Source: Brachybacterium sp. FME24 (GTDB lineage Bacteria; Actinomycetota; Actinomycetes; Actinomycetales; Dermabacteraceae). Taken from it: a stretch of DNA of 64,000 nt. The notes beneath the pieces are model-generated. The model did no database searches, was not told the origin of the DNA, and worked only from the letters and a program-made list of their open reading frames with translations. This document shows, piece by piece, positions 1 through 64,000 of this stretch (its first letter is position 1; every line of letters begins with the position of its first letter). Made by a program: the position numbers and the translations under genes. Where the stretch lies: positions 1 to 64,000 of the forward strand of contig NZ_JABUXV010000017.1 of the NCBI RefSeq assembly GCF_014897705.1. The letters run 5' to 3'.

Positions 1-22
1 GAGAGTAGGTCGCCGCCGGACA
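1..22 (+). rRNA. rrf: 5S ribosomal RNA, 3' end only
   Basis: The first bases (GAGAGTAGG then CGCCGCCGGACA) match the conserved 3' end of actinobacterial 5S rRNA, the strand that closes the terminal helices of the molecule. A strong terminator follows at once, as expected at the end of an rRNA operon. Only about 20 of some 120 bases are inside the window, so the assignment rests on a short match plus context. Confidence 0.75.
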
Positions 23-29
23 TCTTTGT

Positions 30-88
30 GGGAGTGGGAGAGTGCTGGAGACCCTTTCGAGGGGCTCGCCTCTCCCACTCCCTTTTTT
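30..88 (+). terminator. Rho-independent terminator of the rRNA operon
   Basis: A perfect 13-bp stem (GGGAGTGGGAGAG at 30-42 with CTCTCCCACTCCC at 70-82) is followed directly by six T residues (83-88). The 27-nt loop can form a smaller CCC/GGG hairpin. It is one of the few hairpins in the window with a classical U tract. Confidence 0.9.
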
Positions 89-185
89 CATGCCCACAAG
101 CTCTGCCGCCCCGGGTATCGAGCCCCCGTGCCGGCGCCGGGTAGCGTGCGTCTCACCGCGGTGGGCAGACTTCCCCGGAGCGCCG

Positions 186-1409
186 ATGATGGCGGATGCT
201 AGAGGCATGTCGACCTGCCCGACCGAGACCGTCGCTACACTGCCCGAGAGCGAAGCTGCCCGCCCGCCGGCGCGCGGGCGCCACCCCGTCGTGATCGCCC
301 TGGCGCTCTCCGCCGGCACCGCCGCGCTGGTCGGGGCGGAGTTCATCCCCGCCGGTGTGCTGCCGGGCATGGCTGCCGACCTCGCCGTCACCGAGGGGCA
401 GGCAGGCCTGACGATCGCCGCCACCGCCCTCGCCGGAGCGCTCACCGCCCCCACGATCGCGTCGCTCCTTCCCCGGACGGACCGGCGCACGGTGCTGCTG
501 ACCCTGCTTCTGCTGGCGATCATCTCGAATGCGATCGTCGCGGTCGCGCCGACCCTGACGGTGGTGCTCGCGGCCCGTGTTCTCCTGGGCATCGCCATCG
601 CAGGCTTCTGGTCGTTCGCACTGTCGGTCGGCGTCCAGGTGACGGGAAAGGCTGCCCTCGTCTCGACCACGGTCGCACTCGGCACCAGTACGGCCACCAT
701 CATCGGTGTGCCCGTCTCGTCCGTGCTCGGAGACATCATCGGCTGGCGTGCCGTGTTCCTGGTGATCTCCGTGCTGACCCTCGCCGCGGGCGTGGTGCTG
801 TGGCGGATGCTGCCCCCGGTCCCCGCGCAGCCCGGAGCGGGGCTTGCGATGATGCGCGCAGTGCTCACCAACCGACGCCTGGTCCTCGGAGTCGCGGTGA
901 TCTTCGTCGCCGCCTTCGCCAACTTCATCGCCTACCCGTACATCCGGGTCGCGATCGAGGAGATCGATGCGGCCGCGGTCTCCGTCCTGCTGCTGGCGTG
1001 GGGACTCGGCGGCCTGCTGGGCAACCTGGCCGGCGGCTACCTCTCGTCCCGATGGCTGCGCTGGGCGGCAACTGCAGGGCCGGCCATCTTCGCCATCGCA
1101 CTGGCGATGCTGGCCTCCACAGATCAGACCTGGGTGCTCGCTGCAGCGGTCATCCTCTGGGGCGTCGGCTTCAACATGGTGCCCGTGACCACCCAGTTGT
1201 GGGTCTCGGCGATCGAGCCCCGTCGCGTCGAATCAGCGATGGCCCTCCAGGTCACCGCCTTCCAGGTAGCGATCATGACCGGTGCCGTGGTGGGCGGGGT
1301 GCTCGTGGATTCCGACGGCCCTGCGGCGGCCATGACGCTCGGAGCGTGCGTCGCAGGTCTCGCAGCGATCGGCTTCGCCTCCATCAGGGTGCGGCCGCGA
1401 ACTGTGTGA
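186..1409 (+). CDS. MFS transporter, drug/sugar efflux type
   Basis: About 407 residues with twelve hydrophobic segments, typical of the DHA1/AraJ-type efflux branch of the major facilitator superfamily. Visible marks are the motif LLPRTDRRTVLL after the second helix and the early segment ALVGAEFIPAGVLPGMAADL, common in these proton-driven exporters. An in-frame extension runs back to position 42 but would cross the rRNA terminator. I chose ATG 186 because GGAG lies 5 nt upstream; ATG 207 is the alternative. The gene stands alone after the rRNA operon. Its substrate cannot be read from the sequence. Confidence 0.85.
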   Translation: MMADARGMSTCPTETVATLPESEAARPPARGRHPVVIALALSAGTAALVGAEFIPAGVLPGMAADLAVTEGQAGLTIAATALAGALTAPTIASLLPRTDRRTVLLTLLLLAIISNAIVAVAPTLTVVLAARVLLGIAIAGFWSFALSVGVQVTGKAALVSTTVALGTSTATIIGVPVSSVLGDIIGWRAVFLVISVLTLAAGVVLWRMLPPVPAQPGAGLAMMRAVLTNRRLVLGVAVIFVAAFANFIAYPYIRVAIEEIDAAAVSVLLLAWGLGGLLGNLAGGYLSSRWLRWAATAGPAIFAIALAMLASTDQTWVLAAAVILWGVGFNMVPVTTQLWVSAIEPRRVESAMALQVTAFQVAIMTGAVVGGVLVDSDGPAAAMTLGACVAGLAAIGFASIRVRPRTV

Positions 1410-1446
1410 CCGGAGGGGCGCGCCCTTCACCGGGGCGCAGTGGTCC

Positions 1447-1719
1447 TCAGAAGTTCTCGTCGAGGTTCTTCTCGAGCAGAGCAGCCAGAGCGTTCAGCGA
1501 CTCCTCGGCCTCGTCACCCTCGGCGCGCAGCGTCACCTCGTCCCCGTGGTCGACGTTCAGGGTGAGCAGCATGAGGATGCTGGAGGCCTGCACGGGGGAA
1601 GCGCCGACCTTCTCGATGGTGACAGCGGCCGATTGCTCGCTGGCCGCTTGGGAGAAGATCGCCGCGGGACGGGCATGGAGCCCGCTGGTGCTGGCGATCT
1701 TCACGGTACGTTCTGGCAT
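1447..1719 (-). CDS. ptsH: Phosphocarrier protein HPr of the PTS
   Basis: A 90-residue protein with the HPr active-site motif GLHARPA, whose histidine takes phosphate from enzyme I and passes it to EIIA proteins. The region that holds regulatory Ser46 in Firmicutes is ASSILMLL here, so a serine is present at the matching place. The start is ATG 1719; an in-frame TTG two codons upstream is less likely. An AAAGGCG sequence precedes the ATG, and a TACGCT -10 box (minus strand, 1750-1755) would give a leader of about 25 nt. A lone PTS EIIA gene lies at 57740; no enzyme I gene is in the window. Confidence 0.92.
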   Translation of the reverse strand: MPERTVKIASTSGLHARPAAIFSQAASEQSAAVTIEKVGASPVQASSILMLLTLNVDHGDEVTLRAEGDEAEESLNALAALLEKNLDENF

Positions 1720-1985
1720 CTCCAACGCCTTTCTCGACGAGTGGCTCCCAGCGTAACGTCGCGCGGGACCGAATCGTGCCGCGACGCCGCTCGACGGCGA
1801 CAGCGGCCTCCACCTCGCTGTTCACCCCTGGTTCACCGATTCGTGGGACTGGCCGAGAGAAACCGGACATCTGCTCTAAATCGTGTCCGCCGACGGCCCA
1901 TTGGCCTGTAGCGTTCGGCACGAACCGTCAGGGGTGGCGGGTCGAGAGGGAGCGCGGGTCGCGGGGGAGCGCTCCGGGGGAGAGC

Positions 1986-2840
1986 TCACCGAAATCCGCC
2001 GACGACGCCCGGGCTGTCGTAACCGGACATCCCCGGTGGCATCGACAGCCGGCTCGTCGGCCCCAAGGAGTCACGGCCGACGTCGGTCAGCGCGAACCAG
2101 GCGATCATGTCCCTGTCGGGCGTGCGCCCGCCGAGCGCCGCCCACGTGGTCCCGATGTGTTCGACGATCTCCGGGAGCGGGAGGTCCCAGGGTGTGAACC
2201 GCCCGTCGGCCGCGAATCCGGCTCGGAGCTCCCCGCGGGCGAGCATGCGCGCGAGCAGCATCGTGCCTCGTCGTTCGAACTCCCTGTCCTCCAAGGCCCC
2301 GGCGTGTGCCAGCACCTGCACCACGTGCCCTGGATGCAGCCAGGCGTCCCGACCGAGCTCCCGCAGGTGTTCGTCCAACGCGCTGGGCCGGGAGTCGGCG
2401 TGCGCGGCCAGTGCCTCCGGTGTCGCATGGATCGCCGCACCGGGCGGCTCAGCGGTGATCCGGCCCTTCTCGTCGGCGCTCAGCAGTGCACCGCGGGGGC
2501 CGTCCAGGCGCCAGCGAGGTGTCGTCGTCAGTCGCAACGGGCCTGACCGGGCCTGCAGGAAGAGTGTCAGAAGTCCGTCGCCCAGCATCTCGGCTCCGGC
2601 GATGGTGGCCCCGAGCAGCCGTGGATCACGCAGGCCGACGGCGGCCTCGGACTCGGGTGGGGACGCGGGAGAGTCGAGTCGCTGGATCCGGGAGTGCAGC
2701 ACCCATCCGCGCCCCGTGACGGTCCAGGTCCCACGGGAGGCGACGCGGGTATGGATGATCGACTGGCCTGTCAGCTCCTCGAGCAGGGGATGGCCCTGCG
2801 GCTGCTGGCGCCCGGTGAGGCCGGACAGGAAACTGGCCAT
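1986..2840 (-). CDS. Hypothetical protein
   Basis: A 284-residue soluble protein I do not recognise. It has no signal peptide and no membrane segment. The first half looks rich in strands (WTVTGRGWVLHSRI; LRLTTTPRWRLDG) and the second half is helical (LDEHLRELGRDAWLH; RGTMLLARMLARGEL). ATG 2840 is chosen because CAGGA lies about 8 nt upstream; a TTG at 2858 is the longer option. It is divergent from the TetR gene at 2890, with only about 49 bp between the starts, so the regulator could control it. That link is inference. Confidence 0.7.
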   Translation of the reverse strand: MASFLSGLTGRQQPQGHPLLEELTGQSIIHTRVASRGTWTVTGRGWVLHSRIQRLDSPASPPESEAAVGLRDPRLLGATIAGAEMLGDGLLTLFLQARSGPLRLTTTPRWRLDGPRGALLSADEKGRITAEPPGAAIHATPEALAAHADSRPSALDEHLRELGRDAWLHPGHVVQVLAHAGALEDREFERRGTMLLARMLARGELRAGFAADGRFTPWDLPLPEIVEHIGTTWAALGGRTPDRDMIAWFALTDVGRDSLGPTSRLSMPPGMSGYDSPGVVGGFR

Positions 2841-2889
2841 GTGGTCATCCTGCCCCAAAAGGCGCGGGCCTGCGGGCTACCATGGAGCA

Positions 2890-3567
2890 ATGCCCAGCAC
2901 AGACGGCCGCGCGCCGGACCCCAGGCCGGCGAGAACCAGGGCGGCGATCTTCGCCGCGGCACGCGATCTCAGCGCGAGTGACGGCGAAGTCACCGTGAAC
3001 GCCCTCGCCCACCGGGCCGGCGTCAGTCGAGCGGCGTTCTACAGCCATTTCTCCGGTCTCGACGACCTGATGGGCGCGATGCTCGGAGCTATGTTCGACC
3101 GTCAGCAGGAGCGCAGTGCCGAGCTCGCGGCCGAAGGCAGGTCCATCCAGGAGATGGTTCAGGTCGCCGCTGCGACCATGGTCGCCTATGTGGCCCACCA
3201 CCATGCCTTCCTGCGCGGTGCGCTGGACTGGAAGTTCACCCACCGCACCTACATGATCCTGGTCGACACGCTGGCCGATCTGCACGTCGTCGCCCTGGGT
3301 CACCTCGGCGACCAGGTACCGTCCTACCTGCCCGTCCCGGAGACGGGCAGGTTCTTCGCGGGAGGCTCGCTGGACCTGCTCACCCGGTGGCTCGTCGAGA
3401 CGGAGCAGGATGCCCGCGACGGGAAGGAGCTCGATCGGGAGCCGCTCCTGGGCGCCCTGCTGCGGCTGCTGCCGAGCTGGTACACCGGCCTGAGCCCGGA
3501 GGACCCGATCCCGCAGGAGCTGGTCATCGAGTGGCTCATCCCGGAGCCCCAGGAACCGGACGACTGA
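2890..3567 (+). CDS. TetR/AcrR family transcriptional regulator
   Basis: A 225-residue protein with an N-terminal TetR helix-turn-helix: TRAAIFAAARDL, then VNALAHRAGVSRAAFYSHF at about residues 30-55. The C-terminal ligand domain is unassigned. A TACCAT hexamer (2878-2883) sits exactly 6 nt before the ATG, so the gene may be transcribed leaderless; a GGAG only 2 nt from the ATG is too close for normal initiation. Its stop directly abuts the stop of the convergent peptidase gene, with no spacer. Confidence 0.88.
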   Translation: MPSTDGRAPDPRPARTRAAIFAAARDLSASDGEVTVNALAHRAGVSRAAFYSHFSGLDDLMGAMLGAMFDRQQERSAELAAEGRSIQEMVQVAAATMVAYVAHHHAFLRGALDWKFTHRTYMILVDTLADLHVVALGHLGDQVPSYLPVPETGRFFAGGSLDLLTRWLVETEQDARDGKELDREPLLGALLRLLPSWYTGLSPEDPIPQELVIEWLIPEPQEPDD

Positions 3568-4929
3568 TCAGCAGTCCCGTGCCAGGCGCAGCAGCACCCG
3601 CGCGCCGAAACGCACCGCATCGACGGGGACCCGCTCGTCGACCCCGTGGAACAGCGGCGCGAAGTCGAGATCCTTGGGCAGCTGGAGCGGCGCGAAACCG
3701 TAGCCGGTGATGCCGAGCTCCCGGTACAGGGACTTGTTGTCCGTGCCGCCGCTGAGGCAGTACGGAAGCACCCGGGAGCCGGGATCCTCCGCCTGGATGG
3801 ACTGGGTCATCACGCTGACCAGGGCGGAGTCGCGCGGGGAGTCCACCGAGTTGCCGATGTGGTCGATGACCACCTCGACGTGCTCCCCGGTGAGTTCGTC
3901 CAGCAGGGCCAACAGCTCATCCTGATGCCCCGGGAGGAAGCGGGCGTCGAAGGTCGCCTCGGCCGTCTGCGGGATGACGTTGCCCTTGTACCCGGAGCTC
4001 AGCATCGTCATGTTCACCGAGTCGCCGAGGGTGCCGGAGACGAACTGGCGCGCCCCGCCCAGGAGCGGCAGGAACTCGCGGATGTCCTGCTCGTCCCAGC
4101 CGATGCCGGTGATCTCGGTGACCCCGTCGAACAGGTCCCGCACGCTCGCGATGCACTCGAAGGGGAACTCGTGCTCGTCGATCGCGGTGATCGCGCGGGC
4201 CAGACGCACGATGGCGTTCTCCTCGTTGGGGACGGAGCCGTGCCCGGCGCGGCCGATGGCCCGCAGCCTGCCCCAGGCCAGCCCCTTCTCCGCGGTCTGG
4301 ACGAGGTAGGCGCGCACGTCCTCGCCGGTGTCCTTCTCCGGCAGAGTGATCGAATAGCCTCCGACCTCGCTGATCGCTTCCGTCATGCCGTCGAACAGCT
4401 CCGGGCGGTGCTCGACCATCCATTCGCTGCCCCACACCCCGCCGTTCTCCTCGTCGGCGAAGAAGACGAACAGCAGATCGCGCGGGGGAGCCTGTCGGGT
4501 GCGGGCCAGATGCCTCGCCAGCGCCAGGATCATCCCCACCATGTCCTTCATGTCCACGGCGCCGCGGCCGTAGATCATACCGTCGCGGATCTCCGCGCCG
4601 AAGGGGTCCGCCGACCAGTCCTCGGCCCGGGCCGGCACCACGTCGAGATGACCGTGGATGACCAGGCCGCCGCGTTCGGGGTTCGCGCCGCTGAGGCGGA
4701 CGAAGACACTGGGGCGCCCCGGTGCGGACTCGTGCACCTCAGGCGCCAGGCCCACCTCGCGCAGCTTCGCGACGACGTAGTCGGCCGCTTCCGTCTCCCC
4801 TGTGCCCCAGGTCTCGGGGTCATTGCCGCCGAAGTTGGTGGTGTCGATCCGGATCAGGTCACGGGTGAACTCCACCGCCTCGTCCTGCAGCGCAGTGAGC
4901 TCGTCGGCGGTCGGGTCAGCGATCGGCAT
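3568..4929 (-). CDS. M20/M25/M40 family zinc metallopeptidase
   Basis: A 453-residue dipeptidase/deacylase of the M20 family. Metal and catalytic motifs in order are HGHLDVVP (about residue 93), GRGAVDMKDM (about 120) and FFADEENGG (about 160), with the di-zinc ligands His, Asp, Glu-Glu and a late His. The dimerisation insert is present and the length is normal. Related actinobacterial proteins are annotated as cytosolic dipeptidases or acetylornithine-deacetylase-like enzymes; the substrate cannot be settled here. The gene follows dps on the same strand, but a hairpin between them suggests separate transcription. Confidence 0.9.
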   Translation of the reverse strand: MPIADPTADELTALQDEAVEFTRDLIRIDTTNFGGNDPETWGTGETEAADYVVAKLREVGLAPEVHESAPGRPSVFVRLSGANPERGGLVIHGHLDVVPARAEDWSADPFGAEIRDGMIYGRGAVDMKDMVGMILALARHLARTRQAPPRDLLFVFFADEENGGVWGSEWMVEHRPELFDGMTEAISEVGGYSITLPEKDTGEDVRAYLVQTAEKGLAWGRLRAIGRAGHGSVPNEENAIVRLARAITAIDEHEFPFECIASVRDLFDGVTEITGIGWDEQDIREFLPLLGGARQFVSGTLGDSVNMTMLSSGYKGNVIPQTAEATFDARFLPGHQDELLALLDELTGEHVEVVIDHIGNSVDSPRDSALVSVMTQSIQAEDPGSRVLPYCLSGGTDNKSLYRELGITGYGFAPLQLPKDLDFAPLFHGVDERVPVDAVRFGARVLLRLARDC

Positions 4930-4962
4930 GCGGGGTCCTCCTGGGGTCGGGCCCTCACGGTA

Positions 4963-4997
4963 CTCGGCGCCACCCCCGCGAAGGGGACGGCGCCGAG
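4963..4997 (-). terminator. Hairpin terminator after dps
   Basis: A 9-bp stem CTCGGCGCC/GGCGCCGAG encloses a CCCC/GGGG inner stem, between the end of dps and the start of the M20 gene. There is no U tract. Confidence 0.6.
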
Positions 4998-5022
4998 GCG
5001 GGAGACGTGCAGTGTCAGCAGG

Positions 5023-5514
5023 TCAGGCCTGCGAACCCTCCAGGTGGGCGCGGAGGAACCACTGGAACTTCTCCAGTCCCCGGGTCTGCTCGACCAGGAT
5101 GTCCTCGGTCATGGGGTCCAGTTCGCCGGCCAGGGTGACGGCCTTCCGGTTCGAGGAGATGATGCCCGCGTAGACCTCGTCCAGCGCTGTCAGGTGCTCC
5201 TGGGTATCGGCCTTGCCGAGGGTGTAATCGGACCAGCTGCGCTCGGCGACGATCCGCCCGGGGGTGCCGACGGGGGAGGCGCCCAGCTGGGCGATCCGCT
5301 CCGCCAGATCGTCGGTGTAGCCGCGAACCTCCTCCACCTGGGGATCCAGCATCTCGTGCACCGCGATGAAGCGGGGTCCCACGACGTTCCAGTGCGCGTG
5401 CTTGAGCGTGAGGTGGAGGTCGTTCATCGCGTGCAGCCGATCCTGCAGGGCCTCGACGAGCCGGAGGGAGTCCTCGGTGCCGAGGCCGGGAACGGTGTAT
5501 GAGAGGTCAGCCAT
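5023..5514 (-). CDS. dps: Dps family DNA-binding ferritin-like protein
   Basis: A 163-residue Dps subunit that stores iron and protects DNA during starvation or oxidative stress. The ferroxidase site shared between subunits is visible: KHAHWN (His41), FIAVHEMLD (His53, Asp57) and DDLAERIAQLG (Asp68, Glu72). The start is ATG 5514, with AGGAGA 7 nt upstream. The frame stays open far upstream, but that extension has no coding character. A short N-terminus without a lysine-rich tail means DNA binding may be weak or use another surface. Confidence 0.93.
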   Translation of the reverse strand: MADLSYTVPGLGTEDSLRLVEALQDRLHAMNDLHLTLKHAHWNVVGPRFIAVHEMLDPQVEEVRGYTDDLAERIAQLGASPVGTPGRIVAERSWSDYTLGKADTQEHLTALDEVYAGIISSNRKAVTLAGELDPMTEDILVEQTRGLEKFQWFLRAHLEGSQA

Positions 5515-5682
5515 GTCGTCTTCTCCTGTGCATCGGGTGTCGATGGTCGTGCATCGATCGTCGCGTGGTTCAACGGAGAAGGGAAGGGGGCTGTTCCTGC
5601 AGGCGCCGACCGCCTGGTCGCTACCGGGGAGCTGGTGCCTCCGTACGATGGGCAGGTATCCGATCCCGCAGGAGGAGCGTCC

Positions 5683-6564
5683 ATGAAGCCGATCGCCACG
5701 ATCCGAGACCGGATCGCCGAGGTGCCGGCCGCGGTGCGCCGACGTACCGACAGCTCGACGACCCACTCCAGGATCCTCGCCGATGCCCGGGCGGTCGCCC
5801 CCGGCATCCCGCGCACTGCTGACTCCGGGCACCTGGTCCGTGCCGCCCGCCGCCTGGTGCGCCGCGCCGCGCAGGACGAGTTCGCCCGCGAGGGAGTGAC
5901 CCAGGTCCGTCTGCCCGACGAGCGCGGGCGCACCGAGCTGCGGCGCGCCGACGTGCCGGGGGGGGCGAGCTTCCACGCGTTCGTCGAGGATGTGCTCTCC
6001 GCGCTCGAGATCGCCCCCAGCGTGCTCGAGCGAGATGATGCGATCGACCTGCGCAATGCGCCCTCCTCGGCGGACCGCTACGGGCTGTCTCCGGAGGTCG
6101 CCTCTGATCTCGCGTCCTACCTTCTGGGGAAGGCGTTCGAACTCGACGACGAGGCGCACGACGTCCAGGAGTTCTTCGCCTCGCAGGCGTCGCGGGTCCG
6201 GGAGGACGTGCGCGCGACCCTGGTGCGTCAGGTCAAGGTGCCGCTCGAGCTGAAGGTCGCACTGGACCGGCACGAGCGGATCGAGAGCGGGCTGCCGCCC
6301 GTGGCGGACGGATTCGAGTCCCCGACGGTCGAAGACTTCGCCTCACCGACCGGCGGGCCGGGCGACGAGGACGCCACCGAGGCGGAACGACAGAGCTTCG
6401 CGGCGCGGGCTCAGGCGGCCTACAACTTCGCGCAGTCCGAGGCCGGCAGGGCCGCGTTCGGCATGCTGCGCACCGGGGCGGAGAAGGCCTACGAGAGGTA
6501 CGGGCAGCGGGAGGGCGAGGTGAAGCCCCCGAAGCCCGGGTCCAAGTCGGCCCCGAAGCGCTGA
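5683..6564 (+). CDS. Hypothetical protein
   Basis: A 293-residue protein with no family I recognise. It is rich in charged helices (LVRAARRLVRRAAQDEFAREG; EVASDLASYLLGKAFELDDE) and ends in a basic proline-rich tail (KPPKPGSKSAPKR). There is no signal peptide or membrane span. The start is well supported: GGAGGA lies 6 nt before ATG 5683, and a TACGAT -10 box at 5644-5649 gives a leader of about 30 nt. It is divergent from dps and ends before a strong hairpin. Confidence 0.75.
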   Translation: MKPIATIRDRIAEVPAAVRRRTDSSTTHSRILADARAVAPGIPRTADSGHLVRAARRLVRRAAQDEFAREGVTQVRLPDERGRTELRRADVPGGASFHAFVEDVLSALEIAPSVLERDDAIDLRNAPSSADRYGLSPEVASDLASYLLGKAFELDDEAHDVQEFFASQASRVREDVRATLVRQVKVPLELKVALDRHERIESGLPPVADGFESPTVEDFASPTGGPGDEDATEAERQSFAARAQAAYNFAQSEAGRAAFGMLRTGAEKAYERYGQREGEVKPPKPGSKSAPKR

Positions 6565-6620
6565 GGGTTCACCCCTCGACGCCGGTAGCTGGGGCGGGCT
6601 TGCGCGGGTCGGGTACGACA

Positions 6621-6657
6621 TGCGGCGCCGGGCCCTCGGTAGGGTCCCGGCGCCGCA
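6621..6657. terminator. Bidirectional hairpin terminator
   Basis: A 12-bp stem TGCGGCGCCGGG/CCCGGCGCCGCA with an inner CCT/AGG helix lies between the convergent genes ending at 6564 and 6702. No U tract on either strand. Confidence 0.75.
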
Positions 6658-6701
6658 CGCGTCAGCAGGTCAGTGGATCAGCAGGCCACTAGGTCTGCAG
6701 G

Positions 6702-7148
6702 TCAGAGAGCAGCCTTCGCGCGGATCTGGCGTTTGATGCGTACGAGCATCCCCGCCATGCCGTTCAGCCGCAGGGGGCTGACGACCTCCGCGAGTCCCAG
6801 TTCGCCGGTCACGGCCTCGGGGGTGTCGAGCACCTCGCCCACCGTGCGTCCGTCCAGAGCTTCCGCGAGGATCGACGCGAAGCCGCGGGTGGTCGGGGCT
6901 TCCGGCGGGGCGGAGAAGAACAGGCGCGCGGTCGCGTCACGGCCCGTGCCGTCCACCTCTGTGATCAGGAAGATCGGCGACTGGCACTCCGGAACCGGCT
7001 CGAGCAGCTCGGGGTGCTCGGCGTAGCGCTCGGGCAATGCCGGAAGGCTCTGCGAGAACTCCAGGAGCAGCTGCAGCCGATCCTTCCCGCCCAGGGCATG
7101 GAAGTCGTCGGCGATCTCGGCGAAAGCTGCGGGCAGTGCGTCGGTCAT
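6702..7148 (-). CDS. sufE: SufE-like cysteine desulfuration protein
   Basis: A 148-residue SufE family protein. SufE takes persulfide sulfur from a SufS-type desulfurase on a conserved cysteine and passes it to Fe-S assembly; here that cysteine is in [10 protein letters not shown]. The sequence matches SufE along its length ([37 protein letters not shown]). It overlaps the upstream sulfurtransferase by 4 bp (ATGA), so the two are co-translated and may share sulfur-trafficking roles. No sufS or sufBCD gene lies alongside. Confidence 0.92.
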
Positions 7149-8059
7149 CGGGTGGGGACCTCCCCGGGCTCGGTGCCGACGGCGATGGGCAGGCGCACGG
7201 CGTTGCCCCATTCCGTCCAGGAGCCGTCGTAGTTGCGCACGTTCTCGAAGCCCAGCAGGTACGTCAGCGCGAACCAGGTGTGAGCCGAGCGCTCGCCGAT
7301 GCGGCAGTAGGCGATGACCGGGGCAGAGGTGTCGAAGCCGAGTTCGCCCTGGTAGATCGCCTCGAGATCGGTGCGGGACTTGAAACGGCCGTCCTCCGCC
7401 GCTGCACGCGCCCACGGCACGGACCGGGCCGAGGGGATGTGCCCGCCGCGCACGGTGCCCTCCTGCGGGTAGTCGGGCATGTGGGTGCGCTCGCCGGAGA
7501 ACTCCTGGGGGGAGCGCACATCGACCAGCTGGCCGCCGAGGAAGTCCAGGACGTCCTCGCGGAAGGCGCGGATCGGGGCGTCCTCGCGCTCGATGACGGG
7601 GTACCCGCTCGTCGCGGCCGGTACGGCGTCGGTCGAGGTCGTCAGCTCGCGGCCCTCCGCCTGCCAGGCGGCGCGGCCACCGTCGAGCAGACGCACGTCG
7701 GGGTGGCCGAACAGCTCGAACACCCACAGGGCGTACGCGGCCCACCAGTTCGACTTGTCGCCGTAGACCACGACGGTGGTCTCTCGGGTGATGCCGGAGG
7801 CGTCCATGAGCTTCGCGAAACCCTCGCCGTCGACGTAATCACGGGTGACCTGGTCGTTGAGGTCCAGGTGCCAGTCGATCTTCACGGAGCCGGGGATGTG
7901 GCCGGTCTCGTACAGGAGCACATCTTCGTCGGATTCGACGACGACCAGATTCCCGGAACCTGCCGCGCCGAGGGTGTCGGCCAGCCATTGGGTGGTCACG
8001 AGCTTCTCGGGGTGTGCGTACTCCTGCAGGGCAGGAGTCGGGTCAACAGGAACGGTCAT
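7145..8059 (-). CDS. Thiosulfate/3-mercaptopyruvate sulfurtransferase
   Basis: A 304-residue protein with two tandem rhodanese domains. The inactive N-terminal domain covers about residues 20-140 and the catalytic domain about 165-290, with active loop YCRIGERS around the catalytic cysteine. The layout resembles mycobacterial SseA/CysA enzymes, which move sulfane sulfur from thiosulfate or mercaptopyruvate to thiol acceptors. Coupling to sufE (4-bp overlap) suggests a role in sulfur supply for Fe-S clusters. ATG 8059 follows an AGGTGCC sequence. Confidence 0.92.
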
Positions 8060-8321
8060 GGAGGCACCTCTCGAGACGCTGAATGGACTGGCTCCAGTCT
8101 GTCACCGCCGGGCAAGCCGTGGGGAACCGTGCACTGCGCCGGGAGCGGACAGGGGGCCCGTCCCAGGCGCAGATCGCAGTGACCAGGTCGTGCGGAGACC
8201 GAGATGAGCGAGCCCGAACCGGTGTCACCGGCGTGACCGGTCCACGCCTGACCATCGCGGAGGCAGAAACATCAGGCCCGCAGCCCTTCCCCTGCGACTC
8301 CACGGCTCCTACGGTGTCCCC

Positions 8322-8744
8322 ATGGAGAACCTGGAGCAGGAACCCATCGTCCCGCAGCTCGATCTGATCGTCCTGGACTGTCCCGATGCATTGGAGCTCG
8401 CGACCTTCTACGCGAAGCTCCTGCGCTGGCGCCTGGAGGACGGATCGGATCCGGACTGGGCGACCCTCGCCCCGCCGCGCGGAGGCCTCACTCCGGAGAA
8501 TCCCGACGGCGAGGCCACCCTCGCCTTCCAACGGGTCGAGGACTATCAGCGGCCGACCTGGCCCGGTGGTGTCCACCCCCAGCAGTTCCATCTCGACTTC
8601 TCGGTGTCCGACATCGACGGCGCCGAGCCGCAGGTGCTCGCGCTCGGCGCGACCCGGCACGAGCATCAGCCCTCCGCATCCGGCAGCTTCCGGGTCTACG
8701 TCGACCTGGCCGGCCACCCGTTCTGCCTGGTCCACGGAGCCTGA
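8322..8744 (+). CDS. VOC family (glyoxalase-like) protein
   Basis: A 140-residue protein of the vicinal-oxygen-chelate fold: QLDLIVLDCPDALELATFYAKLLRW in the first beta-alpha-beta-beta-beta half and QFHLDFSVSDIDGAE...GHPFCLVH in the second. The His/Glu metal positions look only partly kept, so it may be a binding protein rather than an enzyme. There is no Shine-Dalgarno; TACGGT (8310-8315) lies 6 nt before the ATG, which suggests a leaderless transcript. A strong hairpin follows. Confidence 0.85.
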   Translation: MENLEQEPIVPQLDLIVLDCPDALELATFYAKLLRWRLEDGSDPDWATLAPPRGGLTPENPDGEATLAFQRVEDYQRPTWPGGVHPQQFHLDFSVSDIDGAEPQVLALGATRHEHQPSASGSFRVYVDLAGHPFCLVHGA

Positions 8745-8793
8745 ACCGCACCACCGGCCCCCGTCGATCGCCTGCAGGTGATCGCCCACGACC

Positions 8794-8834
8794 AGCTGAG
8801 CGCCCCACCTCCCGGACAGGTGGGGCGCTCAGCT
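8794..8834. terminator. Perfect hairpin terminator
   Basis: A perfect 17-bp inverted repeat (AGCTGAGCGCCCCACCT and its complement) around a 7-nt loop, 50 bp after the VOC gene. No U tract. Confidence 0.8.
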
Positions 8835-8973
8835 CCGTCGGGCCGACGACGAACAGGCCGACGATGAACAGGCCGCCGGGCGATTTCCCGTGCCGTTCAT
8901 CAGGGCGCCGCCGGGCGGAGGCTCGGCGCACCTAGTGTGGGAGCGCTTCCATACCCGTCCTGAGGAGTCACCC

Positions 8974-10326
8974 GTGTCCCCCTCCGACCAGACCGCGCAG
9001 CCCGTTGCTCCGGATGCTCCGGCACCCCGCTCCCACCGTCGCCTGGTAGTGATCTCTGTCGATGCCATGAGTGTCGTCGACGTGCCCTTCGCCCGTACGC
9101 TGCCGAACTTCGCCCGCATCCTGGCTGGTGGCTGGGGGAGCGCCGAGGCGATCTACCCGACGGTGACCTATCCCAACCACACCTCGCAGACCACCGCTCG
9201 GACAGTGGATGGCCACGGCATCTACGCCAACGAGCAGGTCCAGGTAGGGGAGCGCAGGCCCGACTGGTTCTGGGACGCGCGTGACATCACCTGCCCGACG
9301 ATCTTCGACCTGGCGGCGCACAAGGGGCTGACCTCGGCGAGCGTCGGTTGGCCGGTGACCGGATGGTCCCCCTCGATCGACATCGCAGTCCCGGAGATCT
9401 GGGATACTGCCGGTCTCGAGCCCACTCTGGCGGTCCTGCGTGAGGCGGCCTCGCCGCGCGGCCGGTCCTACGTCGACCGCCATGCGGGGGAGATCGGCTG
9501 GGACACCAAGCACCGCTTCGGCCGCTTCAACACCTCCGTCGCCGTCGACATGATCCGCACCGACCAGCCCGACGTGCTGTTCGTGCACCTGGTCGACGTC
9601 GACTCGGCCCGGCACTCGACCGGGCGCTTCACCGACGAGGTGCGCGAGGCGTTCGAACGGGTCGATGGCTGGATCGGGGAGATCCTCGACGCCCTGACGG
9701 AGAGCGGCGTCTCCGAGGACACCAATGTCGCGATCGTCTCCGACCACGGGCATGTCGAGGTGGGCCGCTGCTTCCGCGCCAACCACCTCCTGGTGCAGGA
9801 GGGGCTGGTCCGTCTGGACGAGGACGGTCAGGTCGCCTCCTGGGACGCCTGGGTGCACGGCTGTGGTCTGACCGGCCAGCTGCACCTCAATCCTGCGGCC
9901 GATGACTCCACCCGTGAGCGTGTGCTCGCGCTCATCGAGGAGTGGGTGCAAGATCCGGAGATCCCCGTCGAGGCGTTCCATCCGCTGGCGGACATGCGCG
10001 AGGACTACGGCTACGACGGCCCCTTCATCGGCATCCTGGAGGGCACCAGCGGCACCAACTTCCAGAACCTCTGGGACGGGCGGTCGCTGTACGGACGCTT
10101 CGATCCGGACTACACGTTCCTCCTCAGCCAGCACGGCCACCTGCCCGAACAGGACATCCAGGCCGTGTTCGCGATGGCCGGCCCCGACATCGAGCCCGGC
10201 GTGAAATTCTCGCGCTGCACCGTCCCTGACGAGGCCGCGACCTTCGCCCACCTGCTCGGCCTCGAGTTCCCCGAGGCCGACGGCACGCCCGTCACCCAGA
10301 TCCTGCGGGTGCCGGCTCAGGTCTGA
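8974..10326 (+). CDS. Alkaline phosphatase superfamily (nucleotide pyrophosphatase/phosphodiesterase-like)
   Basis: A 450-residue enzyme of the type I phosphodiesterase/nucleotide pyrophosphatase family. Metal-site motifs in order are VVISVDAM (Asp), YPTVTYPNHTS (nucleophile Thr), LVDVDSARHSTG (Asp/His), VSDHGHVE (Asp-His) and QHGHLPEQD (His), so both metal sites appear complete. There is no signal peptide, so it is probably cytosolic. GTG 8974 is chosen because GAGGAG lies about 6 nt upstream; an ATG at 8890 gives a longer, unlikely N-terminus. Its stop codon lies in a hairpin shared with the convergent gene. Confidence 0.9.
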   Translation: MSPSDQTAQPVAPDAPAPRSHRRLVVISVDAMSVVDVPFARTLPNFARILAGGWGSAEAIYPTVTYPNHTSQTTARTVDGHGIYANEQVQVGERRPDWFWDARDITCPTIFDLAAHKGLTSASVGWPVTGWSPSIDIAVPEIWDTAGLEPTLAVLREAASPRGRSYVDRHAGEIGWDTKHRFGRFNTSVAVDMIRTDQPDVLFVHLVDVDSARHSTGRFTDEVREAFERVDGWIGEILDALTESGVSEDTNVAIVSDHGHVEVGRCFRANHLLVQEGLVRLDEDGQVASWDAWVHGCGLTGQLHLNPAADDSTRERVLALIEEWVQDPEIPVEAFHPLADMREDYGYDGPFIGILEGTSGTNFQNLWDGRSLYGRFDPDYTFLLSQHGHLPEQDIQAVFAMAGPDIEPGVKFSRCTVPDEAATFAHLLGLEFPEADGTPVTQILRVPAQV

Positions 10327-10347
10327 GCCGACGCAGTGGTCGGCTCA
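10324..10347. terminator. Minimal bidirectional hairpin carrying both stop codons
   Basis: TGAGCCGAC (10324-10332) pairs perfectly with GTCGGCTCA (10339-10347) around a 6-nt loop. The first three bases are the stop of the plus-strand gene and the last three, read on the other strand, are the stop of the minus-strand gene. Confidence 0.7.
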
Positions 10348-11526
10348 GTAGTACCCCTGGCCGATCACCGCATGTCGGACCCCACCGGTCGGGTCCTCGA
10401 CGTCTCCCGAGTACCGGGGGATCACGTGGAGATGCGCGTGGAACACAGTCTGCCCGGCAGAGGCACCCGCATTGAACCCGACGTTGTACCCGTCGGGGAC
10501 GAGAGCCTCGTCGTGCTGGGTCTTCACGACATCGACCAGGTCCCAGGCTGCACGCTGCTCCTCGGGGGTCGCGTCGAACCAGGTCGTAATCTGGCGCACG
10601 GGCATGATTAGTGCATGTCCCGGTGAGACCGGGTTCGCATCGAGAACGGCGAAAGCGAGGTCGTTCTCCGCGATCCGGTACTTGCGGGGAATCATCGTGA
10701 ACGGCGAGGTCTCCCCGGGAGCCGAAGGCGTTGTCTCTGTCGTGGTCGTCGTGCCGAGCAGTTCGTCGAGCTCCTGCACCGTCTGCGGGATGCCGACGAT
10801 GACCAGGTCACCGCTGGGGTCGGTGCGCACGTCGGCCCCGGCTTCCTGGGCGAGGAGGGTGCCGCCCACGCGGTCCCAGATCTCGTTGCGATAGGCGACC
10901 ATGGCGCCGAGACGGCCGGTGGCCAGCAGGCCCCAGTCCGAGGACGGCGCCCAGCTGCGCAGCAGGCGCTTCGTCTCCCGTTCCAGCGCGTCGAACATCT
11001 GGTTCCGACGGGCGTCGTCGTGGCCGATCTCGTAGCCCTGGGTGAAGGAGATCGTGGTGCGCGCGAGCGGCGCGGGCTCGCCGACGCTCAAGCGCCGGTC
11101 GTCCCTGCCGTCGCTCCTCAGCCACGCGCCCTGGCCGGCAATCGCCCAGTAGGTGCGTCGTCGCGGCGAGTCGTGCACGACGGCGAGCACTGGCTGATCG
11201 CCCTCGCACAGCGTGATGCACACGCCGTAGACGTCGAGGTCCAGGACGTAGTTGTTGGTGCCGTCCAGCGGGTCGATCAGCCAGCGGTGACTCGCCCCGG
11301 CGCCCGCTCCCTGCTCGCCCTCCTCCTCGCCGAGGATCGCGTGGTCCGGGTAGTGCTCGCGCAGAGCCGTCACGATCCGGCGCTCGGCCTCGCGGTCCAC
11401 ATGGGTGACGAGGTCCGAGCCATTGCCCTTGGCCTCGATCCGGGCCACGTCGTGCTCGGCGACGGCGAAGTCGCCGGCGTCCCGGGCGAGGGTGATGGCG
11501 AGTTCTGCCGCGCTGCGAAGGTCCAC
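10345..11526 (-). CDS. Inositol monophosphatase family/HIT domain fusion protein
   Basis: A 393-residue two-domain protein. Residues 1 to about 255 are an inositol-monophosphatase-like phosphatase with metal motifs GEEEG (66-70), WLIDPLDGT (82-90) and IWDRVGGT (216-223). A threonine-rich linker (about 258-272) leads to a HIT domain (about 275-393) whose histidine triad is HAHLH (363-367). HIT proteins hydrolyse or transfer nucleotide phosphates through the middle histidine. Both active sites look intact and the frame is open without a break, so this reads as a real fusion. It is the last gene of the rlmC operon, 27 bp after the asparaginase gene. Confidence 0.9.
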   Translation of the reverse strand: MDLRSAAELAITLARDAGDFAVAEHDVARIEAKGNGSDLVTHVDREAERRIVTALREHYPDHAILGEEEGEQGAGAGASHRWLIDPLDGTNNYVLDLDVYGVCITLCEGDQPVLAVVHDSPRRRTYWAIAGQGAWLRSDGRDDRRLSVGEPAPLARTTISFTQGYEIGHDDARRNQMFDALERETKRLLRSWAPSSDWGLLATGRLGAMVAYRNEIWDRVGGTLLAQEAGADVRTDPSGDLVIVGIPQTVQELDELLGTTTTTETTPSAPGETSPFTMIPRKYRIAENDLAFAVLDANPVSPGHALIMPVRQITTWFDATPEEQRAAWDLVDVVKTQHDEALVPDGYNVGFNAGASAGQTVFHAHLHVIPRYSGDVEDPTGGVRHAVIGQGYY

Positions 11527-11553
11527 CCGAGGGACAGTATCGGCAGGCCGGGT

Positions 11554-12561
11554 CTACGAGGCGAAGGCGTCGAACGACGCGCGGATCTGCTCGGGAACCG
11601 CGTCGGCGGCGAGCAGGGTCTGCAGCAGCAGGCGGGCCTTCGCCGGCGGCAGGAATCCGGCCATGACCGCGCCCGCGCCCAGCAGGTCCACCTCGCTGCC
11701 GGGGTAGGCATAGTGGTGGGTCGACGTGCCTCCGCTGGCGATGCGGGTCGCGACCACCACGGGCGTGCCCGCATCCAGCAGGCGGCGCAGGCGCGGCATC
11801 GCGGCGGGGGAGACGTGGCCCATCCCGACGCCCGCGATCACGAGTCCCTCGACCGCGCGCGGGGCCAGGGAGTCGAGCAGGGAGAAGTCCTCGTCCAGGC
11901 CCGCCATCATCATCGGCACCTCGGGCAACGTCTCCGGCAGCGGTTCCTGTGATCGCGCGGCGCCTCCGAGGGGCCGGTGCAGCAGCTGCACGTCGCCCCC
12001 GTCGACCATGGCGACCGGCCCTGCGGGGGCGGAGGCGAAAGCGGAGACGGAGCGGGAGGAGACCTTGGTGACCTGGTCTGCGAGATGGACGAGGCCGTCG
12101 AACACCACGAGCACGCCGAGCCCGCGTGCCGGGGAGGCGGCCGCCGTGCTCACCGCGTCGTGCAGGTTCGCGGGCCCGTCGGCACCGAGGGCGCTCGCCG
12201 GGCGCATCGCACCGGTCACCACCAGCGGCGCCGTGCGGTCCCAGTACCGGTTCAGCAGGAACGCCGACTCCTCGAGGGTGTCGGTGCCGTGAGTGAGGAC
12301 CACCCCGTCGGCCCCCTCGTCGACCGCGCGACGGGCATGCTCCAGGACCTCGCGCAGGTGGCGGGGCCGCACGTCGGACGAGGAGACGTTGGCGATCTCG
12401 TGGTGAGCGAGCTCGACCCCGGCGATCGGGATGCGGGACAGCCGCGATCCGGCCTCGGCATCCGGCGCGGCATGCCTGCCCGCGGGATCCTGGGTCATGA
12501 AGATGGTGCCGCCCAGGGTCAGCAGGGTGACCGCGGCCGACGGTTCGGGCGCGCTGGTCAC
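11554..12561 (-). CDS. L-asparaginase
   Basis: A 335-residue asparaginase/glutaminase family protein. The nucleophile motif TLGGTIF (Thr19) opens the protein, THGTDTLEES carries the second Thr-Asp pair, and TGAMRPASALGADGPANLHDA is the following conserved strand and loop (Lys is replaced there as in several actinobacterial members). There is no signal peptide, so it is probably the cytosolic type I form. The GTG start overlaps the upstream SRPBCC gene by 4 bp (GTGA), so translation is coupled. Confidence 0.9.
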   Translation of the reverse strand: MTSAPEPSAAVTLLTLGGTIFMTQDPAGRHAAPDAEAGSRLSRIPIAGVELAHHEIANVSSSDVRPRHLREVLEHARRAVDEGADGVVLTHGTDTLEESAFLLNRYWDRTAPLVVTGAMRPASALGADGPANLHDAVSTAAASPARGLGVLVVFDGLVHLADQVTKVSSRSVSAFASAPAGPVAMVDGGDVQLLHRPLGGAARSQEPLPETLPEVPMMMAGLDEDFSLLDSLAPRAVEGLVIAGVGMGHVSPAAMPRLRRLLDAGTPVVVATRIASGGTSTHHYAYPGSEVDLLGAGAVMAGFLPPAKARLLLQTLLAADAVPEQIRASFDAFAS

Positions 12562-13247
12562 GACAGGTTCGGCTCCTCGCCCAGGTAGAAGGCGGCGGTG
12601 CGCACGGAGGCCTTGCGGGCAGGCTTCTTGTCGGAACCGGAGGCCACGTGCGCCTCGAACCAGGCATCGGCCGTGGCCCGGGTGAACTCGGCCCCTGCCG
12701 GGGACCCCGCGAAGCGGCCGAGGCGGTCCATCAGCTCAGCCGACGGATCCTCGAGGTGCAGTGCCAGCGCATACAGCGCTGCGTCCCAGCCGCACCCGAC
12801 CGCGGCCGGTCCGAAGGTCGCCCAGTGCGCGTCGGCCGGGACGGTGTGGCGCAGCTCGAAGCGCGAACCGCCCCCGGTCCCGCCATGACTCGCGTCGGCG
12901 TCTGTATCTGCGGTTGTCGCGGGGGCGGCCTCGACGGGCGTCACCAGCAGCTCCATCTCGCTCGTGCTGCCACCGGACTCCCAGGTCAGCAGGAGGCGGT
13001 GGGGTGCGTCGACGGCGAGGAGGCTGCCCCGGGTCTCCATATCCGGCAGCTCGAAGCGGCCGCCCTCGGCGACCTCGCCGCTTGCGCGACCGAACCATGC
13101 CGTGAGGTGATCCCCGATCGTGAGCGCCGACCACAGCTCCTCCGGGTCGACGGGGAAGGTCTGGGCGAGGGAGACGGTGTTCCCGGCCTTCGCGGGACTG
13201 ACGGTGCGGGTGACCTCGGTCAGCTGGGTCTCGGGTGTCGCGGTCAT
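12558..13247 (-). CDS. SRPBCC (AHSA1-like) domain protein
   Basis: A 229-residue protein with an AHSA1/Bet v1-like START fold at residues 20-175 (FPVDPEELWSALT; HLTAWFGRASGEV; GRFELPDMETRGSLL; LLLTWE). The fold binds hydrophobic ligands, but a function cannot be assigned. A low-complexity insert (ATTADTDADASHGGTGGG) sits mid-domain, and the basic C-terminal tail KKPARKASVRTA is unusual. It overlaps rlmC by 4 bp upstream and the asparaginase gene by 4 bp downstream. Confidence 0.85.
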   Translation of the reverse strand: MTATPETQLTEVTRTVSPAKAGNTVSLAQTFPVDPEELWSALTIGDHLTAWFGRASGEVAEGGRFELPDMETRGSLLAVDAPHRLLLTWESGGSTSEMELLVTPVEAAPATTADTDADASHGGTGGGSRFELRHTVPADAHWATFGPAAVGCGWDAALYALALHLEDPSAELMDRLGRFAGSPAGAEFTRATADAWFEAHVASGSDKKPARKASVRTAAFYLGEEPNLS

Positions 13248-14449
13248 GGGGCTCCTTGGTCGACGGGTTCGTGGGCCACTGTGTCAGGTCGGTCGCTGCG
13301 GCGCAGGCGCACGATGACCTCGGCGTGCTCGGTGTGAGGGAACATGTCCACGTAGCGCCCCCCGACGATGGCCAGCGAAGGCATGGCCGCGAGATCCGTG
13401 GCGAGCGTGGTCGGGTTGCAGCTGGAGTAGACGACGTCGCGCACACCGCTGTCCTCGAGCCAGGCGGAGAGCTCGGGGCCGATGCCCCGACGGGGCGGGT
13501 TCACGATCACGGCATCGGGCGGGCCGTCGGGGCCGGCGGCCTCCCGGATCGCCCAGGCGGTCGCGTCGTCCACCAGGAACGTGGAGGGGATGTCCTGAGC
13601 CGCAGCGGCCTCCTGGGCTCCCGTGATGGCCTGCGCGGAGACCTCGACCCCGGTGACGTGCGCGGTGGGGACGGCCAGCGCGGTGTGCAGGGCGAAACCG
13701 CCGAGGCCGCAGTAGAGGTCCCAGATCTGCGGTGCTTCGCCGAACCCGTCCGTGAGCTCTGCGAGCCAGCTCGCGGCCTGACGGTAGAGGTGACCCGCGA
13801 CCTCGGTGTTGGTCTGCAGGAATGACTGCGGGCGCGCGAACAGGGTGACGTCCCCGGTGCGCACGGCGATCGACTCCGCCCCCGCGAGGTGGATCTCCAC
13901 GTCGCCTTCGACCCGCGTGGTGTGGTCAGGGTGAATGTTCGCGGTGACCGCGACGATCGACGGGTGCGCCGCCAACAGCGTGGGCAGGTGCTCACGGATC
14001 CTGCCCAGGGGCTGCTCGCTGCGCAGCACCAGGCGCAGCAGATGCTCCCCCTCAGGCGAGGCGGTGACCAGGACGTTCTTGAGCTCGCCGCGGCGGCGGG
14101 CCACATCGTACGGAGGTACCTGCGCCCGACGGGTCAGCGCCTTGGCCCCCTCGAGCACTGCCTCGACTCCCTCGGGGTACAGCGGGCAGTCGCACAGGTC
14201 AGCACTGAGCTTCTGGCCGGGCAGGCCGAGGATCGGGTCCTGCGTGGTGCCGCCCACGGCCATCTTCCCGCGGGCGCGGAACCCGGCCTCGGGCCCCAGG
14301 ATCGGCTCGCCCCAGGAGGTGCCGGGGTGCAGGTACGGGGCCAGCAGGGTTTCGACCCAGGCGCGACCCTGCGCGATCTGTCGCGGGCGGGGGAGGTCCA
14401 GGAGCGTGCAGGACCTGCACTCCCCGGAGTCGAAATGATGGCACCGCAC
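13244..14449 (-). CDS. rlmC: 23S rRNA (uracil-C5)-methyltransferase RlmC
   Basis: A 401-residue class I SAM methyltransferase that makes m5U at position 747 of 23S rRNA (E. coli numbering). The N-terminal iron-sulfur cysteines are clear (MRCHHFDSGECRSC, then CDCPLY). The SAM site is WDLYCGLGGFALH, VNPPRRGIG follows, and SSCNPTTLA carries the catalytic cysteine. There is no TRAM domain, which fits RlmC rather than RlmD. It is the first gene of a four-gene operon. Confidence 0.92.
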   Translation of the reverse strand: MRCHHFDSGECRSCTLLDLPRPRQIAQGRAWVETLLAPYLHPGTSWGEPILGPEAGFRARGKMAVGGTTQDPILGLPGQKLSADLCDCPLYPEGVEAVLEGAKALTRRAQVPPYDVARRRGELKNVLVTASPEGEHLLRLVLRSEQPLGRIREHLPTLLAAHPSIVAVTANIHPDHTTRVEGDVEIHLAGAESIAVRTGDVTLFARPQSFLQTNTEVAGHLYRQAASWLAELTDGFGEAPQIWDLYCGLGGFALHTALAVPTAHVTGVEVSAQAITGAQEAAAAQDIPSTFLVDDATAWAIREAAGPDGPPDAVIVNPPRRGIGPELSAWLEDSGVRDVVYSSCNPTTLATDLAAMPSLAIVGGRYVDMFPHTEHAEVIVRLRRSDRPDTVAHEPVDQGAP

Positions 14450-14676
14450 CCGGAGAGTCTACGGGCGCGAGACGTCGCACGAGAGCGCGCTCCTCGTCCG
14501 TCGGAGCCCTCCGGTACCGTCGTTGACGGGTCACGAGATGCGGCTGGACTCCCTCGGCAGAGGCCGCGCGGCAACCGGAACCGAGAACCCGGTGCCCGTC
14601 GAGGAAGACCCGGCCGGAGGGCATCCGCCCGTCCGGTCAGGAGGCCCGCGAGGGCCGACATCGGAAGGCCGTTCCC

Positions 14677-15771
14677 ATGGACCCCCACCACCCCACCGAC
14701 CTCGACCAGGGCCCCGGCGGCACCGAGGCGGAGATCGCCGCGACCTGGCGCGATCAGCTGATCGAGCTGGACCTGCCGGGCGTCGGGGCGATCACCGCCT
14801 GCGCGGATCCGGGGCTGTTCGTCGATCCCGATCCCGTCGCTCCGGTCGCCCCGGAGGAGACGCGCGGCACGCAGAGGGACGAGGCGGCCCAGGAGACCTA
14901 CCGGCGCCGTCAGCCCACCACTCCGCCGGAGCCGGAGATCGTGCGCGCGACCCTGCGGGACCGGGGGCCGCTCGAGCTCGAGCACACCTGGCTGGTACTG
15001 CCGGCCCTGGGCCCCGTGCTGCCCACGCTGAGACCCGACGGAGCAGTCGTCGCGGACCTCAGCGGCCGCGAGGCTCCGTACGACGTGCGCCCCGACCCGA
15101 CGGTGACGCCGGCGGTACCCAGCCGTGAGGGCGTGCGGGCCGGGGCGCCGATCGAGGGGCTTCGCCAGCCCGGACGACTGCCGCATGTGAGCTGGTTCCG
15201 GCGGCCCGTCGTCGCCGCGGCGCTGCGGGAGCGCGGCGGCATGGTCGCGCTCGGCGCTCTCGTCGGCCCGCAGCGCTCCTGGTTCGAACCCGCCGTCGCC
15301 GCCCGCGAGGACCTGCTCGCGCCCCACCGCGACCAGGCGCTCGAGCGCGCTCTCCACGTGGCCCGCGAGCAGGGGCAGAGCGCGGTGATCCGGTTCGGCC
15401 CCGGCGGTCTCGACGTGTTCCCCACCGGCGTCGACCCGCGGGTGCCGGCGCTGGAGGGTTTGGAGCTGCTGGTCACGGCGCGTCCCGCGCAGTGCCCGCT
15501 GCAGGGCCGTGATGGGGACGGGCCCTGCCGTCCCCACGGTGGGCCGTGGATCCGTCGGGCGCACGACGCGCAGGTGGACTGGGAGGCTCGTCGCGCGCAG
15601 GCGCTCGCTGTGCAGGGGTGCGGGGTGTGCTTCGGGGAAGCGCTGCCCCCGGAACCCGATCAGCCGCAGGTCCCGCAGCTGGCGCGGAGGGCCCCGGTGG
15701 TCGACATCAGCAGGCTCCATCTTCGCGGCGGCGAGGTGGTGCGGATCGACCCGATCGCACCTCCGCGGTGA
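14677..15771 (+). CDS. Hypothetical protein with paired cysteine motifs
   Basis: A 364-residue soluble protein that I do not recognise. Residues 1 to about 90 are acidic and proline-rich. The middle looks like a mixed alpha/beta domain (ALRERGGMVALGALVG; LERALHVAREQGQSAVIRF). The C-terminal quarter has QCPL, PCRPHGG and GCGVC, which could bind zinc. A GGAAGG sequence lies upstream of ATG 14677. An antisense reading frame covers the same bases but lacks plausible protein character. The gene is divergent from rlmC and ends before a REP-like hairpin. Confidence 0.7.
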   Translation: MDPHHPTDLDQGPGGTEAEIAATWRDQLIELDLPGVGAITACADPGLFVDPDPVAPVAPEETRGTQRDEAAQETYRRRQPTTPPEPEIVRATLRDRGPLELEHTWLVLPALGPVLPTLRPDGAVVADLSGREAPYDVRPDPTVTPAVPSREGVRAGAPIEGLRQPGRLPHVSWFRRPVVAAALRERGGMVALGALVGPQRSWFEPAVAAREDLLAPHRDQALERALHVAREQGQSAVIRFGPGGLDVFPTGVDPRVPALEGLELLVTARPAQCPLQGRDGDGPCRPHGGPWIRRAHDAQVDWEARRAQALAVQGCGVCFGEALPPEPDQPQVPQLARRAPVVDISRLHLRGGEVVRIDPIAPPR

Positions 15772-15813
15772 CGTGCCTGCAGGGACCGGCCCGCGACGAC
15801 CGGCCCGCGGCAC

Positions 15814-15885
15814 GTATCCAGTGGCGTCAGGTGATCAGGCAGCCCCGAATATGGGGTTGCCTGCACGCCTCGCGCCACTGGCGAC
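15814..15885. repeat. REP-like imperfect palindrome
   Basis: Two 33-nt arms (15814-15846 and 15853-15885) pair at about three quarters of positions, with a GAATAT loop. CCAGTGGCG and its complement lie at the base and CAGGCA/TGCCTG with CCCC/GGGG near the tip. The element lies between convergent genes and can act as a terminator. Its CCACTGGCG core recurs in the hairpin inside nadB at 40490-40556. A 12-bp direct repeat GACCGGCCCGCG (15784 and 15798) lies just before it. Confidence 0.65.
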
Positions 15886-15958
15886 GGTAGGACGCGGGAC
15901 GGTTGATCGACGGCTGGTCAGGTCCCGCCTCAGGTCACGCGCGGAAGGTTTCCTCGGG

Positions 15959-16426
15959 TCAGGAGAACCACTCCGTGGGCGGGCCCAGGGACAGCAGCAC
16001 CGAGAACACGATCGCGACGACGACGATCGCGATCAGGGCGGCGGGGATCGGACGACGCAGCGCGAGGGCGACGATCTTCTCGGGCGCGGTCCGGCCCGGC
16101 TCCGTGCGCAGCTGCCACGTGTGCCCGAGCAGGCCGCGGCGCATCGCCGAGCGTTCGAAGGGCACCGTCATGTACGGGACGATCGCCGAGCCGATGCCGA
16201 GCACCACGTCGCGGAGCGTCCAGCGCTGATCGACCGCGACCAGCACCGTGACCACCAGGTAGCTGAGGAAGGTGAAGCCATGCAGACCACCGCCGATGCG
16301 CACCAGCAGCTCACCGGCCTCCAGCACGTACTTCACGAACATGCCGGCCAGCAGGAGCGTCCAGGTGACCATCTCGGCGAAGGCGAGCACCCGGTAGAGG
16401 CGAGATGGGGTCGAGATCAGAGGCAT
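15959..16426 (-). CDS. DUF3817 domain membrane protein
   Basis: A 155-residue membrane protein with three or four spans. The DUF3817 signature GGLHGFTFLSYLVV sits at about residues 46-59, after a first span near LAFAEMVTWTLLLAGMF. A last span (IPAALIAIVVVAIVFSVLLSL) is followed by a short tail. The molecular role of the family is not established. It is divergent from the GPP34 gene at 16531. Confidence 0.88.
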   Translation of the reverse strand: MPLISTPSRLYRVLAFAEMVTWTLLLAGMFVKYVLEAGELLVRIGGGLHGFTFLSYLVVTVLVAVDQRWTLRDVVLGIGSAIVPYMTVPFERSAMRRGLLGHTWQLRTEPGRTAPEKIVALALRRPIPAALIAIVVVAIVFSVLLSLGPPTEWFS

Positions 16427-16530
16427 GGCGTCATCGTGTCACGGGGGCCTGAGGAGGGCCCGACCGAAGACGGACACGTACCGGCCGAACGGATGATGTC
16501 CTGGCGGGGCCGCTGCGGCACCGTGGGGGT

Positions 16531-17181
16531 ATGACGACCACCACCACGATCCCCGGGGAACTGTTCCTGCTGCTGACCAACGATGCCGGCCGGCAGGATT
16601 CGACGCAGTACCGCAAACAGGCGCTCGCCGCTGCGGCTGTTGCCGAGCTCGCGCTGCGCGAGAAGGTGGCCCTCGACGACGAGCGCAACCCGCACGTGGA
16701 GGTCCTCGACCCCGCTTCGACGGGCATCCCCGTGCTCGACCAGTCCCTCGGCGCGCTCACCGAGCTCTCCCGCACCCGCATCAAGTCCGTGATCTCCCAC
16801 CGGTGGATGGACCTCACCGAGGTCATCGGCGAGGGCTTCGCGGCTACCGGCGCGGTGGTCCGCAAGGATGGCTGGTTCACGACCACCTGGCCCACCCGCG
16901 ACGACACGCTCGAGGCAGGCCTGCGCGCCCGTCTCGCCGGTGCGGTCACCGACGGCGCGCAGGCGAGCCTGCAGGACTGCATCCTGCTGGAGCTGCTGCG
17001 CGCGCTCGGCATCGCCCATCGGATCCTCAAGGACGATGTGCCCGGCATGAGCCGCCGCGACCTCGACCGCACCATCACCCAGCTCGATCTCGATCACCCG
17101 GCGGCGACTGCCGTCAAGAAGGTGATCGACGACATGACCGCGGTGATGCTCACGACCACGGTGGCCACCACGACGACCTGA
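16531..17181 (+). CDS. GPP34 (GOLPH3/Vps74-like) family phosphoprotein
   Basis: A 216-residue protein of the GPP34 family, which in eukaryotes binds phosphatidylinositol phosphate at Golgi membranes; in actinobacteria the role is unknown. Family marks are the opening GELFLLLTNDAGR, ALAAAAVAELALREKVAL, and the C-terminal helical bundle. The tail is rich in threonine. There is no good Shine-Dalgarno; a CACCGT hexamer 6 nt before the ATG is a weak leaderless candidate. It converges on hrpB. Confidence 0.88.
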   Translation: MTTTTTIPGELFLLLTNDAGRQDSTQYRKQALAAAAVAELALREKVALDDERNPHVEVLDPASTGIPVLDQSLGALTELSRTRIKSVISHRWMDLTEVIGEGFAATGAVVRKDGWFTTTWPTRDDTLEAGLRARLAGAVTDGAQASLQDCILLELLRALGIAHRILKDDVPGMSRRDLDRTITQLDLDHPAATAVKKVIDDMTAVMLTTTVATTTT

Positions 17182-17193
17182 CGACCTGACGAG

Positions 17194-19770
17194 CTAACGC
17201 CGTGAGGGGCGCTTCACGCGAGCGGTCGCGGGGGCGCTCCACGGATCCTCGGGCCAGGGGTGCTTGGGATAGCGCCCGCGCATCTCCTTGCGGACTTCCT
17301 GGTACGGCCCGTTCCAGAAGGACTGCAGGTCATCGGTGACCGCGAGCGGCCGACGGGCGGGCGAGAGCAGGTGGAACAGCACCGGCACCCGGCCACGCAC
17401 CAGGCGCGGGGTCTCCGCGAGACCGAACACCTCCTGCAGCTTCACCGCGACCACGGGCCGGCCGTCCTCGGCATCCGGCTCGGGGTAGTCGATGCGTGCG
17501 CTCGAGCCCGACGGCACCGCCAGCCGCTCCGGCGCCAGCGCCGCCAGCTCGGAGGCCGGGGGCCACGGCAGCAGGTTCCGCAGGGCGGTGGTCACGTCGA
17601 TCGTGGTCAGCTTCGTGGTGCGGGCCGACAGCTGCGGGGCCAACCAGGTCTCCAGGCTCGCCAGCAGGGACTCCTCGTCCATCGAGGGCCACGGGTCACC
17701 CAGCTCGCGGCGGATCAGGGCCAGCCGTGCCCGCAGGGACCGGGCCGAGTCGCTCGCGGGCAATGCCGTGAGGCCGCGGGTGCGCACATGCGCCAGGACG
17801 GCGGGGACGGTGTCTCGTGCGGTCGCGGGGACCGGCGTCGAGAGTAGCTCGATCGCCCCGAGGGCGCGCCGCTCCCGGGCGCGCACCGAGCCGTTCTCCA
17901 ATGTGGCGGTGCGCTCTGTGACCAGCAGGTCCTCGCCGGTGGCCAGGGCGTCCTCCTCGGTCAGCGGCGCGGCAGTGCGGATCACCGCGCCGGTGCCGTC
18001 GGCCGCATGCCCCTCGGCCCGCTGCACCTCCCACACCGCGAGCCACTGCCGGCCCACCAGGCCGCTGGTCTCCGGCAGCGCCGCCCGGGTGCCCGAGGCG
18101 AGCAGATAGGAGCGGGATCCGTCGGCGACGCGGCGGGCGATGCGCTCGGGGCGGGCCAGGGCGAGAACGGCGCCGGCTTGCTCCGCGGGGTGCGCCGCCT
18201 CGACCCGCCTGCCGCGGCCCGAGGACTCGACGACGGCCTCGCGGGCGATGCGGGTCAGGCGGTCCCGCTCGCGCTTCCAGCGATCGGCGCCAGGGGCGCG
18301 GCCGGCGCGGAGGTCCTGCAGCAGGCGGGGGAGATCCGCGCCGACGGGCCGGTGATCGTCGGAGACGGCGGCCACCACCTCGGCGGTCTGACGGGCGGCG
18401 TCGGAGCCGGGCAGGCGGCGCGCACCGTCGACCAGGGCGCGGGCCTCGCGCACCCCGATCGGCATCCGTGCCACCCGGGTGCCGGAGTCCGTCGGGAGGC
18501 CGTCGTCGCCCACCAGGCCGAGGGCGTGCAGCGTCTCCTCGGCGGCGGTGATCTCGGCGCGCGGCGGGGGCGTGAGCAGGGCCAGGCCGTCACCGCGGGG
18601 CGTTCCCCAGCAGGCCAGCCACAGTGCGGCGTCGGTGAGGTCGGCGCTGGTGATGTCGGGGGCGGACTGCGCCGGCATCCCCGCGAGGTCGGACTGGGCG
18701 AAGGCGCGCACCGCGCGGCCGGGGCCCTGGCGGGCGGCGCGACCGGCGCGCTGATCCGCCGCGGCGCGCGAAGCGCTGACGGTGACCAGGCCCGACATGT
18801 CGCGGCCGCGATCGCGGCGCACCTCTCGCGAGAGCCCCGCATCGACCACCAGATGCACTCCGGGCACGGTCAGGGAGCTCTCCGCGATCGATGTCGACAC
18901 CACGATCCTCGGTGCCTCCCCGGGCCGGCGGCCACCGGTCGCGCGGTCCTGCTGCGCGGCGGGGAGACGGCCATGCAAGGCCAGCACCTCGACCTCCGCG
19001 CCGATGAGGCCCTGCAGGCGCGAGACCACTTCGTCGACCTCGCGGGCGCCGGGCACGAACACCAGGGCATCCGTGCCGGACTCACGCTGAGCGCGGGCGG
19101 CGGTGCGAGCCAGGTGGTCGAGGTAATCGCGGGTGATGCCGCGGGCGTCGAGCCGCGGCGCGGGGGAGGGGACGTAGGAGACGGTCAGCGGGTGCAGGGC
19201 GCTGGGGACGTCCACGATCGCCGCGCCGTCCAGCACGGCCGCTACCGCAGCCGCGTCCAGCGTCGCGGACATCGCCCCGACCAGCAGATCCTCCCGCAGT
19301 TGCCGCACCTCGGAGAGCATCCCCAGCAGCAGATCGGTCTCCAGCGAGCGTTCATGGACCTCGTCGAGCACGACGGCGGCCACGCCCGTCAGCGCGGGAT
19401 CGGCGAGCAGCCGCCGCAGCAGCACGCCCGGGGTGAGCATCTCCAGCCGGGTCGAACGTCCCACTTCCCGCTGCCCGCGCACGGTGAAGCCGACCGGGCC
19501 GCCGAGCTCGGTGCCATCCAGGCTCGAGACGCGCCGCGCTGCCGCCCGCACCGCGACCCGGCGGGGCTGGGTGACCAGGGTCAGGCCGTCGACGAGGTTC
19601 GCGACCAGGGGCGGGACCAGCGTCGTCTTGCCGGTGCCAGGAGGGGCCGTCACCACCATCGACCCGGTGGTGGCGGCGGCCTCGAGCTCGGCGCGGGCGT
19701 CGGCGACCGGCAGCCCAGCCCCGATGGCGTCGAGGTCGAAGTGGTGAAGGGAGGGTTGCGGGGCGCGCAT
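17194..19770 (-). CDS. hrpB: ATP-dependent RNA helicase HrpB
   Basis: An 858-residue DExH helicase of the usual HrpB length. Walker A is APPGTGKTTLVPP (about residues 40-52), the Walker B box is DEVHERS, motif III is SAT, and motifs V/VI are STSIAESSLTVPG and QRAGRAARQGPGR. Helicase-associated and HrpB C-terminal regions follow (PWPEDPWSAPAT). It is a likely 3'-5' RNA helicase whose cellular target is not defined. An ATG at 19770 is preceded only by a weak GGAG. Confidence 0.93.
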   Translation of the reverse strand: MRAPQPSLHHFDLDAIGAGLPVADARAELEAAATTGSMVVTAPPGTGKTTLVPPLVANLVDGLTLVTQPRRVAVRAAARRVSSLDGTELGGPVGFTVRGQREVGRSTRLEMLTPGVLLRRLLADPALTGVAAVVLDEVHERSLETDLLLGMLSEVRQLREDLLVGAMSATLDAAAVAAVLDGAAIVDVPSALHPLTVSYVPSPAPRLDARGITRDYLDHLARTAARAQRESGTDALVFVPGAREVDEVVSRLQGLIGAEVEVLALHGRLPAAQQDRATGGRRPGEAPRIVVSTSIAESSLTVPGVHLVVDAGLSREVRRDRGRDMSGLVTVSASRAAADQRAGRAARQGPGRAVRAFAQSDLAGMPAQSAPDITSADLTDAALWLACWGTPRGDGLALLTPPPRAEITAAEETLHALGLVGDDGLPTDSGTRVARMPIGVREARALVDGARRLPGSDAARQTAEVVAAVSDDHRPVGADLPRLLQDLRAGRAPGADRWKRERDRLTRIAREAVVESSGRGRRVEAAHPAEQAGAVLALARPERIARRVADGSRSYLLASGTRAALPETSGLVGRQWLAVWEVQRAEGHAADGTGAVIRTAAPLTEEDALATGEDLLVTERTATLENGSVRARERRALGAIELLSTPVPATARDTVPAVLAHVRTRGLTALPASDSARSLRARLALIRRELGDPWPSMDEESLLASLETWLAPQLSARTTKLTTIDVTTALRNLLPWPPASELAALAPERLAVPSGSSARIDYPEPDAEDGRPVVAVKLQEVFGLAETPRLVRGRVPVLFHLLSPARRPLAVTDDLQSFWNGPYQEVRKEMRGRYPKHPWPEDPWSAPATARVKRPSRR

Positions 19771-19878
19771 CGCTCCATCATGCCGCGTCGACGCGGGCGC
19801 GTGCTCCGGCCGACGGGGCGCCGACGCGGCGACGGGCGCAGTGCCGTCTCGACGTCCGTCAGGGGTGGTCGTCCGGTG

Positions 19879-20751
19879 TCAGCCCTTCCCGTCGGAACCC
19901 GGGTGAGCGCTCGCAGCGAAGTCGTCGTCACTGGAGACGAGGAGCATCAGGGTCTCGAGGAGACCCTGCGAGGAGAGCTCTGCGGTCCGCAGTGCCTCGG
20001 GCTGACCGTCGTCGTCCAGAACCGGCTCGCTCATGTGGAATGAGTCGCTGGTCGCGTGGAGGTTCACGGTGGCCAGCAGTCGGCCGCCGGGTCCGCTGGC
20101 AGTGGCTCGGGTGAAGACGCGCGTGTCGTCAAGGAGGTGCTCGCCGACCGGGAACGAGCCGTCGGCGGCAAGGGGCAGCAGTGACTCCTCACCATCCGTA
20201 TGAGCGACGCCGTGCGGGTCGATCAGCTCAGCGAGGAGCGGGCCGATGGCCGGGACCGGCAGCACGGCGAAGGAATGCACCCCTTCGGGGTTCACGTACT
20301 CCTCGAGGGCGATGCCGGGCGACTGGTGGTAGTAGTACCGGCGGCTGCGGTGGAAGGTCTCCTCGATGCTCACCGACCGTTCGACCACGGTGACCTGCTC
20401 GGCGGAGCGCCGCAGCAGCAGGATCCCGGCCAGGCGCGGCTCGGGCACCAGGCGCGCGGGATCGCCCTCGACCTCGCGGTCCTCGAGCGGGGCGGCGTAC
20501 CCCTCGGGCACGAGATTGTTCCGGGCCAGGAGGATGCGACGCACAGAGGGGAGCGCGCTCTCGAGGTGGTCGGCGTGCTCCTCGGACCAGGGGGCCCAGA
20601 CCGTCGGTCCGCCGTCCGTCTCGGCGGTCAGGACGGCCAGCTCCTCGTCGGTCAGGCGGAGCAGCTCGGTGCGTGCAGACTCGCCCTGTCGCAGGAGCGA
20701 CGCAGCGCTCAGCAGGTCGCGTCGAGGGATGGGCATGGACGATGCGGTCAT
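19879..20751 (-). CDS. Hypothetical protein, partner of the WXG-type protein
   Basis: A 290-residue soluble acidic protein. GGAGGGG lies 6 nt before ATG 20751. It follows the WXG-type gene by 65 bp on the same strand, so the two are probably co-transcribed from the promoter at 21681-21725. Its size, its position and the stretch GILLLRRSAEQVTVVERSVS then GPLLAELIDP recall EspG-like chaperones of type VII substrates. I see no diagnostic motif, so that is a guess; an immunity-type role is equally possible. Confidence 0.7.
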   Translation of the reverse strand: MTASSMPIPRRDLLSAASLLRQGESARTELLRLTDEELAVLTAETDGGPTVWAPWSEEHADHLESALPSVRRILLARNNLVPEGYAAPLEDREVEGDPARLVPEPRLAGILLLRRSAEQVTVVERSVSIEETFHRSRRYYYHQSPGIALEEYVNPEGVHSFAVLPVPAIGPLLAELIDPHGVAHTDGEESLLPLAADGSFPVGEHLLDDTRVFTRATASGPGGRLLATVNLHATSDSFHMSEPVLDDDGQPEALRTAELSSQGLLETLMLLVSSDDDFAASAHPGSDGKG

Positions 20752-20816
20752 GATGGCCCCTCCAGGGCGTTGTGTTGGCGTGCCGTCTCAGTCGGAGTGG
20801 CGAGCTGACGGGGAGC

Positions 20817-21608
20817 TCAGACTCCGAGCCAGGGGTAGGCCCCGGGGCCCCAGGTCTTTCCATCGGCCCAGTCGTCGGCGGCGTCGGCGAACCCATCCCA
20901 GACTTCTCGGGAGAGGTCGTAATCGAAGAACTCCTCGCTGACCCAGTCGGCGATCCCCGCGACGTCGCACACGGCGCCGAAAATCACTGTGGCGGGGTGC
21001 GGGACCGATCCGACCAGCCCACCGAGCGCGGTGAAGAACTCGATCGGATCCTTGGCGGTGACCATGTCGTATATCCCCAGCGGGATGTCCACGATCGGGA
21101 CCAGTTTGGCGATCCGCTTGATGCCCTTGCTGTTCATGAGTCTGCCGAGATCATCGGCGATCCCGGAGTTCTTCCACCAGTCGGTGAGTTGGTCCGCGCC
21201 CTCACGCAGCGCTTTCCAGTCGATCTTCCCGCTCGTGATGCCGTTCCACAGCTTCTCGACGGTCTTGGCGATGATCGACAGCGCGGCCTTGCCGTTGGAG
21301 TAGATGTCCTTCAGAGTCTTCAGCAAGCCGTCATCTGCTGACGAGGCGTCGTCTTGCTCCACTGCGTGATCACGAAGGTCGCGGCCCATGGCTTCGATCG
21401 CGTCGAAGGTCTCCTTCGCCCGGGGGCGGATCTCGTCCCAGAAGGTGGCGTCGAACGACTCGAAATCCTTGCCCTTCCAGTGGTCCTTGATCATCATGAG
21501 GTCCCACTGGATTGAGTTGATCACCGCTTGGATCGCGTTCGACCTGCGATGGAACTGTATATAGAGGTCGGTCATCTGCTCAGTGTCACCACCGTAGAAC
21601 CCGGTCAT
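20817..21608 (-). CDS. WXG100-type protein with C-terminal extension, putative type VII secretion substrate
   Basis: A 263-residue protein. Residues 1 to about 90 form a helical hairpin with a WxG turn, W44-K-G46 in KDHWKGKDFESF, as in ESAT-6/WXG100 proteins. The rest has amphipathic helices and a hydrophobic stretch (LVPIVDIPLGIYDMV; FFTALGGLVGSV), ending in GPGAYPWLGV. The opening MTGFYGGDT closely matches MNGFWGADT of the protein at 53804. AAGGGAAAG lies about 8 nt before the ATG. Codon use is less GC-biased than in the neighbours. No secretion machinery gene is in the window. Confidence 0.8.
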   Translation of the reverse strand: MTGFYGGDTEQMTDLYIQFHRRSNAIQAVINSIQWDLMMIKDHWKGKDFESFDATFWDEIRPRAKETFDAIEAMGRDLRDHAVEQDDASSADDGLLKTLKDIYSNGKAALSIIAKTVEKLWNGITSGKIDWKALREGADQLTDWWKNSGIADDLGRLMNSKGIKRIAKLVPIVDIPLGIYDMVTAKDPIEFFTALGGLVGSVPHPATVIFGAVCDVAGIADWVSEEFFDYDLSREVWDGFADAADDWADGKTWGPGAYPWLGV

Positions 21609-21680
21609 ATAAGTACTTTCCCTTGGTGAGCGGATCCGGTCGCGGTCCGGCTCGCGGTGGTGTCTCCACGTGTCAGGTGG

Positions 21681-21725
21681 AGGGTATTCGGACGACCGCA
21701 GGTGACGCGATGGGGAGAACTCCCC
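21681..21725 (-). promoter_or_regulatory. Promoter with GGGGAG/CTCCCC palindrome (site A)
   Basis: On the minus strand the perfect 6-bp palindrome GGGGAG-TT-CTCCCC followed by AT (21725-21710) ends 23 bp before a TACCCT -10 box (21686-21681). That places the palindrome centre near -43 and the transcript start near 21674, giving a leader of about 65 nt for the WXG gene. The same arrangement occurs at 26171-26215 and 53708-53751. Confidence 0.65.
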
Positions 21726-21737
21726 ACTCGTGCTGCG

Positions 21738-22400
21738 TCACGGCCTCCAGTCCGGGCGCATCCCGGGCACCGAGCGCTGGGCCATCCGCCCGATCCCCTC
21801 CAGTTCGCTGACATCGAACTGCTCGGACCATCGAGCCAGATGGGCGGGGCAGCCGGAGCGTTCGAGGCTCTCCCTCAGGTGGCGGGCGATCTCGGGTGCC
21901 CGGCGCGACGCGAAGACGACGATCCCGCGTCCGGGGGTCGGGGGGCGGAGCCTCCGGCCCGCGTCAGACGCCCTATCGGGACCCAGGAAGGTGACGGCGA
22001 GGTCCGCGCCGCCGCTGATGTGCCAGTGGGTGGAGATCGTGCGGTACGGCAGGCTGCGCAGCGAGTCGATGTCCTCGAACACCCGGATCGTCGCGGGGTG
22101 GATCTCCCCGAACCACATCTCTCGCGGACGTCCACCCATCCGTCCAATGCTCACCCCGTGGTGGTAGATGCGCAGGGTCGCCGAATGGCTCCAGACCTGC
22201 CAGGCCAGCACAGCAACGGTGAGCACGAATCCGGCGGGCACGCTCAGCAGGAGGAGCCACGGAAGATCACGGAGCAGTCCGGCCGCGACACCCGCGCCGA
22301 TCACCAGCGGACCGAGGGACAGCATGAACAGCACATGCAGCACCGAGACGGACGTTCGGTAGGAAGCGAGCGAAGGACCGAACAGGGGATGGGGTGGCAC
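21738..22400 (-). CDS. Membrane protein of unknown function
   Basis: A 220-residue protein with two adjacent membrane spans near the N-terminus (LHVLFMLSLGPLVIGAGVAAG and LLLLSVPAGFVLTVAVLAW) and a cytosolic domain of strands and one C-terminal helix (ATLRIYHHGVSIGRMGG; APEIARHLRESLERSG), reminiscent of a bacterial PH-like domain. GTG 22400 is chosen because AGGA lies about 8 nt upstream. It starts 32 bp after the lipoprotein gene, so they probably form an operon. Confidence 0.72.
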   Translation of the reverse strand: MPPHPLFGPSLASYRTSVSVLHVLFMLSLGPLVIGAGVAAGLLRDLPWLLLLSVPAGFVLTVAVLAWQVWSHSATLRIYHHGVSIGRMGGRPREMWFGEIHPATIRVFEDIDSLRSLPYRTISTHWHISGGADLAVTFLGPDRASDAGRRLRPPTPGRGIVVFASRRAPEIARHLRESLERSGCPAHLARWSEQFDVSELEGIGRMAQRSVPGMRPDWRP

Positions 22401-22432
22401 GCGACGATCCTGCCATGTCGCGTTCAGCGACT

Positions 22433-22996
22433 TCAGTTGATGAGGTCGAACTCGACCTGGTCCGTGTCCTGGCAGACGCTGGTCACGGAGATGGTCCACT
22501 CGTCGATGGTGGCGGTGTCGCCGAGGGTGATGTCCTCGAGTGGTCGCGGTTCGCCGTCGCCGAGGGTCGCGGTGAGCTGGGCGTCGTCGCCTGTGATGCC
22601 CGTGGCGTGGATCGTGAGGGTCTCCCCGGCGCGTTCGGGCAGGTCCGGTGTCGCGGCACCGCCCACCTCCGCGAAGTAGGCACCCTCGCCGGAGCAGGGC
22701 TCGGGAGCCTCGAAGTCGTCCGGCGGAGGCGTCACGGGGTAGGGGTCGCGCGGTACAGCGACGGCGGTCTTCCCGCCGGCGTCGGACGCGTCGGAGCTGT
22801 CGACGGTCGCCTCGGAGTCACGGTCGGGGCCGCCGTCGGAGGCACCGCCGGCATCGGAGCCCTCGGACGCCGCAGGCGTGGCGTCGGACGCGGAGTCGTC
22901 CCCGCCGCTGCAGCCCGCCGCGAGCAGAGAGATTGCGAGCAGTGCGCCGGCGAGACGAGCGCGGGACAGGCGATGGGATGTGGCGCTGGAGGGCAC
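22433..22996 (-). CDS. Putative lipoprotein
   Basis: A 187-residue secreted protein. The signal peptide (RLSRARLAGALLAISLLAAGC) ends in a lipobox LAAGC, so the cysteine near residue 28 should be lipidated. A serine/aspartate/glycine-rich spacer (SGGDDSASDATPAASEGSD onward) precedes a small beta domain of about 100 residues with two cysteines (EPCSGEG and TSVCQDTD), probably a disulfide. GTG 22996 has TGAGG 6 nt upstream. The -10 would be TAGCGT. No known domain is recognised. Confidence 0.82.
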   Translation of the reverse strand: MPSSATSHRLSRARLAGALLAISLLAAGCSGGDDSASDATPAASEGSDAGGASDGGPDRDSEATVDSSDASDAGGKTAVAVPRDPYPVTPPPDDFEAPEPCSGEGAYFAEVGGAATPDLPERAGETLTIHATGITGDDAQLTATLGDGEPRPLEDITLGDTATIDEWTISVTSVCQDTDQVEFDLIN

Positions 22997-23105
22997 GTGA
23001 TACCTCACGGGTAGGACGACGAGTGCGGCGCCCACGCTACTGGACCGCTCCGCGCGTGCCACTATCGGGGGTGAATCCGGAATCAGAGGGGAAGGCAGGC
23101 GAGGC

Positions 23106-23963
23106 ATGGGCAGCAGGAGGAGCCGACGGTCGCGTCCCGCATCTCCCACCCCTACCCCTGCCTCGCCGATGCCGCCGACTCCGAAGAGCCTGACCGGGCT
23201 CACGGATCCTGCGCGCGCGGTCCGTCCCGTCGATTGGGCCGCGACCGGCCGTCGCGCCCCCGGATCGTCGACCGGGGAGGCCGCACCCGCCGCACCCGCC
23301 GCATCCGCCGCAGCGGACGCGCCCGAGCCCGCCGGGCACGGATCCCCGTCGGACGTGCTCCCGCACCGTCGGCCTCGTGCCCCCGAGCCACCGCGGTCGC
23401 TGTCGGTGCCGCCACCGGACGCCGTGCACACCATCGCCTCCGAGGATCCCCGCCCCCTCCCGCGGCCCCTCCAGGTCGTCGATGAGCAGATCCGCACCGT
23501 CGGCGTCACGGGGCTGACCACCGCGAAGATCGTGCGCGTCGTCGCCGACCCGGAAGATGCGTGGACGGCCGACGCCGGCAGCAGCGACCATTTTCTGCGC
23601 GGCGGGATCGTGGTGCAGGTGCGCCGGGCGGACAACTCGGTGATCGGGGCGTTCTCCACCCGGTACGCCCTGTCGGTGCGTCCCGAGGACTACGAGCCGG
23701 CGCTCGACATCGCCGAGGATGCCGCCGGGCCGAGCGCGCGGGGCGGGAAGGGGACCCGGCATCCCACCACGCGGCGAGAGCTGCTGCGGCGCATGGAGTC
23801 GGCGGGATTCGTGGTCACACCCGGCTCGACGCACGGTCGGGTGACGCATCCGGATCATCCGGGGCTGGTGGTGCCGTTCGCGTCGACGCCGTCGGACAGG
23901 CGGTTCACGCGGCATGCCGTGGCACAGATCCGGCGGGTGTTCGGGATCGACCTGCGGCACTGA
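23106..23963 (+). CDS. Hypothetical protein with C-terminal HicA-like domain
   Basis: A 285-residue protein. Residues 1 to about 115 are low complexity, rich in proline, alanine and serine. A middle strand-rich part (RTVGVTGLTTAKIVRVV; RGGIVVQVRRADNSVIG) follows. Residues about 222-285 resemble the HicA toxin fold: RRELLRRMESAGFVV, then GSTHGRVTHPDHPG, VVPFAS, and a final helix HAVAQIRRVFGI. HicA toxins carry a catalytic histidine in the G-S-x-H region, which is present here. There is no adjacent hicB antitoxin gene. The domain call is by eye. Either a repurposed fold or a fused toxin is possible. Confidence 0.65.
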   Translation: MGSRRSRRSRPASPTPTPASPMPPTPKSLTGLTDPARAVRPVDWAATGRRAPGSSTGEAAPAAPAASAAADAPEPAGHGSPSDVLPHRRPRAPEPPRSLSVPPPDAVHTIASEDPRPLPRPLQVVDEQIRTVGVTGLTTAKIVRVVADPEDAWTADAGSSDHFLRGGIVVQVRRADNSVIGAFSTRYALSVRPEDYEPALDIAEDAAGPSARGGKGTRHPTTRRELLRRMESAGFVVTPGSTHGRVTHPDHPGLVVPFASTPSDRRFTRHAVAQIRRVFGIDLRH

Positions 23964-24049
23964 TCACCGATCGGGCGCGCGGCATGAGCGCGAGGTGGCA
24001 TGTGGATGCGGCTCGCGCACGTCGTCCTTCGACCCCCGGACAAGAAAGT

Positions 24050-24077
24050 GCCCCGACCCGTCCCCACGGGCCGGGGC
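24050..24077. terminator. Hairpin terminator between convergent genes
   Basis: GCCCCGACCCGT pairs with ACGGGCCGGGGC (11 of 12 positions) around a CCCC loop. Read on the minus strand, a T-rich run (ACTTTCTT) follows, so it should stop transcription from the MerR gene. Confidence 0.75.
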
Positions 24078-24201
24078 CATCCCTTTCCCCCGCGCCCCCG
24101 GATCAGCGGAATCCGCCTCCTCCTCAGTCAGCGGATCCCTCCGGTGACGCGTTGGTACGAGTAGACACGCACTCCCGGAAAAAGCTCTGCGACAGCCCTG
24201 T

Positions 24202-24855
24202 TCATTCCCTGGGAGTCGCGCTGGCCTGCACACTCAGGGAGACATGGCCCAGCGCGCGCAGCACCTGGATCAGTCGGTCGAAGGCGATCGTGCCCGCCAC
24301 CGCGCGCAGCACCACCGCGTCGTCCGAGAAGGGCTGTGCGGCGTCCGTCCCGGCGCTGAGGTAGGCGAGATCGCCGCGCGCGATCTCGGCCATCGGCTCG
24401 GCGTAGCGCATCAGCAGATCCGGATCCGAGGGCATCTCCCAGCCGTCCAGGGTGTGGAGCAGGTCGTCCAGCGCACGACGCGGAACGGAGTCGACCTGGG
24501 GCCATCCCAGTCGCGTCAGCATCACGGCGACCGACGGGTGCTCGGAACGCGCCGTGGTCCCCTCCGGGCGCTCCGCGTCGGCGCCGAGAGCGATCGTCTG
24601 CGCTTCCTCGAGGGCCCGGATCAGGGGCTCGTGCGGGTCATCGAGCAGCGCGGTGAGGCGACGGATGCGGGCGATCGGGGCGTCGGCCATCTCGCGCAGC
24701 ACCTGGATGAGCTGCAGTCTCTCCAGGTGGCGGGGCCCGTACTCCTGCCGGGTGGCGGTCAGGCGCTCGCCGGCAGGCAGCAGGCCCTCGCGTCGGTAGT
24801 ACTTGATCGACGCCGCGCTGCATCCGGTCGCGGTCGCCAGCTCGTGCAGAAGCAT
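24202..24855 (-). CDS. MerR family transcriptional regulator
   Basis: A 217-residue regulator. The N-terminal winged helix is typical: LLHELATATGCSAASIKYYRREGLLP, then RQEYGPRHLERLQLIQVLREM. A long C-terminal part (about residues 100-217) has no cysteine pattern for metal binding and probably senses a small molecule. ATG 24855 is chosen with AGAAGG 6 nt upstream; the frame extends to 24903 without support. It is divergent from the DUF2306 gene, with repeated GATAGT boxes between them. Confidence 0.88.
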   Translation of the reverse strand: MLLHELATATGCSAASIKYYRREGLLPAGERLTATRQEYGPRHLERLQLIQVLREMADAPIARIRRLTALLDDPHEPLIRALEEAQTIALGADAERPEGTTARSEHPSVAVMLTRLGWPQVDSVPRRALDDLLHTLDGWEMPSDPDLLMRYAEPMAEIARGDLAYLSAGTDAAQPFSDDAVVLRAVAGTIAFDRLIQVLRALGHVSLSVQASATPRE

Positions 24856-24883
24856 GGGTGCCTTCTCTCGCGCGAAATCCCTG

Positions 24884-24942
24884 GATAGTGCGACGACCAG
24901 CAACTATCTTGATGGCGCCACGGTAGATAGTCGCACTATCGT
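24884..24942. promoter_or_regulatory. Divergent MerR operator with four GATAGT boxes
   Basis: GATAGTGCGAC (24884-24894) and GTCGCACTATC (24930-24940) form a perfect 11-bp inverted repeat. ACTATCT (24903-24909) and AGATAGT (24925-24931) form a second one inside it. GATAGT-CGC-ACTATC (24926-24940) is itself a short palindrome. TATCGT (24937-24942) is a possible -10 box 7 nt before the DUF2306 start, with TTGATG (24909-24914) upstream at a MerR-like wide spacing. Confidence 0.6.
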
Positions 24943-24949
24943 ACAGCGC

Positions 24950-25441
24950 ATGGACACCATCGCCCCGGTTACCCCAGTCATCGTCGTCCATGCCGTCGCC
25001 GCCCTGTACGTGCTGATGCTGGGCCCGTTCCAGATCCTGCGAAGGCGACGGGATCGCGCCCACCGGCTGCTCGGGACGACCTGGGTCGCGGCGATGCTGG
25101 TGGTGTGCTTCTCGAGCTTCGGCATCATGCCGGGCGGGTTCTCGTGGCTGCACGGGCTGTCGATCTGGACTCTCCTGTGCCTCGTGTTCGCGATCGCCGC
25201 GATCCGCCGCGGCAACGTCCCGACGCATCGGGGCTTCATGGTCGGCTCCTACCTCGGCACGCTCGGGGCCTTCGCCTTCGCCGCCCTGGTGCCCGCGCGG
25301 CTGATCCCGCAGCTGCTGCGCAGCGAACCCCTCGTCGTCGTCACGACGGTCCTCGCCGTGGGCGCCACGGTCGCCGTGTTCGCCCTGCTTGCGCTGCGAG
25401 CGCCCGCGGCCGAGGCGGCACGCCGCGAATCGGTCAGTTGA
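24950..25441 (+). CDS. DUF2306 domain membrane protein
   Basis: A 163-residue integral membrane protein with four spans, matching the DUF2306 pattern: LYVLMLGPFQILRRRRDRAHRLLG in the first loop, then SFGIMPGGFSWLHGLSIWTLL and RRGNVPTHRGFMVGSYLG. ATG 24950 replaces the longer frame from 24803, which would overlap the regulator. The divergent MerR gene probably controls it. Its stop overlaps the convergent DUF4352 gene by 8 bp. Confidence 0.85.
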   Translation: MDTIAPVTPVIVVHAVAALYVLMLGPFQILRRRRDRAHRLLGTTWVAAMLVVCFSSFGIMPGGFSWLHGLSIWTLLCLVFAIAAIRRGNVPTHRGFMVGSYLGTLGAFAFAALVPARLIPQLLRSEPLVVVTTVLAVGATVAVFALLALRAPAAEAARRESVS

Positions 25442-26066
25442 CCGGGAGGCCGACTTCCTCGCCGCCGGTGCCGACGGGGTCCGTGTAGCTGACCGACTCG
25501 ATCACGACGTCCTCGGCGACGTCGACATAGAGAGCCGCAGTGGCCTTCTCGCCGGGCTCGAGCTGCGGTCCGCTGGTCGAGAAGCTCGCATAGCGCAGCG
25601 CGTACGTCGTCCCGTCGGAGCCGTAGACCACGAAGTTGTCGCCGGCCAGTCCGTAGGTCTCGGTGCCCAGGTTCTCGATGGTGAGGGTGATGCGAACGAA
25701 CTTGCCGTTCTCCGTGGTCAGCTGCTCGTCCTCGGTGTCGAGAGTGGTGCCCTCCTCGAGGGGTTCGGTGCTGATCGTCAGCGTGCCCTCCGACGGGGGG
25801 TCGAGCGTAGGTCCTGGGGGTTCGTCGGTCGGGTCCTCGGAGGGTTCCTCAGTGGGCTCGTCCGTCGGGTCCTCGGTCGCGGTCTCGCTGATGCTCGGAT
25901 CCTGGGTCGGCTCCTCGGCCGGCTCGCGCGTCAGGAGGAAGACTCCGACCCCGCCGGCGGCCAGGACCAGCACCACGATCGCAGCGCAGCCGCAGGCCAG
26001 GGCGATGTACAGCGGCGAGCGGCTCTTCCTCTGCGGGGCGCCGGGGGCGCCGTAGGGGTTGCTCAT
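25434..26066 (-). CDS. DUF4352-like membrane-anchored secreted protein
   Basis: A 210-residue protein with a short cytosolic N-terminus (MSNPYGAPGAPQRKSRSP), one membrane span (IALACGCAAIVVLVLAAGGVGVFLL), an acidic Pro/Glu/Asp/Thr linker and an Ig-like DUF4352-type domain (KFVRITLTIENLGTETYGL; LYVDVAEDVVIESVSY). The domain should lie outside the cell. GGAGG lies 7 nt before ATG 26066. Its promoter (26171-26215) has the palindrome seen upstream of both WXG-type genes. Confidence 0.85.
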   Translation of the reverse strand: MSNPYGAPGAPQRKSRSPLYIALACGCAAIVVLVLAAGGVGVFLLTREPAEEPTQDPSISETATEDPTDEPTEEPSEDPTDEPPGPTLDPPSEGTLTISTEPLEEGTTLDTEDEQLTTENGKFVRITLTIENLGTETYGLAGDNFVVYGSDGTTYALRYASFSTSGPQLEPGEKATAALYVDVAEDVVIESVSYTDPVGTGGEEVGLPVN

Positions 26067-26170
26067 GGTGGGACCTCCAGGTCAGAGCGCTCGGTGAGTG
26101 CATCGTCGTACGGGGAATCGCGGCAGATCGGGGCAGATGGGGAGAGAAAGGGCGAGTCGCCGTGCGGTCC

Positions 26171-26215
26171 ACGCTATCGCCGGGCTCCACCAGGGCGCGA
26201 TGGGGAGAAGTCCCC
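26171..26215 (-). promoter_or_regulatory. Promoter with GGGGA/TCCCC palindrome (site B)
   Basis: This is the main feature of the gene-free stretch 26067-26389. On the minus strand GGGGACTTCTCCCCAT (26215-26200) ends 23 bp before a TAGCGT -10 box (26176-26171), giving a leader of about 98 nt for the DUF4352 gene. The palindrome and the four bases after it (GGGGA-TTCTCCCCATCGCG) are nearly identical to site A. The rest of the stretch, up to the BCCT gene, shows no clear signal. Confidence 0.65.
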
Positions 26216-26389
26216 GTCGAACGTCGTCGGTCGGCGCGCCGCGCGACCCGCGCGAGGGTCTTGAGATGGAGGATGGTCAGTGCGCATGATGTACTGCCGT
26301 CACGGAACACCCATCGAGAAGGCCTCAGCCGGCGGAACACGATGCGCACGATCTGATCGACCGGGGCGACACGACGAGGAGTCGAGACA

Positions 26390-28198
26390 GTGCTCAATCG
26401 ATTGCACGATGTACTGCGCCTGCGCACATCGCCGGTGATCTTCTTCAGCTCGGCGGCGATCATCATCGCCTTCGTGATCGGGACGATCGCCTTCACCGAC
26501 CCGCTGAACACGGCCGTCTCCGCGGCGTCGGACTGGTTGCTGACCAACCTCGGCTGGTTCTACATCCTCGGCGTGACGGTGTTCCTGGCGTATCTGATCA
26601 TGATCGCTGTGGGCCGTTTCGGTCGCGTGAAGCTGGGCCCCGACGACGAGCCGCCGGAGCATTCGGGCGGGGCCTGGTTCGCCATGCTGTTCGCCGCCGG
26701 AATCGGCTCGATCCTCATGTTCTGGGGCGTCGCCGAGCCGATCAGCCACTTCGGTGACCCGCCGCGCGCGACGACGCTCGGCATCGAAGGGGGAACCTGG
26801 AGTGCGGCGCAGGACGCCATGAACTTCACGTACTACCACTTCACGCTGCACACCTGGACGATCTTCACGCTGCCCGCGCTGTGCTTCGCCTACTTCATCC
26901 ACAAGCGCAACCTGCCGCCGCGCGTGAGCTCGATCTTCCAGCCACTCCTCGGCGAGGGCATCCACGGCCCGATCGGCAAGGCCATCGACGTGGTCGCGAT
27001 CGTCGGCACGGTCTTCGGCATCGCCGTCTCCATCGGCCTGGGCACCCTGCAGATCAACGGCGGCCTCAACCAGCTGCTCGGGGTTCCGGAGAACGCCGGG
27101 TGGCAGCTGATCATCATCGGTGTCGTCACCGGTCTCGCGCTGATCTCGGTCTCGCTCGGGCTCGACAAGGGCATCAAGATCCTCTCGAACTTCAACATCG
27201 TGGCGGCGATCCTGCTGCTGCTCTTCGTGCTGGTCGCCGGCGGGTCCACGCTGTTCGTCCTCAAGGGCACCATCGAGTCCTTCGGCAGCTACCTCGTGAA
27301 CCTGCCCGAGCTCGCGCTGTGGAACGACACCTTTGCGAACACCGGCTGGCAGAACACCTGGACCGTCTTCTACTGGGCCTGGACCATCACCTGGTCACCG
27401 TTCGTGGGCATCTTCATCGCCCGCATCTCCAAGGGCCGCACGATTCGTCAGTTCGTCGCCGGGGTGCTCGCAGTGCCCTCCGCGTTCTCCGTGGTCTGGT
27501 TCGGGATCTTCGGGTTCTCCAGTTTCAACATCGAGATGAACCTGCCCGACGGCGACACCGAGAACAGTCTGGTCCAGCGTGTGGTCGAGGACGGCGATAT
27601 CCCCGGCGCCCTGTTCGCCTTCCTGGACCACTATCCGGCCTCGTTCTTCATCTCCGCGGTCGCGATCCTCCTGGTCGTCATCTTCTTCGTGACCTCCGTG
27701 GACTCCGCGGCCCTGGTCACGGACTCGATGGCCAACGGGCATGAGGACTACAACCCGCTGGCCCAGCGCATCTTCTGGGGTCTCGCGATCGGGCTCATCA
27801 CTGCGACGCTGCTGGTGTTCTCCGGCAGCGGTGGTCTGGAAGCGCTGCAATCCACGATCATCCTCGTCGGCCTGCCGTTCTTCGTCATGGCCTTCTTCCA
27901 GATGTACGCCCTGTACCGGGCGCTGCGGGAGGACGCCGGCGAGCTGCCCCAGATGCGCACCCGCGAATGGGCGCAGGTACTGCCTCCCGAGGAGTACGAG
28001 CGCCGCGAGGAGGACGAGGAGTACGACACCGGGGGCTATGTCGTCGAGCCCACGTACACCACCGAGATCCCGGTCATGCGCGACCCCTACGAGGAGGAGT
28101 GCGAGGCCGTCGACGGTTCCGACCACGGAACCCTGTCGGCGCGCACCGGCACCGCGCGGGCCGATCTGCCGGAGGACGGTCGCTCGGAGTCCCGCTGA
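26390..28198 (+). CDS. BCCT family betaine/carnitine/choline transporter
   Basis: A 602-residue transporter with twelve spans. BCCT hallmarks are MFWGVAEPISHF (about residues 103-114) and the eighth-span signature WTVFYWAWTITWSPFVGIFIA near 322-342, containing the tryptophan box that binds quaternary ammonium. The C-terminal 90 residues are acidic and tyrosine-rich (EEYERREEDEEYDTGGY), which in relatives tunes osmotic activation. GTG 26390 has GAGGAG about 9 nt upstream. Likely role: uptake of compatible solutes. Confidence 0.93.
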   Translation: MLNRLHDVLRLRTSPVIFFSSAAIIIAFVIGTIAFTDPLNTAVSAASDWLLTNLGWFYILGVTVFLAYLIMIAVGRFGRVKLGPDDEPPEHSGGAWFAMLFAAGIGSILMFWGVAEPISHFGDPPRATTLGIEGGTWSAAQDAMNFTYYHFTLHTWTIFTLPALCFAYFIHKRNLPPRVSSIFQPLLGEGIHGPIGKAIDVVAIVGTVFGIAVSIGLGTLQINGGLNQLLGVPENAGWQLIIIGVVTGLALISVSLGLDKGIKILSNFNIVAAILLLLFVLVAGGSTLFVLKGTIESFGSYLVNLPELALWNDTFANTGWQNTWTVFYWAWTITWSPFVGIFIARISKGRTIRQFVAGVLAVPSAFSVVWFGIFGFSSFNIEMNLPDGDTENSLVQRVVEDGDIPGALFAFLDHYPASFFISAVAILLVVIFFVTSVDSAALVTDSMANGHEDYNPLAQRIFWGLAIGLITATLLVFSGSGGLEALQSTIILVGLPFFVMAFFQMYALYRALREDAGELPQMRTREWAQVLPPEEYERREEDEEYDTGGYVVEPTYTTEIPVMRDPYEEECEAVDGSDHGTLSARTGTARADLPEDGRSESR

Positions 28199-28210
28199 CG
28201 CAGAGCGGCA

Positions 28211-28261
28211 CACGACAAGGGCCGACGCACCGCTGCTGGCGGTCCGTCGGCCCTTGTCGTG
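28211..28261. terminator. Bidirectional hairpin terminator
   Basis: A perfect 16-bp stem CACGACAAGGGCCGAC/GTCGGCCCTTGTCGTG with a 19-nt loop, between the convergent BCCT and symporter genes. No U tract. Confidence 0.8.
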
Positions 28262-28277
28262 CATCGACAGGAAGAGG

Positions 28278-29258
28278 TCAGCGTGCGTCTGACTGATGCG
28301 TGTCGGAGCTGCGCCGGTAGTACATGGCCAGCATCGCTCCGGAGAGGTTGTGCCAGATCGAGAAGATCGCGCCGGGAAGGGCGGCGGCTGGGCTGAAGGC
28401 GCTCGCGGCGAGCGTCGCGGCCAGGCCCGAGTTCTGCATGCCGACCTCGATCGACGTGGTGCGCGAGGCGCGCTCGCCCTGCTTCAGCAGGCGGGCGAGC
28501 CAGTACCCGGCAAGGTAGCCGATCCCGTTGTGGAGGACCACGGCGAGCAGCACCAGCGCACCCGCGGAGACGATCGCCTCCGTGGAGCCGCTGACCACGG
28601 CGATGATCACGAGCGAGATCCCGGCGACGCTCACCCAGGGCAGGGCCGGCAGGATCCGGGTGACGAGGTTGCCGAGCAGCAGCCGGACCACGAGCCCGCC
28701 GATGACGGGGATCAGCACCATCTGCACGATCGACATCGCCATGTCACCGGCAGCGATCGGCAGGTACGAACCTGCCAGCCACAGGGTCAGCAGCGGGGTG
28801 AAGATCGGAGCCAGCAGCGTGGAGATCGACGTCATCGTCACCGACAGGGCGGTGTCGGCCCGCGAGAGATAGGCGATGACGTTCGAGCTGGTCCCACCCG
28901 GGGCGCAGCCCACGAGGATGACGCCGACGGCGAGCTCCGGCGGGAGCTGCAGGAGGACCGAGATGCCCAGGCCCACCAGCGGCATGATCACGAACTGGGC
29001 GATGATGCCGAGCAGCACCGGCAGCGGCCGACGGACGACCAGCGCGAAGTCGGGGATCGTGAGGGTGAGCCCCATCGCGAACATGATGACGCCGAGGAAG
29101 ATGCTGGTCAGTGGCGCGATCGCCTGGCCCGCGGAGGGCACGAAGAACGCGAAGGCGGCCGAGGCGAGGATCAGCGCGGGGAAGACGGTCACCGCGATGC
29201 GCGCGGAGCGGTCCTCCTTCGAGAGGGCCGGCTTCGTGGGGGTGGGGGCGTGGGTCAT
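28278..29258 (-). CDS. Bile acid:sodium symporter family protein
   Basis: A 326-residue membrane protein with about ten spans, of the BASS/SBF family. Family motifs include FLGVIMFAMGLTLTIPDF, VGCAPGGTSSNVIAYLSRAD (substrate crossover loop) and SIEVGMQNSGLAATLA (second crossover). Bacterial members import organic anions such as pantoate or ketoacids with sodium; the substrate here is unknown. It is a single gene, convergent with the BCCT gene. Confidence 0.92.
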   Translation of the reverse strand: MTHAPTPTKPALSKEDRSARIAVTVFPALILASAAFAFFVPSAGQAIAPLTSIFLGVIMFAMGLTLTIPDFALVVRRPLPVLLGIIAQFVIMPLVGLGISVLLQLPPELAVGVILVGCAPGGTSSNVIAYLSRADTALSVTMTSISTLLAPIFTPLLTLWLAGSYLPIAAGDMAMSIVQMVLIPVIGGLVVRLLLGNLVTRILPALPWVSVAGISLVIIAVVSGSTEAIVSAGALVLLAVVLHNGIGYLAGYWLARLLKQGERASRTTSIEVGMQNSGLAATLAASAFSPAAALPGAIFSIWHNLSGAMLAMYYRRSSDTHQSDAR

Positions 29259-29301
29259 GGAGGGAAGGCTACGACCGCTCCCGCGATGCGAGACAGCTAT
29301 C

Positions 29302-30819
29302 TCAGGATTCGGATGCTCGGGGGCTTCGTGCTTGGCGGGCCGGCACCGGCCAGGCGTGGACCGGCTCCCCGGAGTCCACCCCTTCCCGGTACAGGCGGGT
29401 CATCTCCGCGAGGGCCTCGGGACGGCTCGCTCCGCGCAGCTCGAGGGACGTGACGGTGTCGATCTGCCAGCGGGCCCCGTTGCGCCCGGTGCGGGTCCGC
29501 TCGGTGAGGAGATTGCCGTAGTGCTCGGCGATGTCCGCGTCCGCCCCCAGCTCCCGCAACCCGTCCATGGCCTGCGGGATCAGCTGATCGCGCAGCAGAT
29601 CCGCCACCCGGACCCGGCCCACCTTCGGCCAGCGCACGCGCGCTTCGAGGCCCCAGCGGGCGCACTGCTGGAACGACTCGTCGGCCTGCTCGAAGCTCAT
29701 CCGGGACCACAGCGGCCGACGTTCGTGCACGAGCGCGTGGATCAGGCCGTAGAAGAAGGCAGCGTTCGCGGCCATATCCGCGGCGGTCGGCCCCGCCGGC
29801 AGAAGACGATTCTCCAGGCGCAGGTGGGGCACATCGGTGCCGGGGTCGTAGATCGGGCGGTTCCAGCGCCACACGGTGCCGTTGTGGAGCATCAGCTCGT
29901 GCAGGCGCGGGGAGGAGCCCTCGGTCAGCAGCGGCTCCTCGGTCATGTCCCGGGACTCCGGGATCAGCGCCGGGAACAGCCGCACGTTCTCCTCGAACAG
30001 GTCGAACATCGACGTGATCCAGCGTTCGCCGAACCACACCCGCGGGCGCACCCCCTGGGTCGCGTACTCCGGGGGCCGCATGTCCAGGGCCTGTGTGAAC
30101 GTCGGGATCCGGGTCTCGTGCCAGAGCCGCTTGCCCATCAGGAAGGGCGAGTTCGCGGCGAGGGCCACCTGCGGGCCGGCCATCGCCTGCGCCGCGTTCC
30201 AGGCCGCGGCGAACTGCTCCGGTGGGACCTGGAGATGCAGCTGCATCGAGGTGCAGGCGGACTCCGGGGCGATCGAGTCGAAGGTGGTGTCCAGGCCCTT
30301 GCCCTCGCCGTCGATGCGGAGATTGATCTCCTCGCCTCGGGCTTCCATGACGCTGTTCTCGAGCGCCTCGTAGCGGGCGCCCGGCGCACGCCAGTCCTCC
30401 CCGTCGAACAGCTCCTCGGTGATGGTGGGGAGGTGGCCGATGGGGATCACCCGGGCGCCGTGGCGCTGAGCGGCGGCATCCGCGCGGTTCATCTTCTCGG
30501 CCAGGTCGGATTCGAGATCGCGGATGCCGGTGCCGGTGGGGCGCGAGACCGGCAGGTTCGCCTCGAGGTTGAAACGGCCGATCTCGTGGACGAAGTCCTC
30601 GTCGTCCAGGTCCTCGAGGATCGTGTCGACCAGCAGCGCCGGGGCCATCCCCTCGGTCTCGGCGAGGTTCATCTCCAGCTCGACGCCGACGGTGCCCTCG
30701 TCGATGAATTCGGCGGTGTCCAGGAACGTCTCGAACAGGTCGAGGTTCCGGCGCAGCTCCCGGCGATAGCGGGTGCGCTGGGAACGGGTGTATGCGGTCG
30801 TACCGATCTCGCGTCCCAT
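29302..30819 (-). CDS. Glutamate-cysteine ligase family (GCS2-type) protein
   Basis: A 505-residue carboxylate-amine ligase. The GCS2-type core is visible: VGVELEMNL, GRFNLEANL, the strand ACTSMQLHLQVP, and GTVWRWNRPIYD followed by HLRLENRLLPAGPT. These enzymes join glutamate to cysteine or a related amine using ATP. Actinobacterial members can serve ergothioneine or unknown pathways; I see no egt cluster, so no symbol is given. ATG 30819 has GGAGG 5 nt upstream, which settles the start. Confidence 0.85.
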   Translation of the reverse strand: MGREIGTTAYTRSQRTRYRRELRRNLDLFETFLDTAEFIDEGTVGVELEMNLAETEGMAPALLVDTILEDLDDEDFVHEIGRFNLEANLPVSRPTGTGIRDLESDLAEKMNRADAAAQRHGARVIPIGHLPTITEELFDGEDWRAPGARYEALENSVMEARGEEINLRIDGEGKGLDTTFDSIAPESACTSMQLHLQVPPEQFAAAWNAAQAMAGPQVALAANSPFLMGKRLWHETRIPTFTQALDMRPPEYATQGVRPRVWFGERWITSMFDLFEENVRLFPALIPESRDMTEEPLLTEGSSPRLHELMLHNGTVWRWNRPIYDPGTDVPHLRLENRLLPAGPTAADMAANAAFFYGLIHALVHERRPLWSRMSFEQADESFQQCARWGLEARVRWPKVGRVRVADLLRDQLIPQAMDGLRELGADADIAEHYGNLLTERTRTGRNGARWQIDTVTSLELRGASRPEALAEMTRLYREGVDSGEPVHAWPVPARQARSPRASES

Positions 30820-30985
30820 GGGACCTCCGGGTGGTGACGGGTGGTGCGGCAATCCAAGCACGGCGCGAGGGCCGCGGACGCCACACGTCGGGGAACGGAA
30901 CAGATGGTCGGGTCGCCATCCGCCCAGTGCTGTCCGGCGAAAGAATCCAGATGCCCCGCGTACGAGGGCGGACTACGGTCGAATC

Positions 30986-31777
30986 ATGGATACCCAGGGA
31001 CCTGCCGGCTTTCCTCTGCGCCTGCCGGAGGTGCATATCGAGCCCGTGGCGACGAGCACCGCGGAACGCGTGACCTGCGACGAACTCCCATGGTGGTTCG
31101 TCATCCCCCGGGAGGGAGAGGTCTCCGCCGCAGGCTGGTACGACAGGGCGACGTCCATGCTCACCAGTGTGCGAGAGACGGTCGAGCCGGTGGCTGCGAT
31201 CCCCGGCCGCGATGGGGAGGTCGCGATCGCGATCGACGAATGGACACCCGGCACTGGCGCGGCCTCGGACTGGGGCCGACGACGGATCGAGATGACCGCC
31301 AGGCTCGGACCGGAGCGAGCCGAGTTCCTGAGCGTGACCATGGACGGGAATCTCACCGACGCCACCGATCCCCACTTCGCCCGGAGCTGGGGCGATACCG
31401 GGTCGCGGGTCATCACCGACTCGGGGCGACTTGTTGCGGAAGGGCCCCGCGCGTACCGGAGTCGCCAGGACTCGGGACGGAGCGCCGAAGTCGTCGAGCT
31501 GACCGTGGACGGGACCGCGTTCCGCTGCCTCCGGGTCCTGGATCTGGAGCCTGGGTCGGAGCCCGACGAGATCGGCCAGCCGATCATCGACCTCGACAGC
31601 GGCCGCACGCTCGCCTACTGGCAGTACCGCCCGCCGCTCTGGGACGCCGACTCCTCGGCATGGCTCGAGGCGCACCCGCAGGAGGGCATCACCCTCGACG
31701 GCGTCGACTTCCAGCGTCGGAGCTGCACGGGACGGGACGAGATCGCGCTGACGGACATCGCCTTGGCCGAGCGCTGA
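30986..31777 (+). CDS. Hypothetical protein
   Basis: A 263-residue soluble protein that I cannot place. It is acidic and strand-rich, with runs such as RIEMTARLGPERAEFLSVTMDG and VVELTVDGTAFRCLRVLDL. TACGGT (30974-30979) lies 6 nt before ATG 30986 and no Shine-Dalgarno is present, so the transcript is probably leaderless. It is divergent from the GCS2 gene, about 166 bp apart, and convergent with the phosphotransferase gene. Confidence 0.72.
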   Translation: MDTQGPAGFPLRLPEVHIEPVATSTAERVTCDELPWWFVIPREGEVSAAGWYDRATSMLTSVRETVEPVAAIPGRDGEVAIAIDEWTPGTGAASDWGRRRIEMTARLGPERAEFLSVTMDGNLTDATDPHFARSWGDTGSRVITDSGRLVAEGPRAYRSRQDSGRSAEVVELTVDGTAFRCLRVLDLEPGSEPDEIGQPIIDLDSGRTLAYWQYRPPLWDADSSAWLEAHPQEGITLDGVDFQRRSCTGRDEIALTDIALAER

Positions 31778-31798
31778 CCACGAGTCGACGACCCCGGA

Positions 31799-32806
31799 TC
31801 ACCAGGACCGACTCTGCAGCTCGTCCCGGGCGGCGACGAGATCGGCGAACTGACGGGCGCTGAAGGAGTCGTCCAGCCTGGGGTCGACGACCCCGTCCGC
31901 TATCCATCCGCCGACCACGTCGATCGTCTCCGCGCCGGCGTGCAGGGCGAGCAGGTCCGGCAGCAGTCGGCGTTCCTCGACGGTCAGGGTGCGGACCTCG
32001 TCGTACGCCTCGATCAGGGACCGGGCTGCGGGAACGTCGACGTGGTGCTCGGGATCGACGGCGAAGTTCCCGATCACTGAAGCCAGTTCGTAGGTCAGCA
32101 ACGACCGCATGCAGTCACCGAAGTCGAGCAGCGCGACGATCCCGCCCTCGTCATCGAGCAGGAGGTTCCCGGCGTTCACGTCGTGGTGGACCATGCCCGA
32201 CGGCAGGACTCCGGGGACTTCGTGCGCGGCACGGGTTCTCTCGCGGGCGTCGACGAGCGGTTCGAGCATCGGAGCGAACACCGGATGCCGATGCGGATCG
32301 GACGCGAGGAACGACCCCACGGCGACCCAGGGGACGCGGGCCGGGGAGCGGCGGCCGGGGAGCTCGGTGCCGTGGAGGAGCTGGTGCATCTTCGCCACGA
32401 GCCTGGTCGCTCCGCGCCCGATCTCCTGGTCCATCGAGCCGTAGCCATCGGCCAGCGAGGCCGGGTGATGGCCCGGGACGAAGGGCCAGAGGGTGGTGGG
32501 GGCGTCGTCGACCTCGGTCCAGAACGTTCCGTCCGAGCGGTTGGGCAGCGGGGCCGGGGTCGGGAAGCCGGCGCGGGCGAGGGCGGCCGATGCCGCGAGC
32601 TCGAAGTCCAGCTCCTCCGTCGGGCCCGTCGGCCGATGGCGGCGCACCACCCAGGTGTCGGCAGGCTGCTCTTTCGCCGACCTGGTCGGGACATCGACCC
32701 TCCACACATCGGTCGATTCCCCGTGCTCGAACCGGGTGGCGACGGCTCCGGTGGGGTCGATGCCGCGAGCGCTCAGAAGATCGGCCCACGAGCGGGGGAG
32801 GTCCAT
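31799..32806 (-). CDS. Aminoglycoside phosphotransferase (APH) family protein
   Basis: A 335-residue kinase-fold protein. The catalytic loop MVHHDVNAGNLLLDDEG carries the Asp and Asn, and LLDFGD is the metal-binding DFG-like motif. The N-lobe strand DTWVVRRHRP holds a basic residue at the expected ATP site. Such proteins phosphorylate small alcohols, including choline, homoserine and drugs; the substrate is unknown. Start ATG 32806 (GGAG 9 nt upstream) is chosen; ATG 32821 adds five residues. Confidence 0.85.
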   Translation of the reverse strand: MDLPRSWADLLSARGIDPTGAVATRFEHGESTDVWRVDVPTRSAKEQPADTWVVRRHRPTGPTEELDFELAASAALARAGFPTPAPLPNRSDGTFWTEVDDAPTTLWPFVPGHHPASLADGYGSMDQEIGRGATRLVAKMHQLLHGTELPGRRSPARVPWVAVGSFLASDPHRHPVFAPMLEPLVDARERTRAAHEVPGVLPSGMVHHDVNAGNLLLDDEGGIVALLDFGDCMRSLLTYELASVIGNFAVDPEHHVDVPAARSLIEAYDEVRTLTVEERRLLPDLLALHAGAETIDVVGGWIADGVVDPRLDDSFSARQFADLVAARDELQSRSW

Positions 32807-32823
32807 GGTGCGAGGCTCCATCA

Positions 32824-32861
32824 GCCGGCGCCCGGGGTCAAGGAGATTCTCGGGCGCCGGC
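32824..32861 (-). terminator. Hairpin terminator after the OFA transporter gene
   Basis: A perfect 11-bp stem GCCGGCGCCCG/CGGGCGCCGGC with a 16-nt loop, just before the phosphotransferase start on the same strand. No U tract. Confidence 0.7.
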
Positions 32862-32878
32862 GACTCAGGAGGTGACCA

Positions 32879-34402
32879 TCAGGCGGTGAACAGGGCCACG
32901 GCGCGGATCGCGGTCTCGACCAGCCCATAGGCCAGTGCAGCGACCACGATCGCCGCGAGGATGAGCGCCGCGATCCGGTGGCTGGCACCGGCCGCCTCGT
33001 GCGCTGCGGCGCCACCGTTGCCGGTGATCGCCTCATGAGCGCCTGCGCGATCGGCCTCCGACTTCTTCGAGACCACGGCCTCGTCCTCGAAGTGCCTGTC
33101 GCTGACCTTGCGGATCAGCAGGTTCGCGACGAAGCCGACGGCGAGGATGCCCGCCATCAGCCACATCGAGAGCTTGTACAGGTCCATCCCGGAGTGCCCG
33201 GCCGCGGCCTGGGACTCGACGATGCTGTTGACCAGGAGCGGGCCGGCGATGCCCGCGGCCGCCCAGGCGGTGAGCAACCGGCCGTGGATCGCGCCGACCT
33301 GGTACACGCCGAACAGGTCCCTCAGGTACGCGGGGACGGTCGAGAACCCGCCGCCGTAGAAGGAGATGATCACGAGGGCGGAGAGCACGAAGAGTGCCAG
33401 CGAGGAGGAGCCGACGGTCGCGATCACCACGTAGAGGATCGCGCCGACGCTCAGGTACAGCGCGTAGTTGAGCTTCCGGCCCAGGTAGTCCGAGGTGGTG
33501 GACCAGATGAAGCGCCCGGCCATGTTCGCCAACGACAGCAATCCCACGAATCCGGCGGCCGCGGCGGCGGCGATGCCGAAGCCGTCGGCGACCATCGGGG
33601 CGGCGTTCTCCAGGATGCCGATGCCGGCGGTCACGTTCGTGAACAGCACGACCCACAGCAGCCAGAACTGCGGCGTGCGGATCGCCTGCTTCGCGGAGAC
33701 GGAGCCGGTGGTCTGCGCCGGGTGGTTCGCGGCCTTGGCGGCATCGAACCCGGTCGGGGCCCAGTCCGGGTGCGGCAGGCGGATCACGTACGCACCCAGG
33801 GCGATCGCCAGGAGGTAGCAGGCCCCGAGCGTGAGGAACGTCGGGGTGAGGCCGGCGACCAGCTGCTCCGGGGCGGGCCCGCCGCCGTAGAGCGCCATCA
33901 GCTTGTTCGAGGCGGGGCTGGCGATGAGCGCGCCGCCGCCGAAGCCCATGATGGCCAGGCCGGTCGAGAGCCCCGGCCGGTCCGGGAACCACTTCATGAG
34001 CGTCGAGACCGGGGCGATGTATCCGATGCCCAGCCCGATGCCGCCGATCACCCCGTAGCCGAGATACACCAGCCACAGCTGCCCGCCGGCGATGCCGATC
34101 GCGGAGACCAGGAAGCCGAGCACCCAGAAGGCGCCGGCGGCGACCATCGCCATGCGGGGGCCGACGCGCTCGACCCAGGTCCCGGCGATCGCCGAGGAGA
34201 TGCCGAGCATGGCGATGGCGAGGGAGAAGATCCAGCCGACGGCGACCTCGCCGGCCGCGAAGTGGCTCTGGAACGGGGACTTGAACACGCTGAACGCGTA
34301 GACCTGGCCGATGCACAGGTGGATGGCCAGGGCGGCCGGGGGGATGAGCCAGCGATTGAAGGTCGCCGGCGCGATGATCGCGGTGCGGTCGAGGACGGAC
34401 AT
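32879..34402 (-). CDS. MFS transporter, oxalate/formate antiporter (OFA) type
   Basis: A 507-residue protein with twelve spans plus a final C-terminal hydrophobic segment after a charged loop (VSDRHFEDEAVVSKKSEADRA). Family traits are the start NRWLIPPAALAIHLCIGQVYAFSVF and RPGLSTGLAIMGFGGGALI, typical of OFA carriers. The extra thirteenth segment at the C-terminus is common in actinobacterial members. GGAGG lies 5 nt before ATG 34402. The substrate is probably a small mono- or dicarboxylate, by family only. Confidence 0.9.
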   Translation of the reverse strand: MSVLDRTAIIAPATFNRWLIPPAALAIHLCIGQVYAFSVFKSPFQSHFAAGEVAVGWIFSLAIAMLGISSAIAGTWVERVGPRMAMVAAGAFWVLGFLVSAIGIAGGQLWLVYLGYGVIGGIGLGIGYIAPVSTLMKWFPDRPGLSTGLAIMGFGGGALIASPASNKLMALYGGGPAPEQLVAGLTPTFLTLGACYLLAIALGAYVIRLPHPDWAPTGFDAAKAANHPAQTTGSVSAKQAIRTPQFWLLWVVLFTNVTAGIGILENAAPMVADGFGIAAAAAAGFVGLLSLANMAGRFIWSTTSDYLGRKLNYALYLSVGAILYVVIATVGSSSLALFVLSALVIISFYGGGFSTVPAYLRDLFGVYQVGAIHGRLLTAWAAAGIAGPLLVNSIVESQAAAGHSGMDLYKLSMWLMAGILAVGFVANLLIRKVSDRHFEDEAVVSKKSEADRAGAHEAITGNGGAAAHEAAGASHRIAALILAAIVVAALAYGLVETAIRAVALFTA

Positions 34403-34580
34403 GGAGCCTCCGGGGAGAGATGAGGGCCTCGGCGATGATGCCCACGGGTGAGGATAGGGTTTTCCACCGGTACGGCGAAACCTGAGCCCCGCCAGGCTCC
34501 CCCTTCTCCTCACAACTTCTGCCCAGCCCCCGCCCACGAATCCCGCGGAATGTGCCTCTGACGTGCATAGGGTCGTGAGC

Positions 34581-35480
34581 ATGAATCATGGTCGCCGGGT
34601 ATTCACCCCGCTCGAGGAACGCCTCGACGCCTGGGCGCACCGACGCTCCCAGGATCTCGCGGCCGATGCCGGGCCCCTGCGTCGCGCCCTGCTCGAACTC
34701 GTCGTGTTCACGGCGAAGCAGGCGTGGGCGTGCCTCTTCGGAGCCTCGATGCTGGTGATCCTCGTGCTCGCGCGGGTCCTCTACCCCGACGACGCCCTGC
34801 TGGTGCGCAGCGATGCGCTGGTGCTCGCCGCTGTCGCGGTGCAGGTGCTCATGCTCGCGCTGCGGCTCGAGGGCGGCCGGGAGCTGTGGGTGATCATGCT
34901 CTTCCATCTCGTGGGAACCGTGATGGAGGTGTTCAAGACCCACGTCGGCTCCTGGGCCTACGAGACCGACGGGCTGCTGCGCATCGGGGCGGTGCCGCTG
35001 TACTCCGGATTCATGTACGCCGCCGTCGGCTCCTACATGGTGCGCGTGTTCCGGCTCTTCGACCTGCGTTTCACACGCTATCCGCCGTTGTGGGCGACGA
35101 TCCTGGTGGCGGCGGCGATCTACCTGAACTTCTTCAGCCACCACTATCTGCCCGACGCCCGTTGGGTGCTTCTGGCCGCGGTGGTGCTGCTGTACCTGCG
35201 GTGCGTCATGTCCTTCCGCAACCAGCGCACCGGGCCCAGGCGCCGGATGCCGATCCTGCTCGCCTTCCTCGGCGTCGCCTTCTTCCTCTGGATCGCGGAG
35301 AACGTGGGCACCTGGGCGGGTGCGTGGATCTATCCGCACCAGGCCGCAGGGTGGGAGCTGGTGCCGCTGACGAAGTTCGTCTCCTGGCTCCTGCTGATGA
35401 TGATCTCCGTGGTGCTGGTGACCTTCGTGTACCGGCCGCAGGGCCCCGACGAGGCGCTCAGGACTCGCCCGGACGACTGA
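34581..35480 (+). CDS. DUF817 family membrane protein
   Basis: A 299-residue protein with about eight spans that matches DUF817 closely: FHLVGTVMEVFKTHVGSWAY, LYSGFMYAAVGSYMVRVFRLFDLRF, then ENVGTWAGAWIYPHQ. The histidine and glutamate residues within spans are conserved in the family, whose function is unknown. TAGGGT (34568-34573) lies 7 nt before the ATG, suggesting leaderless expression. Its 3' end overlaps the convergent MFS gene by 23 bp. Confidence 0.88.
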   Translation: MNHGRRVFTPLEERLDAWAHRRSQDLAADAGPLRRALLELVVFTAKQAWACLFGASMLVILVLARVLYPDDALLVRSDALVLAAVAVQVLMLALRLEGGRELWVIMLFHLVGTVMEVFKTHVGSWAYETDGLLRIGAVPLYSGFMYAAVGSYMVRVFRLFDLRFTRYPPLWATILVAAAIYLNFFSHHYLPDARWVLLAAVVLLYLRCVMSFRNQRTGPRRRMPILLAFLGVAFFLWIAENVGTWAGAWIYPHQAAGWELVPLTKFVSWLLLMMISVVLVTFVYRPQGPDEALRTRPDD

Positions 35481-36810
35481 GAAGGACGGCGTCGGCGTCG
35501 TCGGCGCCTCCGCGCGGCGCCTGCCGTCGAATCTCCCACCCGGCGGCCACGGCCGCCGCCAGAGTCACCGCTGACAGCGCCACCAGCACGACGCCGGGAT
35601 GCCACCACGCCTGCGCCGTCCAGGTGCCCAGCGCTGCGGTGGTCAGTGGCACGAAACCGCCCACGGTCGCGGCCACCGCGTAGCCGAGGGAGAGCGCGGT
35701 ATAGCGGAAGCGGCCGGGAAAGAGGTCGCTCATGAGGCCGCCGAGCGCCGCCCAGGACATGGTCGGCAGGATTCCGCCGACGACCATCAGCGTCACCAGC
35801 ACCCCGAACTCGGCGGACTGCAGCAGGAAGTACAGCGGGAAGGCGATCAGCGCGGTGCCGAGCGCGCCGATGCCGACGACGAGTGCGGAGCTGGTACGCG
35901 CGGCCAGGGCCCCGAACAGCGGGATCGTGACCAGCTGCAGCAGTGCCCCGATCGTCGCCGCCGTGAGGAGCTGCAGGTACGGGTAGCCGAGCACCACGGA
36001 GCCGTAGTTCATCGTGTACGTGTTCATCAGCGCGTAGGAGCCGATGCCCAGCTGCGCGGAGCCGATCGCGATCAGCAGCGCGAGCGGCCGGGCCCGGAAC
36101 ATGCTGCGCACGGGGTGCGGATCCCGCTCGCCCGCACGCGCGAGCTCGGAGAACACAGGGGTCTCGTCGATCGCCCGGCGCAGGTAGAGCGACACCGCCA
36201 GCAGCGGGATGGCGAGGAAGAAGGGCACGCGCCAGCCCCAGTCCTGCATGGCCTGCTCGGGCAGGGCGAAGGACAGCACGATGAACACCGCGGCCGAGAG
36301 GATGGAGCCGATCGGCGAGCCGAGCTGGGGGATCGCTGCGTAGAAGGCGCGCTTGAGGGGATGGGCGTGCTCGGTGGCCAGCAGCACCGACCCGCCCCAT
36401 TCGCCGCCCAGCGATATGCCCTGCACCAGGCGCAGCACCACCAGGCCGATCGCGCCCAGCCAGCCCGCCTGCGCGTACGAGGGCAGCACGCCGATGAGTC
36501 CGGTGGCGACGCCCATCAGGGTCACCGTCCACAGCAGGGTGGTGCGTCGGCCGAGCCGGTCGCCCATGTGCCCGAACACGAGCGCGCCGACGGGACGGAT
36601 CACGAACGAGACCGCGATCGTGCTGAACGAGGCCAGCGCGGCCCCGGCCGCGCCCAGGGGTTCGAAGAACAGGGGGCCGACGAAGAACGCGGAGAAATAC
36701 GCGAACAGGTAGAAGTCGAACTGCTCGAGCGAGGTGCCGACCATCGACGCCCAGGCGATGCGCCACGGTGAGCGACGGCCGGAGGCCCGGGGAGGGACTG
36801 TCGTGGTCAT
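35458..36810 (-). CDS. MFS transporter, metabolite:H+ symporter (MHS) type
   Basis: A 450-residue transporter with twelve spans. MHS marks are SLEQFDFYLFAYFSAFFVGPLFF in the first two spans, the loop GHMGDRLGRRTTLLWTV, and the fourth and fifth spans RLVQGISLGGEWGGSVLLATEHA. Relatives carry citrate, ketoglutarate, proline betaine or shikimate with protons; the substrate here is open. The gene is single and overlaps the end of the convergent DUF817 gene by 23 bp. Confidence 0.92.
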   Translation of the reverse strand: MTTTVPPRASGRRSPWRIAWASMVGTSLEQFDFYLFAYFSAFFVGPLFFEPLGAAGAALASFSTIAVSFVIRPVGALVFGHMGDRLGRRTTLLWTVTLMGVATGLIGVLPSYAQAGWLGAIGLVVLRLVQGISLGGEWGGSVLLATEHAHPLKRAFYAAIPQLGSPIGSILSAAVFIVLSFALPEQAMQDWGWRVPFFLAIPLLAVSLYLRRAIDETPVFSELARAGERDPHPVRSMFRARPLALLIAIGSAQLGIGSYALMNTYTMNYGSVVLGYPYLQLLTAATIGALLQLVTIPLFGALAARTSSALVVGIGALGTALIAFPLYFLLQSAEFGVLVTLMVVGGILPTMSWAALGGLMSDLFPGRFRYTALSLGYAVAATVGGFVPLTTAALGTWTAQAWWHPGVVLVALSAVTLAAAVAAGWEIRRQAPRGGADDADAVLLSRPGES

Positions 36811-37020
36811 GGGATCTCGCTTCCTACTGCTGCGCGGTGCCTGTGCACGGCGCAGTTCACCCTAGGCAGTCCCCGCCCGGCGCGGGTGAGCGGAGCGACG
36901 GCCATCACAGCGAGCGAGGGCGGTGGCGCGTTCGGTGCCCGTCCGCGCCATCGGCGGCGTGGTCGAAGGGCGCCTGGAGAGCGGCATGGAGAGGTGCAGG
37001 GGAGGCGAACTCGGGTGGCA

Positions 37021-37132
37021 GTTAAAGTCATCCGGGCCGTGACCCCGATCACACGACGGCGTCACACCATCCACTTCTGGTCGAACTGAGCCTAATGTCC
37101 TCGGCACCAGTAAAGGTCCCGACGACTTTAAC
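37021..37132 (+). promoter_or_regulatory. Putative NrtR operator and nad operon promoter
   Basis: This lies in the gene-free stretch 36811-37148. GTAAAGGTC (37110-37118) and GACTTTAAC (37124-37132) form an imperfect palindrome (7 of 9) right before AGGAGGTG (37133-37140). TAATGT (37093-37098) can be the -10 box, so the operator would sit at about +5 to +27. A distant GTTAAAGTC (37021-37029) is the exact complement of the 37124 half, about 103 bp away. The rest, up to 36811, shows nothing clear. Confidence 0.6.
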
Positions 37133-37148
37133 AGGAGGTGTCTTCGTC

Positions 37149-37844
37149 GTGAGCGTCCCGAACGCCCTGGCCACCCTCGCCGTCTCGACGGTCATCTTCG
37201 TCCTGCGCCCGCATCCCACCACCCGGCGCCTTGCCCTGTGGATCCCACTGGTACGCCGCATCCGTGACCCTCACCAGGGATTGTGGGCACTTCCCGGCGG
37301 TCCGCTGGCCCCCGATGAGGGGCTGGCCGCATCGGCCGCACGGAACCTGCGCGAGACCACCCGACTGACCCCGCAGTACCTCGAGCAGCTCTACGCCTTC
37401 GGTGGCCTGGACCGGTCCGACTCGGCCGACGAGCGCACCGTCTCGGTCGTCTACTGGGCGCTGGTGCGGCCCGAGGAGGCCGACGCCGGGGCGGCAGGCG
37501 TCAACGTGCAGTGGTTCGTCGCCGACGAGGTCCCGGAGCTCGCCTTCGACCACTCGCTGATCGTCGAGTACGCCCTGTGGCGCCTGCGCAACAAGGTCGA
37601 GTACTCCCGCATCGCCGCCGCGTTCCTCGGGGAGAGCTTCACGCTCGCCGAGCTGCGCGGTGTCCACGAGGCCGTGCTGCAGCGCACCCTCGACCCCGCG
37701 AACTTCCGCCGCCAGATGGAGTCCTCCGGGCGCCTCGTCGCGACGGACGCGTATCGCACCGGCGGACGGCACCGACCCGCCCGCCTCTACCGCCATGACC
37801 AGTCCATCCAGCTCGCCGACAACGGGCCCCTCACCGGCCGGTGA
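37149..37844 (+). CDS. nrtR: NrtR-type NUDIX/winged-helix regulator of NAD synthesis
   Basis: A 231-residue protein with a NUDIX-like domain at about residues 5-140 (VIFVLRP; LWALPGGPLAPDEGLAASAARNLRETT) and a C-terminal winged helix at about 150-215 (YSRIAAAFLGESFTLAELRGVHEAVL; NFRRQMESSGRLV). The NUDIX box is degenerate, as in NrtR repressors that bind ADP-ribose rather than hydrolyse it. GTG 37149 has AGGAGGTG 8 nt upstream. It opens the nadABC operon 28 bp ahead of nadA and probably represses it. Confidence 0.88.
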   Translation: MSVPNALATLAVSTVIFVLRPHPTTRRLALWIPLVRRIRDPHQGLWALPGGPLAPDEGLAASAARNLRETTRLTPQYLEQLYAFGGLDRSDSADERTVSVVYWALVRPEEADAGAAGVNVQWFVADEVPELAFDHSLIVEYALWRLRNKVEYSRIAAAFLGESFTLAELRGVHEAVLQRTLDPANFRRQMESSGRLVATDAYRTGGRHRPARLYRHDQSIQLADNGPLTGR

Positions 37845-37872
37845 CCGCCCTGATCCCCACGGAGACCACGAC

Positions 37873-39207
37873 ATGACCACTTCTGACCTCACTGCCTCGG
37901 TCGACCTGACCCTGCGCGACATCTCCACCGGCGCTGCCACCGGGAGCACCTGTTCCACGGAGCTGCTCGATGCCCCGTGGGACGTCGACGCCCGCGAGGC
38001 CGGGTACGGCCCCGGCGCCTCGATGGCGGATCCGGCCCCGGCGGAGTCCCCGCGGCAGGGGGAGATCCCTGCGCAGTACCGCGAGGCCGACCGTGAGGAG
38101 CTGGATCGCAGGATCCGTGCCGCGAAGGCGGAGCTCGGCGACCGCGTGGTGGTGCTCGGCCACTTCTACCAGCGCGACGAGGTCGTGCAGTACGCCGACT
38201 ACGTGGGCGACTCCTTCCAGCTGGCCAATGCCGCGAAGTCCCACCCCGAGGCCGAGGCGATCATCTTCTGCGGTGTCCACTTCATGGCCGAGACCGCGGA
38301 CCTCCTCTCCGGGCCCGAGCAGGCCGTGATCCTGCCCAACCTCGCCGCCGGCTGCTCGATGGCGGACATGGCGGACATCGACCAGGTCGAGGAGTGCTGG
38401 GAACAGCTGATGGAGGTCTACGGGGACGAGACGGGTGAGGACGGCGCCGATGACCCTGACGCTCTCGCGCCGGTCATCCCGGTGACCTACATGAACTCCT
38501 CCGCCGCGATCAAGGGCTTCGTGGGGCGCCACGGCGGCATCGTCTGCACCTCCTCGAATGCCGCGACCGTGCTGGAGTGGGCCTTCGAGCGCGGCCGCCG
38601 GGTGCTGTTCTTCCCCGACCAGCACCTGGGCCGCAACACCGCCAAGGCCATGGGGATCTCCCTGGATCAGATGCCGATGTGGAATCCGCGCCGGCCGCTC
38701 GGCGGGAACGACGAGCAGTCCCTGGCGGACGCGAAGGTCGTGCTGTGGCACGGCTTCTGCTCGGTCCACAAGCGCTTCACCGTCGCCCAGATCGACAAGG
38801 CTCGTGCCGAGCACCCCGGCGTGCGCGTGATCGTCCACCCCGAGAGCCCCATGCCCGTGGTCGACGCGGCCGACGAATCCGGCTCCACCGACTACATCCG
38901 CAAGGCCATCGAGGGCGCCACCGAGCCCACCACCTTCGCGATCGGCACCGAGATCAACCTGGTCCAGCGTCTGGCCGCCCAGAACCCGCAGCACACGATC
39001 TTCTGCCTCGACCCGGTGGTGTGCCCCTGCTCGACCATGTACCGCATCCACCCCGGCTATCTCGCCTGGGCGCTCGAGTCGCTGCTGACCGGCGAGGTCA
39101 TCAACCGCATCACCGTGGCGCAGGATGTCGCCGACCCGGCGCGGTTGGCGCTGGAGCGGATGCTCGCCGCCAAGCCCGCCCCCGTGAGCACGACCTCGGA
39201 GCGCTGA
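37873..39207 (+). CDS. nadA: Quinolinate synthase NadA
   Basis: A 444-residue enzyme that condenses iminoaspartate with dihydroxyacetone phosphate to quinolinate, using a 4Fe-4S cluster. Cluster cysteines are in AAGCSMADM, GIVCTSSNA and the CPCSTM region; active-site motifs HFYQRDEV and YMNSSAAIKG are present. An N-terminal extension of about 65 residues precedes the core and there is an acidic insert (DETGEDGADDPD). The start has GGAG 8 nt upstream. It lies 2 bp before nadB. Confidence 0.95.
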   Translation: MTTSDLTASVDLTLRDISTGAATGSTCSTELLDAPWDVDAREAGYGPGASMADPAPAESPRQGEIPAQYREADREELDRRIRAAKAELGDRVVVLGHFYQRDEVVQYADYVGDSFQLANAAKSHPEAEAIIFCGVHFMAETADLLSGPEQAVILPNLAAGCSMADMADIDQVEECWEQLMEVYGDETGEDGADDPDALAPVIPVTYMNSSAAIKGFVGRHGGIVCTSSNAATVLEWAFERGRRVLFFPDQHLGRNTAKAMGISLDQMPMWNPRRPLGGNDEQSLADAKVVLWHGFCSVHKRFTVAQIDKARAEHPGVRVIVHPESPMPVVDAADESGSTDYIRKAIEGATEPTTFAIGTEINLVQRLAAQNPQHTIFCLDPVVCPCSTMYRIHPGYLAWALESLLTGEVINRITVAQDVADPARLALERMLAAKPAPVSTTSER

Positions 39208-39209
39208 GC

Positions 39210-40907
39210 ATGGCCGCGAAGCAGAGCGCGGGCCCGACCGCTGACCATTCCGCCGACCTGCCCATCCAGCCGGTCACCACCCTGGATACCGACGTGCTGG
39301 TGATCGGCTCCGGGATCGCGGGCCTGACGGCGGCGCTGCGCGCCTCGCAGCGGGCCGACGTGCTGCTGGTGACCAAGTCCGAGCTGTCCGAGGCCTCGAC
39401 CCGCTACGCCCAGGGCGGGATCGCCGGGGCGGTGGATCCGGACGACCACCCCGCCGACCACGCACAGGACACCCTGGCTGCGGGCGCCGGTCTGTGCGAC
39501 GAGGACGCGGTGCGGGTGCTGTGCGAGGAAGGGCCCGAGGCGATCCGCGACCTGATCAACCACGGGGTCGGCTTCGACCGCATCGCCGGGCCCGTGAGCC
39601 CGTACGCCCTCTGTCTCGAAGGCGCGCACTCCCGGCCCCGCATCCTCCACGCCGGCGGAGACGCCACCGGCCGCGCGATCCAGCAGGCGCTGGTCGCGGC
39701 GCTGCGGGAGCGGGGGATCACCGTGCGCGAGCACACCGCCCTGGTGGATCTGCGCCTCGAGGGAGGCCGCGTGGTCGGCGCGGAACTGATGACGGCAGGC
39801 GGCGAGCGCGTCCAGGTCCGGGCGTCGGCGACGCTGCTCGCCACCGGTGGCGCCGGGCAGATCTTCGCCCACACCACGAATCCTCAGGTCGCCACGGGTG
39901 ACGGGATCGCCGCCGCCTGGCGGGCCGGTGCCGCGCTCGAGGATCTGGAGTTCTACCAGTTCCATCCCACCGCGCTCGCCGCACCTGGTACTTTCCTGAT
40001 CTCCGAGGCGGTGCGCGGGGAGGGTGCGATGCTGCGCGACGAGCACGGTCGACGTTTCCTGCCGGCTCTGGATCCCCGCGCCGAGCTGGCCCCGCGTGAT
40101 GTCGTCGCCCGGGCCATCGCTGAGGTCATGGCCGGGCAGGACGGTCGTCCCGTGCTGCTGGACGCCACCGGGATCGGCGCGCAGCGCCTGCGCGAACGCT
40201 TCCCCACGATCGATGCCGCCGTGCGCGCGGCCGGCGTGGACTGGGGGAGCCAGCCCGTGCCGGTGACCCCTGCCGCCCACTACTGGATGGGAGGGATCCG
40301 CACCGACCTCGCCGGCCGCACCACCCTGCCCGGGCTGCTCGCGGCGGGGGAGTGCGCCCGCACCGGCGTGCACGGCGCGAACCGCCTCGCCTCGAACTCG
40401 CTGCTGGAGGGCGCGGTGTTCGGGGCGCGGGCCGGCGCGACCGCGGTGGACCTGGTCCTCCCCGGCTCGTCCGTCGCGCCGTCGGAGGCATCCACTGGCG
40501 CTGGGTGTGCAGCCTCGCCGGATAGAGCGCAGCGTGCACACCACGCGCCAGTGGATACAGCGGCCCCTGCTGGGCGGGCCGCCGACCGGGCCAGCCGAGT
40601 CTCCGTTGGGCCGGGTGCGTCGGAGCAGTGGACCCGCGACCAGCTGCAGGAGCTGATGTGGAGTCACGCCGGGCTGCTGCGCACCGGCGGGCAGCTCGAT
40701 GCGGCCGCAGCGCGCCTCGCCGAGTGGCGCACCCCGGACCCTGCCGCCCTCTCCACGGTGCGCGAGCTCGAGGACCGCAACCTTCTCGACCTCGCACGCC
40801 TGCTCGCCGCCCACGCCCTCGCCCGCCCCGGATCCGTCGGCGCCCACCATCGTCTCGACGCTCCCGTGTCCGTCGTCGACTCCGCCCAGGAGGCCCTCGC
40901 ATGCTGA
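39210..40907 (+). CDS. nadB: L-aspartate oxidase NadB
   Basis: A 565-residue FAD enzyme that oxidises L-aspartate to iminoaspartate, the substrate of NadA. The FAD motif GSGIAGLTAAL (about residue 33), SRPRILHAGGDATG, EFYQFHPTAL and GVHGANRLASNSLLEG are all present. Residues 427-449 are encoded by an imperfect palindrome (40490-40556) in the linker between the flavin domain and the C-terminal helices; the frame stays open. It begins 2 bp after nadA and overlaps nadC by 7 bp. Confidence 0.94.
   Translation: MAAKQSAGPTADHSADLPIQPVTTLDTDVLVIGSGIAGLTAALRASQRADVLLVTKSELSEASTRYAQGGIAGAVDPDDHPADHAQDTLAAGAGLCDEDAVRVLCEEGPEAIRDLINHGVGFDRIAGPVSPYALCLEGAHSRPRILHAGGDATGRAIQQALVAALRERGITVREHTALVDLRLEGGRVVGAELMTAGGERVQVRASATLLATGGAGQIFAHTTNPQVATGDGIAAAWRAGAALEDLEFYQFHPTALAAPGTFLISEAVRGEGAMLRDEHGRRFLPALDPRAELAPRDVVARAIAEVMAGQDGRPVLLDATGIGAQRLRERFPTIDAAVRAAGVDWGSQPVPVTPAAHYWMGGIRTDLAGRTTLPGLLAAGECARTGVHGANRLASNSLLEGAVFGARAGATAVDLVLPGSSVAPSEASTGAGCAASPDRAQRAHHAPVDTAAPAGRAADRASRVSVGPGASEQWTRDQLQELMWSHAGLLRTGGQLDAAAARLAEWRTPDPAALSTVRELEDRNLLDLARLLAAHALARPGSVGAHHRLDAPVSVVDSAQEALAC
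40490..40556. repeat. REP-like palindrome inside nadB
   Basis: ATCCACTGGCGC (40490-40501) pairs with GCGCCAGTGGAT (40545-40556), and GGTGTGCA (40504-40511) with TGCACACC (40535-40542), giving 20 paired bases with a 2-nt internal mismatch. The loop is 23 nt. It shares CCACTGGCG with the hairpin at 15814-15885. It is translated as Ser/Thr/Ala-rich sequence. Confidence 0.7.
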
Positions 40908-41761
40908 CCACCACCCAGATCGACACCGTCGTCTCCGCCGCCCTGGTCGAGGACGCCCCCTGGGGCGACCTCACCGGGCAGGTGTTCCTGCCCGGGGACG
41001 CCACCGCCACCGCGCAGCTGATCGCCCGCGAGGACGGCGTCCTGTCCGGCATCGAGGTGTTCGCCGCCGCCTTCCACCTCACCGATCCGGCCGTCGACGT
41101 CGCCGCGCAGGCCGCCGACGGGGACCGTTTCGCCGCCGGTGACGTGCTCGCCACCGTGACCGGCCCGGCCCGCGCCGTCGTGCAGGCCGAGCGCATCGCC
41201 CTGAACTTCACCCAGCGGATGTCCGGCATCGCGACTCTCACGCGGGCCTTCGTCGACGCCGTCGAAGGCACCGGTGTGCGCATCACGGATACTCGCAAGA
41301 CCACGCCGGGGCTGCGCGCCCTGGAACGTCACGCGGTGCGCAGCGGCGGGGGAGTGAACCACCGCTTCTCGCTGTCCGACGCGGTGATGGCCAAGGACAA
41401 CCACCTCGCGATCCTGCAGCAGCAGGGCATGGACCTCTCCGAGGCGATCCGCCGGGCGCGGGCACAGCTGGGCCACACCACCCGGCTCGAGGTCGAGGTG
41501 GATCGCCTCGACCAGATCGAACCGGTGATCGCCGGCGGCGTCGACATCATCATGCTCGACAACTTCTCCCTGGCGGATCTGGCCCGCGGCGCGGAGATCG
41601 TCGGTGGGCGGGCGATCATCGAGGCCAGCGGCACCGTCACCCGGGAGACCGTCGGCGACATCGCCCGCACCGGAGTGGACGTCATCTCCTCCGGCGCCCT
41701 CACCCACAGCGCCCCCACCCTCGACCTCGGTCTCGACATGACCCTCGCCGCGGCGGAGTGA
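40901..41761 (+). CDS. nadC: Nicotinate-nucleotide pyrophosphorylase NadC
   Basis: A 286-residue quinolinate phosphoribosyltransferase, which turns quinolinate and PRPP into nicotinate mononucleotide. Family motifs are EDAPWGDLT at the start, ALNFTQRMSGIAT, the substrate loop TRKTTPGLRALERHAVRSGGG and MAKDNHLAIL, then IMLDNF and IEASGTVT. ATG 40901 lies inside the end of nadB (7-bp overlap), and its stop overlaps the next gene by 4 bp. Confidence 0.95.
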   Translation: MLTTTQIDTVVSAALVEDAPWGDLTGQVFLPGDATATAQLIAREDGVLSGIEVFAAAFHLTDPAVDVAAQAADGDRFAAGDVLATVTGPARAVVQAERIALNFTQRMSGIATLTRAFVDAVEGTGVRITDTRKTTPGLRALERHAVRSGGGVNHRFSLSDAVMAKDNHLAILQQQGMDLSEAIRRARAQLGHTTRLEVEVDRLDQIEPVIAGGVDIIMLDNFSLADLARGAEIVGGRAIIEASGTVTRETVGDIARTGVDVISSGALTHSAPTLDLGLDMTLAAAE

Positions 41762-42897
41762 GGACACCCGTGCTCTATCTCGACTCCGCCGCCACCACCC
41801 CGGTGCGCCGCGAGGCCCTCGAAGCGGCCTGGCCCTACCTGACCGGCACCTTCGGCAACCCCTCCAGTCACCACACGGTCGGAGAATTGGCGGCCGCAGG
41901 CCTGGAGGACGCCCGCCGCCGCGTCGCCGCCGTCCTGGGTGCTCGCCGCAGCGATATCACCTTCACCGCCGGCGGCACCGAGGCCGCGAACCTCGCGATC
42001 AAGGGCCTGGCGCTCGCCGCCCCGCGCGGGAAGCATCTGGTCACCTCCCCGATCGAGCACGAGGCGGTGCTGGGCAGCGTCGAACACCTCCAGCGCGTGC
42101 ACGGCTTCGAGGTGTCGATCCTCGAAACCCGGCCCGACGGGACCGTGACCCCGGAGGCGCTGCAGGCCGTTCTGCGCGAGGACACCACTCTGGTCAGTCT
42201 CGCCCTCGCCAACAACGAGATCGGCACGATCAGCGACATCCGCACGCTAGCCGAGATCGCCCACGCCTCGGGAGCGCTCCTCCACACCGATGCGGTGCAG
42301 GCCGCCGGCTGGGTCGACCTGCGCGGGCTCGGCGCCGACGCGCTGACGATCTCCGGGCACAAGATCGGTGCCCCGAAGGGCATCGGGGCTGCGATGATCC
42401 GTGGCCGGTTGCCGCTGGAGCCCCTGGTCCACGGCGGCGGGCAGGAGAACGGCCGGCATTCCGGCACCGAGAACGTGGCCTTCGCCGTCGCGCTCGCCGT
42501 GGCGTTGGAGCTTTCCGAGGCCGAGCGGGAGGAGAAGGTGGCGCGCCTGGCTCCGCACCGTGACGCCTTCATCGACCAGGTGCTCACCGCGCACGATGAT
42601 GTGCTGCTGACCGGCGCCGCGCCGGGGCCCGGCCGACTGCCGGGGCACGCCTCGTTCTGCGTGCCCGGGCGCAGCGGGGAGTCGATCCTGCTGGATCTCG
42701 CCGAGAGGGGTGTGATCGCCTCGAGCGGATCGGCCTGCGCTGCCGGCAGCGACGAGCCCAGCCACGTGCTCACTGCCCTCGGGATCTCCCGTGAGGTGGC
42801 GCAGTCCGCGGTGCGCTTCACGCTGCCCGCGGAGATCACCGCCGAGCAGCTGGAGACCGTCGGGGCCCTGGTTCGCCAGGTGGTCTCCCCATCCTGA
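41758..42897 (+). CDS. Cysteine desulfurase (NifS/IscS-like)
   Basis: A 379-residue PLP enzyme that takes sulfur from cysteine. It opens with LYLDSAATTPVRREALEAAWPYL; the PLP lysine is in SGHKIGAPKG and the persulfide cysteine in SSGSACAAGSDEPS. The GTG start overlaps nadC by 4 bp (GTGA). Dedicated desulfurases in nad operons are known to serve the NadA cluster, and this placement suggests that role. A general housekeeping role cannot be excluded. Confidence 0.92.
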   Translation: MRTPVLYLDSAATTPVRREALEAAWPYLTGTFGNPSSHHTVGELAAAGLEDARRRVAAVLGARRSDITFTAGGTEAANLAIKGLALAAPRGKHLVTSPIEHEAVLGSVEHLQRVHGFEVSILETRPDGTVTPEALQAVLREDTTLVSLALANNEIGTISDIRTLAEIAHASGALLHTDAVQAAGWVDLRGLGADALTISGHKIGAPKGIGAAMIRGRLPLEPLVHGGGQENGRHSGTENVAFAVALAVALELSEAEREEKVARLAPHRDAFIDQVLTAHDDVLLTGAAPGPGRLPGHASFCVPGRSGESILLDLAERGVIASSGSACAAGSDEPSHVLTALGISREVAQSAVRFTLPAEITAEQLETVGALVRQVVSPS

Positions 42898-42959
42898 TCC
42901 CCGCCGGCCCCGTGAGGCGCAGGTCGAAAGGCGATCGGGGGCGTCCATGACCGTCGACG

Positions 42960-43382
42960 TCACCATCTCCCGTAGCGGCCGTAGCGGTACCGCGCGAGCC
43001 ACAGGGCGCACGGCTTCGTCGACCCTCGGCGCACGCCTCGGCACGTGGGCATCGGATCGGGATACTCGGGATCGCCCTCCATCCGGCCCATGTCAGGGTC
43101 GATCCAGACCGGCACGACCAGGAACTCGGAGCGCAGGTCGAAGGCGTTCCAGAAGATCTCGCAGTCACAGCCGGCGCCGCTGGATCGCAATCTCCTCAGG
43201 AGCGCGGTCGCGGCCGGAGCGCGCCGATCACGGTAGCGCGTGGCCCAGCGCAGCCCCTTGCATCCGAAGGCGAGCATGCGGAAGACATAGCACTGGAGGC
43301 ATTCGCCGTCGGCAGGATCGGTCAGGTGCGCTGCCAGGTCCCGCAGGTACTCCTCGGCCTCTTCGAGGGGAGTCGATGTCAT
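42960..43382 (-). CDS. DUF2695 domain protein
   Basis: A 140-residue cysteine-rich protein. The DUF2695 core is recognisable: CLQCYVFRMLAFGCKG, LRWATRYRDRRAPAATALLRRL, then GCDCEIFWNAF. The CxxC and CDC cysteines could bind a metal. The function of the family is unknown. It is convergent with the nad operon, 62 bp apart, and marks the backbone side of the accessory island boundary. Confidence 0.85.
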   Translation of the reverse strand: MTSTPLEEAEEYLRDLAAHLTDPADGECLQCYVFRMLAFGCKGLRWATRYRDRRAPAATALLRRLRSSGAGCDCEIFWNAFDLRSEFLVVPVWIDPDMGRMEGDPEYPDPMPTCRGVRRGSTKPCALWLARYRYGRYGRW

Positions 43383-43738
43383 GGAACCAGTCGATCATCG
43401 CCACGTCGACCGGCGGGAGCCTTGGTGCCCCGATGTGGATGCAGGCGCCCTGGGGAGGAACAAGCGAGCAGAGATGCATTGGATGAATCAATGGTCTGGT
43501 TGTTGACTCGGCCTCACCGCGCACCGCGGGACCGGTTCGACGTGACTGAGCGGCTTCGCTGCCGCGTGGCTTTCGGCGGATCCAACCCTTTCTTTGCCTG
43601 GTCAAGAGCCTAATCGGGGCTTGCTGCATGCTGCGAACACCGCTCCGGAGGAAACCGTCCGATCGCAGACCTCTCGTTGCGCTGACAGACTCCATGATAC
43701 GTTCACAGCATGTTTGATGCAGTAGAAGGAATCGTGAG
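43383..43738. other. Gene-free left flank of the recombinase module
   Basis: No convincing gene on either strand. The sequence has lower GC near its right end (AT-rich patches around 43480-43510 and 43695-43735). GAAGGA (43725-43730) is the probable ribosome binding site of the integrase. I found no clear attachment site, inverted repeat or tRNA. Confidence 0.5.
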
Positions 43739-44836
43739 GTGTGGGTGGTGACCCGTGAGGTCCGGTCCCTGGCTCCGGTGTTGCTGCTGGACCCGGCTCG
43801 CTCGACGTTCGATGAGATGCTGCGCCGGTACGCCGTGTCGATGCGTTCTCGCGGACTGTCAGAAGGCACGATCCGGGTGCATCAGTTTGGCGTGAAGCGG
43901 TTCTTCCGTTTCGCTGGGACCTATCCGTGGGAGTGGCGGCCGCAGGACGTCGAGGACTTCACCTCGTCGCTGCTGTCTCGCCCGGAGCCGTTGGCGCACT
44001 CCACGATCCGGGGCTACCACCAGATCTTGAAGGGCTTCTGCGGGTACGTCTCGCACCCGTCCTACGACTGGGCCGATGTCTGTCTAGAACGGTTCGGGGC
44101 CGCGCCAGCCCAGATCTGTCATCCGTGGAACACCTTCGCGCACCTGGCCGAGTTCGAAGCGCGGCCCACTCGACGGCCGTTCGGGTACGACGAGCTCGAG
44201 GCCTTCTTCGCTCAGGCCGATGAACGCGCCCACGACCTACTCGAGGGCCGCAAGAAGGGTGCGTTGCCCGCATTGCGTGACGCCCAGTTCTTCAAGACGG
44301 TCTACGCGTTCGGGCTCCGACGTCGCGAGGCGGTGATGCTCGATCTGAACGACCTCCGCCCCAATCCCTACGTTCCCGAGTGGGGCGCGTATGCGAAGGT
44401 GCAGGTTCGATACGGCAAGGCGATGAGGGGATCACCGCCTCGCCGCCGCACCGTGCTGGCGTGCCCGGAATTCGCGTGGGCGTCGGAAGGGCTTCGCTAC
44501 TGGGTTGAGGAAGTCCGTCCGCGGCTCGCACCTGCGACTGATGCTCTGTGGGTCAGTGCGCGACGCACTCGCATGACAACCCGCACGGTGGACCACCGGT
44601 TCGCGCAGATCCGCGAGGCGGCGGGCTTGGATCCTGCGCTGACGTTGCACAGCCTCCGCCACTCCTACGTGACCCACCTGGTCGAGTTCGGCTACGCCGC
44701 CCAGTTCGTGCAGGAGCAGGTCGGACACAATCACTCGTCGACGACCGCGATTTACACGTCGGTCGGTGACGATTTCAAGAATCGGATCTTCCAAGAAGCG
44801 CTGCGGCGCGTGCTCGGAGAAGGAGAAACCGCATGA
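43739..44836 (+). CDS. Tyrosine recombinase/integrase
   Basis: A 365-residue site-specific recombinase. A SAM-like core-binding domain (about residues 25-110: LRRYAVSMRSRGLSEGTIRVH; HSTIRGYHQILKGFCGYV) precedes the catalytic domain. Catalytic residues are visible: Arg in YAFGLRRREAVMLDLND, His-x-x-Arg in LHSLRHSYVTHL, and the second His and nucleophile Tyr in VGHNHSSTTAIYTSV. GTG 43739 has AAGGA 8 nt upstream. It is coupled to the HTH gene by an ATGA overlap. Confidence 0.93.
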   Translation: MWVVTREVRSLAPVLLLDPARSTFDEMLRRYAVSMRSRGLSEGTIRVHQFGVKRFFRFAGTYPWEWRPQDVEDFTSSLLSRPEPLAHSTIRGYHQILKGFCGYVSHPSYDWADVCLERFGAAPAQICHPWNTFAHLAEFEARPTRRPFGYDELEAFFAQADERAHDLLEGRKKGALPALRDAQFFKTVYAFGLRRREAVMLDLNDLRPNPYVPEWGAYAKVQVRYGKAMRGSPPRRRTVLACPEFAWASEGLRYWVEEVRPRLAPATDALWVSARRTRMTTRTVDHRFAQIREAAGLDPALTLHSLRHSYVTHLVEFGYAAQFVQEQVGHNHSSTTAIYTSVGDDFKNRIFQEALRRVLGEGETA

Positions 44837-45159
44837 CCCGGCAGTTCGATTGGCATCTTCGCCGCAAGCTTGCCGAGCGCGGCATCTACAAGACCACCGA
44901 GCTGGTGCCGCTGCTCGCCGAGCAGGGCGTGAAACTCTCACGCGAGCAGGTCTACCGCCTGGTGACATCCAACCCGCAACGACTGAATATCGAAGTCCTC
45001 GACGCGCTCTGCGTGATCCTCGACTGCACACCGAACGACCTGATCAGCTTCACCGTTGCGGCACGTGCGCAGCCAAAAGCCGCCGATGGCGGCACGGTCA
45101 CCGACATCGGCACACTCAAGACTGTCCCGGCACGGATCACCCGGCCCGACAAATCGTGA
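44833..45159 (+). CDS. XRE-like helix-turn-helix protein
   Basis: A 108-residue DNA-binding protein. Its HTH runs across about residues 10-72: LAERGIYKTTELVPLLAEQGV, LSREQVYRLVTSNPQRLNIEVLDALCVILDCTPNDLI, the layout of the Cro/C1-type (YozG-like) family. The last 35 residues look unstructured. It overlaps the integrase by 4 bp and the following gene by 4 bp (GTGA), so the three proteins are made together. It may regulate the element or act as an accessory DNA-bending factor. Confidence 0.88.
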   Translation: MTRQFDWHLRRKLAERGIYKTTELVPLLAEQGVKLSREQVYRLVTSNPQRLNIEVLDALCVILDCTPNDLISFTVAARAQPKAADGGTVTDIGTLKTVPARITRPDKS

Positions 45160-47162
45160 CCTCTCGATCATCTACCGCTCTTCTCGACAACACCGCCGCA
45201 CTGCTCGCTCACGGTGATCCGTGGACGGCGGTCGGCGAGGCGGGGGTGCGTGCACTGCTCGAGCAGCTTGCCCCCACGCCACAGGGGCAGGCACATTTTC
45301 GACGTTTCCTTGCCAGGGTGGACGCGACCTGGATCAGCGACGCCGATCCGCACCTTCCCCGTCAGGCGCAACGTTTGCTGCGGATGCTCCGAGCCAGCGG
45401 GTTCCCGGTCGTACTGCCAGCATGCGGCGAATGCGGCGGGGGACAGCTACTCACGCAAACGCTCGAGGATGGGCGTAGAGTCTGCAACACGTGCCGGAAA
45501 GCTCGATACACCCGTCGCTGCGATGAGTGCGACAAGACCAGAGTGATCTCGCACCGCATCGAGGGGAAGAGCGTGTGCGGCACGTGCCGCCGCCGGCAGC
45601 CGGAGGCGAAGGAGGCGTGCATCCGATGCGGGCACGACCGGCTCGTCCAGAACAGAACAGCGGATGGCCCGATCTGCCCCCAGTGCGCGCCCGGCAAGAT
45701 CGAGCCTTGCGTCCACTGCGGCAGGGAGCGGCGAGTCCGGGTCAAGTTCCTCGGCGGCGCGACTTGTGACCCCTGCTTCAGCATCATCCGCGGCACACGC
45801 CGCCCCTGCCCGCGCTGCGGCACGGTCGGCCTGGTCGCGTCGGTCGCCGACGACGGTACTCTGGCGTGCTCGGCATGCACCGGGGTGCGATCGCGGTTCA
45901 TCTGCGCCGAGTGTGGCGTCGAGGACATCCGCAACGGGAAACGCTGCTACCCGTGCCTTGCACGCATCGCCATAGACGACCTGTTCGCCGCCGGAACGCC
46001 CGCCCGCCGTCGGGCGCTCGAACCGCTCCGGCAACGCCTCTTCGAACACCCTGAACCCAAGAGCATGGCACGCTGGCCCGGCCGCAGTGCATCCGCAGCG
46101 ATCCTGTGTGAAATTCTCACCGAGGACATCGAGCTCACCCACGAAGCGTTGGACCGCCACCCCACGGTCCAGGCGGCGAGCCTGCTACGGCATTCGCTCG
46201 TCGACGTGGGCGCGCTCGAACCGCGGGACACCGCATCCGTGCAGTTCATGGCCTGGATCGACACGTTCCTCCAGGGCCGCCCCGAACACATCACGCGCAC
46301 CCTCGGCCCGTTCTGCCGGTGGCACGTTCCTGCCCGCATCCGGCTATTCGTCCAACGCAACGGGATCACAGACGGCACGTTCGTTCGCGCCCGCCGCGTG
46401 TGCCGTATCGCCGCTGACTTTCTCGCCCACCTTGATACTGATGGGATCGAGCTGAAGACCGCCCCGCAAGACGCCGTGGAGTCTTATCTCGACCGGTACC
46501 CGCGCAACTTCGAACCGCTCGCTGTGTTCTTGCGCTGGGCGTCGCAGAGAGGCATCGCCGAACGGATCCACCCGGTCCCTTCTCCATATGCGATTCCCTA
46601 TACCGCGTACCCAATCGATACCTACCGGGCGTGGATGCACCGATTCGCGACCGACGAAACAATCCGGCTCAGAACCCGCATCTGCGGGCTACTCGCCGGG
46701 ATATCGGGCAGGCCAAGCACGACGATCGCAGGCCTGACCACCGCCAGCATCATCGATGACACCGACGGGATGCAGCTCCGGCTCGGGGCGACACCCTTCC
46801 AGCTGCCGCCGCCCTTGCCAGCGCTGATCCGACGGCAACTCGCCACCCCACGGCGATGGGACACGGAGTCAACGTGGATCTTCCCGTCGAAGCTGCGAGC
46901 TGGTGAACACGTGCACGCCAGCCGGTTCACCACCGAACTGCAACACCTCAACTGCGGCCTGGTCGAGCTCCGAGGAGCCGCACTGCTAAACCTCGCCGCC
47001 ACCATGCCCGTCGCACCACTCTGCGACCTCACCGGAGCGTCACCGAACGTTGCTGCAAGATGGCAGACCGTCGCAGCATCCGCCTATGCGCAATACCCCG
47101 CGATCCGGCCTCGAGCCGAGCCCGACCACAGCATCTCTGTCCGAAGTCGCGCGAACGAGTAA
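45156..47162 (+). CDS. Large zinc-ribbon-array protein with recombinase-like C-terminus
   Basis: A 668-residue protein. Residues 90-267 hold twelve CxxC knuckles (C90/93, 110/113, 122/125, 141/144, 155/158, 174/177, 185/188, 204/207, 218/221, 238/241, 250/253, 264/267), enough for six zinc ribbons. From about residue 360 it resembles a phage-integrase fold: a core-binding-like part (FMAWIDTFLQGRPEHITRTL), then RTRICGLLAGISGRPSTTIAGL and a final RWQTVAASAYAQYP. The usual Arg/His-x-x-Arg residues are not evident, so it may be a non-catalytic partner or a diverged recombinase. GTG 45156 overlaps the HTH gene. Confidence 0.8.
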   Translation: MTSRSSTALLDNTAALLAHGDPWTAVGEAGVRALLEQLAPTPQGQAHFRRFLARVDATWISDADPHLPRQAQRLLRMLRASGFPVVLPACGECGGGQLLTQTLEDGRRVCNTCRKARYTRRCDECDKTRVISHRIEGKSVCGTCRRRQPEAKEACIRCGHDRLVQNRTADGPICPQCAPGKIEPCVHCGRERRVRVKFLGGATCDPCFSIIRGTRRPCPRCGTVGLVASVADDGTLACSACTGVRSRFICAECGVEDIRNGKRCYPCLARIAIDDLFAAGTPARRRALEPLRQRLFEHPEPKSMARWPGRSASAAILCEILTEDIELTHEALDRHPTVQAASLLRHSLVDVGALEPRDTASVQFMAWIDTFLQGRPEHITRTLGPFCRWHVPARIRLFVQRNGITDGTFVRARRVCRIAADFLAHLDTDGIELKTAPQDAVESYLDRYPRNFEPLAVFLRWASQRGIAERIHPVPSPYAIPYTAYPIDTYRAWMHRFATDETIRLRTRICGLLAGISGRPSTTIAGLTTASIIDDTDGMQLRLGATPFQLPPPLPALIRRQLATPRRWDTESTWIFPSKLRAGEHVHASRFTTELQHLNCGLVELRGAALLNLAATMPVAPLCDLTGASPNVAARWQTVAASAYAQYPAIRPRAEPDHSISVRSRANE

Positions 47163-47322
47163 CCCGCGTGTTCGGGAACCTATGCAGGGGAGTAGGGACG
47201 CTCGGCGTACCGTACACATATCCACGCTCGCCCGTCACCGTCCTGTGACTCGGTACGCGCGCAGGTAGAGTGCCGCAGACGAACACTGTCGTTTATCAAA
47301 TCACACTGAGGGGTAGATCACG

Positions 47323-48183
47323 ATGGCGCGATCCACGCACGGGGGTAGAAGAGTATTCGGGGCGCTGACATCAGTCTTGCTCGCGGGAGCAATGGTTCTT
47401 GCGGGAACCGGTGTCGCTGTCGCGGAACAGCCAGCGTCAGAGACCGTTTCAGCGGAACGAGTCGAGGAATCTCTGCAGAACGTAGAGACGCATGATTCCG
47501 ACTTGTTGGTCGCGCCGGTTTCGCCGGACGCCTATGGGGCTGATGGCTTGGGATACTCGGTTCCTATTGGTGGTGGGAGCGTTGGAGTTCCTAGCGACGC
47601 CTCGCAGGGCGTGACGTTCCAAGAAGCCGGAGGTGAAACCCTAGCCATTCAATTGCCGAATTCTGAAAAGGCTGACTCCGTGGAGTTGCTTGAGGACGGC
47701 ACTTTTACATATCCAGATACGAGCAGCGCTAACGCCGTCGTGGTGACGGAGCGTGGCGTGCAGATGCTGACTGCCATCGCGAATGAGGAAGCCTCGACGA
47801 GCTACACCTACGAGCTCGACCTCGCTGAGGAGCAGAGTATCCAAGTGACTCCTAGCGGGGCAGCCATGGTGGTTGATGCTGCTGGTAATACGGTGCTGGT
47901 GTTCGGAGAGCCGTGGGCCTCGGATGCGGAGGGCAAGCCCGTCGATACCTGGTTCGAGGTAGACGGGCCGACTTTGACTCAGGTCGTGGACCACCAGGAC
48001 ACCGAGAACGTCGCTTACCCCGTCGTGTCTGATCCGATCTTCCTTGCACCGTGGATGGTCAAGTGCCTGGTTGGCATTGGCCTCAAGGGCCCCGACATCA
48101 CGCGCATCGCACAGCTGGGTACTCCCTACTCAATCTTGGCCGCCTTCGGCCGTGGGGCCGTAGCTTGCATCTTCATGAAGTGA
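47323..48183 (+). CDS. Secreted protein of unknown function
   Basis: A 286-residue protein with a clear signal peptide (VFGALTSVLLAGAMVLAGTGVAVA, cleavage before EQPASE). The mature part is acidic and strand-rich with the motif AYPVVSDP, seen in several actinobacterial secreted proteins. The last 45 residues are hydrophobic with two cysteines (KCLVGIGLKG and GAVACIFMK), unlike the rest. GAGGGG precedes the ATG. GC content and codon use are lower than in the backbone. Its stop overlaps the next start by one base (TGATG). Confidence 0.8.
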   Translation: MARSTHGGRRVFGALTSVLLAGAMVLAGTGVAVAEQPASETVSAERVEESLQNVETHDSDLLVAPVSPDAYGADGLGYSVPIGGGSVGVPSDASQGVTFQEAGGETLAIQLPNSEKADSVELLEDGTFTYPDTSSANAVVVTERGVQMLTAIANEEASTSYTYELDLAEEQSIQVTPSGAAMVVDAAGNTVLVFGEPWASDAEGKPVDTWFEVDGPTLTQVVDHQDTENVAYPVVSDPIFLAPWMVKCLVGIGLKGPDITRIAQLGTPYSILAAFGRGAVACIFMK

Positions 48184-48464
48184 TGTCGATGTTCAGACGC
48201 CGAAGCAGATCCGAGCTCGAAGCAGATCTCCTAGAAGTTGAGAGGCAGATCGGCGATAACCCTCTCGCATCAGAAAGAGTGGTGGCGGCTCAGAGCGTGG
48301 TGGAGCGCAACGAAGGGGAGGGTAAGGAGAAGATCTCTTCGATTCTGGCTGAGCGGGGGCTTCCCAGCCTCGAGGAACTAGGTCGAGTCCAGTTGCGAAA
48401 CACGACGCGCTGGTGGCGGCTCCATCGCCAGAAGAAGCGCCTAACGCGGCAACTGGAGCGGTAA
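48183..48464 (+). CDS. Small basic coiled-coil-like protein
   Basis: A 93-residue charged, helical protein (RSELEADLLEVERQIGDN; TTRWWRLHRQKKRLTRQLER) without signal peptide or membrane span. Its ATG shares one base with the stop of the secreted-protein gene, so translation is coupled; an ATG two codons later is possible. The family is not recognised. The coupling suggests a partner or immunity role, by inference only. Confidence 0.68.
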   Translation: MSMFRRRSRSELEADLLEVERQIGDNPLASERVVAAQSVVERNEGEGKEKISSILAERGLPSLEELGRVQLRNTTRWWRLHRQKKRLTRQLER

Positions 48465-48491
48465 CAACTATCAGCTAGCCTTCCATGAAGA

Positions 48492-48977
48492 TCACGGAGG
48501 GCTGGCTGGCGTCTTGGACTTCGCGACTTTGCGAACCATTGATATGACCACACCGGGGTCAGTTAGTAGCTCGCGGCTCTCCGGATTGCGTATGAACTGA
48601 TTCAGCATTCCTTGAGTGCTCAAGAGGCTCCGATACCAGTAGCCGCCGAAATGGTGTCGGCTAACCGGGAGAGAGATAGTAACGCCATCGACGTCCGTAA
48701 TTGCAGTGCTTCCGTCTTTTGGGACGAAGCCTGGATCGTCGTACACTGCAGCGATCAGCGCTGCGTATGAGATCTGCGTTATCCATCCTGCAAGTGCGTG
48801 CCTGGAACTCTTCAAGTCTAGGTTAAGTAAGACAATCTCGGACCAATCGAACGCCGATCGCCATTCGTTCTGGACGAGGTGAACGACTCCCGGGGGTGTG
48901 AGCAGCAGAGCGTGGCGACGGGGGTCGCCGACAGCGAGGCCTTCCGCCACTTCTTCCAGCGGGCCGAATCGCTCCAA
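48492..48977 (-). CDS. Hypothetical protein
   Basis: A 161-residue protein if started at TTG 48977, which has AGGAGG 8 nt upstream; a GTG at 48986 lies inside the ribosome binding site itself. It is mixed alpha/beta with no signal peptide (HALLLTPPGVVHLVQNEW; WSEIVLLNLDL; LAGWITQISYAALIAAVYDD). Low GC and codon use match the two preceding genes, with which it converges. The family is not recognised. Confidence 0.65.
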   Translation of the reverse strand: MERFGPLEEVAEGLAVGDPRRHALLLTPPGVVHLVQNEWRSAFDWSEIVLLNLDLKSSRHALAGWITQISYAALIAAVYDDPGFVPKDGSTAITDVDGVTISLPVSRHHFGGYWYRSLLSTQGMLNQFIRNPESRELLTDPGVVISMVRKVAKSKTPASPP

Positions 48978-49563
48978 TACTCCCACCTCCTAGCTATCGA
49001 AGTTCGACGGCCGTTTAACGGCTTCATGATCGGTGCCGCTGAGCTGCCGAGTGATCACAGCATGATACTCGTCTAATACGACGTGGGGCGCGACCATGCT
49101 CGTTCTCCCAATTTCCCCGGCAACCGCGCGCGGAGCCGCTTGGGCTCTCAGTTCCTAGCATCGGCAAAGGTGAAGGTGAACCAACATCGGCGCTGCCGGC
49201 CGTTGGGTGACCGTTCGCGGCGAGTTTCGTCTGCGGCGCGCGCGTCGCTACAGGGACTGTTGCTCAGGCCGAAGCTAATCGGGCTCGCCGTCACTATCTC
49301 AAAGATGGAGGGCATCGTCGGCGTGATCGTCGCGACGGCAACGAGTCGCCATGGGACGGCTGGACCGCGACCTCAACAGGAAGGGCAATCACACCGCAAC
49401 TGCGAAGTCATTCGAGAGTTGCTCACTGCGATAGAGCACTTGCACCAGACGGTCATACCGATCGTCGGCCCTGCTGGCCACGACATCCACCGGGTGAGGC
49501 GACGGGGTCCTCCGCGGTGTGAAACGATCCGGCCCGACGGGGAAAGCCCCGTACACTCACGGC
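48978..49563. other. Gene-free right flank of the island
   Basis: About 590 bp without a convincing gene. A plus-strand open frame from 49083 has basic, unstructured, shadow-like composition and no ribosome binding site. CTAATCGGG at 49275 repeats a 9-mer from the left flank (43611), too short to call an attachment site. The last 30 bases hold the promoter of the following gene. Confidence 0.5.
49537..49557 (+). promoter_or_regulatory. Leaderless-type promoter with hairpin
   Basis: TACACT (49552-49557) lies exactly 6 nt before GTG 49564 and no Shine-Dalgarno is present. A small hairpin ACGGGG-AAAG-CCCCGT (49537-49552) overlaps the spacer and could be a regulator site. Confidence 0.5.
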
Positions 49564-50397
49564 GTGAGAGATGAGACCGACACGAACCCCGCCGTCCACC
49601 GCGCCGTGATCCTCGCCCGCGGGCTCGGTACGCGCATGCGCAGGACGGACGATTCCGCGCAGCTCGACGACAAGCAGGCCGCCGTCGCGGCGAGCGGGGT
49701 CAAGGCCCTGATCGACGTCGGCCGCCCCTTCCTGGACTATGTGATCTCCGTGCTCGCCGACGTCGGCGTCACCGAGGTGTGCCTGGTCATCGGCCCCGAG
49801 CATGACGTGCTGCGTGAGTACGCGGCCGCGACCAGTGGGGGCCGCGTCACCGTGACCACCGCGGTCCAGGCCCAGCCGCACGGTACCGCCGATGCCGTCG
49901 CCGCCGCCCGCGAATTCGCCGGTGACCAGCGCGTCATCATCCTGAACTCCGACAACTACTACCCGCGCGAGGCTCTCGCCGCGCTCGCCGCCGCCCCCGG
50001 CAGCGCCCTGGTCGGCTTCGACCGCGACGCCCTCGTGGCGGGCTCCAACATCCCCGCCGAGCGGCTGCGCTCCTTCGCCCTCGTCTCCGCGGATGAGCAC
50101 GGGCACCTGCGGGACATCGTCGAGAAGCCCGACGAGGAGACCCTCGCCGCCTACGGGGACGAGGCCCCCATCTCCATGAACGCCTGGCTGTTCACCCCCG
50201 CCATCTTCGACGCCTGCGCCCGCATCGAGCCCTCCGTGCGCGGGGAGTTCGAGATCATCGACGCTGTGCGACTCCTGATCGCCGACGGGCAGAGCGTCAC
50301 GGTCGTCCCGTCGGCCGTCGGCGTGCTGGACATGTCCTCCCGCGGGGACGTGGCCGCCGTGCAGGAGGCGCTCGCCGGGATCGAGGTGCGCCTGTGA
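49564..50397 (+). CDS. Sugar nucleotidyltransferase family protein
   Basis: A 277-residue nucleotidyltransferase. The signature loop is ILARGLGTRMR (about residues 15-25), a variant of the usual LAGGxGTRL, followed by KALIDVGRPFLDYVI, LNSDNYY (metal/substrate Asp) and IVEKPDEE. It should activate a sugar-1-phosphate with NTP. It overlaps the next gene, a galactokinase-type kinase, by 4 bp, so the pair may phosphorylate a sugar and then activate it. Confidence 0.88.
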   Translation: MRDETDTNPAVHRAVILARGLGTRMRRTDDSAQLDDKQAAVAASGVKALIDVGRPFLDYVISVLADVGVTEVCLVIGPEHDVLREYAAATSGGRVTVTTAVQAQPHGTADAVAAAREFAGDQRVIILNSDNYYPREALAALAAAPGSALVGFDRDALVAGSNIPAERLRSFALVSADEHGHLRDIVEKPDEETLAAYGDEAPISMNAWLFTPAIFDACARIEPSVRGEFEIIDAVRLLIADGQSVTVVPSAVGVLDMSSRGDVAAVQEALAGIEVRL

Positions 50398-51665
50398 GCG
50401 ACGTCCTCGCCGCGCTGACGGACGGAGCCCACGCGCCCGCGACCACCACGCGCTGGTTCGTGCCCGGCCGCATCGAGCTGCTCGGCAAGCACACGGACTA
50501 TGCGGGCGGGCGCTCCCTGCTCGCCGCCGTCGACACCGGGCACACCGTCCGCGCCGCCGTCCGCGAGGACCGCCTGCTGCACGTGCGCTCCGAGGGAGCC
50601 GACGGGACCGTCGAGATCGACCTCGACCGGATCGGCCAGCACTCGCGCGTGGCCACGGACAGCGGCCACTGGGGCGGCTACGTGCGCACTGTCGCCGCGC
50701 GCCTGGAGACGAACTTCCCCGGTCGCGTGCGCGGCGCCGACGTCACCGTGACCACCACGCTGCCGCTCGCCGCCGGGATGTCCAGCTCCTCGGCGCTGGT
50801 CGTCGGCCTCGCCCTGGTGCTGATCGACCTCTCCGGAATCGCCGCCGATCCGGCCTTCACCGCATCCGTCACCACCACCGAGCAGCTCGGCGAGTACCTC
50901 GGCACCGTCGAGAACGGGCAGAGCTTCGGGCACCTCTCCGGGCACCGCGGGGTGGGCACCTTCGGCGGCAGCGGAGACCACACCGCCATGCTGTGCGGCG
51001 TCCCCGACGCCCTCGTGCAGTACTCCTTCTGCCCCGTGCGCCGCGAGCGCACCGTCCCCGTCGGCCCCGAGCTCGCCCTGGTCGTCGCGGTCAGCGGCGT
51101 CGGGGCCGAGAAGACCGGCGCCGCTCGCGATGCCTACAACCGGGTCTCCCTCGCGGTCGCCGAGATCCTGCGCCGCTGGCACGAGGACCTCGGCTCCTAC
51201 GACGCCTCGGACGCGTCCCTGGCCGACGTCGTCGCGAGCGGACCGGCCGCCGTACAGCGTCTGCGCGAGCTCGCGGCCGACGACGACTACCTGGCCGGCC
51301 GCCTCGCACAGTTCCTCGACGAGTCCGAGCGGATCATCCCCGCCGCGTCGCTCGCGCTCGAGGAGGGCGACCTGGCCGAGTTCGGTCGACTGGTCGACGA
51401 GTCCCAGGCCGGGGCGGAGAGCGGACTGCGCAACCAGGTCCCCGAGACGATCGCCCTGCCACGCCTGGCCCGGGAGAACGGCGCGCACGCGGCGAGTGCC
51501 TTCGGGGCGGGCTTCGGCGGCAGCGTCTGGGCTCTGGTGCCGGCCGACGCGGCGGAGGACTTCGCGCGCCGCTGGCTGGACGCCTACCGCGTCGTGCATC
51601 CCGAGCGCTCCGGAGCCACCACGACCATCACCCGACCCGGTGGCGCGGCGCGGCGTCTGCCCTGA
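50394..51665 (+). CDS. Galactokinase-type GHMP kinase
   Basis: A 423-residue GHMP kinase. Motif 1 is GRIELLGKHTDYAGGRSLLAA, motif 2 the phosphate loop LPLAAGMSSSSAL and motif 3 SAFGAGFGGSVWAL. The first motif reads GKHTDY where true galactokinases have GEHTDY, so the sugar may differ from galactose. The GTG start overlaps the nucleotidyltransferase gene by 4 bp. No galT or galE gene is present. Confidence 0.9.
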   Translation: MSDVLAALTDGAHAPATTTRWFVPGRIELLGKHTDYAGGRSLLAAVDTGHTVRAAVREDRLLHVRSEGADGTVEIDLDRIGQHSRVATDSGHWGGYVRTVAARLETNFPGRVRGADVTVTTTLPLAAGMSSSSALVVGLALVLIDLSGIAADPAFTASVTTTEQLGEYLGTVENGQSFGHLSGHRGVGTFGGSGDHTAMLCGVPDALVQYSFCPVRRERTVPVGPELALVVAVSGVGAEKTGAARDAYNRVSLAVAEILRRWHEDLGSYDASDASLADVVASGPAAVQRLRELAADDDYLAGRLAQFLDESERIIPAASLALEEGDLAEFGRLVDESQAGAESGLRNQVPETIALPRLARENGAHAASAFGAGFGGSVWALVPADAAEDFARRWLDAYRVVHPERSGATTTITRPGGAARRLP

Positions 51666-51731
51666 ACCGCCCGGCACCTGATCCGAAGGCCCGCGCCCGT
51701 GCTGAGGGGCAGGTGACCGTGCCAGACTGAG

Positions 51732-52562
51732 GTGGTGTCCACGCCTATGAACCGCTCCCTGCCCTGGCCCACCGAGGCCCCGGCGATCCCGCTGCTGTCG
51801 ATGCGTCCGATCCTGGATCGGATCGCTTCGCTCGCCCGCACCCACCAGCAGGACGTCACGCTGATCCCGGGGGTCGCCGCGACCGAGGAGGAGCTCGCCG
51901 CGGACCCGCCTCCCGCTCTCGAGCAGGTCCTCGATGAGCTCGGCGGCATCGAGCTGTGCGGGATGCCGGTGCTGACCCTCCTGATCGAGGACCGCACCGA
52001 CGTGGGCCCGTACACGCTGCTGGGGAAGGCCACGAGCTTCTACCCTCTGTACGAGACGCCCGAAGCCGCTGTGATCCTCACGATCGACGACGACGGCGCC
52101 CCCGGCGTGGTCTACGGCATCGGCGAGGACCTCGCCCTGCGGCTCGCCGCGCCGGACCTCGCCGGGTATCTCGAGCGTTTCGCCGATGCTCTCGAGGCCA
52201 CGCTGCACGCGCTGGCTCTGCGCGGGGACGAGACCGATGCGAAGGGCGACGCCCGCGCCGAGGCCGCCGAACAGCTCATGAACGAGCACCTCTTCGCTGA
52301 GGTCGTCGGGGAGGACGAGCCCGAGGATGGGGAGGATGCTGACGCGGAGGACGATACTGCCGGTGTCGAGGTGCCGCTGCAGTCCCCGGCCGCCTCCGGT
52401 CTGGTTGGCCTGCCCGAGAATGCTCTGGCCGTGGCGGACCTCCGCGATGCGCCGCTGGGTGCCCGCGTGGACGTGATCGACGCCGAGGTGCCCGGCGACC
52501 CGCTGGATCTGCGCGTCGCCTGGACCGAGCGCGGCCGCCTGGTCACACTCCGCACCGTCTGA
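51732..52562 (+). CDS. Hypothetical acidic protein
   Basis: A 276-residue protein. Residues about 25-150 form an alpha/beta domain (AVILTIDDDGAPGVVYGIGED; LAGYLERFADALEATLHAL) with some likeness to SMI1/KNR4 (SUKH) proteins, a weak call. A very acidic spacer (EDEPEDGEDADAEDD) separates a small C-terminal strand-rich part. The start is uncertain: GTG 51732, GTG 51735 or ATG 51747. It is convergent with the DMT transporter gene. Confidence 0.7.
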   Translation: MVSTPMNRSLPWPTEAPAIPLLSMRPILDRIASLARTHQQDVTLIPGVAATEEELAADPPPALEQVLDELGGIELCGMPVLTLLIEDRTDVGPYTLLGKATSFYPLYETPEAAVILTIDDDGAPGVVYGIGEDLALRLAAPDLAGYLERFADALEATLHALALRGDETDAKGDARAEAAEQLMNEHLFAEVVGEDEPEDGEDADAEDDTAGVEVPLQSPAASGLVGLPENALAVADLRDAPLGARVDVIDAEVPGDPLDLRVAWTERGRLVTLRTV

Positions 52563-52579
52563 CCTGGCGGTTCCCGGGG

Positions 52580-53575
52580 TCAGCTCGCGCGGCGACGGCT
52601 GGAGGCGGCGAGGACGGCGGCCACCAGGGTGAGGCCGGCGCCGGCGATCGTGGTGTACGTGAGGTGCCCGGGGGCCGCGACGGCGTCGAGCACGACGGAG
52701 CCCACGATCTGCCCGGCGATCGTGGACATCGCCAGGGTGAGGATCCCGAGCGGTCCGGCGAGATAGGCGGCCATCGCGATGAACACGACGCCGATCGGGC
52801 CACCCAGGTAGAGCAGTGGATTCGTCGGCAGCGACTCGGGTGCGCCCGCGACCAGCATGTGCACCAGCGCGACCAGCAGCAGGGCGGTGGTGCCGACCAC
52901 GAAGTTGCCGAGCGTGGCGACCAGGAAGTGGCCGCTGTGCTGGGTGACGCGGCCGTTGATCGCCTGCTGCAGTCCCATCGCCACCCCCGCGACCATCGGC
53001 AGTGCCAGCAGGTACCACGGGGCCTCGGTGCTGATCCCGCCGGACATCGCCAACGCCACCGAGACCACCATCAACCCGGCACCGAGGACCCGCAACGGGG
53101 TCAGGTGCCGTACTCCACCGGGCCCGAGCCCCACCCGGTCCACGACCAGCCCGGTCACCGTCTGCCCGGCGACCACGCAGACGATGAACAGCGCCACCCC
53201 GAGCAGGGAGACCGAGAACGTCTGCCCGAGCACGTACATCGCCCCGCCCAGGCCACCGATCGCGAGGTACCAGGGGAAGGACCCGCTGCGCAGCTCCCGC
53301 CAGAACTCGCGGCACAGCCGGCGCACCCGCGGCATCACCACGAGCAGCAGGAGGATCACGACGAGCCCGCTGCCGAAGGAGATCGACGAGGCGGCGAACC
53401 CGTCATCGAGCTCGGCGGCCAGATCGGAATTGATGCGGGACTGGATCGCGCCCATCACGCCGCACACCACGGCGGCCGGAACCGCCCACAGCGGGGCCGA
53501 CGGGCGCGGGCGCACCGAGGTGGTCCCGGCAGATGGCGCGGGCGGGGCGTTCGGGGGAGTGCGGGTCACGAGCAT
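52580..53575 (-). CDS. DMT superfamily transporter, YdcZ-like
   Basis: A 331-residue membrane protein with ten spans formed by two YdcZ (DUF606) repeats: PAAVVCGVMGAIQSRINSDLA opens the first and VAGVAMGLQQAINGRVTQHSG the second, each with the Q-x-x-x-N motif. The family belongs to the drug/metabolite superfamily; substrates are unknown. ATG 53575 or GTG 53569 are both possible starts. The proline-rich N-terminal 20 residues are cytosolic. Confidence 0.88.
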   Translation of the reverse strand: MLVTRTPPNAPPAPSAGTTSVRPRPSAPLWAVPAAVVCGVMGAIQSRINSDLAAELDDGFAASSISFGSGLVVILLLLVVMPRVRRLCREFWRELRSGSFPWYLAIGGLGGAMYVLGQTFSVSLLGVALFIVCVVAGQTVTGLVVDRVGLGPGGVRHLTPLRVLGAGLMVVSVALAMSGGISTEAPWYLLALPMVAGVAMGLQQAINGRVTQHSGHFLVATLGNFVVGTTALLLVALVHMLVAGAPESLPTNPLLYLGGPIGVVFIAMAAYLAGPLGILTLAMSTIAGQIVGSVVLDAVAAPGHLTYTTIAGAGLTLVAAVLAASSRRRAS

Positions 53576-53707
53576 CCACACTACGTCCGGGCGCCGGGCC
53601 GTGGCGGAGGAGCCCGGTGCGCGGACGTCGCACCGGCCTGTCGAGCAGGTCGTCCCCGAGCCGTGTTCACCGCAGGTTCATCTCGACATCATCCCAGCGC
53701 ACAGCAT

Positions 53708-53751
53708 GGGTAGTACTCCCCATGGCCCTCATGGCGCGGGCACCCTACGGT
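53708..53751 (+). promoter_or_regulatory. Promoter with GGGTAG/CTCCCC palindrome (site C)
   Basis: GGGTAGTACTCCCCAT (53708-53723) ends 22 bp before a TACGGT -10 box (53746-53751). Sequence, orientation to the gene and spacing match sites A and B, except for one changed arm base (GGGT for GGGG) and one base less spacing. The transcript would start near 53758, upstream of the WXG-type gene. Confidence 0.65.
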
Positions 53752-53803
53752 GGGTTCGTCAGAGGGGAGCATGGGTGCAGGGGACGAGGGAGAACGGCGA
53801 TCG

Positions 53804-54934
53804 ATGAACGGATTCTGGGGCGCGGACACGGACGCTTTACGGTCGGCCGGATCGGTCTATGTGCGCAGGGCCGAGCTCCTGTCCGACCTCGAGACGTCGT
53901 TGAGCTCCCTCATCGACGCCGTCGAATGGATCGGCGAGGATGCCGAGGCGTTCCGCGCCGACTGGACCGGGAGGGTCCGGCCCGGCATGCAGGACCATTA
54001 CGTCGAGCTGCGTCACGAGGCACGGCGGCTCCTCCAGCACGCCGATGAGCAAGATGCCGCCTCTGCGCCGGATGGCCCAGGTGGCATGTCCGGCCCCGAC
54101 GGATTCCTCCCCATCATTGCCGACAATCTGATGAAGTGGCTGGACCTTGCCGCGGATGGTCCCGGCGGCACCACGGACGAGGGCCTGCTCGACGGGTTGG
54201 ACGGCGAGTTCGCCGAGCTGCTGCGCCAGGTCCTCAGCACCTCCGAGGGACGCGCCGCGTTCCTGGGGTCCCTGCTCGGCAGTCTCTCCGGCGGGTTGCT
54301 GGCCGAGATGATCGGCCGAGCCCTGGAACTCGGCATGGCCCTGCAGAACATGCTCACCGGCCTCAGCCTGGCCGCTGGTCTCGGTTCACTCATCGGGCAG
54401 GCCCCGCCCGAGGGAGCGGTCGCCGCGGGCGCCGCCAATCAGGCTGCGAGCGAGGTCCCAGGCTCCGGCTCGGGGGAGGCCGCATCGGGTGAGGCGGCAT
54501 CGGGCGATCCCGAGGGCGGCGCCAGCAGCGGAGAGTCTGGTGGGGCCAGCGGCGGCGAGTCCGGCGGCGCAGGTGGTGGCGGCGGTGAATCCGGGAGTGG
54601 TTCCAGTTCCGGCTCGGGTTCCAGCGGTGGAGGAGGCAACGACTCTGCCAGTGCCGGTCCCGAGGTCGCAGCCGGCGCCGACACCAGCGCCGAGACCACG
54701 GCCGGAGGCACCGCGAGGGGGTCGCAGGGCCAGGTGGACAGCGCGCCGCTGAGCGCAGGAGGGTTCTCCGGCCGCGTCGAGGGCAGCAGCGACGAGGGCG
54801 CCGGCTCCCTCCTGGAGCGCCTCCTCGAGATGATCGGCGACCTGGTCTCGGCCGACGGATCCAGCGTCGCCTCCCACGCCTCGTCGATCGGTCACGACAT
54901 CGGCCAGGCGGGCCTCGACGCGCCTCGCTCCTGA
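53804..54934 (+). CDS. WXG100-type protein with Gly/Ser-rich region, putative type VII secretion substrate
   Basis: A 376-residue protein. Residues 1-100 form a helical hairpin with W42-I-G44 (VEWIGEDAEAFRADW). A second helical part (about 115-215: LDGEFAELLRQVLSTSEG; SLSGGLLAEMIGRALELG) with a hydrophobic stretch is followed by a long Gly/Ser/Ala-rich region and a short C-terminal helix. The opening MNGFWGADT matches MTGFYGGDT of the protein at 20817. The start may instead be ATG 53771. No secretion machinery is nearby. Confidence 0.78.
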   Translation: MNGFWGADTDALRSAGSVYVRRAELLSDLETSLSSLIDAVEWIGEDAEAFRADWTGRVRPGMQDHYVELRHEARRLLQHADEQDAASAPDGPGGMSGPDGFLPIIADNLMKWLDLAADGPGGTTDEGLLDGLDGEFAELLRQVLSTSEGRAAFLGSLLGSLSGGLLAEMIGRALELGMALQNMLTGLSLAAGLGSLIGQAPPEGAVAAGAANQAASEVPGSGSGEAASGEAASGDPEGGASSGESGGASGGESGGAGGGGGESGSGSSSGSGSSGGGGNDSASAGPEVAAGADTSAETTAGGTARGSQGQVDSAPLSAGGFSGRVEGSSDEGAGSLLERLLEMIGDLVSADGSSVASHASSIGHDIGQAGLDAPRS

Positions 54935-55028
54935 CCGCGCACCCGCTCTTCCCGACCCCGCTGCAGGCAGGACTACCCTGGAAGCCCGACCGCCTCGATC
55001 CTGAGGCGCCACGACCAGGAGCAGCGCC

Positions 55029-55925
55029 ATGACCTCGTCCAGCACGGACACCCCCGCACCGGTTCTCGTTCTCGTCCCCGGCGCGGCCGGTGCTCCGAGC
55101 GACGGCAGCGCCCCGTTCCACCTCGCCGATCCCACCACGCCGCAGCTATCGGTCACCGACCTGGTCGCCACCCGCGGTGACGGCGTCTTCGAGACCATCG
55201 GCGCCTTCGACGGGAAGCCGGTCAACGTCGGCCCCCACCTGGAACGACTCGCCCGCAGCTGCTCCCTCCTCGAGATGCCCGAGCCGCACCAGGAGACCAT
55301 CGCCGCCGCGATCGACGCGGCCATCGATGCTCATGCAGCCGTGCCCGAGCTGACCGTGCGCGTCATGTACACCCGCGGCATCGAGGGTTCCGGCGTCCCC
55401 ACCTGTTGGATCGATGCCCACGTCTCCGCCGACTGGGGGCCGTACCGCACCGGGATCCGCGTGATCACCCTGGACCGCGGGCTGTCGACTGCCGTCCCGG
55501 AGACCAGTCCCTGGCTGCTGCCCGGCGCGAAGACCCTCAGCTATGCGGTGAACATGGCCGCGGTCCGCGAGGCCAAGCGCCGCGGCGCCGCCGACGTCCT
55601 GTTCGTCGCCACCGACGGCTACGTGCTCGAAGGGCCGACGTCGACGCTGCTGGTGCGCCGCGGCGACACCTATCTCACCACTCCGGTGAGCGCTGGCGTC
55701 CTGCCCGGCACGTGCGTGAACACCCTGTTCGCGGCCCTGCAGCACGAGGGCCACGAGGTGCGCGAGGAGCTCATGACGGTGCAGGACGTCGCCACGGCCG
55801 ACGGCGCCTGGCTGCTGTCCTCGACGCGACTGGCCGCACCGCTCACCCACCTCGACGAGACCGAGCTGCCCGTCGACCATGAGCTCACCGCCCGCTTCGA
55901 GGCGCTCCTGTCCGGGAAGGCCTGA
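55029..55925 (+). CDS. Class IV aminotransferase (aminodeoxychorismate lyase-like)
   Basis: A 298-residue PLP enzyme of fold type IV. Marks are TRGDGVFETIGAFDG near residue 50, the PLP lysine in LPGAKTLSYAVNM, and GYVLEGPTSTLL. The pattern fits PabC-type lyases, which form p-aminobenzoate for folate, but branched-chain or D-amino acid aminotransferases are close relatives, and no pabA/pabB gene is adjacent. AGGAG lies 8 nt before the ATG; TACCCT near 54974 is a possible -10 box. Confidence 0.87.
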   Translation: MTSSSTDTPAPVLVLVPGAAGAPSDGSAPFHLADPTTPQLSVTDLVATRGDGVFETIGAFDGKPVNVGPHLERLARSCSLLEMPEPHQETIAAAIDAAIDAHAAVPELTVRVMYTRGIEGSGVPTCWIDAHVSADWGPYRTGIRVITLDRGLSTAVPETSPWLLPGAKTLSYAVNMAAVREAKRRGAADVLFVATDGYVLEGPTSTLLVRRGDTYLTTPVSAGVLPGTCVNTLFAALQHEGHEVREELMTVQDVATADGAWLLSSTRLAAPLTHLDETELPVDHELTARFEALLSGKA

Positions 55926-56028
55926 CTCCGGTCGGCGCTCCCGGACAGCCGGGCGGCCGGGTGCGCCGTCGACCCCAGCCACGGCATGCCCCGGCGCTCC
56001 ATCGCCTCTGCTCACGGCCCCCGCGGAA

Positions 56029-56081
56029 AATGTGCCCTGAGGACCGATGGTCAGGCTCGGCATCGGTCCTCAGGGGACATT
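56029..56081. terminator. Long hairpin terminator
   Basis: Two 21-nt arms (56029-56049, 56061-56081) pair at 20 positions around an 11-nt loop, with core CCTGAGGACCGATG. It lies between the convergent genes ending at 55925 and 56108. No U tract. Confidence 0.8.
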
Positions 56082-56107
56082 CGCGCCGAACCGGCCACTC
56101 CGGGCGG

Positions 56108-56626
56108 TCAGGTTCCGCGAGGCGAGTTCATCCAGGCCAGGATCATGCGCAGGGGTCCGACGTCACCTGGTGCGATGGCCGTGGTGTCGAGCGAGAAGTC
56201 GGCTGGCACGCCGTCGTGGATATCCCGGAGCTGCCGGAGTGACCAGGCGATGTCGCCGCGACCTCGCTGCGCGATGCGATGGCGAACCGCTGCTTCCTCA
56301 GCGCTCATCGCAAGGATCCTCAGATCGAATCCCGCGAGCCGCTCGAGGAATCGGTGGTGCAGCGCGTTCACCGGATACGGAAGGATCCCGTCGACGATCG
56401 TGTCGTAGCCCGCCGCAGGCCAGGCGACCACGGAGTCCAGCAGGGTCTCGGCGAAACGCCGGTTCCCCGGTTCGCTGCTGACGTCGGTCGAGGCCGAGAC
56501 CCGGGGCGCTGCGAGGTCGGCTTCGACTCCCACCCAGGGGGAGGTGGTGTTCTCCAGCAGTGCCGCCGCGACGCTGCTCTTCCCGGTGCCGCTCGCGCCA
56601 CTGATGAGCAGGATCCGTGCTGTCAT
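56108..56626 (-). CDS. P-loop kinase/chloramphenicol phosphotransferase-like protein
   Basis: A 172-residue P-loop protein. Walker A is GASGTGKSS at the N-terminus (about residues 10-18), and DTIVDGILPYP is the Walker B-like strand. A lid rich in arginine follows (AVRHRIAQRGRGD). The size and layout fit the AAA_33/chloramphenicol phosphotransferase-like group of small-molecule kinases. The substrate is unknown. It lies 45 bp after the SorC regulator gene on the same strand and may be co-transcribed with it. Confidence 0.8.
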   Translation of the reverse strand: MTARILLISGASGTGKSSVAAALLENTTSPWVGVEADLAAPRVSASTDVSSEPGNRRFAETLLDSVVAWPAAGYDTIVDGILPYPVNALHHRFLERLAGFDLRILAMSAEEAAVRHRIAQRGRGDIAWSLRQLRDIHDGVPADFSLDTTAIAPGDVGPLRMILAWMNSPRGT

Positions 56627-56671
56627 CCGGAGGATCTCCTGTCGGGTCGGTGCATCGAACGCCTCGCCGCG

Positions 56672-57628
56672 TCACGTACTCGCGAGGAGCTCGCGGGCCA
56701 GGTCGGTGTCGAACACAGCGGTGTCGATGACTCCGCTGCGCAGCACGCCGAGCACACCGGGGGCGCGTTCGACGCCGGCCGCGATGCCGAGCACCTCGGG
56801 GATCCGCAGCAGCTCGGAGAAGGTCACTGCGAGCACGCGTTGATCCGTGGGCGCGCCGAGAGGGATCCCGTGCGCATCGATGAAACGGCCGCACACATCG
56901 CCCACGGGCTGCTGCGCCTCGAAGGAGGCCCGCTCGTCGTCGCTCAGCGCCATCAGGCTCAGCACGTGGGGAGAGGAGTGCACCCCCATCGAGCCGATAC
57001 CCACTACGGCGAGGTCCACCTGCGCGGCGGCCTCGAGCACGGAACCGATGCTCGACTCGGCGCGCAGCGTGCTCACGGTCGTCGCTGATTCCAGCACCGC
57101 CGGCGCGTACAGGGTCTCCGGTCGGGCCCCGAGCCGGGAAGCCAGCACGCGCAGCACCGATTCTCCGGAATCGAACTGGTCCAGGCTGCTGTGCCCGCCC
57201 ACCAGGGGCAGCACGCGAGGCGTCGGTCGCAGATGCAGGGACTCCAGCTGCGCGACCACGCTCTGGACCGTCTGTCCCCAGGAGACGCCGATGCTGCTCA
57301 CGTGCGCGGCCCGCTCTGTGATCACTGCGGCGCCTTCACGGGCGACGGATTCCATCGCCGAGGCGCGCGGCGCGGAGACCACATGCGCCTCGCGCAGGGA
57401 GAACGCCGCCCTCAGTGCCGCTTCGAGGGCTTCGTCCCGCCGTGGTGGGCCGTCGGGATCATGGATCGTGATCTCCACGATCCCGCGGTCCCGTGCTTGG
57501 GTGAGGATCCGCGAGACGTTCGAGCGGGACAGCCCCAGCTCGGTGGCGACCTCCGTCTGCGAGCGGCCCTGCTCGTAGTACAGCCGCGAAGCCCGCACGA
57601 TCACGGAGGTGTCGCGAGGGGCGGGCAT
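56672..57628 (-). CDS. SorC/DeoR-type sugar-binding transcriptional regulator
   Basis: A 318-residue regulator. An N-terminal HTH (LYYEQGRSQTEVATELGLSRSNVSRILTQAR, about residues 15-48) is followed by the SorC sugar-binding domain: SSIGVSWGQTVQSVV, VLPLVGG, LYAPAVLES, VVGIGSMG and the final VLRSGVIDTAVFDTDLA. The ligand is usually a phosphorylated sugar. AGGAG lies 7 nt before ATG 57628. It is divergent from a PTS EIIA gene 111 bp away, which it probably controls. Confidence 0.9.
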   Translation of the reverse strand: MPAPRDTSVIVRASRLYYEQGRSQTEVATELGLSRSNVSRILTQARDRGIVEITIHDPDGPPRRDEALEAALRAAFSLREAHVVSAPRASAMESVAREGAAVITERAAHVSSIGVSWGQTVQSVVAQLESLHLRPTPRVLPLVGGHSSLDQFDSGESVLRVLASRLGARPETLYAPAVLESATTVSTLRAESSIGSVLEAAAQVDLAVVGIGSMGVHSSPHVLSLMALSDDERASFEAQQPVGDVCGRFIDAHGIPLGAPTDQRVLAVTFSELLRIPEVLGIAAGVERAPGVLGVLRSGVIDTAVFDTDLARELLAST

Positions 57629-57739
57629 GGGCACTCCTGTTCTGCGGCGCACGGAGACGCGCCCGGGACGAATATGCCCAGCGTACGCAGTGCACGACGG
57701 AGCAGGTGCCAGAATCATGGCACCGACCAGGGAGGCCCC

Positions 57740-58309
57740 ATGAGCTCAGATCCACGCCCGCACGACGACGCCGCCCCCGATGGACAGGATGGCGCCTCGG
57801 GCCCTCCGTCCTTGGAGCTCTCGGTGGTCGTCGCCCAGCTCGACGTGGTCGACGCCGAGGACGTGCTGCGCTCGCTGGCCGGTCGACTGCTCGACGCCGG
57901 TGCGGTCACGGTCGACTTCCCGGAAGCGCTGCGTGAGCGCGAGCGTCGCTACCCGACCGGCCTGCCCACGTCGGTCCCCACCGCGATCCCGCACGCGGAC
58001 CCCGAGCATGTGGTCCTCCCCGGACTCGCGATCGCGACCCTCGCGCAGCCTGTGGCCTTCGGGGAGATGGGTGGCAGCGGCAGTACGGTCGATGCGCGCT
58101 TGGTGGTGATGCCTCTGCTCACCGACGCGCGGGCGCACCTGGCCGCGCTGCGGCGATTGATGGGGCTGCTGCGTGATGAGGAGGCGGTGGAGGATCTGCT
58201 GGCAGCGACCGACGACGATGATCTGCGTGCTCGCGCGGCGGCGCGTCTGGCCGGCGGTACCGTCGAGCACGGCAGCAGCATCGACGAGGCAGGGGAGGAC
58301 GGCGCGTGA
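57740..58309 (+). CDS. PTS sugar transporter subunit IIA (fructose/galactitol type)
   Basis: A 189-residue EIIA of the fructose/mannitol/galactitol class. The phosphorylated histidine is His85 in LPTSVPTAIPHADPEHV. A poorly conserved N-terminal stretch of about 25 residues precedes the domain. There is no adjacent EIIB or EIIC gene, so it either serves a transporter elsewhere or acts in regulation. GGAGG is 4 nt from the ATG. Its stop overlaps the NUDIX gene by 4 bp. Confidence 0.88.
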   Translation: MSSDPRPHDDAAPDGQDGASGPPSLELSVVVAQLDVVDAEDVLRSLAGRLLDAGAVTVDFPEALRERERRYPTGLPTSVPTAIPHADPEHVVLPGLAIATLAQPVAFGEMGGSGSTVDARLVVMPLLTDARAHLAALRRLMGLLRDEEAVEDLLAATDDDDLRARAAARLAGGTVEHGSSIDEAGEDGA

Positions 58310-58773
58310 AGTCACCGCGACTGGGGGTGAAGGCACTGATCGTCCGGGACGCTCAGGTGCTGATGAACCGGTACATCGAGCCCGACGGCACCGCAGTGTT
58401 CGCGCTGCCGGGCGGCGGTCAGGAGCACGGCGAGGATCAGGTCGCGGCGATGATCCGCGAGTGCCGCGAAGAGATCGGCGCGCTCGTGGAGGTGCACCAG
58501 GTGGCGTGCCTATTCGAGACCATGACCGGCAAGCGCATGGTGGATGGCTCCGAGATTCCGCCGTTCCACCAGGTCAACGTCGCCTATTGGTGCGGCCTCG
58601 CGGAGGGCGAGGAACCCGGGGAGGGCACCGAGCCCGATCCCGGTCAGGCAGGAACGGCCTGGCTCCCCTTGGACGGCCTCGGCGAGTACGAGGTCCGGCC
58701 CGTCGAGGTCGCTCGCTGGCTGGAGTCCGACCCGTCCGGTCGGCCGCTCTCTCTCGGGGTCTGCCTGGGCTGA
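58306..58773 (+). CDS. NUDIX hydrolase
   Basis: A 155-residue NUDIX protein with an intact box (GX5EX7REUXEEXGU): GGGQEHGEDQVAAMIRECR then EEIGA, at about residues 37-59. Flanking strands GVKALIVRDAQVLMNRYI and VAYWCGLAEGEE fit the fold. It hydrolyses a nucleoside diphosphate linked to another group, substrate unknown. The GTG start overlaps the EIIA gene by 4 bp (GTGA), so the two are co-translated. Confidence 0.9.
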   Translation: MKSPRLGVKALIVRDAQVLMNRYIEPDGTAVFALPGGGQEHGEDQVAAMIRECREEIGALVEVHQVACLFETMTGKRMVDGSEIPPFHQVNVAYWCGLAEGEEPGEGTEPDPGQAGTAWLPLDGLGEYEVRPVEVARWLESDPSGRPLSLGVCLG

Positions 58774-58786
58774 CCCGGTCACGAGC

Positions 58787-59245
58787 TCAGGAGGAGGCGC
58801 CGTTTGACCGCTCGAGGAGCTCCGTCATGGCCTGCTGGAAGGCTCGACGCTTCGGTGCGCTCCATCCCGCAGTCAGCCGCTCGAAGACCTGCTCCTGCCA
58901 GGCGTGCGCACATTCGAGGTGGAGCTGCCCGGTCCCGGTGACTCTCGCGCTGCGTCGTCGGCGGTCGGACGTCCCGGCCTCGAGGACCAGGAGCTCGGCT
59001 GTCACGGCGTCCTTGACCAATCGCGATGCGCCGCTCTGATCGATCCCGATCTCCCGAGCGATCGTCGAGATGCTCGCGTCCACCCCGCGCCGCGATAGGG
59101 CGTCGACCGCCTCGGTGACCAGGACCAGCCGGCCGTTCTCGGCGATCTGGTCGTCGTCGGCCGCGTCGCGGCGCGACCAGTGCCGGACGAACTCGAACAT
59201 GGTCTGCCCTGGTCCTGCCCCTGCACCGGGCCCCAGGTCGTTCAT
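58787..59245 (-). CDS. MarR family transcriptional regulator
   Basis: A 152-residue winged-helix regulator: RLVLVTEAVDALSRRG, then DASISTIAREIGIDQSGASRLVKDAV (recognition helix) and the wing LVLEAGTSDRRRRSARVTGTG. A C-terminal helix for dimerisation follows. ATG 59245 overlaps the upstream gene by 4 bp. A palindrome at 59631-59649 ahead of this two-gene unit is its likely operator. Confidence 0.88.
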   Translation of the reverse strand: MNDLGPGAGAGPGQTMFEFVRHWSRRDAADDDQIAENGRLVLVTEAVDALSRRGVDASISTIAREIGIDQSGASRLVKDAVTAELLVLEAGTSDRRRRSARVTGTGQLHLECAHAWQEQVFERLTAGWSAPKRRAFQQAMTELLERSNGASS

Positions 59246-59622
59246 GCGGTCGCCGCCATCTCGCGGCAGATGAAGGCAAGGTCGAGGGCGGAGCGCAGAT
59301 CGGGCAGGCGGAGCGCGGCGGTCACACTGCCGCCCCGTGCACGGAAGACGGTCGCGACCCGCGTCGGGAGATCGTCGCCCGGCCAGGAGGCGTCCTCCTC
59401 GACGACCATGAGGGCTTCGCTGACCGGGTGCCACGATCGGGGGATCAGGGTGATCCCCGAGCGATGGACCCAGTCCGCGAACTGTGCGGGAGAGATCGGG
59501 CCGGCACCCTTTGGGCCGAGCACCACGATCGGGGCGCCGACGGAGCGGGCGCACCGCTCGAGGTTGCCGCTGTTCACGCTCTCGTGCCATTCGGTGATGG
59601 CTTTCTCCAGCAAATCGTCCAT
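59242..59622 (-). CDS. NTF2/SnoaL-like small protein
   Basis: A 126-residue protein with the order of elements of the NTF2-like fold (LLEKAITEWHESVNSGN helix; VVLGPKGAGPISPAQFADWV; SEALMVVEEDASW; VATVFRARGGSVTAALRL). No catalytic set is evident. ATG 59622 is chosen: TACACT lies 6 nt before it, as in a leaderless promoter, and an upstream ATG (59646) would lie within the operator. Coupled to the marR gene by an ATGA overlap. Confidence 0.72.
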   Translation of the reverse strand: MDDLLEKAITEWHESVNSGNLERCARSVGAPIVVLGPKGAGPISPAQFADWVHRSGITLIPRSWHPVSEALMVVEEDASWPGDDLPTRVATVFRARGGSVTAALRLPDLRSALDLAFICREMAATA

Positions 59623-59630
59623 CCCCGAAG

Positions 59631-59649
59631 TGTATGCGAAACGCATGCA
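59631..59649 (-). promoter_or_regulatory. Putative MarR operator over a leaderless promoter
   Basis: TGTATGCG-AAA-CGCATGCA is a 19-bp palindrome with one mismatch. It overlaps the TACACT -10 box (59634-59629 on the minus strand), which lies 6 nt before ATG 59622. Binding there would block the promoter of the NTF2-like/marR unit. Confidence 0.6.
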
Positions 59650-59661
59650 ATGGGTGAGGCC

Positions 59662-60678
59662 TCAGCGCATCCGCGGGTCGATGTGGATCTTCGGACCGGG
59701 CCCTGCGCTGGGCGGGCGGCTGCCGGCGAGGACGTCGGCCACGCCGTCCAGGCCGGTGGTCGCGGCGATCAGCGGGCGCGGGTCCACGGTCCCTGCGGCG
59801 AAGGCCGCGATGGTCTCGGCGAGTGCGGGAGAGGCGCTGAGCACGCCGACGGCAGTGATGTCTCCCAGCACGAGGTCACGGGTGTCGACCAGGCTCTCCT
59901 CGCCGGCGATCCCGATGAACACCGCGCGCCCGCCGGGCTCGACCCGGGACAGCGCCCAGGTGGGCAGCGCCGGGGAGGTCGCGGCATCGATGATCGCGTC
60001 CAGCGGCAGGTCAGGCAGCGTCGCCTCCTCCCAGACGTTGTCGAAGCCCAGCGTGCGCGCGACCTCCAGGCCCGGCCCCGGCAGGCCCAGCATGTGCACC
60101 TCGGCCCCGGCCGCGCGGGCGAACAGCGCGCACAGCAGCCCGATCGTGCCCGGGCCCATGATCAGGACCCGGTCGCCGGGGGAGAGGTTCGCCCCGTGGA
60201 CGGCCCGCCGTGCGTTCCCGCCCGGTTCGACCAGCGCCCCGAGGGCCGGATCCAGCTGATCGGGCAGATGGTGCAGCGAGGAGGCGGGCACGGAGAGCTG
60301 CTCGGCGAGCGCCCCGTGGCGGCCCCCACGGATCCCGACCTCCTGGCGGTCCGCGCACACGTGCTGGTTCCCGCGCGTGCAACGTCGGCAGCGACCGCAG
60401 CCCAGCATGGTGTCGCCCATGACGCGCCGCCCCAGCCAGACGGGATCCACGCCCGCGCCGAGCGCAGAGACGGTGCCCATCCATTCGTGGCCGAGGCGCA
60501 TCGGGAAGTGCGCAAGGCACGAGTGGAGGTAGGCCATGCGCCCGGAATGGAACTCGGCGTCGGTGCCGCAGATGCCCACGCGCTCCACGTCGACCACGAC
60601 CTCCCCGGGGGTCGCCGCGGGGGCGTCGACATCCTGCACGCCGGCTGTGCCGGGCGCGGTGATCACGAAGGCGCGCAT
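59662..60678 (-). CDS. Zinc-dependent alcohol/polyol dehydrogenase (MDR family)
   Basis: A 338-residue medium-chain dehydrogenase. The catalytic zinc site is GICGTDAEF and GHEWMGTV; the structural zinc cysteines are in CGRCRRCTRGNQHVC; the nucleotide site is VLIMGPGTIGLLCA. It resembles glucose/sorbitol and threonine-type dehydrogenases. AGGAG precedes ATG 60678. It is divergent from an IlvD/Edd sugar-acid dehydratase, which suggests oxidation of a sugar or polyol in the same pathway. Confidence 0.9.
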   Translation of the reverse strand: MRAFVITAPGTAGVQDVDAPAATPGEVVVDVERVGICGTDAEFHSGRMAYLHSCLAHFPMRLGHEWMGTVSALGAGVDPVWLGRRVMGDTMLGCGRCRRCTRGNQHVCADRQEVGIRGGRHGALAEQLSVPASSLHHLPDQLDPALGALVEPGGNARRAVHGANLSPGDRVLIMGPGTIGLLCALFARAAGAEVHMLGLPGPGLEVARTLGFDNVWEEATLPDLPLDAIIDAATSPALPTWALSRVEPGGRAVFIGIAGEESLVDTRDLVLGDITAVGVLSASPALAETIAAFAAGTVDPRPLIAATTGLDGVADVLAGSRPPSAGPGPKIHIDPRMR

Positions 60679-60799
60679 CGTGGCAGCTCCTGTCAGAGTG
60701 GGCCTCACCTGCGGACTCGTCGGCCCGGAAAGGTGGAGGTGACGTAGCATGCGTGACATTCCACAGACTAGAACACCGTGTCAGAAAAAGGGATCAGCA

Positions 60800-62512
60800 A
60801 TGGAGCTCCGCAGCAGTCAGTGGTACGCGGGCGATGACCGCAACGCGTACATCCACCGTGCCTGGATGCGCCGCGGAGTGCCCGACGACGCCTTCCGCGG
60901 CCGCCCCCAGATCGCGATCGCGAACACCGCCAGCGACCTCACCCCGTGCAACGCACACCTCACCGGCGTCGCGCAGTTCGTGAAGAACGGGATCCTCGAG
61001 GCCGGCGGCGTCCCTCAGGAGCTGCCGGTGGTCTCCCTGGGCGAGACCAACGTGCGCCCCACCGCGATGCTCTGGCGGAACATGGCTGCGATGAGCACCG
61101 AGGAGATGCTGCGCGCCAACCCGATCGATGGTGTGGTGCTGCTGGGCGGCTGCGACAAGACCATCCCCTCCCTGCTCATGGCTGCCGCGAGCGTGGACAT
61201 CCCCGCCGTGGTGATCCCCGGCGGCCCAATGCTCAACGGCACCTTCCGCGGCGCCCCGCTGGGCTGCGGCACGGGAGTGTGGAAGCTCAGCGAGGAGCTG
61301 CGCGCCGGGAAGCTCTCCCAGGAGGACTTCACCCGCTCCGAATCCGCGATGATCCGCAGCTCCGGGCATTGCAACACCATGGGCACCGCCTCGACCATGG
61401 CCCTGGTCGCCGAGGCACTGGGCACCATCGTGCCCGGCATCGCCGGCACCCCCGCGGTCGACTCCCGCCTGCACGAAGCCGCCCAGCTCACCGGCCGCCT
61501 CTCCGTCGAGCTCGTCGAGGCCGGCCGCACCCCGTCGACCTTCCTCACCAAGGGCTCCTTCCACAACGCGATCGTCGCGCTCGCCGCCATCGGCGGCTCC
61601 ACCAACGCCGTCGTGCACCTGCTCGCGATCGCCGGCCGCCTCGGCATCGACCTGAGCGTCGAGGACTTCGACCGGATCGGCTCGCACGTGCCGCTGCTGG
61701 TGGACCTCCAGCCCGCCGGGCGCCACTTGATGGAGGACCTCTTCCGCGCCGGTGGCCTGCTCGCCGTGCTGCGCGAGGTGAAGGACCTGCTGGACCCCGA
61801 GGCACTCACCATCACGGGGCGGCCGCTGGTGGACTATCTCGAGGACGCCGAGATCTTCGACCGCGAAGTCATCTCCGTGCGGGAGAGCCCGGTCCAGGAC
61901 GATGCCGGCATCGCCCTGCTGCGCGGCAACCTGGCACCGGCCGGCGCGATCATCAAGCCCGCCGCCGCGACCCCGGAGCTGCTCCAGCACCGCGGGAAGG
62001 CGCTGGTCTTCGACAGCATCGAGGACTTCCACGAGCGGATCGATGATCCCGCTCTCGAGGTCGACGCCGACACCGTGATGATCCTGCGCGGCTGCGGCCC
62101 CAAGGGCTACCCGGGCATGCCCGAGGTCGCCAACATGCCGCTGCCCATCAAGCTCCTCGAGCAGGGCGTGCGCGACATGGTGCGCATCTGCGACGGCCGG
62201 ATGTCCGGAACCGCCTACGGCACCGTGGTCCTCCACGTCGCGCCCGAGGCCGCCGCCGACGGACCGCTGGGCCTGGTCCAGACGGGCGACTGGATCGTGC
62301 TCGACGTGGCCGGGCGCCGCCTGGACGTCGAGCTCAGAGAGACAGAACTCGCGGCGCGGACCCCGTCGGCCGCGATGACCGCGGCGTTCGCGAACCCGCA
62401 GCGCGGCTGGGAGCGGCTGTACGTCGACCACGTCCAGCAGGCCGATACCGGCGCGGATCTCGACTTCCTGGTCGGCGCCTCCGGGTCCGAGGTGCCGCGC
62501 GAATCGCACTGA
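60800..62512 (+). CDS. IlvD/Edd family dehydratase, probable sugar-acid dehydratase
   Basis: A 570-residue Fe-S dehydratase. Family marks are NTASDLTPCN, LGETNVRPTAML, GGCDKTIPS and SSGHCNTMGTAST, with RMSGTAYGTV near the end. The start ELRSSQWYAGDDRNAYIHRAW is typical of the pentonate/hexonate dehydratase branch (arabonate, xylonate) rather than biosynthetic IlvD. AGGGA lies 7 nt before ATG 60800. The divergent zinc dehydrogenase and the downstream aldo/keto reductase fit an oxidative sugar pathway. Confidence 0.9.
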   Translation: MELRSSQWYAGDDRNAYIHRAWMRRGVPDDAFRGRPQIAIANTASDLTPCNAHLTGVAQFVKNGILEAGGVPQELPVVSLGETNVRPTAMLWRNMAAMSTEEMLRANPIDGVVLLGGCDKTIPSLLMAAASVDIPAVVIPGGPMLNGTFRGAPLGCGTGVWKLSEELRAGKLSQEDFTRSESAMIRSSGHCNTMGTASTMALVAEALGTIVPGIAGTPAVDSRLHEAAQLTGRLSVELVEAGRTPSTFLTKGSFHNAIVALAAIGGSTNAVVHLLAIAGRLGIDLSVEDFDRIGSHVPLLVDLQPAGRHLMEDLFRAGGLLAVLREVKDLLDPEALTITGRPLVDYLEDAEIFDREVISVRESPVQDDAGIALLRGNLAPAGAIIKPAAATPELLQHRGKALVFDSIEDFHERIDDPALEVDADTVMILRGCGPKGYPGMPEVANMPLPIKLLEQGVRDMVRICDGRMSGTAYGTVVLHVAPEAAADGPLGLVQTGDWIVLDVAGRRLDVELRETELAARTPSAAMTAAFANPQRGWERLYVDHVQQADTGADLDFLVGASGSEVPRESH

Positions 62513-62770
62513 CCACCGCCACCCGTGAACGGTGCACGGAGAGCCCTGCCCGGTGCCCGCACCTCGCCCACAGGAGGGCCCGTGCAGTTCTGTGGCGGGA
62601 GGACCGATGCGGGGCGTCGGACCGGTCGTACGGCCACATAACTGGTGCCCCGGCCCGTCGCAGCACCGGGGAGCTCGTGAACACGCTGGTCGCCCGGGAG
62701 GGGAAAACGTTAGCCTGTGACCTGTTGACCTTTCGCGGCCCTGCGCCGCACCCCGATCACGAGGAGCACC

Positions 62771-63619
62771 ATGCCCGCCTCTCCCTCCGTCTCCTTCCAT
62801 GACGGCCGCTCGATCCCGCAGCTCGGCTACGGCGTGTGGCAGGTCGAGAACGCGGTCGCCGCCGACGTCGTCGTCCAGGCCCTCGAGGCCGGCTACCGCC
62901 ACGTCGACACCGCCCGCGGCTACAACAACGAGGCCGGCGTGGGCCAGGCCCTGAAGACCGCGGGACTGAACCGCGACGACGTGTTCGTGACCTCCAAGGT
63001 CCCCAACCAGGACCAGGGCCGCGACAAGACGCTGGCCTCCTTCGACGCCACCATGAACGACCTCGGTCTCGAGGAGCTCGACCTCTACCTGATCCACTGG
63101 CCGGCCCCCTCCAAGGGCCTCGCGGTGGACACCTGGAAGGCGCTCGTCGAGCTGCACGAGCAGGGGCGCATCCGTTCCATCGGCGTCTCGAACTTCCGCA
63201 TCGAGGATCTCGAGAAGCTCGAGGCCGAGACCGGCGTGCTGCCGGTGCTGAACCAGATCGAGCTGCACCCGTACTTCAACCAGCCCGAGCTGCGCGAGTT
63301 CCACGCGAGCAAGAACATCGTCACCGAGTCCTGGTCGCCGCTGGGCCAGGGCGGCGGCGAGCTCACCGACCCGGTGATCACGAAGATCGCCGAGGCGCAC
63401 GGGGCCGACGCGGGCCAGGTGCTGATCGCCTGGAACCTCGCGCTCGGCAATGTCGTGATCCCCAAGTCCGAGACTCCCCAGCGGATCATCTCGAACTTCG
63501 CCTCCCTCGAGGTCGAGCTCACCGACAACGAGGTCGCGCAGATCACCGCCCTGCACAAGGGCGAGGCCGGTCGCCAGGGTGCGAACCCGGACGACATGGC
63601 GAACCACCAGGGCGCCTGA
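62771..63619 (+). CDS. Aldo/keto reductase
   Basis: A 282-residue NADPH-dependent reductase of the AKR5-like group (2,5-diketo-D-gluconate reductase type). The catalytic set is present: Asp and Tyr in HVDTARGYNNE, Lys in VTSKV, His in YLIHWP. The cofactor loop IPKSETPQRIISN is near the C-terminus. GAGGAG precedes ATG 62771. A perfect hairpin follows the gene. Confidence 0.93.
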   Translation: MPASPSVSFHDGRSIPQLGYGVWQVENAVAADVVVQALEAGYRHVDTARGYNNEAGVGQALKTAGLNRDDVFVTSKVPNQDQGRDKTLASFDATMNDLGLEELDLYLIHWPAPSKGLAVDTWKALVELHEQGRIRSIGVSNFRIEDLEKLEAETGVLPVLNQIELHPYFNQPELREFHASKNIVTESWSPLGQGGGELTDPVITKIAEAHGADAGQVLIAWNLALGNVVIPKSETPQRIISNFASLEVELTDNEVAQITALHKGEAGRQGANPDDMANHQGA

Positions 63620-63638
63620 CCCCGACCGCAGGCGACGC

Positions 63639-63682
63639 CAATGCGCGCTGTGCTTCCCTGACCGGAAGCACAGCGCGCATTG
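63639..63682 (+). terminator. Perfect 19-bp hairpin terminator
   Basis: CAATGCGCGCTGTGCTTCC (63639-63657) pairs perfectly with 63664-63682 around a 6-nt loop. It lies 20 bp after the aldo/keto reductase gene. No U tract. Confidence 0.85.
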
Positions 63683-63805
63683 CCGTGTCCGACTCGACTC
63701 CGTCCGTCGCGCTCACGGGCCCCTGCCCCCTCGAACGCTCTTCGCCTCTATCGAGCACTCGGCGTGTCGTGACACACCCAGGCACCCGGTGGACAGGAGA
63801 GGGAT

Positions 63806-64000
63806 GTGAGCACCCCGCAGACCCCCGGCGACGAGCAGCGCTTCACCGCGCTCTTCGACGACGCGTACACCGACGTCCTCCGCTTCGTCCGCCGCCGTCA
63901 CGGTGAGGACGGCGCCGAGGACGTCGTCTCCGACACCTTCCTCACGGCCTGGCGTCGGCTCGACGATCTCCCGACCGACCACGGGAACGCCCGGGCCTGG
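63806..64000 (+). CDS. RNA polymerase sigma factor, ECF type (5' part)
   Basis: The first 65 codons of a gene cut by the window edge. After GTG 63806 (AGGAGAGGG just upstream) the protein has RFTALFDDAYTDVLRFVRRR, then GAEDVVSDTFLTAWRRLDDL, the sigma-70 region 2 of ECF factors. An ATG two bases earlier runs straight into a stop. Region 4 and any linked anti-sigma gene lie outside the window. Confidence 0.85.
   Translation, partial: MSTPQTPGDEQRFTALFDDAYTDVLRFVRRRHGEDGAEDVVSDTFLTAWRRLDDLPTDHGNARAW

Follow-up and report, generated by a model that had tools for sequence, protein, structure and literature searches.

A tyrosine recombinase, a small HTH protein and a predicted catalytically dead zinc-ribbon recombinase mark a family of mobile elements in Actinobacteria

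The described systems closest to the locus studied here are Tn554 and its relatives, the GInt elements and the SEs. In Tn554-like elements, according to the sections of PMC3414803 drawn on here, a short recombinase is accompanied by a long recombinase-like protein and often by a small partner; both recombinases have a potential catalytic motif, the third partner is related to TnpC, and copies occur on actinobacterial plasmids and chromosomes. The same sections describe RIT elements (recombinases in trio), in which all three genes encode recombinases. GInt elements, as presented in the main text of Bardaji et al. (2017, PMC5385486), possess four genes, ginABCD, with three integrase-type proteins; GinC is a recombinase-type partner with a partial catalytic motif and GinD a small HLH protein, and the operon lies at the left end of an element with cargo and a short conserved right end. 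SEs, or strand-biased circularizing integrative elements, encode two active recombinases together with Tfp, a recombinase-fold subunit without the RHRY motif, and Srap in a left-end operon, intA-tfp-intB-srap; they form double-stranded circles, as do GInts, and host bases remain beside their ends, and in the survey within the part of Idola et al. (2023, PMC10214605) used here they were confined to Gammaproteobacteria.

The window, that is, the whole stretch of 64,000 nucleotides analysed from Brachybacterium sp. FME24 (contig NZ_JABUXV010000017.1, positions 1 to 64,000), harbors a trio of forward-strand genes which is the moving machinery of a mobile DNA element of about 6 kb. The first, Int (43739..44836), encodes a tyrosine recombinase of 365 amino acids (Pfam Phage_integrase, E 1.7e-21) with an intact R/K/HxxR/H/Y catalytic set, and its residues R194, K227, H304, R307, H330 and Y339 do not vary in an alignment of 13 sequences. 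It is followed by XRE (44833..45159), a Cro/C1-type HTH protein of 108 amino acids (HTH_26, E 6.1e-15), and by ZnR (45156..47162), a zinc-ribbon pseudo-recombinase of 668 amino acids. The genes overlap by 4 bp each, by ATGA between Int and XRE and by GTGA between XRE and ZnR, so that the ORF coordinates bear out the arrangement originally described. Three overlapping recombination genes recall the RIT elements; the middle gene of the trio, however, encodes an HTH protein and not a third tyrosine recombinase. Compared to GInt, the element has three genes and a single complete recombinase, and compared to SEs it has the trio only; here the likeness rests on the published descriptions, in particular on the resemblance of ZnR to Tfp and on the left-end recombinase operon.

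The N-terminal part of ZnR contains 12 CxxC motifs over residues 90-267 (45423..45956, forward strand), the number given in the original prediction. As they form six consecutive paired units starting 30-33 residues apart, they are better read as six tandem zinc ribbons than as twelve knuckles. Ten cysteines between residues 204 and 267 are invariant in 24 aligned homologues, arguing against a chance occurrence of the motifs, and C185 and C188 are nearly invariant; the ribbons are predicted to bind zinc. Most ZnR homologues have about 3 to 10 of them. The main text of the GInt paper (PMC5385486) makes no mention of the word 'zinc'.

The recombinase-like part (45993..47120, forward strand) comprises a core-binding and a degenerate catalytic region at about residues 280-655, as delimited by a XerD profile match and the family alignment. 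The ZnR family profile matches XerD with an E value of 4.2e-5, and a Pfam Phage_integrase match was obtained for 6 of the 24 family members (best E 1.2e-4). An R/H/R/Y set cannot be discerned in ZnR, and the catalytic positions are not conserved among the 24 aligned members. With the window's ZnR sequence alone, PHROGs had no match, and those in Pfam and NCBIfam (both E 0.044) and against PDB sequences (0.88) were weak and unconvincing. When the profiles of ZnR and Int were compared with each other, the probability was only 0.25%. A structure predicted for ZnR with the aid of one homologue (L090) was poor (mean pLDDT 48.9, pTM 0.29); residues of about 361-470 mostly reached a pLDDT of 67-83, falling to about 50 at 391-410. 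A fold search with this model had zero matches at E <= 0.001, and no conclusion is based on the model. On the basis of the family profile and alignment, ZnR is in all likelihood a catalytically dead tyrosine-recombinase paralogue with a zinc-ribbon array at its N-terminus. The original prediction had proposed a Tn554-like transposition system in which one recombinase had become a zinc-ribbon DNA-targeting subunit. The recombinase-like C-terminus, its lack of a catalytic set and the ribbon array all stood up to this analysis, and DNA targeting by the ribbons may be proposed.

Homologues of ZnR are patchily distributed, being found in 35 of 297 genomes of the order, in 28 of 396 genomes of the phylum at E <= 1e-10, and in 225 of 72,556 plasmid records. 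Among the records listed for plasmids, ZnR frequently appears as 'hypothetical protein' and at times under the names recombinase XerD, site-specific integrase or transcription regulator. XRE and Int lie just upstream of ZnR at 55 of 60 distinct places (56 of 62 rows before removal of repeats, as L142 is the place of L031 and L143 that of L019), hence the three genes travel as a unit, and 4-bp overlaps are common among the homologous loci. Scans of IMG/VR gave four Int relatives, one of them with the full trio. A second Brachybacterium subfamily is of the C30 type. Long-array copies were found in Rhodococcus, where the match between two plasmids of one strain runs beyond the element. No description of the trio was found in the literature searched, which comprised only a minority of subscription papers and no bioRxiv preprints.

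The mobile element around the trio extends over 43462..49450 (forward strand, about 5,989 bp), with ends placed to +/- 1-2 bp by the empty sites of congeners and by tips common to other copies. Its left tip (43462..43500, forward strand) reads AAG(C/T)GAGCAGAG(A/T)TGCATTGGATGA... and is common to copy L053 (genome G299, position 3953), where it is preceded by a flank unrelated to that of the window. The conserved right end (49361..49450, forward strand), with the tip ...GAGCACTTGCACCAGAC, recurs in L053-L056. At 0-1 mismatch it occurs in only five places in four Brachybacterium genomes (396 order genomes searched), the matches with 2 or 3 mismatches probably being due to chance; the five right tips differ in their right flanks, and no recognisable trio lies within roughly 4-5 kb to the left of those of L054 and L055. 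As in GInt elements, the trio is located at the left end and the cargo to its right, an arrangement found in window-type copies. The cargo consists of ORFs of 286 amino acids (47323..48183, forward strand), with a start that by eye resembles a signal peptide, of 93 amino acids (48183..48464, forward strand) and of 164 amino acids (48492..48986, reverse strand), none of which has a Pfam match.

Empty sites are seen in the congeners G314 and G046 and, less completely, in G299. Brachybacterium tyrofermentans FME25 carries a copy 99.9% identical over 44017-49453 in different surroundings, with another right flank; in this copy the left tip and the beginning of Int are missing. L053, in a third genome (G299), is a 90% copy in which both cargo and flanks are different. 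The two window-type copies with both ends defined occupy unrelated sites, and no target duplication was seen at the window element. The flanks of the trio are not conserved, unlike those expected of genes found only as fixed parts of the chromosome. Comparison of these sequences shows that the element, with its defined ends, has moved in the past, and the copy in the window may still be active. An inverted repeat at the tips was considered as further evidence and rejected, since in a scan covering only some spacer placements the 5-bp arm at the L053 joint was equalled or beaten by 1,726 of 20,000 random joints, and the window joint, worse than that of L053, by 12,972 of 20,000.

A relative of the element, with an Int 38% identical to that of the window, is present in Paenarthrobacter ureafaciens AT as two identical tandem copies and also as the 4,712-bp circular record NZ_CP094493 ('plasmid pD'). 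This record seems to be the free circle of the element, in which case the relative would share the double-stranded circle of GInt and SE; compared with the tandem joint, that of the record lacks 2 bp, perhaps trimmed during assembly. In strain YJN-5, 99.9% identical copies occupy two plasmid sites. One subfamily, whose arrays have three ribbons, has its left tip directly against a dif-like XerCD site, which is present on the left side only and absent from the joint of the circular record; in the window copy (L033), the 700 bp preceding Int contain no dif-like motif. IMEX elements have no recombinase of their own and integrate at dif by means of the host XerCD. The subfamily inserting beside dif-like sites resembles them in this respect, but the trio possesses its own recombinase with a complete catalytic set. 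A reading of the 50.5-kb plasmid pC as a larger element bounded by the same ends was dropped, as its joint is not end-to-end but consists of a dif-like site and, after it, a remnant left tip. In Paenarthrobacter sp. AT5, pA-like and pC-like plasmids seem to have fused into a cointegrate at the dif-like/remnant-tip site of pC. By eye, arms such as CCGCAG/CTGCG are visible in Paenarthrobacter copies.

The trio is best read as belonging to a Tn554/GInt/SE-like circularising transposon family of Actinobacteria, and we consider it likely that it forms the recombination module of a cargo-carrying, circularising element, with Int as the catalytic protein, ZnR as a dead ribbon partner and XRE as an HTH accessory. 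In the division of labour that we infer, Int would be the sole catalytic subunit and would join both element ends into a double-stranded circle, presumably the moving form, which it would then insert elsewhere without target duplication. ZnR would most likely bind the ends and/or the target DNA and assemble the synapse with Int, and might thereby choose the target, while XRE would act as a small DNA-binding accessory or regulator. More speculatively, and in our estimate improbably, the ribbon array might be a modular DNA reader on a dead recombinase, insertion sites shifting as the ribbons, about 3 to 10 of them, change in number and in their faces; the three-ribbon branch would then be specialised on dif-like XerCD sites, riding beside the dimer-resolution site and leaving it intact.

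Alternatively, ZnR and XRE might be regulatory, setting the expression of Int or the direction of excision, with no role in target choice or strand exchange. XRE is indeed a regulator-type HTH protein, and small HTH proteins serve as directionality factors for integrases; in addition, the sections of PMC3414803 drawn on here cite TnpC of Tn554 as stimulating transposition and influencing orientation. However, ZnR retains a core-binding and catalytic-domain-like body, which exceeds the needs of a repressor, and GinC and Tfp, which have a recombinase fold with incomplete catalytic motifs, are reported as essential for GInt and SE recombination in the parts of those two studies used here. We regard a purely regulatory role as unlikely.

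Slightly less probable still, the element might be a genuine Tn554-family transposon in which TnpB has diverged and acquired zinc ribbons. Gene number, sizes and architecture are alike, target duplication is lacking, the cargo lies to the right of the operon, and the portion of PMC3414803 used here describes actinobacterial Tn554-like elements in which one recombinase is very long. Yet none of the six plasmids from Table 2 of that paper (five actinobacterial, one from Novosphingobium) has a ZnR match at E <= 0.001, although a very diverged homologue could escape such searches, the third protein of a trio on pNOCA01 being a possible example. The two integrase pairs compared from Tn554-like plasmids match the Int domain only, and in both the long partner retains an integrase-domain match, whereas the long partner of the present element has zinc ribbons and no catalytic set, so that one and not two catalytically complete tyrosine recombinases are encoded (24 ZnR members aligned). 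The small gene is the middle gene, an HTH_26 protein; pNOCA01 has, apart from its integrase pair, an Int-HTH-hypothetical trio at another location; and, with unrelated sites, a single preferred attachment site as in Tn554 is not apparent. Of the Tn554-like system originally proposed, a mobile element whose trio travels together was confirmed; the element appears to work like Tn554, but no sequence membership was found with the six plasmids and two integrase pairs compared. A resident chromosomal or plasmid maintenance system, such as a Xer-like resolution module, with apparent borders produced by rearrangements, would fit the dif-like site adjoining the module in one subfamily, but is very improbable given the patchy distribution, near-identical copies with different flanks, tandem copies and circular record; the empty sites and the copies at several sites speak strongly against it.

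Reading the trio as the recombination module of a circularising element, our analysis defines an actinobacterial transposon family for which ends, empty sites and tandem copies are at hand, together with a natural circular record. Its three proteins provide a system for probing the role of catalytically dead recombinase partners, a question common to GinC and Tfp, and its dif-like insertion sites connect the family to the resolution of plasmid and chromosome dimers. Should targets be selected by the ribbon array, the element would represent a natural, adjustable DNA-targeting recombinase.

Our analysis identified a gene trio that recurs as a unit within mobile elements. On the + strand, genes for a tyrosine recombinase (Int; 43739-44836), a Cro/C1-type helix-turn-helix protein (XRE; 44833-45159) and a zinc-ribbon recombinase-like protein (ZnR; 45156-47162) follow each other with 4-bp overlaps, and Int and XRE have the expected domain matches, to an ordinary tyrosine recombinase in Pfam (E 1.7e-21) and to HTH_26 (E 6.1e-15), which bears out the originally noted overlapping arrangement of integrase, XRE-like and third gene. 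Int residues R194, K227, H304, R307, H330 and Y339 are unchanged in 13 of 13 aligned sequences. That the three genes travel together could be counted on 62 ZnR rows (31 from the order search, 20 from the phylum search or remaining order matches, 10 from plasmids and one IMG/VR contig), which represent 60 distinct places (L019 = L143, L031 = L142): Int and XRE lie directly upstream on the same strand at 55 of these (56 of 62 rows). The exceptions are L025, which has no upstream sequence, L017, which has XRE only, and L136, L138 and L141, which have neither. Searches detected ZnR in 35 of the 297 order genomes (E <= 0.001), in 28 of the 396 phylum genomes (E <= 1e-10) and in 225 of 72,556 plasmid records, 203 of the 225 being from the ten genera named in our tally, all actinobacterial; none of 50,697 phage records matched.

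Further genes were seen beside individual trios. A small fourth gene overlaps the ZnR end in Paenarthrobacter copies (L152, 8896-9126) and a larger one in two Rhodococcus copies (L146, 5848-6903; L159, 6374-7417), and genes annotated as TnsA-like transposase subunits lie near trios of Streptomyces and Rhodococcus plasmids (L145, 6853-9707; L146, 1-649; L159, 1-1175), adjoined by an HTH gene in L145 and L159. In another genome, G305, near-identical 7-kb stretches close to the ends of two large contigs, C1 and C2 (L061-L064), each have a trio in which the match to Int is spread over more than one frame; these contigs may be linear replicons with common ends.

The 12 CxxC motifs noticed in the window ZnR pair as six tandem zinc ribbons. 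The last three are common to the family, short members carrying just these, and additional ribbons sit N-terminal of them. Of 53 distinct homologues with a length of 430 aa or more, 25 have six CxxC motifs, seven have 12, five motifs and 18 motifs occur in four proteins each, seven and 16 in three each, and 8, 13, 14, 15 and 21 in one each, so that the array mostly comprises about three to about ten ribbons. Two have none, namely the copy of genome G181, whose reading frame is split, and L141, a weak match (best E 9.7e-5) without a trio. Single-sequence family searches with ZnR gave no convincing match, and a structure model with fold search provided no support. A profile of the window ZnR and 23 relatives, in turn, found XerD (E 4.2e-5), and Phage_integrase was found in six of these 24 members searched singly (best E 1.2e-4). 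When ZnR is placed in register with Int by their profile-profile alignment, a weak one at 0.25% probability, it has Pro at the first catalytic Arg, VELR at the HxxR and Ala at the second His; counting on by eye from this register places Trp at the Tyr position. Y647 near the C-terminus is invariant in 24 of 24 members and lies about ten residues past the expected place of the nucleophile. Because of these substitutions and the position of Y647, we read ZnR, judging by sequence, as catalytically dead, in line with the recombinase-like C-terminus originally noted to have no obvious catalytic set.

The extent of the window's element emerged from a comparison of region 42300-50200 with 38 genomes of the genus. 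Both flanks occur together with the element absent in G314 (judged to be Brachybacterium tyrofermentans FME25) and in G046, the left flank reaching about 43,460 (43,402 by BLAST in G046) and the right flank resuming at 49,583 or 49,519, respectively, leaving about 153 and 85 bases unaligned in between. Both flanks are also together in G299, where left similarity ends at 42,851. An 8.7-kb (8,736-bp) contig of FME25 contains a 99.9% identical copy of 44017-49453, broken on its left side within Int and followed by a different right flank, and a 90% identical copy in G299 (L053, about 3953-8729) has other cargo and other flanks; its insertion site is read as the middle of a putative MazG-like reading frame. 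Both tips stop where the flanks diverge; the left one, AAGYGAGCAGAG, is present in two copies and the right one, GAGCACTTGCACCAGAC, in five, one of them with a single change. With up to one mismatch, the right-tip pattern was limited, among 396 order genomes, to four Brachybacterium genomes, where it has five occurrences. Two of these, L054 and L055, have no recognisable trio within 4-5 kb to the left and may thus be decayed or trio-less, or may carry long cargo. No target duplication was seen at the window-type element, and an inverted-repeat test of the tips gave no support. The three cargo ORFs of the window gave no hit in Pfam (E <= 0.1) or among defence families (E <= 0.01). Separately, a stretch of 40-60 bp in the element's right part (49121-49180) matches several places in other Brachybacterium (e.g. 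G029 and G104) and may mark where another mobile element ends. A further trio on contig C30 of the same genome represents a second subfamily (ZnR 25% identical), whose left ends (GCATCAWTG...) are sharply set by differing flanks in several genomes.

Plasmids of relatives point to a circular form. On plasmid pA of Paenarthrobacter ureafaciens AT, two trio elements form a direct tandem repeat (period 4,714), with 0 mismatches across 4,699 compared bases. The strain also has plasmid pD, a circular record of 4,712 bp. Its six annotated genes correspond to the element's genes, and none carries a replication annotation; pD equals the pA unit at 4,705 of 4,705 compared bases, and its joint is 2 bases shorter than the tandem joint. 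We interpret pD as the Paenarthrobacter element in its free circular form and the pA tandem as the outcome of a circle's insertion next to a copy already present. In strain YJN-5, two plasmids carry copies of 99.9% identity with differing flanks. Two plasmids of Mycolicibacterium aubagnense HPB1.1 (L147, L160) have in common, at 100% identity, a trio and its MFS and MerR neighbours; the shared stretch stops sharply at ...GACGTCACCATTA, by eye similar to the Paenarthrobacter right tip GACGCCACTAA.

In pA, pYJN5-1 and pYJN5-2, the tip is preceded on its left by CGCCGATAA-N6-TTATGTNAA, with varying central bases and differing outer flanks; the dif of Frankia alni, as given in the part of the source consulted (PMC3025954), matches this motif. 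Its absence from the pD joint indicates that the dif-like site is part of the target, not of the element. A scan with the motif derived from these three copies, allowing up to two changed fixed positions, gave 13 occurrences on both strands of 1.09 Mb of examined loci, including the three source copies and places present more than once, versus 0 in five shuffled sets. Among 46 distinct trio Int upstream regions (with an Int sharing 36% or more identity with that of the window and with 300 bp or more of upstream sequence), the motif lies 239-271 bp before Int on the same strand in seven (L126, L128, L131, L139, L151 = L152, L156, L157) and on the opposite strand in three (L091, L134, L150 plus), and is absent from 36. 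The trio on the minus strand of L150, with an Int of 33.7% identity, is an eighth same-strand case, its motif lying 254 bp upstream. In L126 and L128, DNA adjoining the site is also similar to the Paenarthrobacter left tip. The ZnR of all eight has six CxxC, i.e. three ribbons (for L150 minus, within the first 190 residues only). Neither the six-ribbon window copy nor other three-ribbon copies, e.g. of the C30 type, have a dif-like site, so that a link between ribbon array and target choice is put forward as a suggestion. L150 itself is from the Kocuria rosea plasmid NZ_CP127860; there, one dif-like site separates two Int-HTH-third-gene trios that point away from each other. A Paenarthrobacter sp. 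AT5 plasmid (L154, NZ_CP136442, about 2073) resembles a cointegrate of pA-like and pC-like AT plasmids, the latter with atzC and mercury genes; at its join and at the NZ_CP094492 joint (L155/L158), a dif-like site is accompanied by what remains of a trio left tip.

The originally proposed Tn554-like membership was not supported. Tn554-related actinobacterial transposons with one very long recombinase are described in the part of Van Houdt et al. 2012 consulted (PMC3414803). None of six plasmids from its table matched a ZnR query that does match other plasmid records, and three of the six have Int relatives. The integrase pair of pNOCA01 (109873-113510) is taken as the Tn554-related type; a separate Int-HTH-hypothetical trio (24370-27630), whose third protein has no tblastn match to ZnR, may be a distant cousin. 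Thus, by the sequence tests made, the present trio lies outside that family. A description of the Int-XRE-ZnR trio was not found in the literature searched. In the portions of their descriptions consulted, the circularising elements GInt and SE have a similar architecture, but a different gene content. We infer that ZnR may bind the ends or the target, given its recombinase-like body and ribbons and its analogy with the partners GinC of GInt and Tfp of SE. The right tip stays constant beside changing target bases, which suggests that the bases at the right end come with the element itself. Most likely, Int would be the subunit making the DNA cuts, while ZnR and XRE would assist complex assembly on the element ends; the two ends would be joined into a circle, which would then be inserted at another place. 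We file the trio element as a variant, itself new, of the multi-subunit tyrosine-recombinase transposons.
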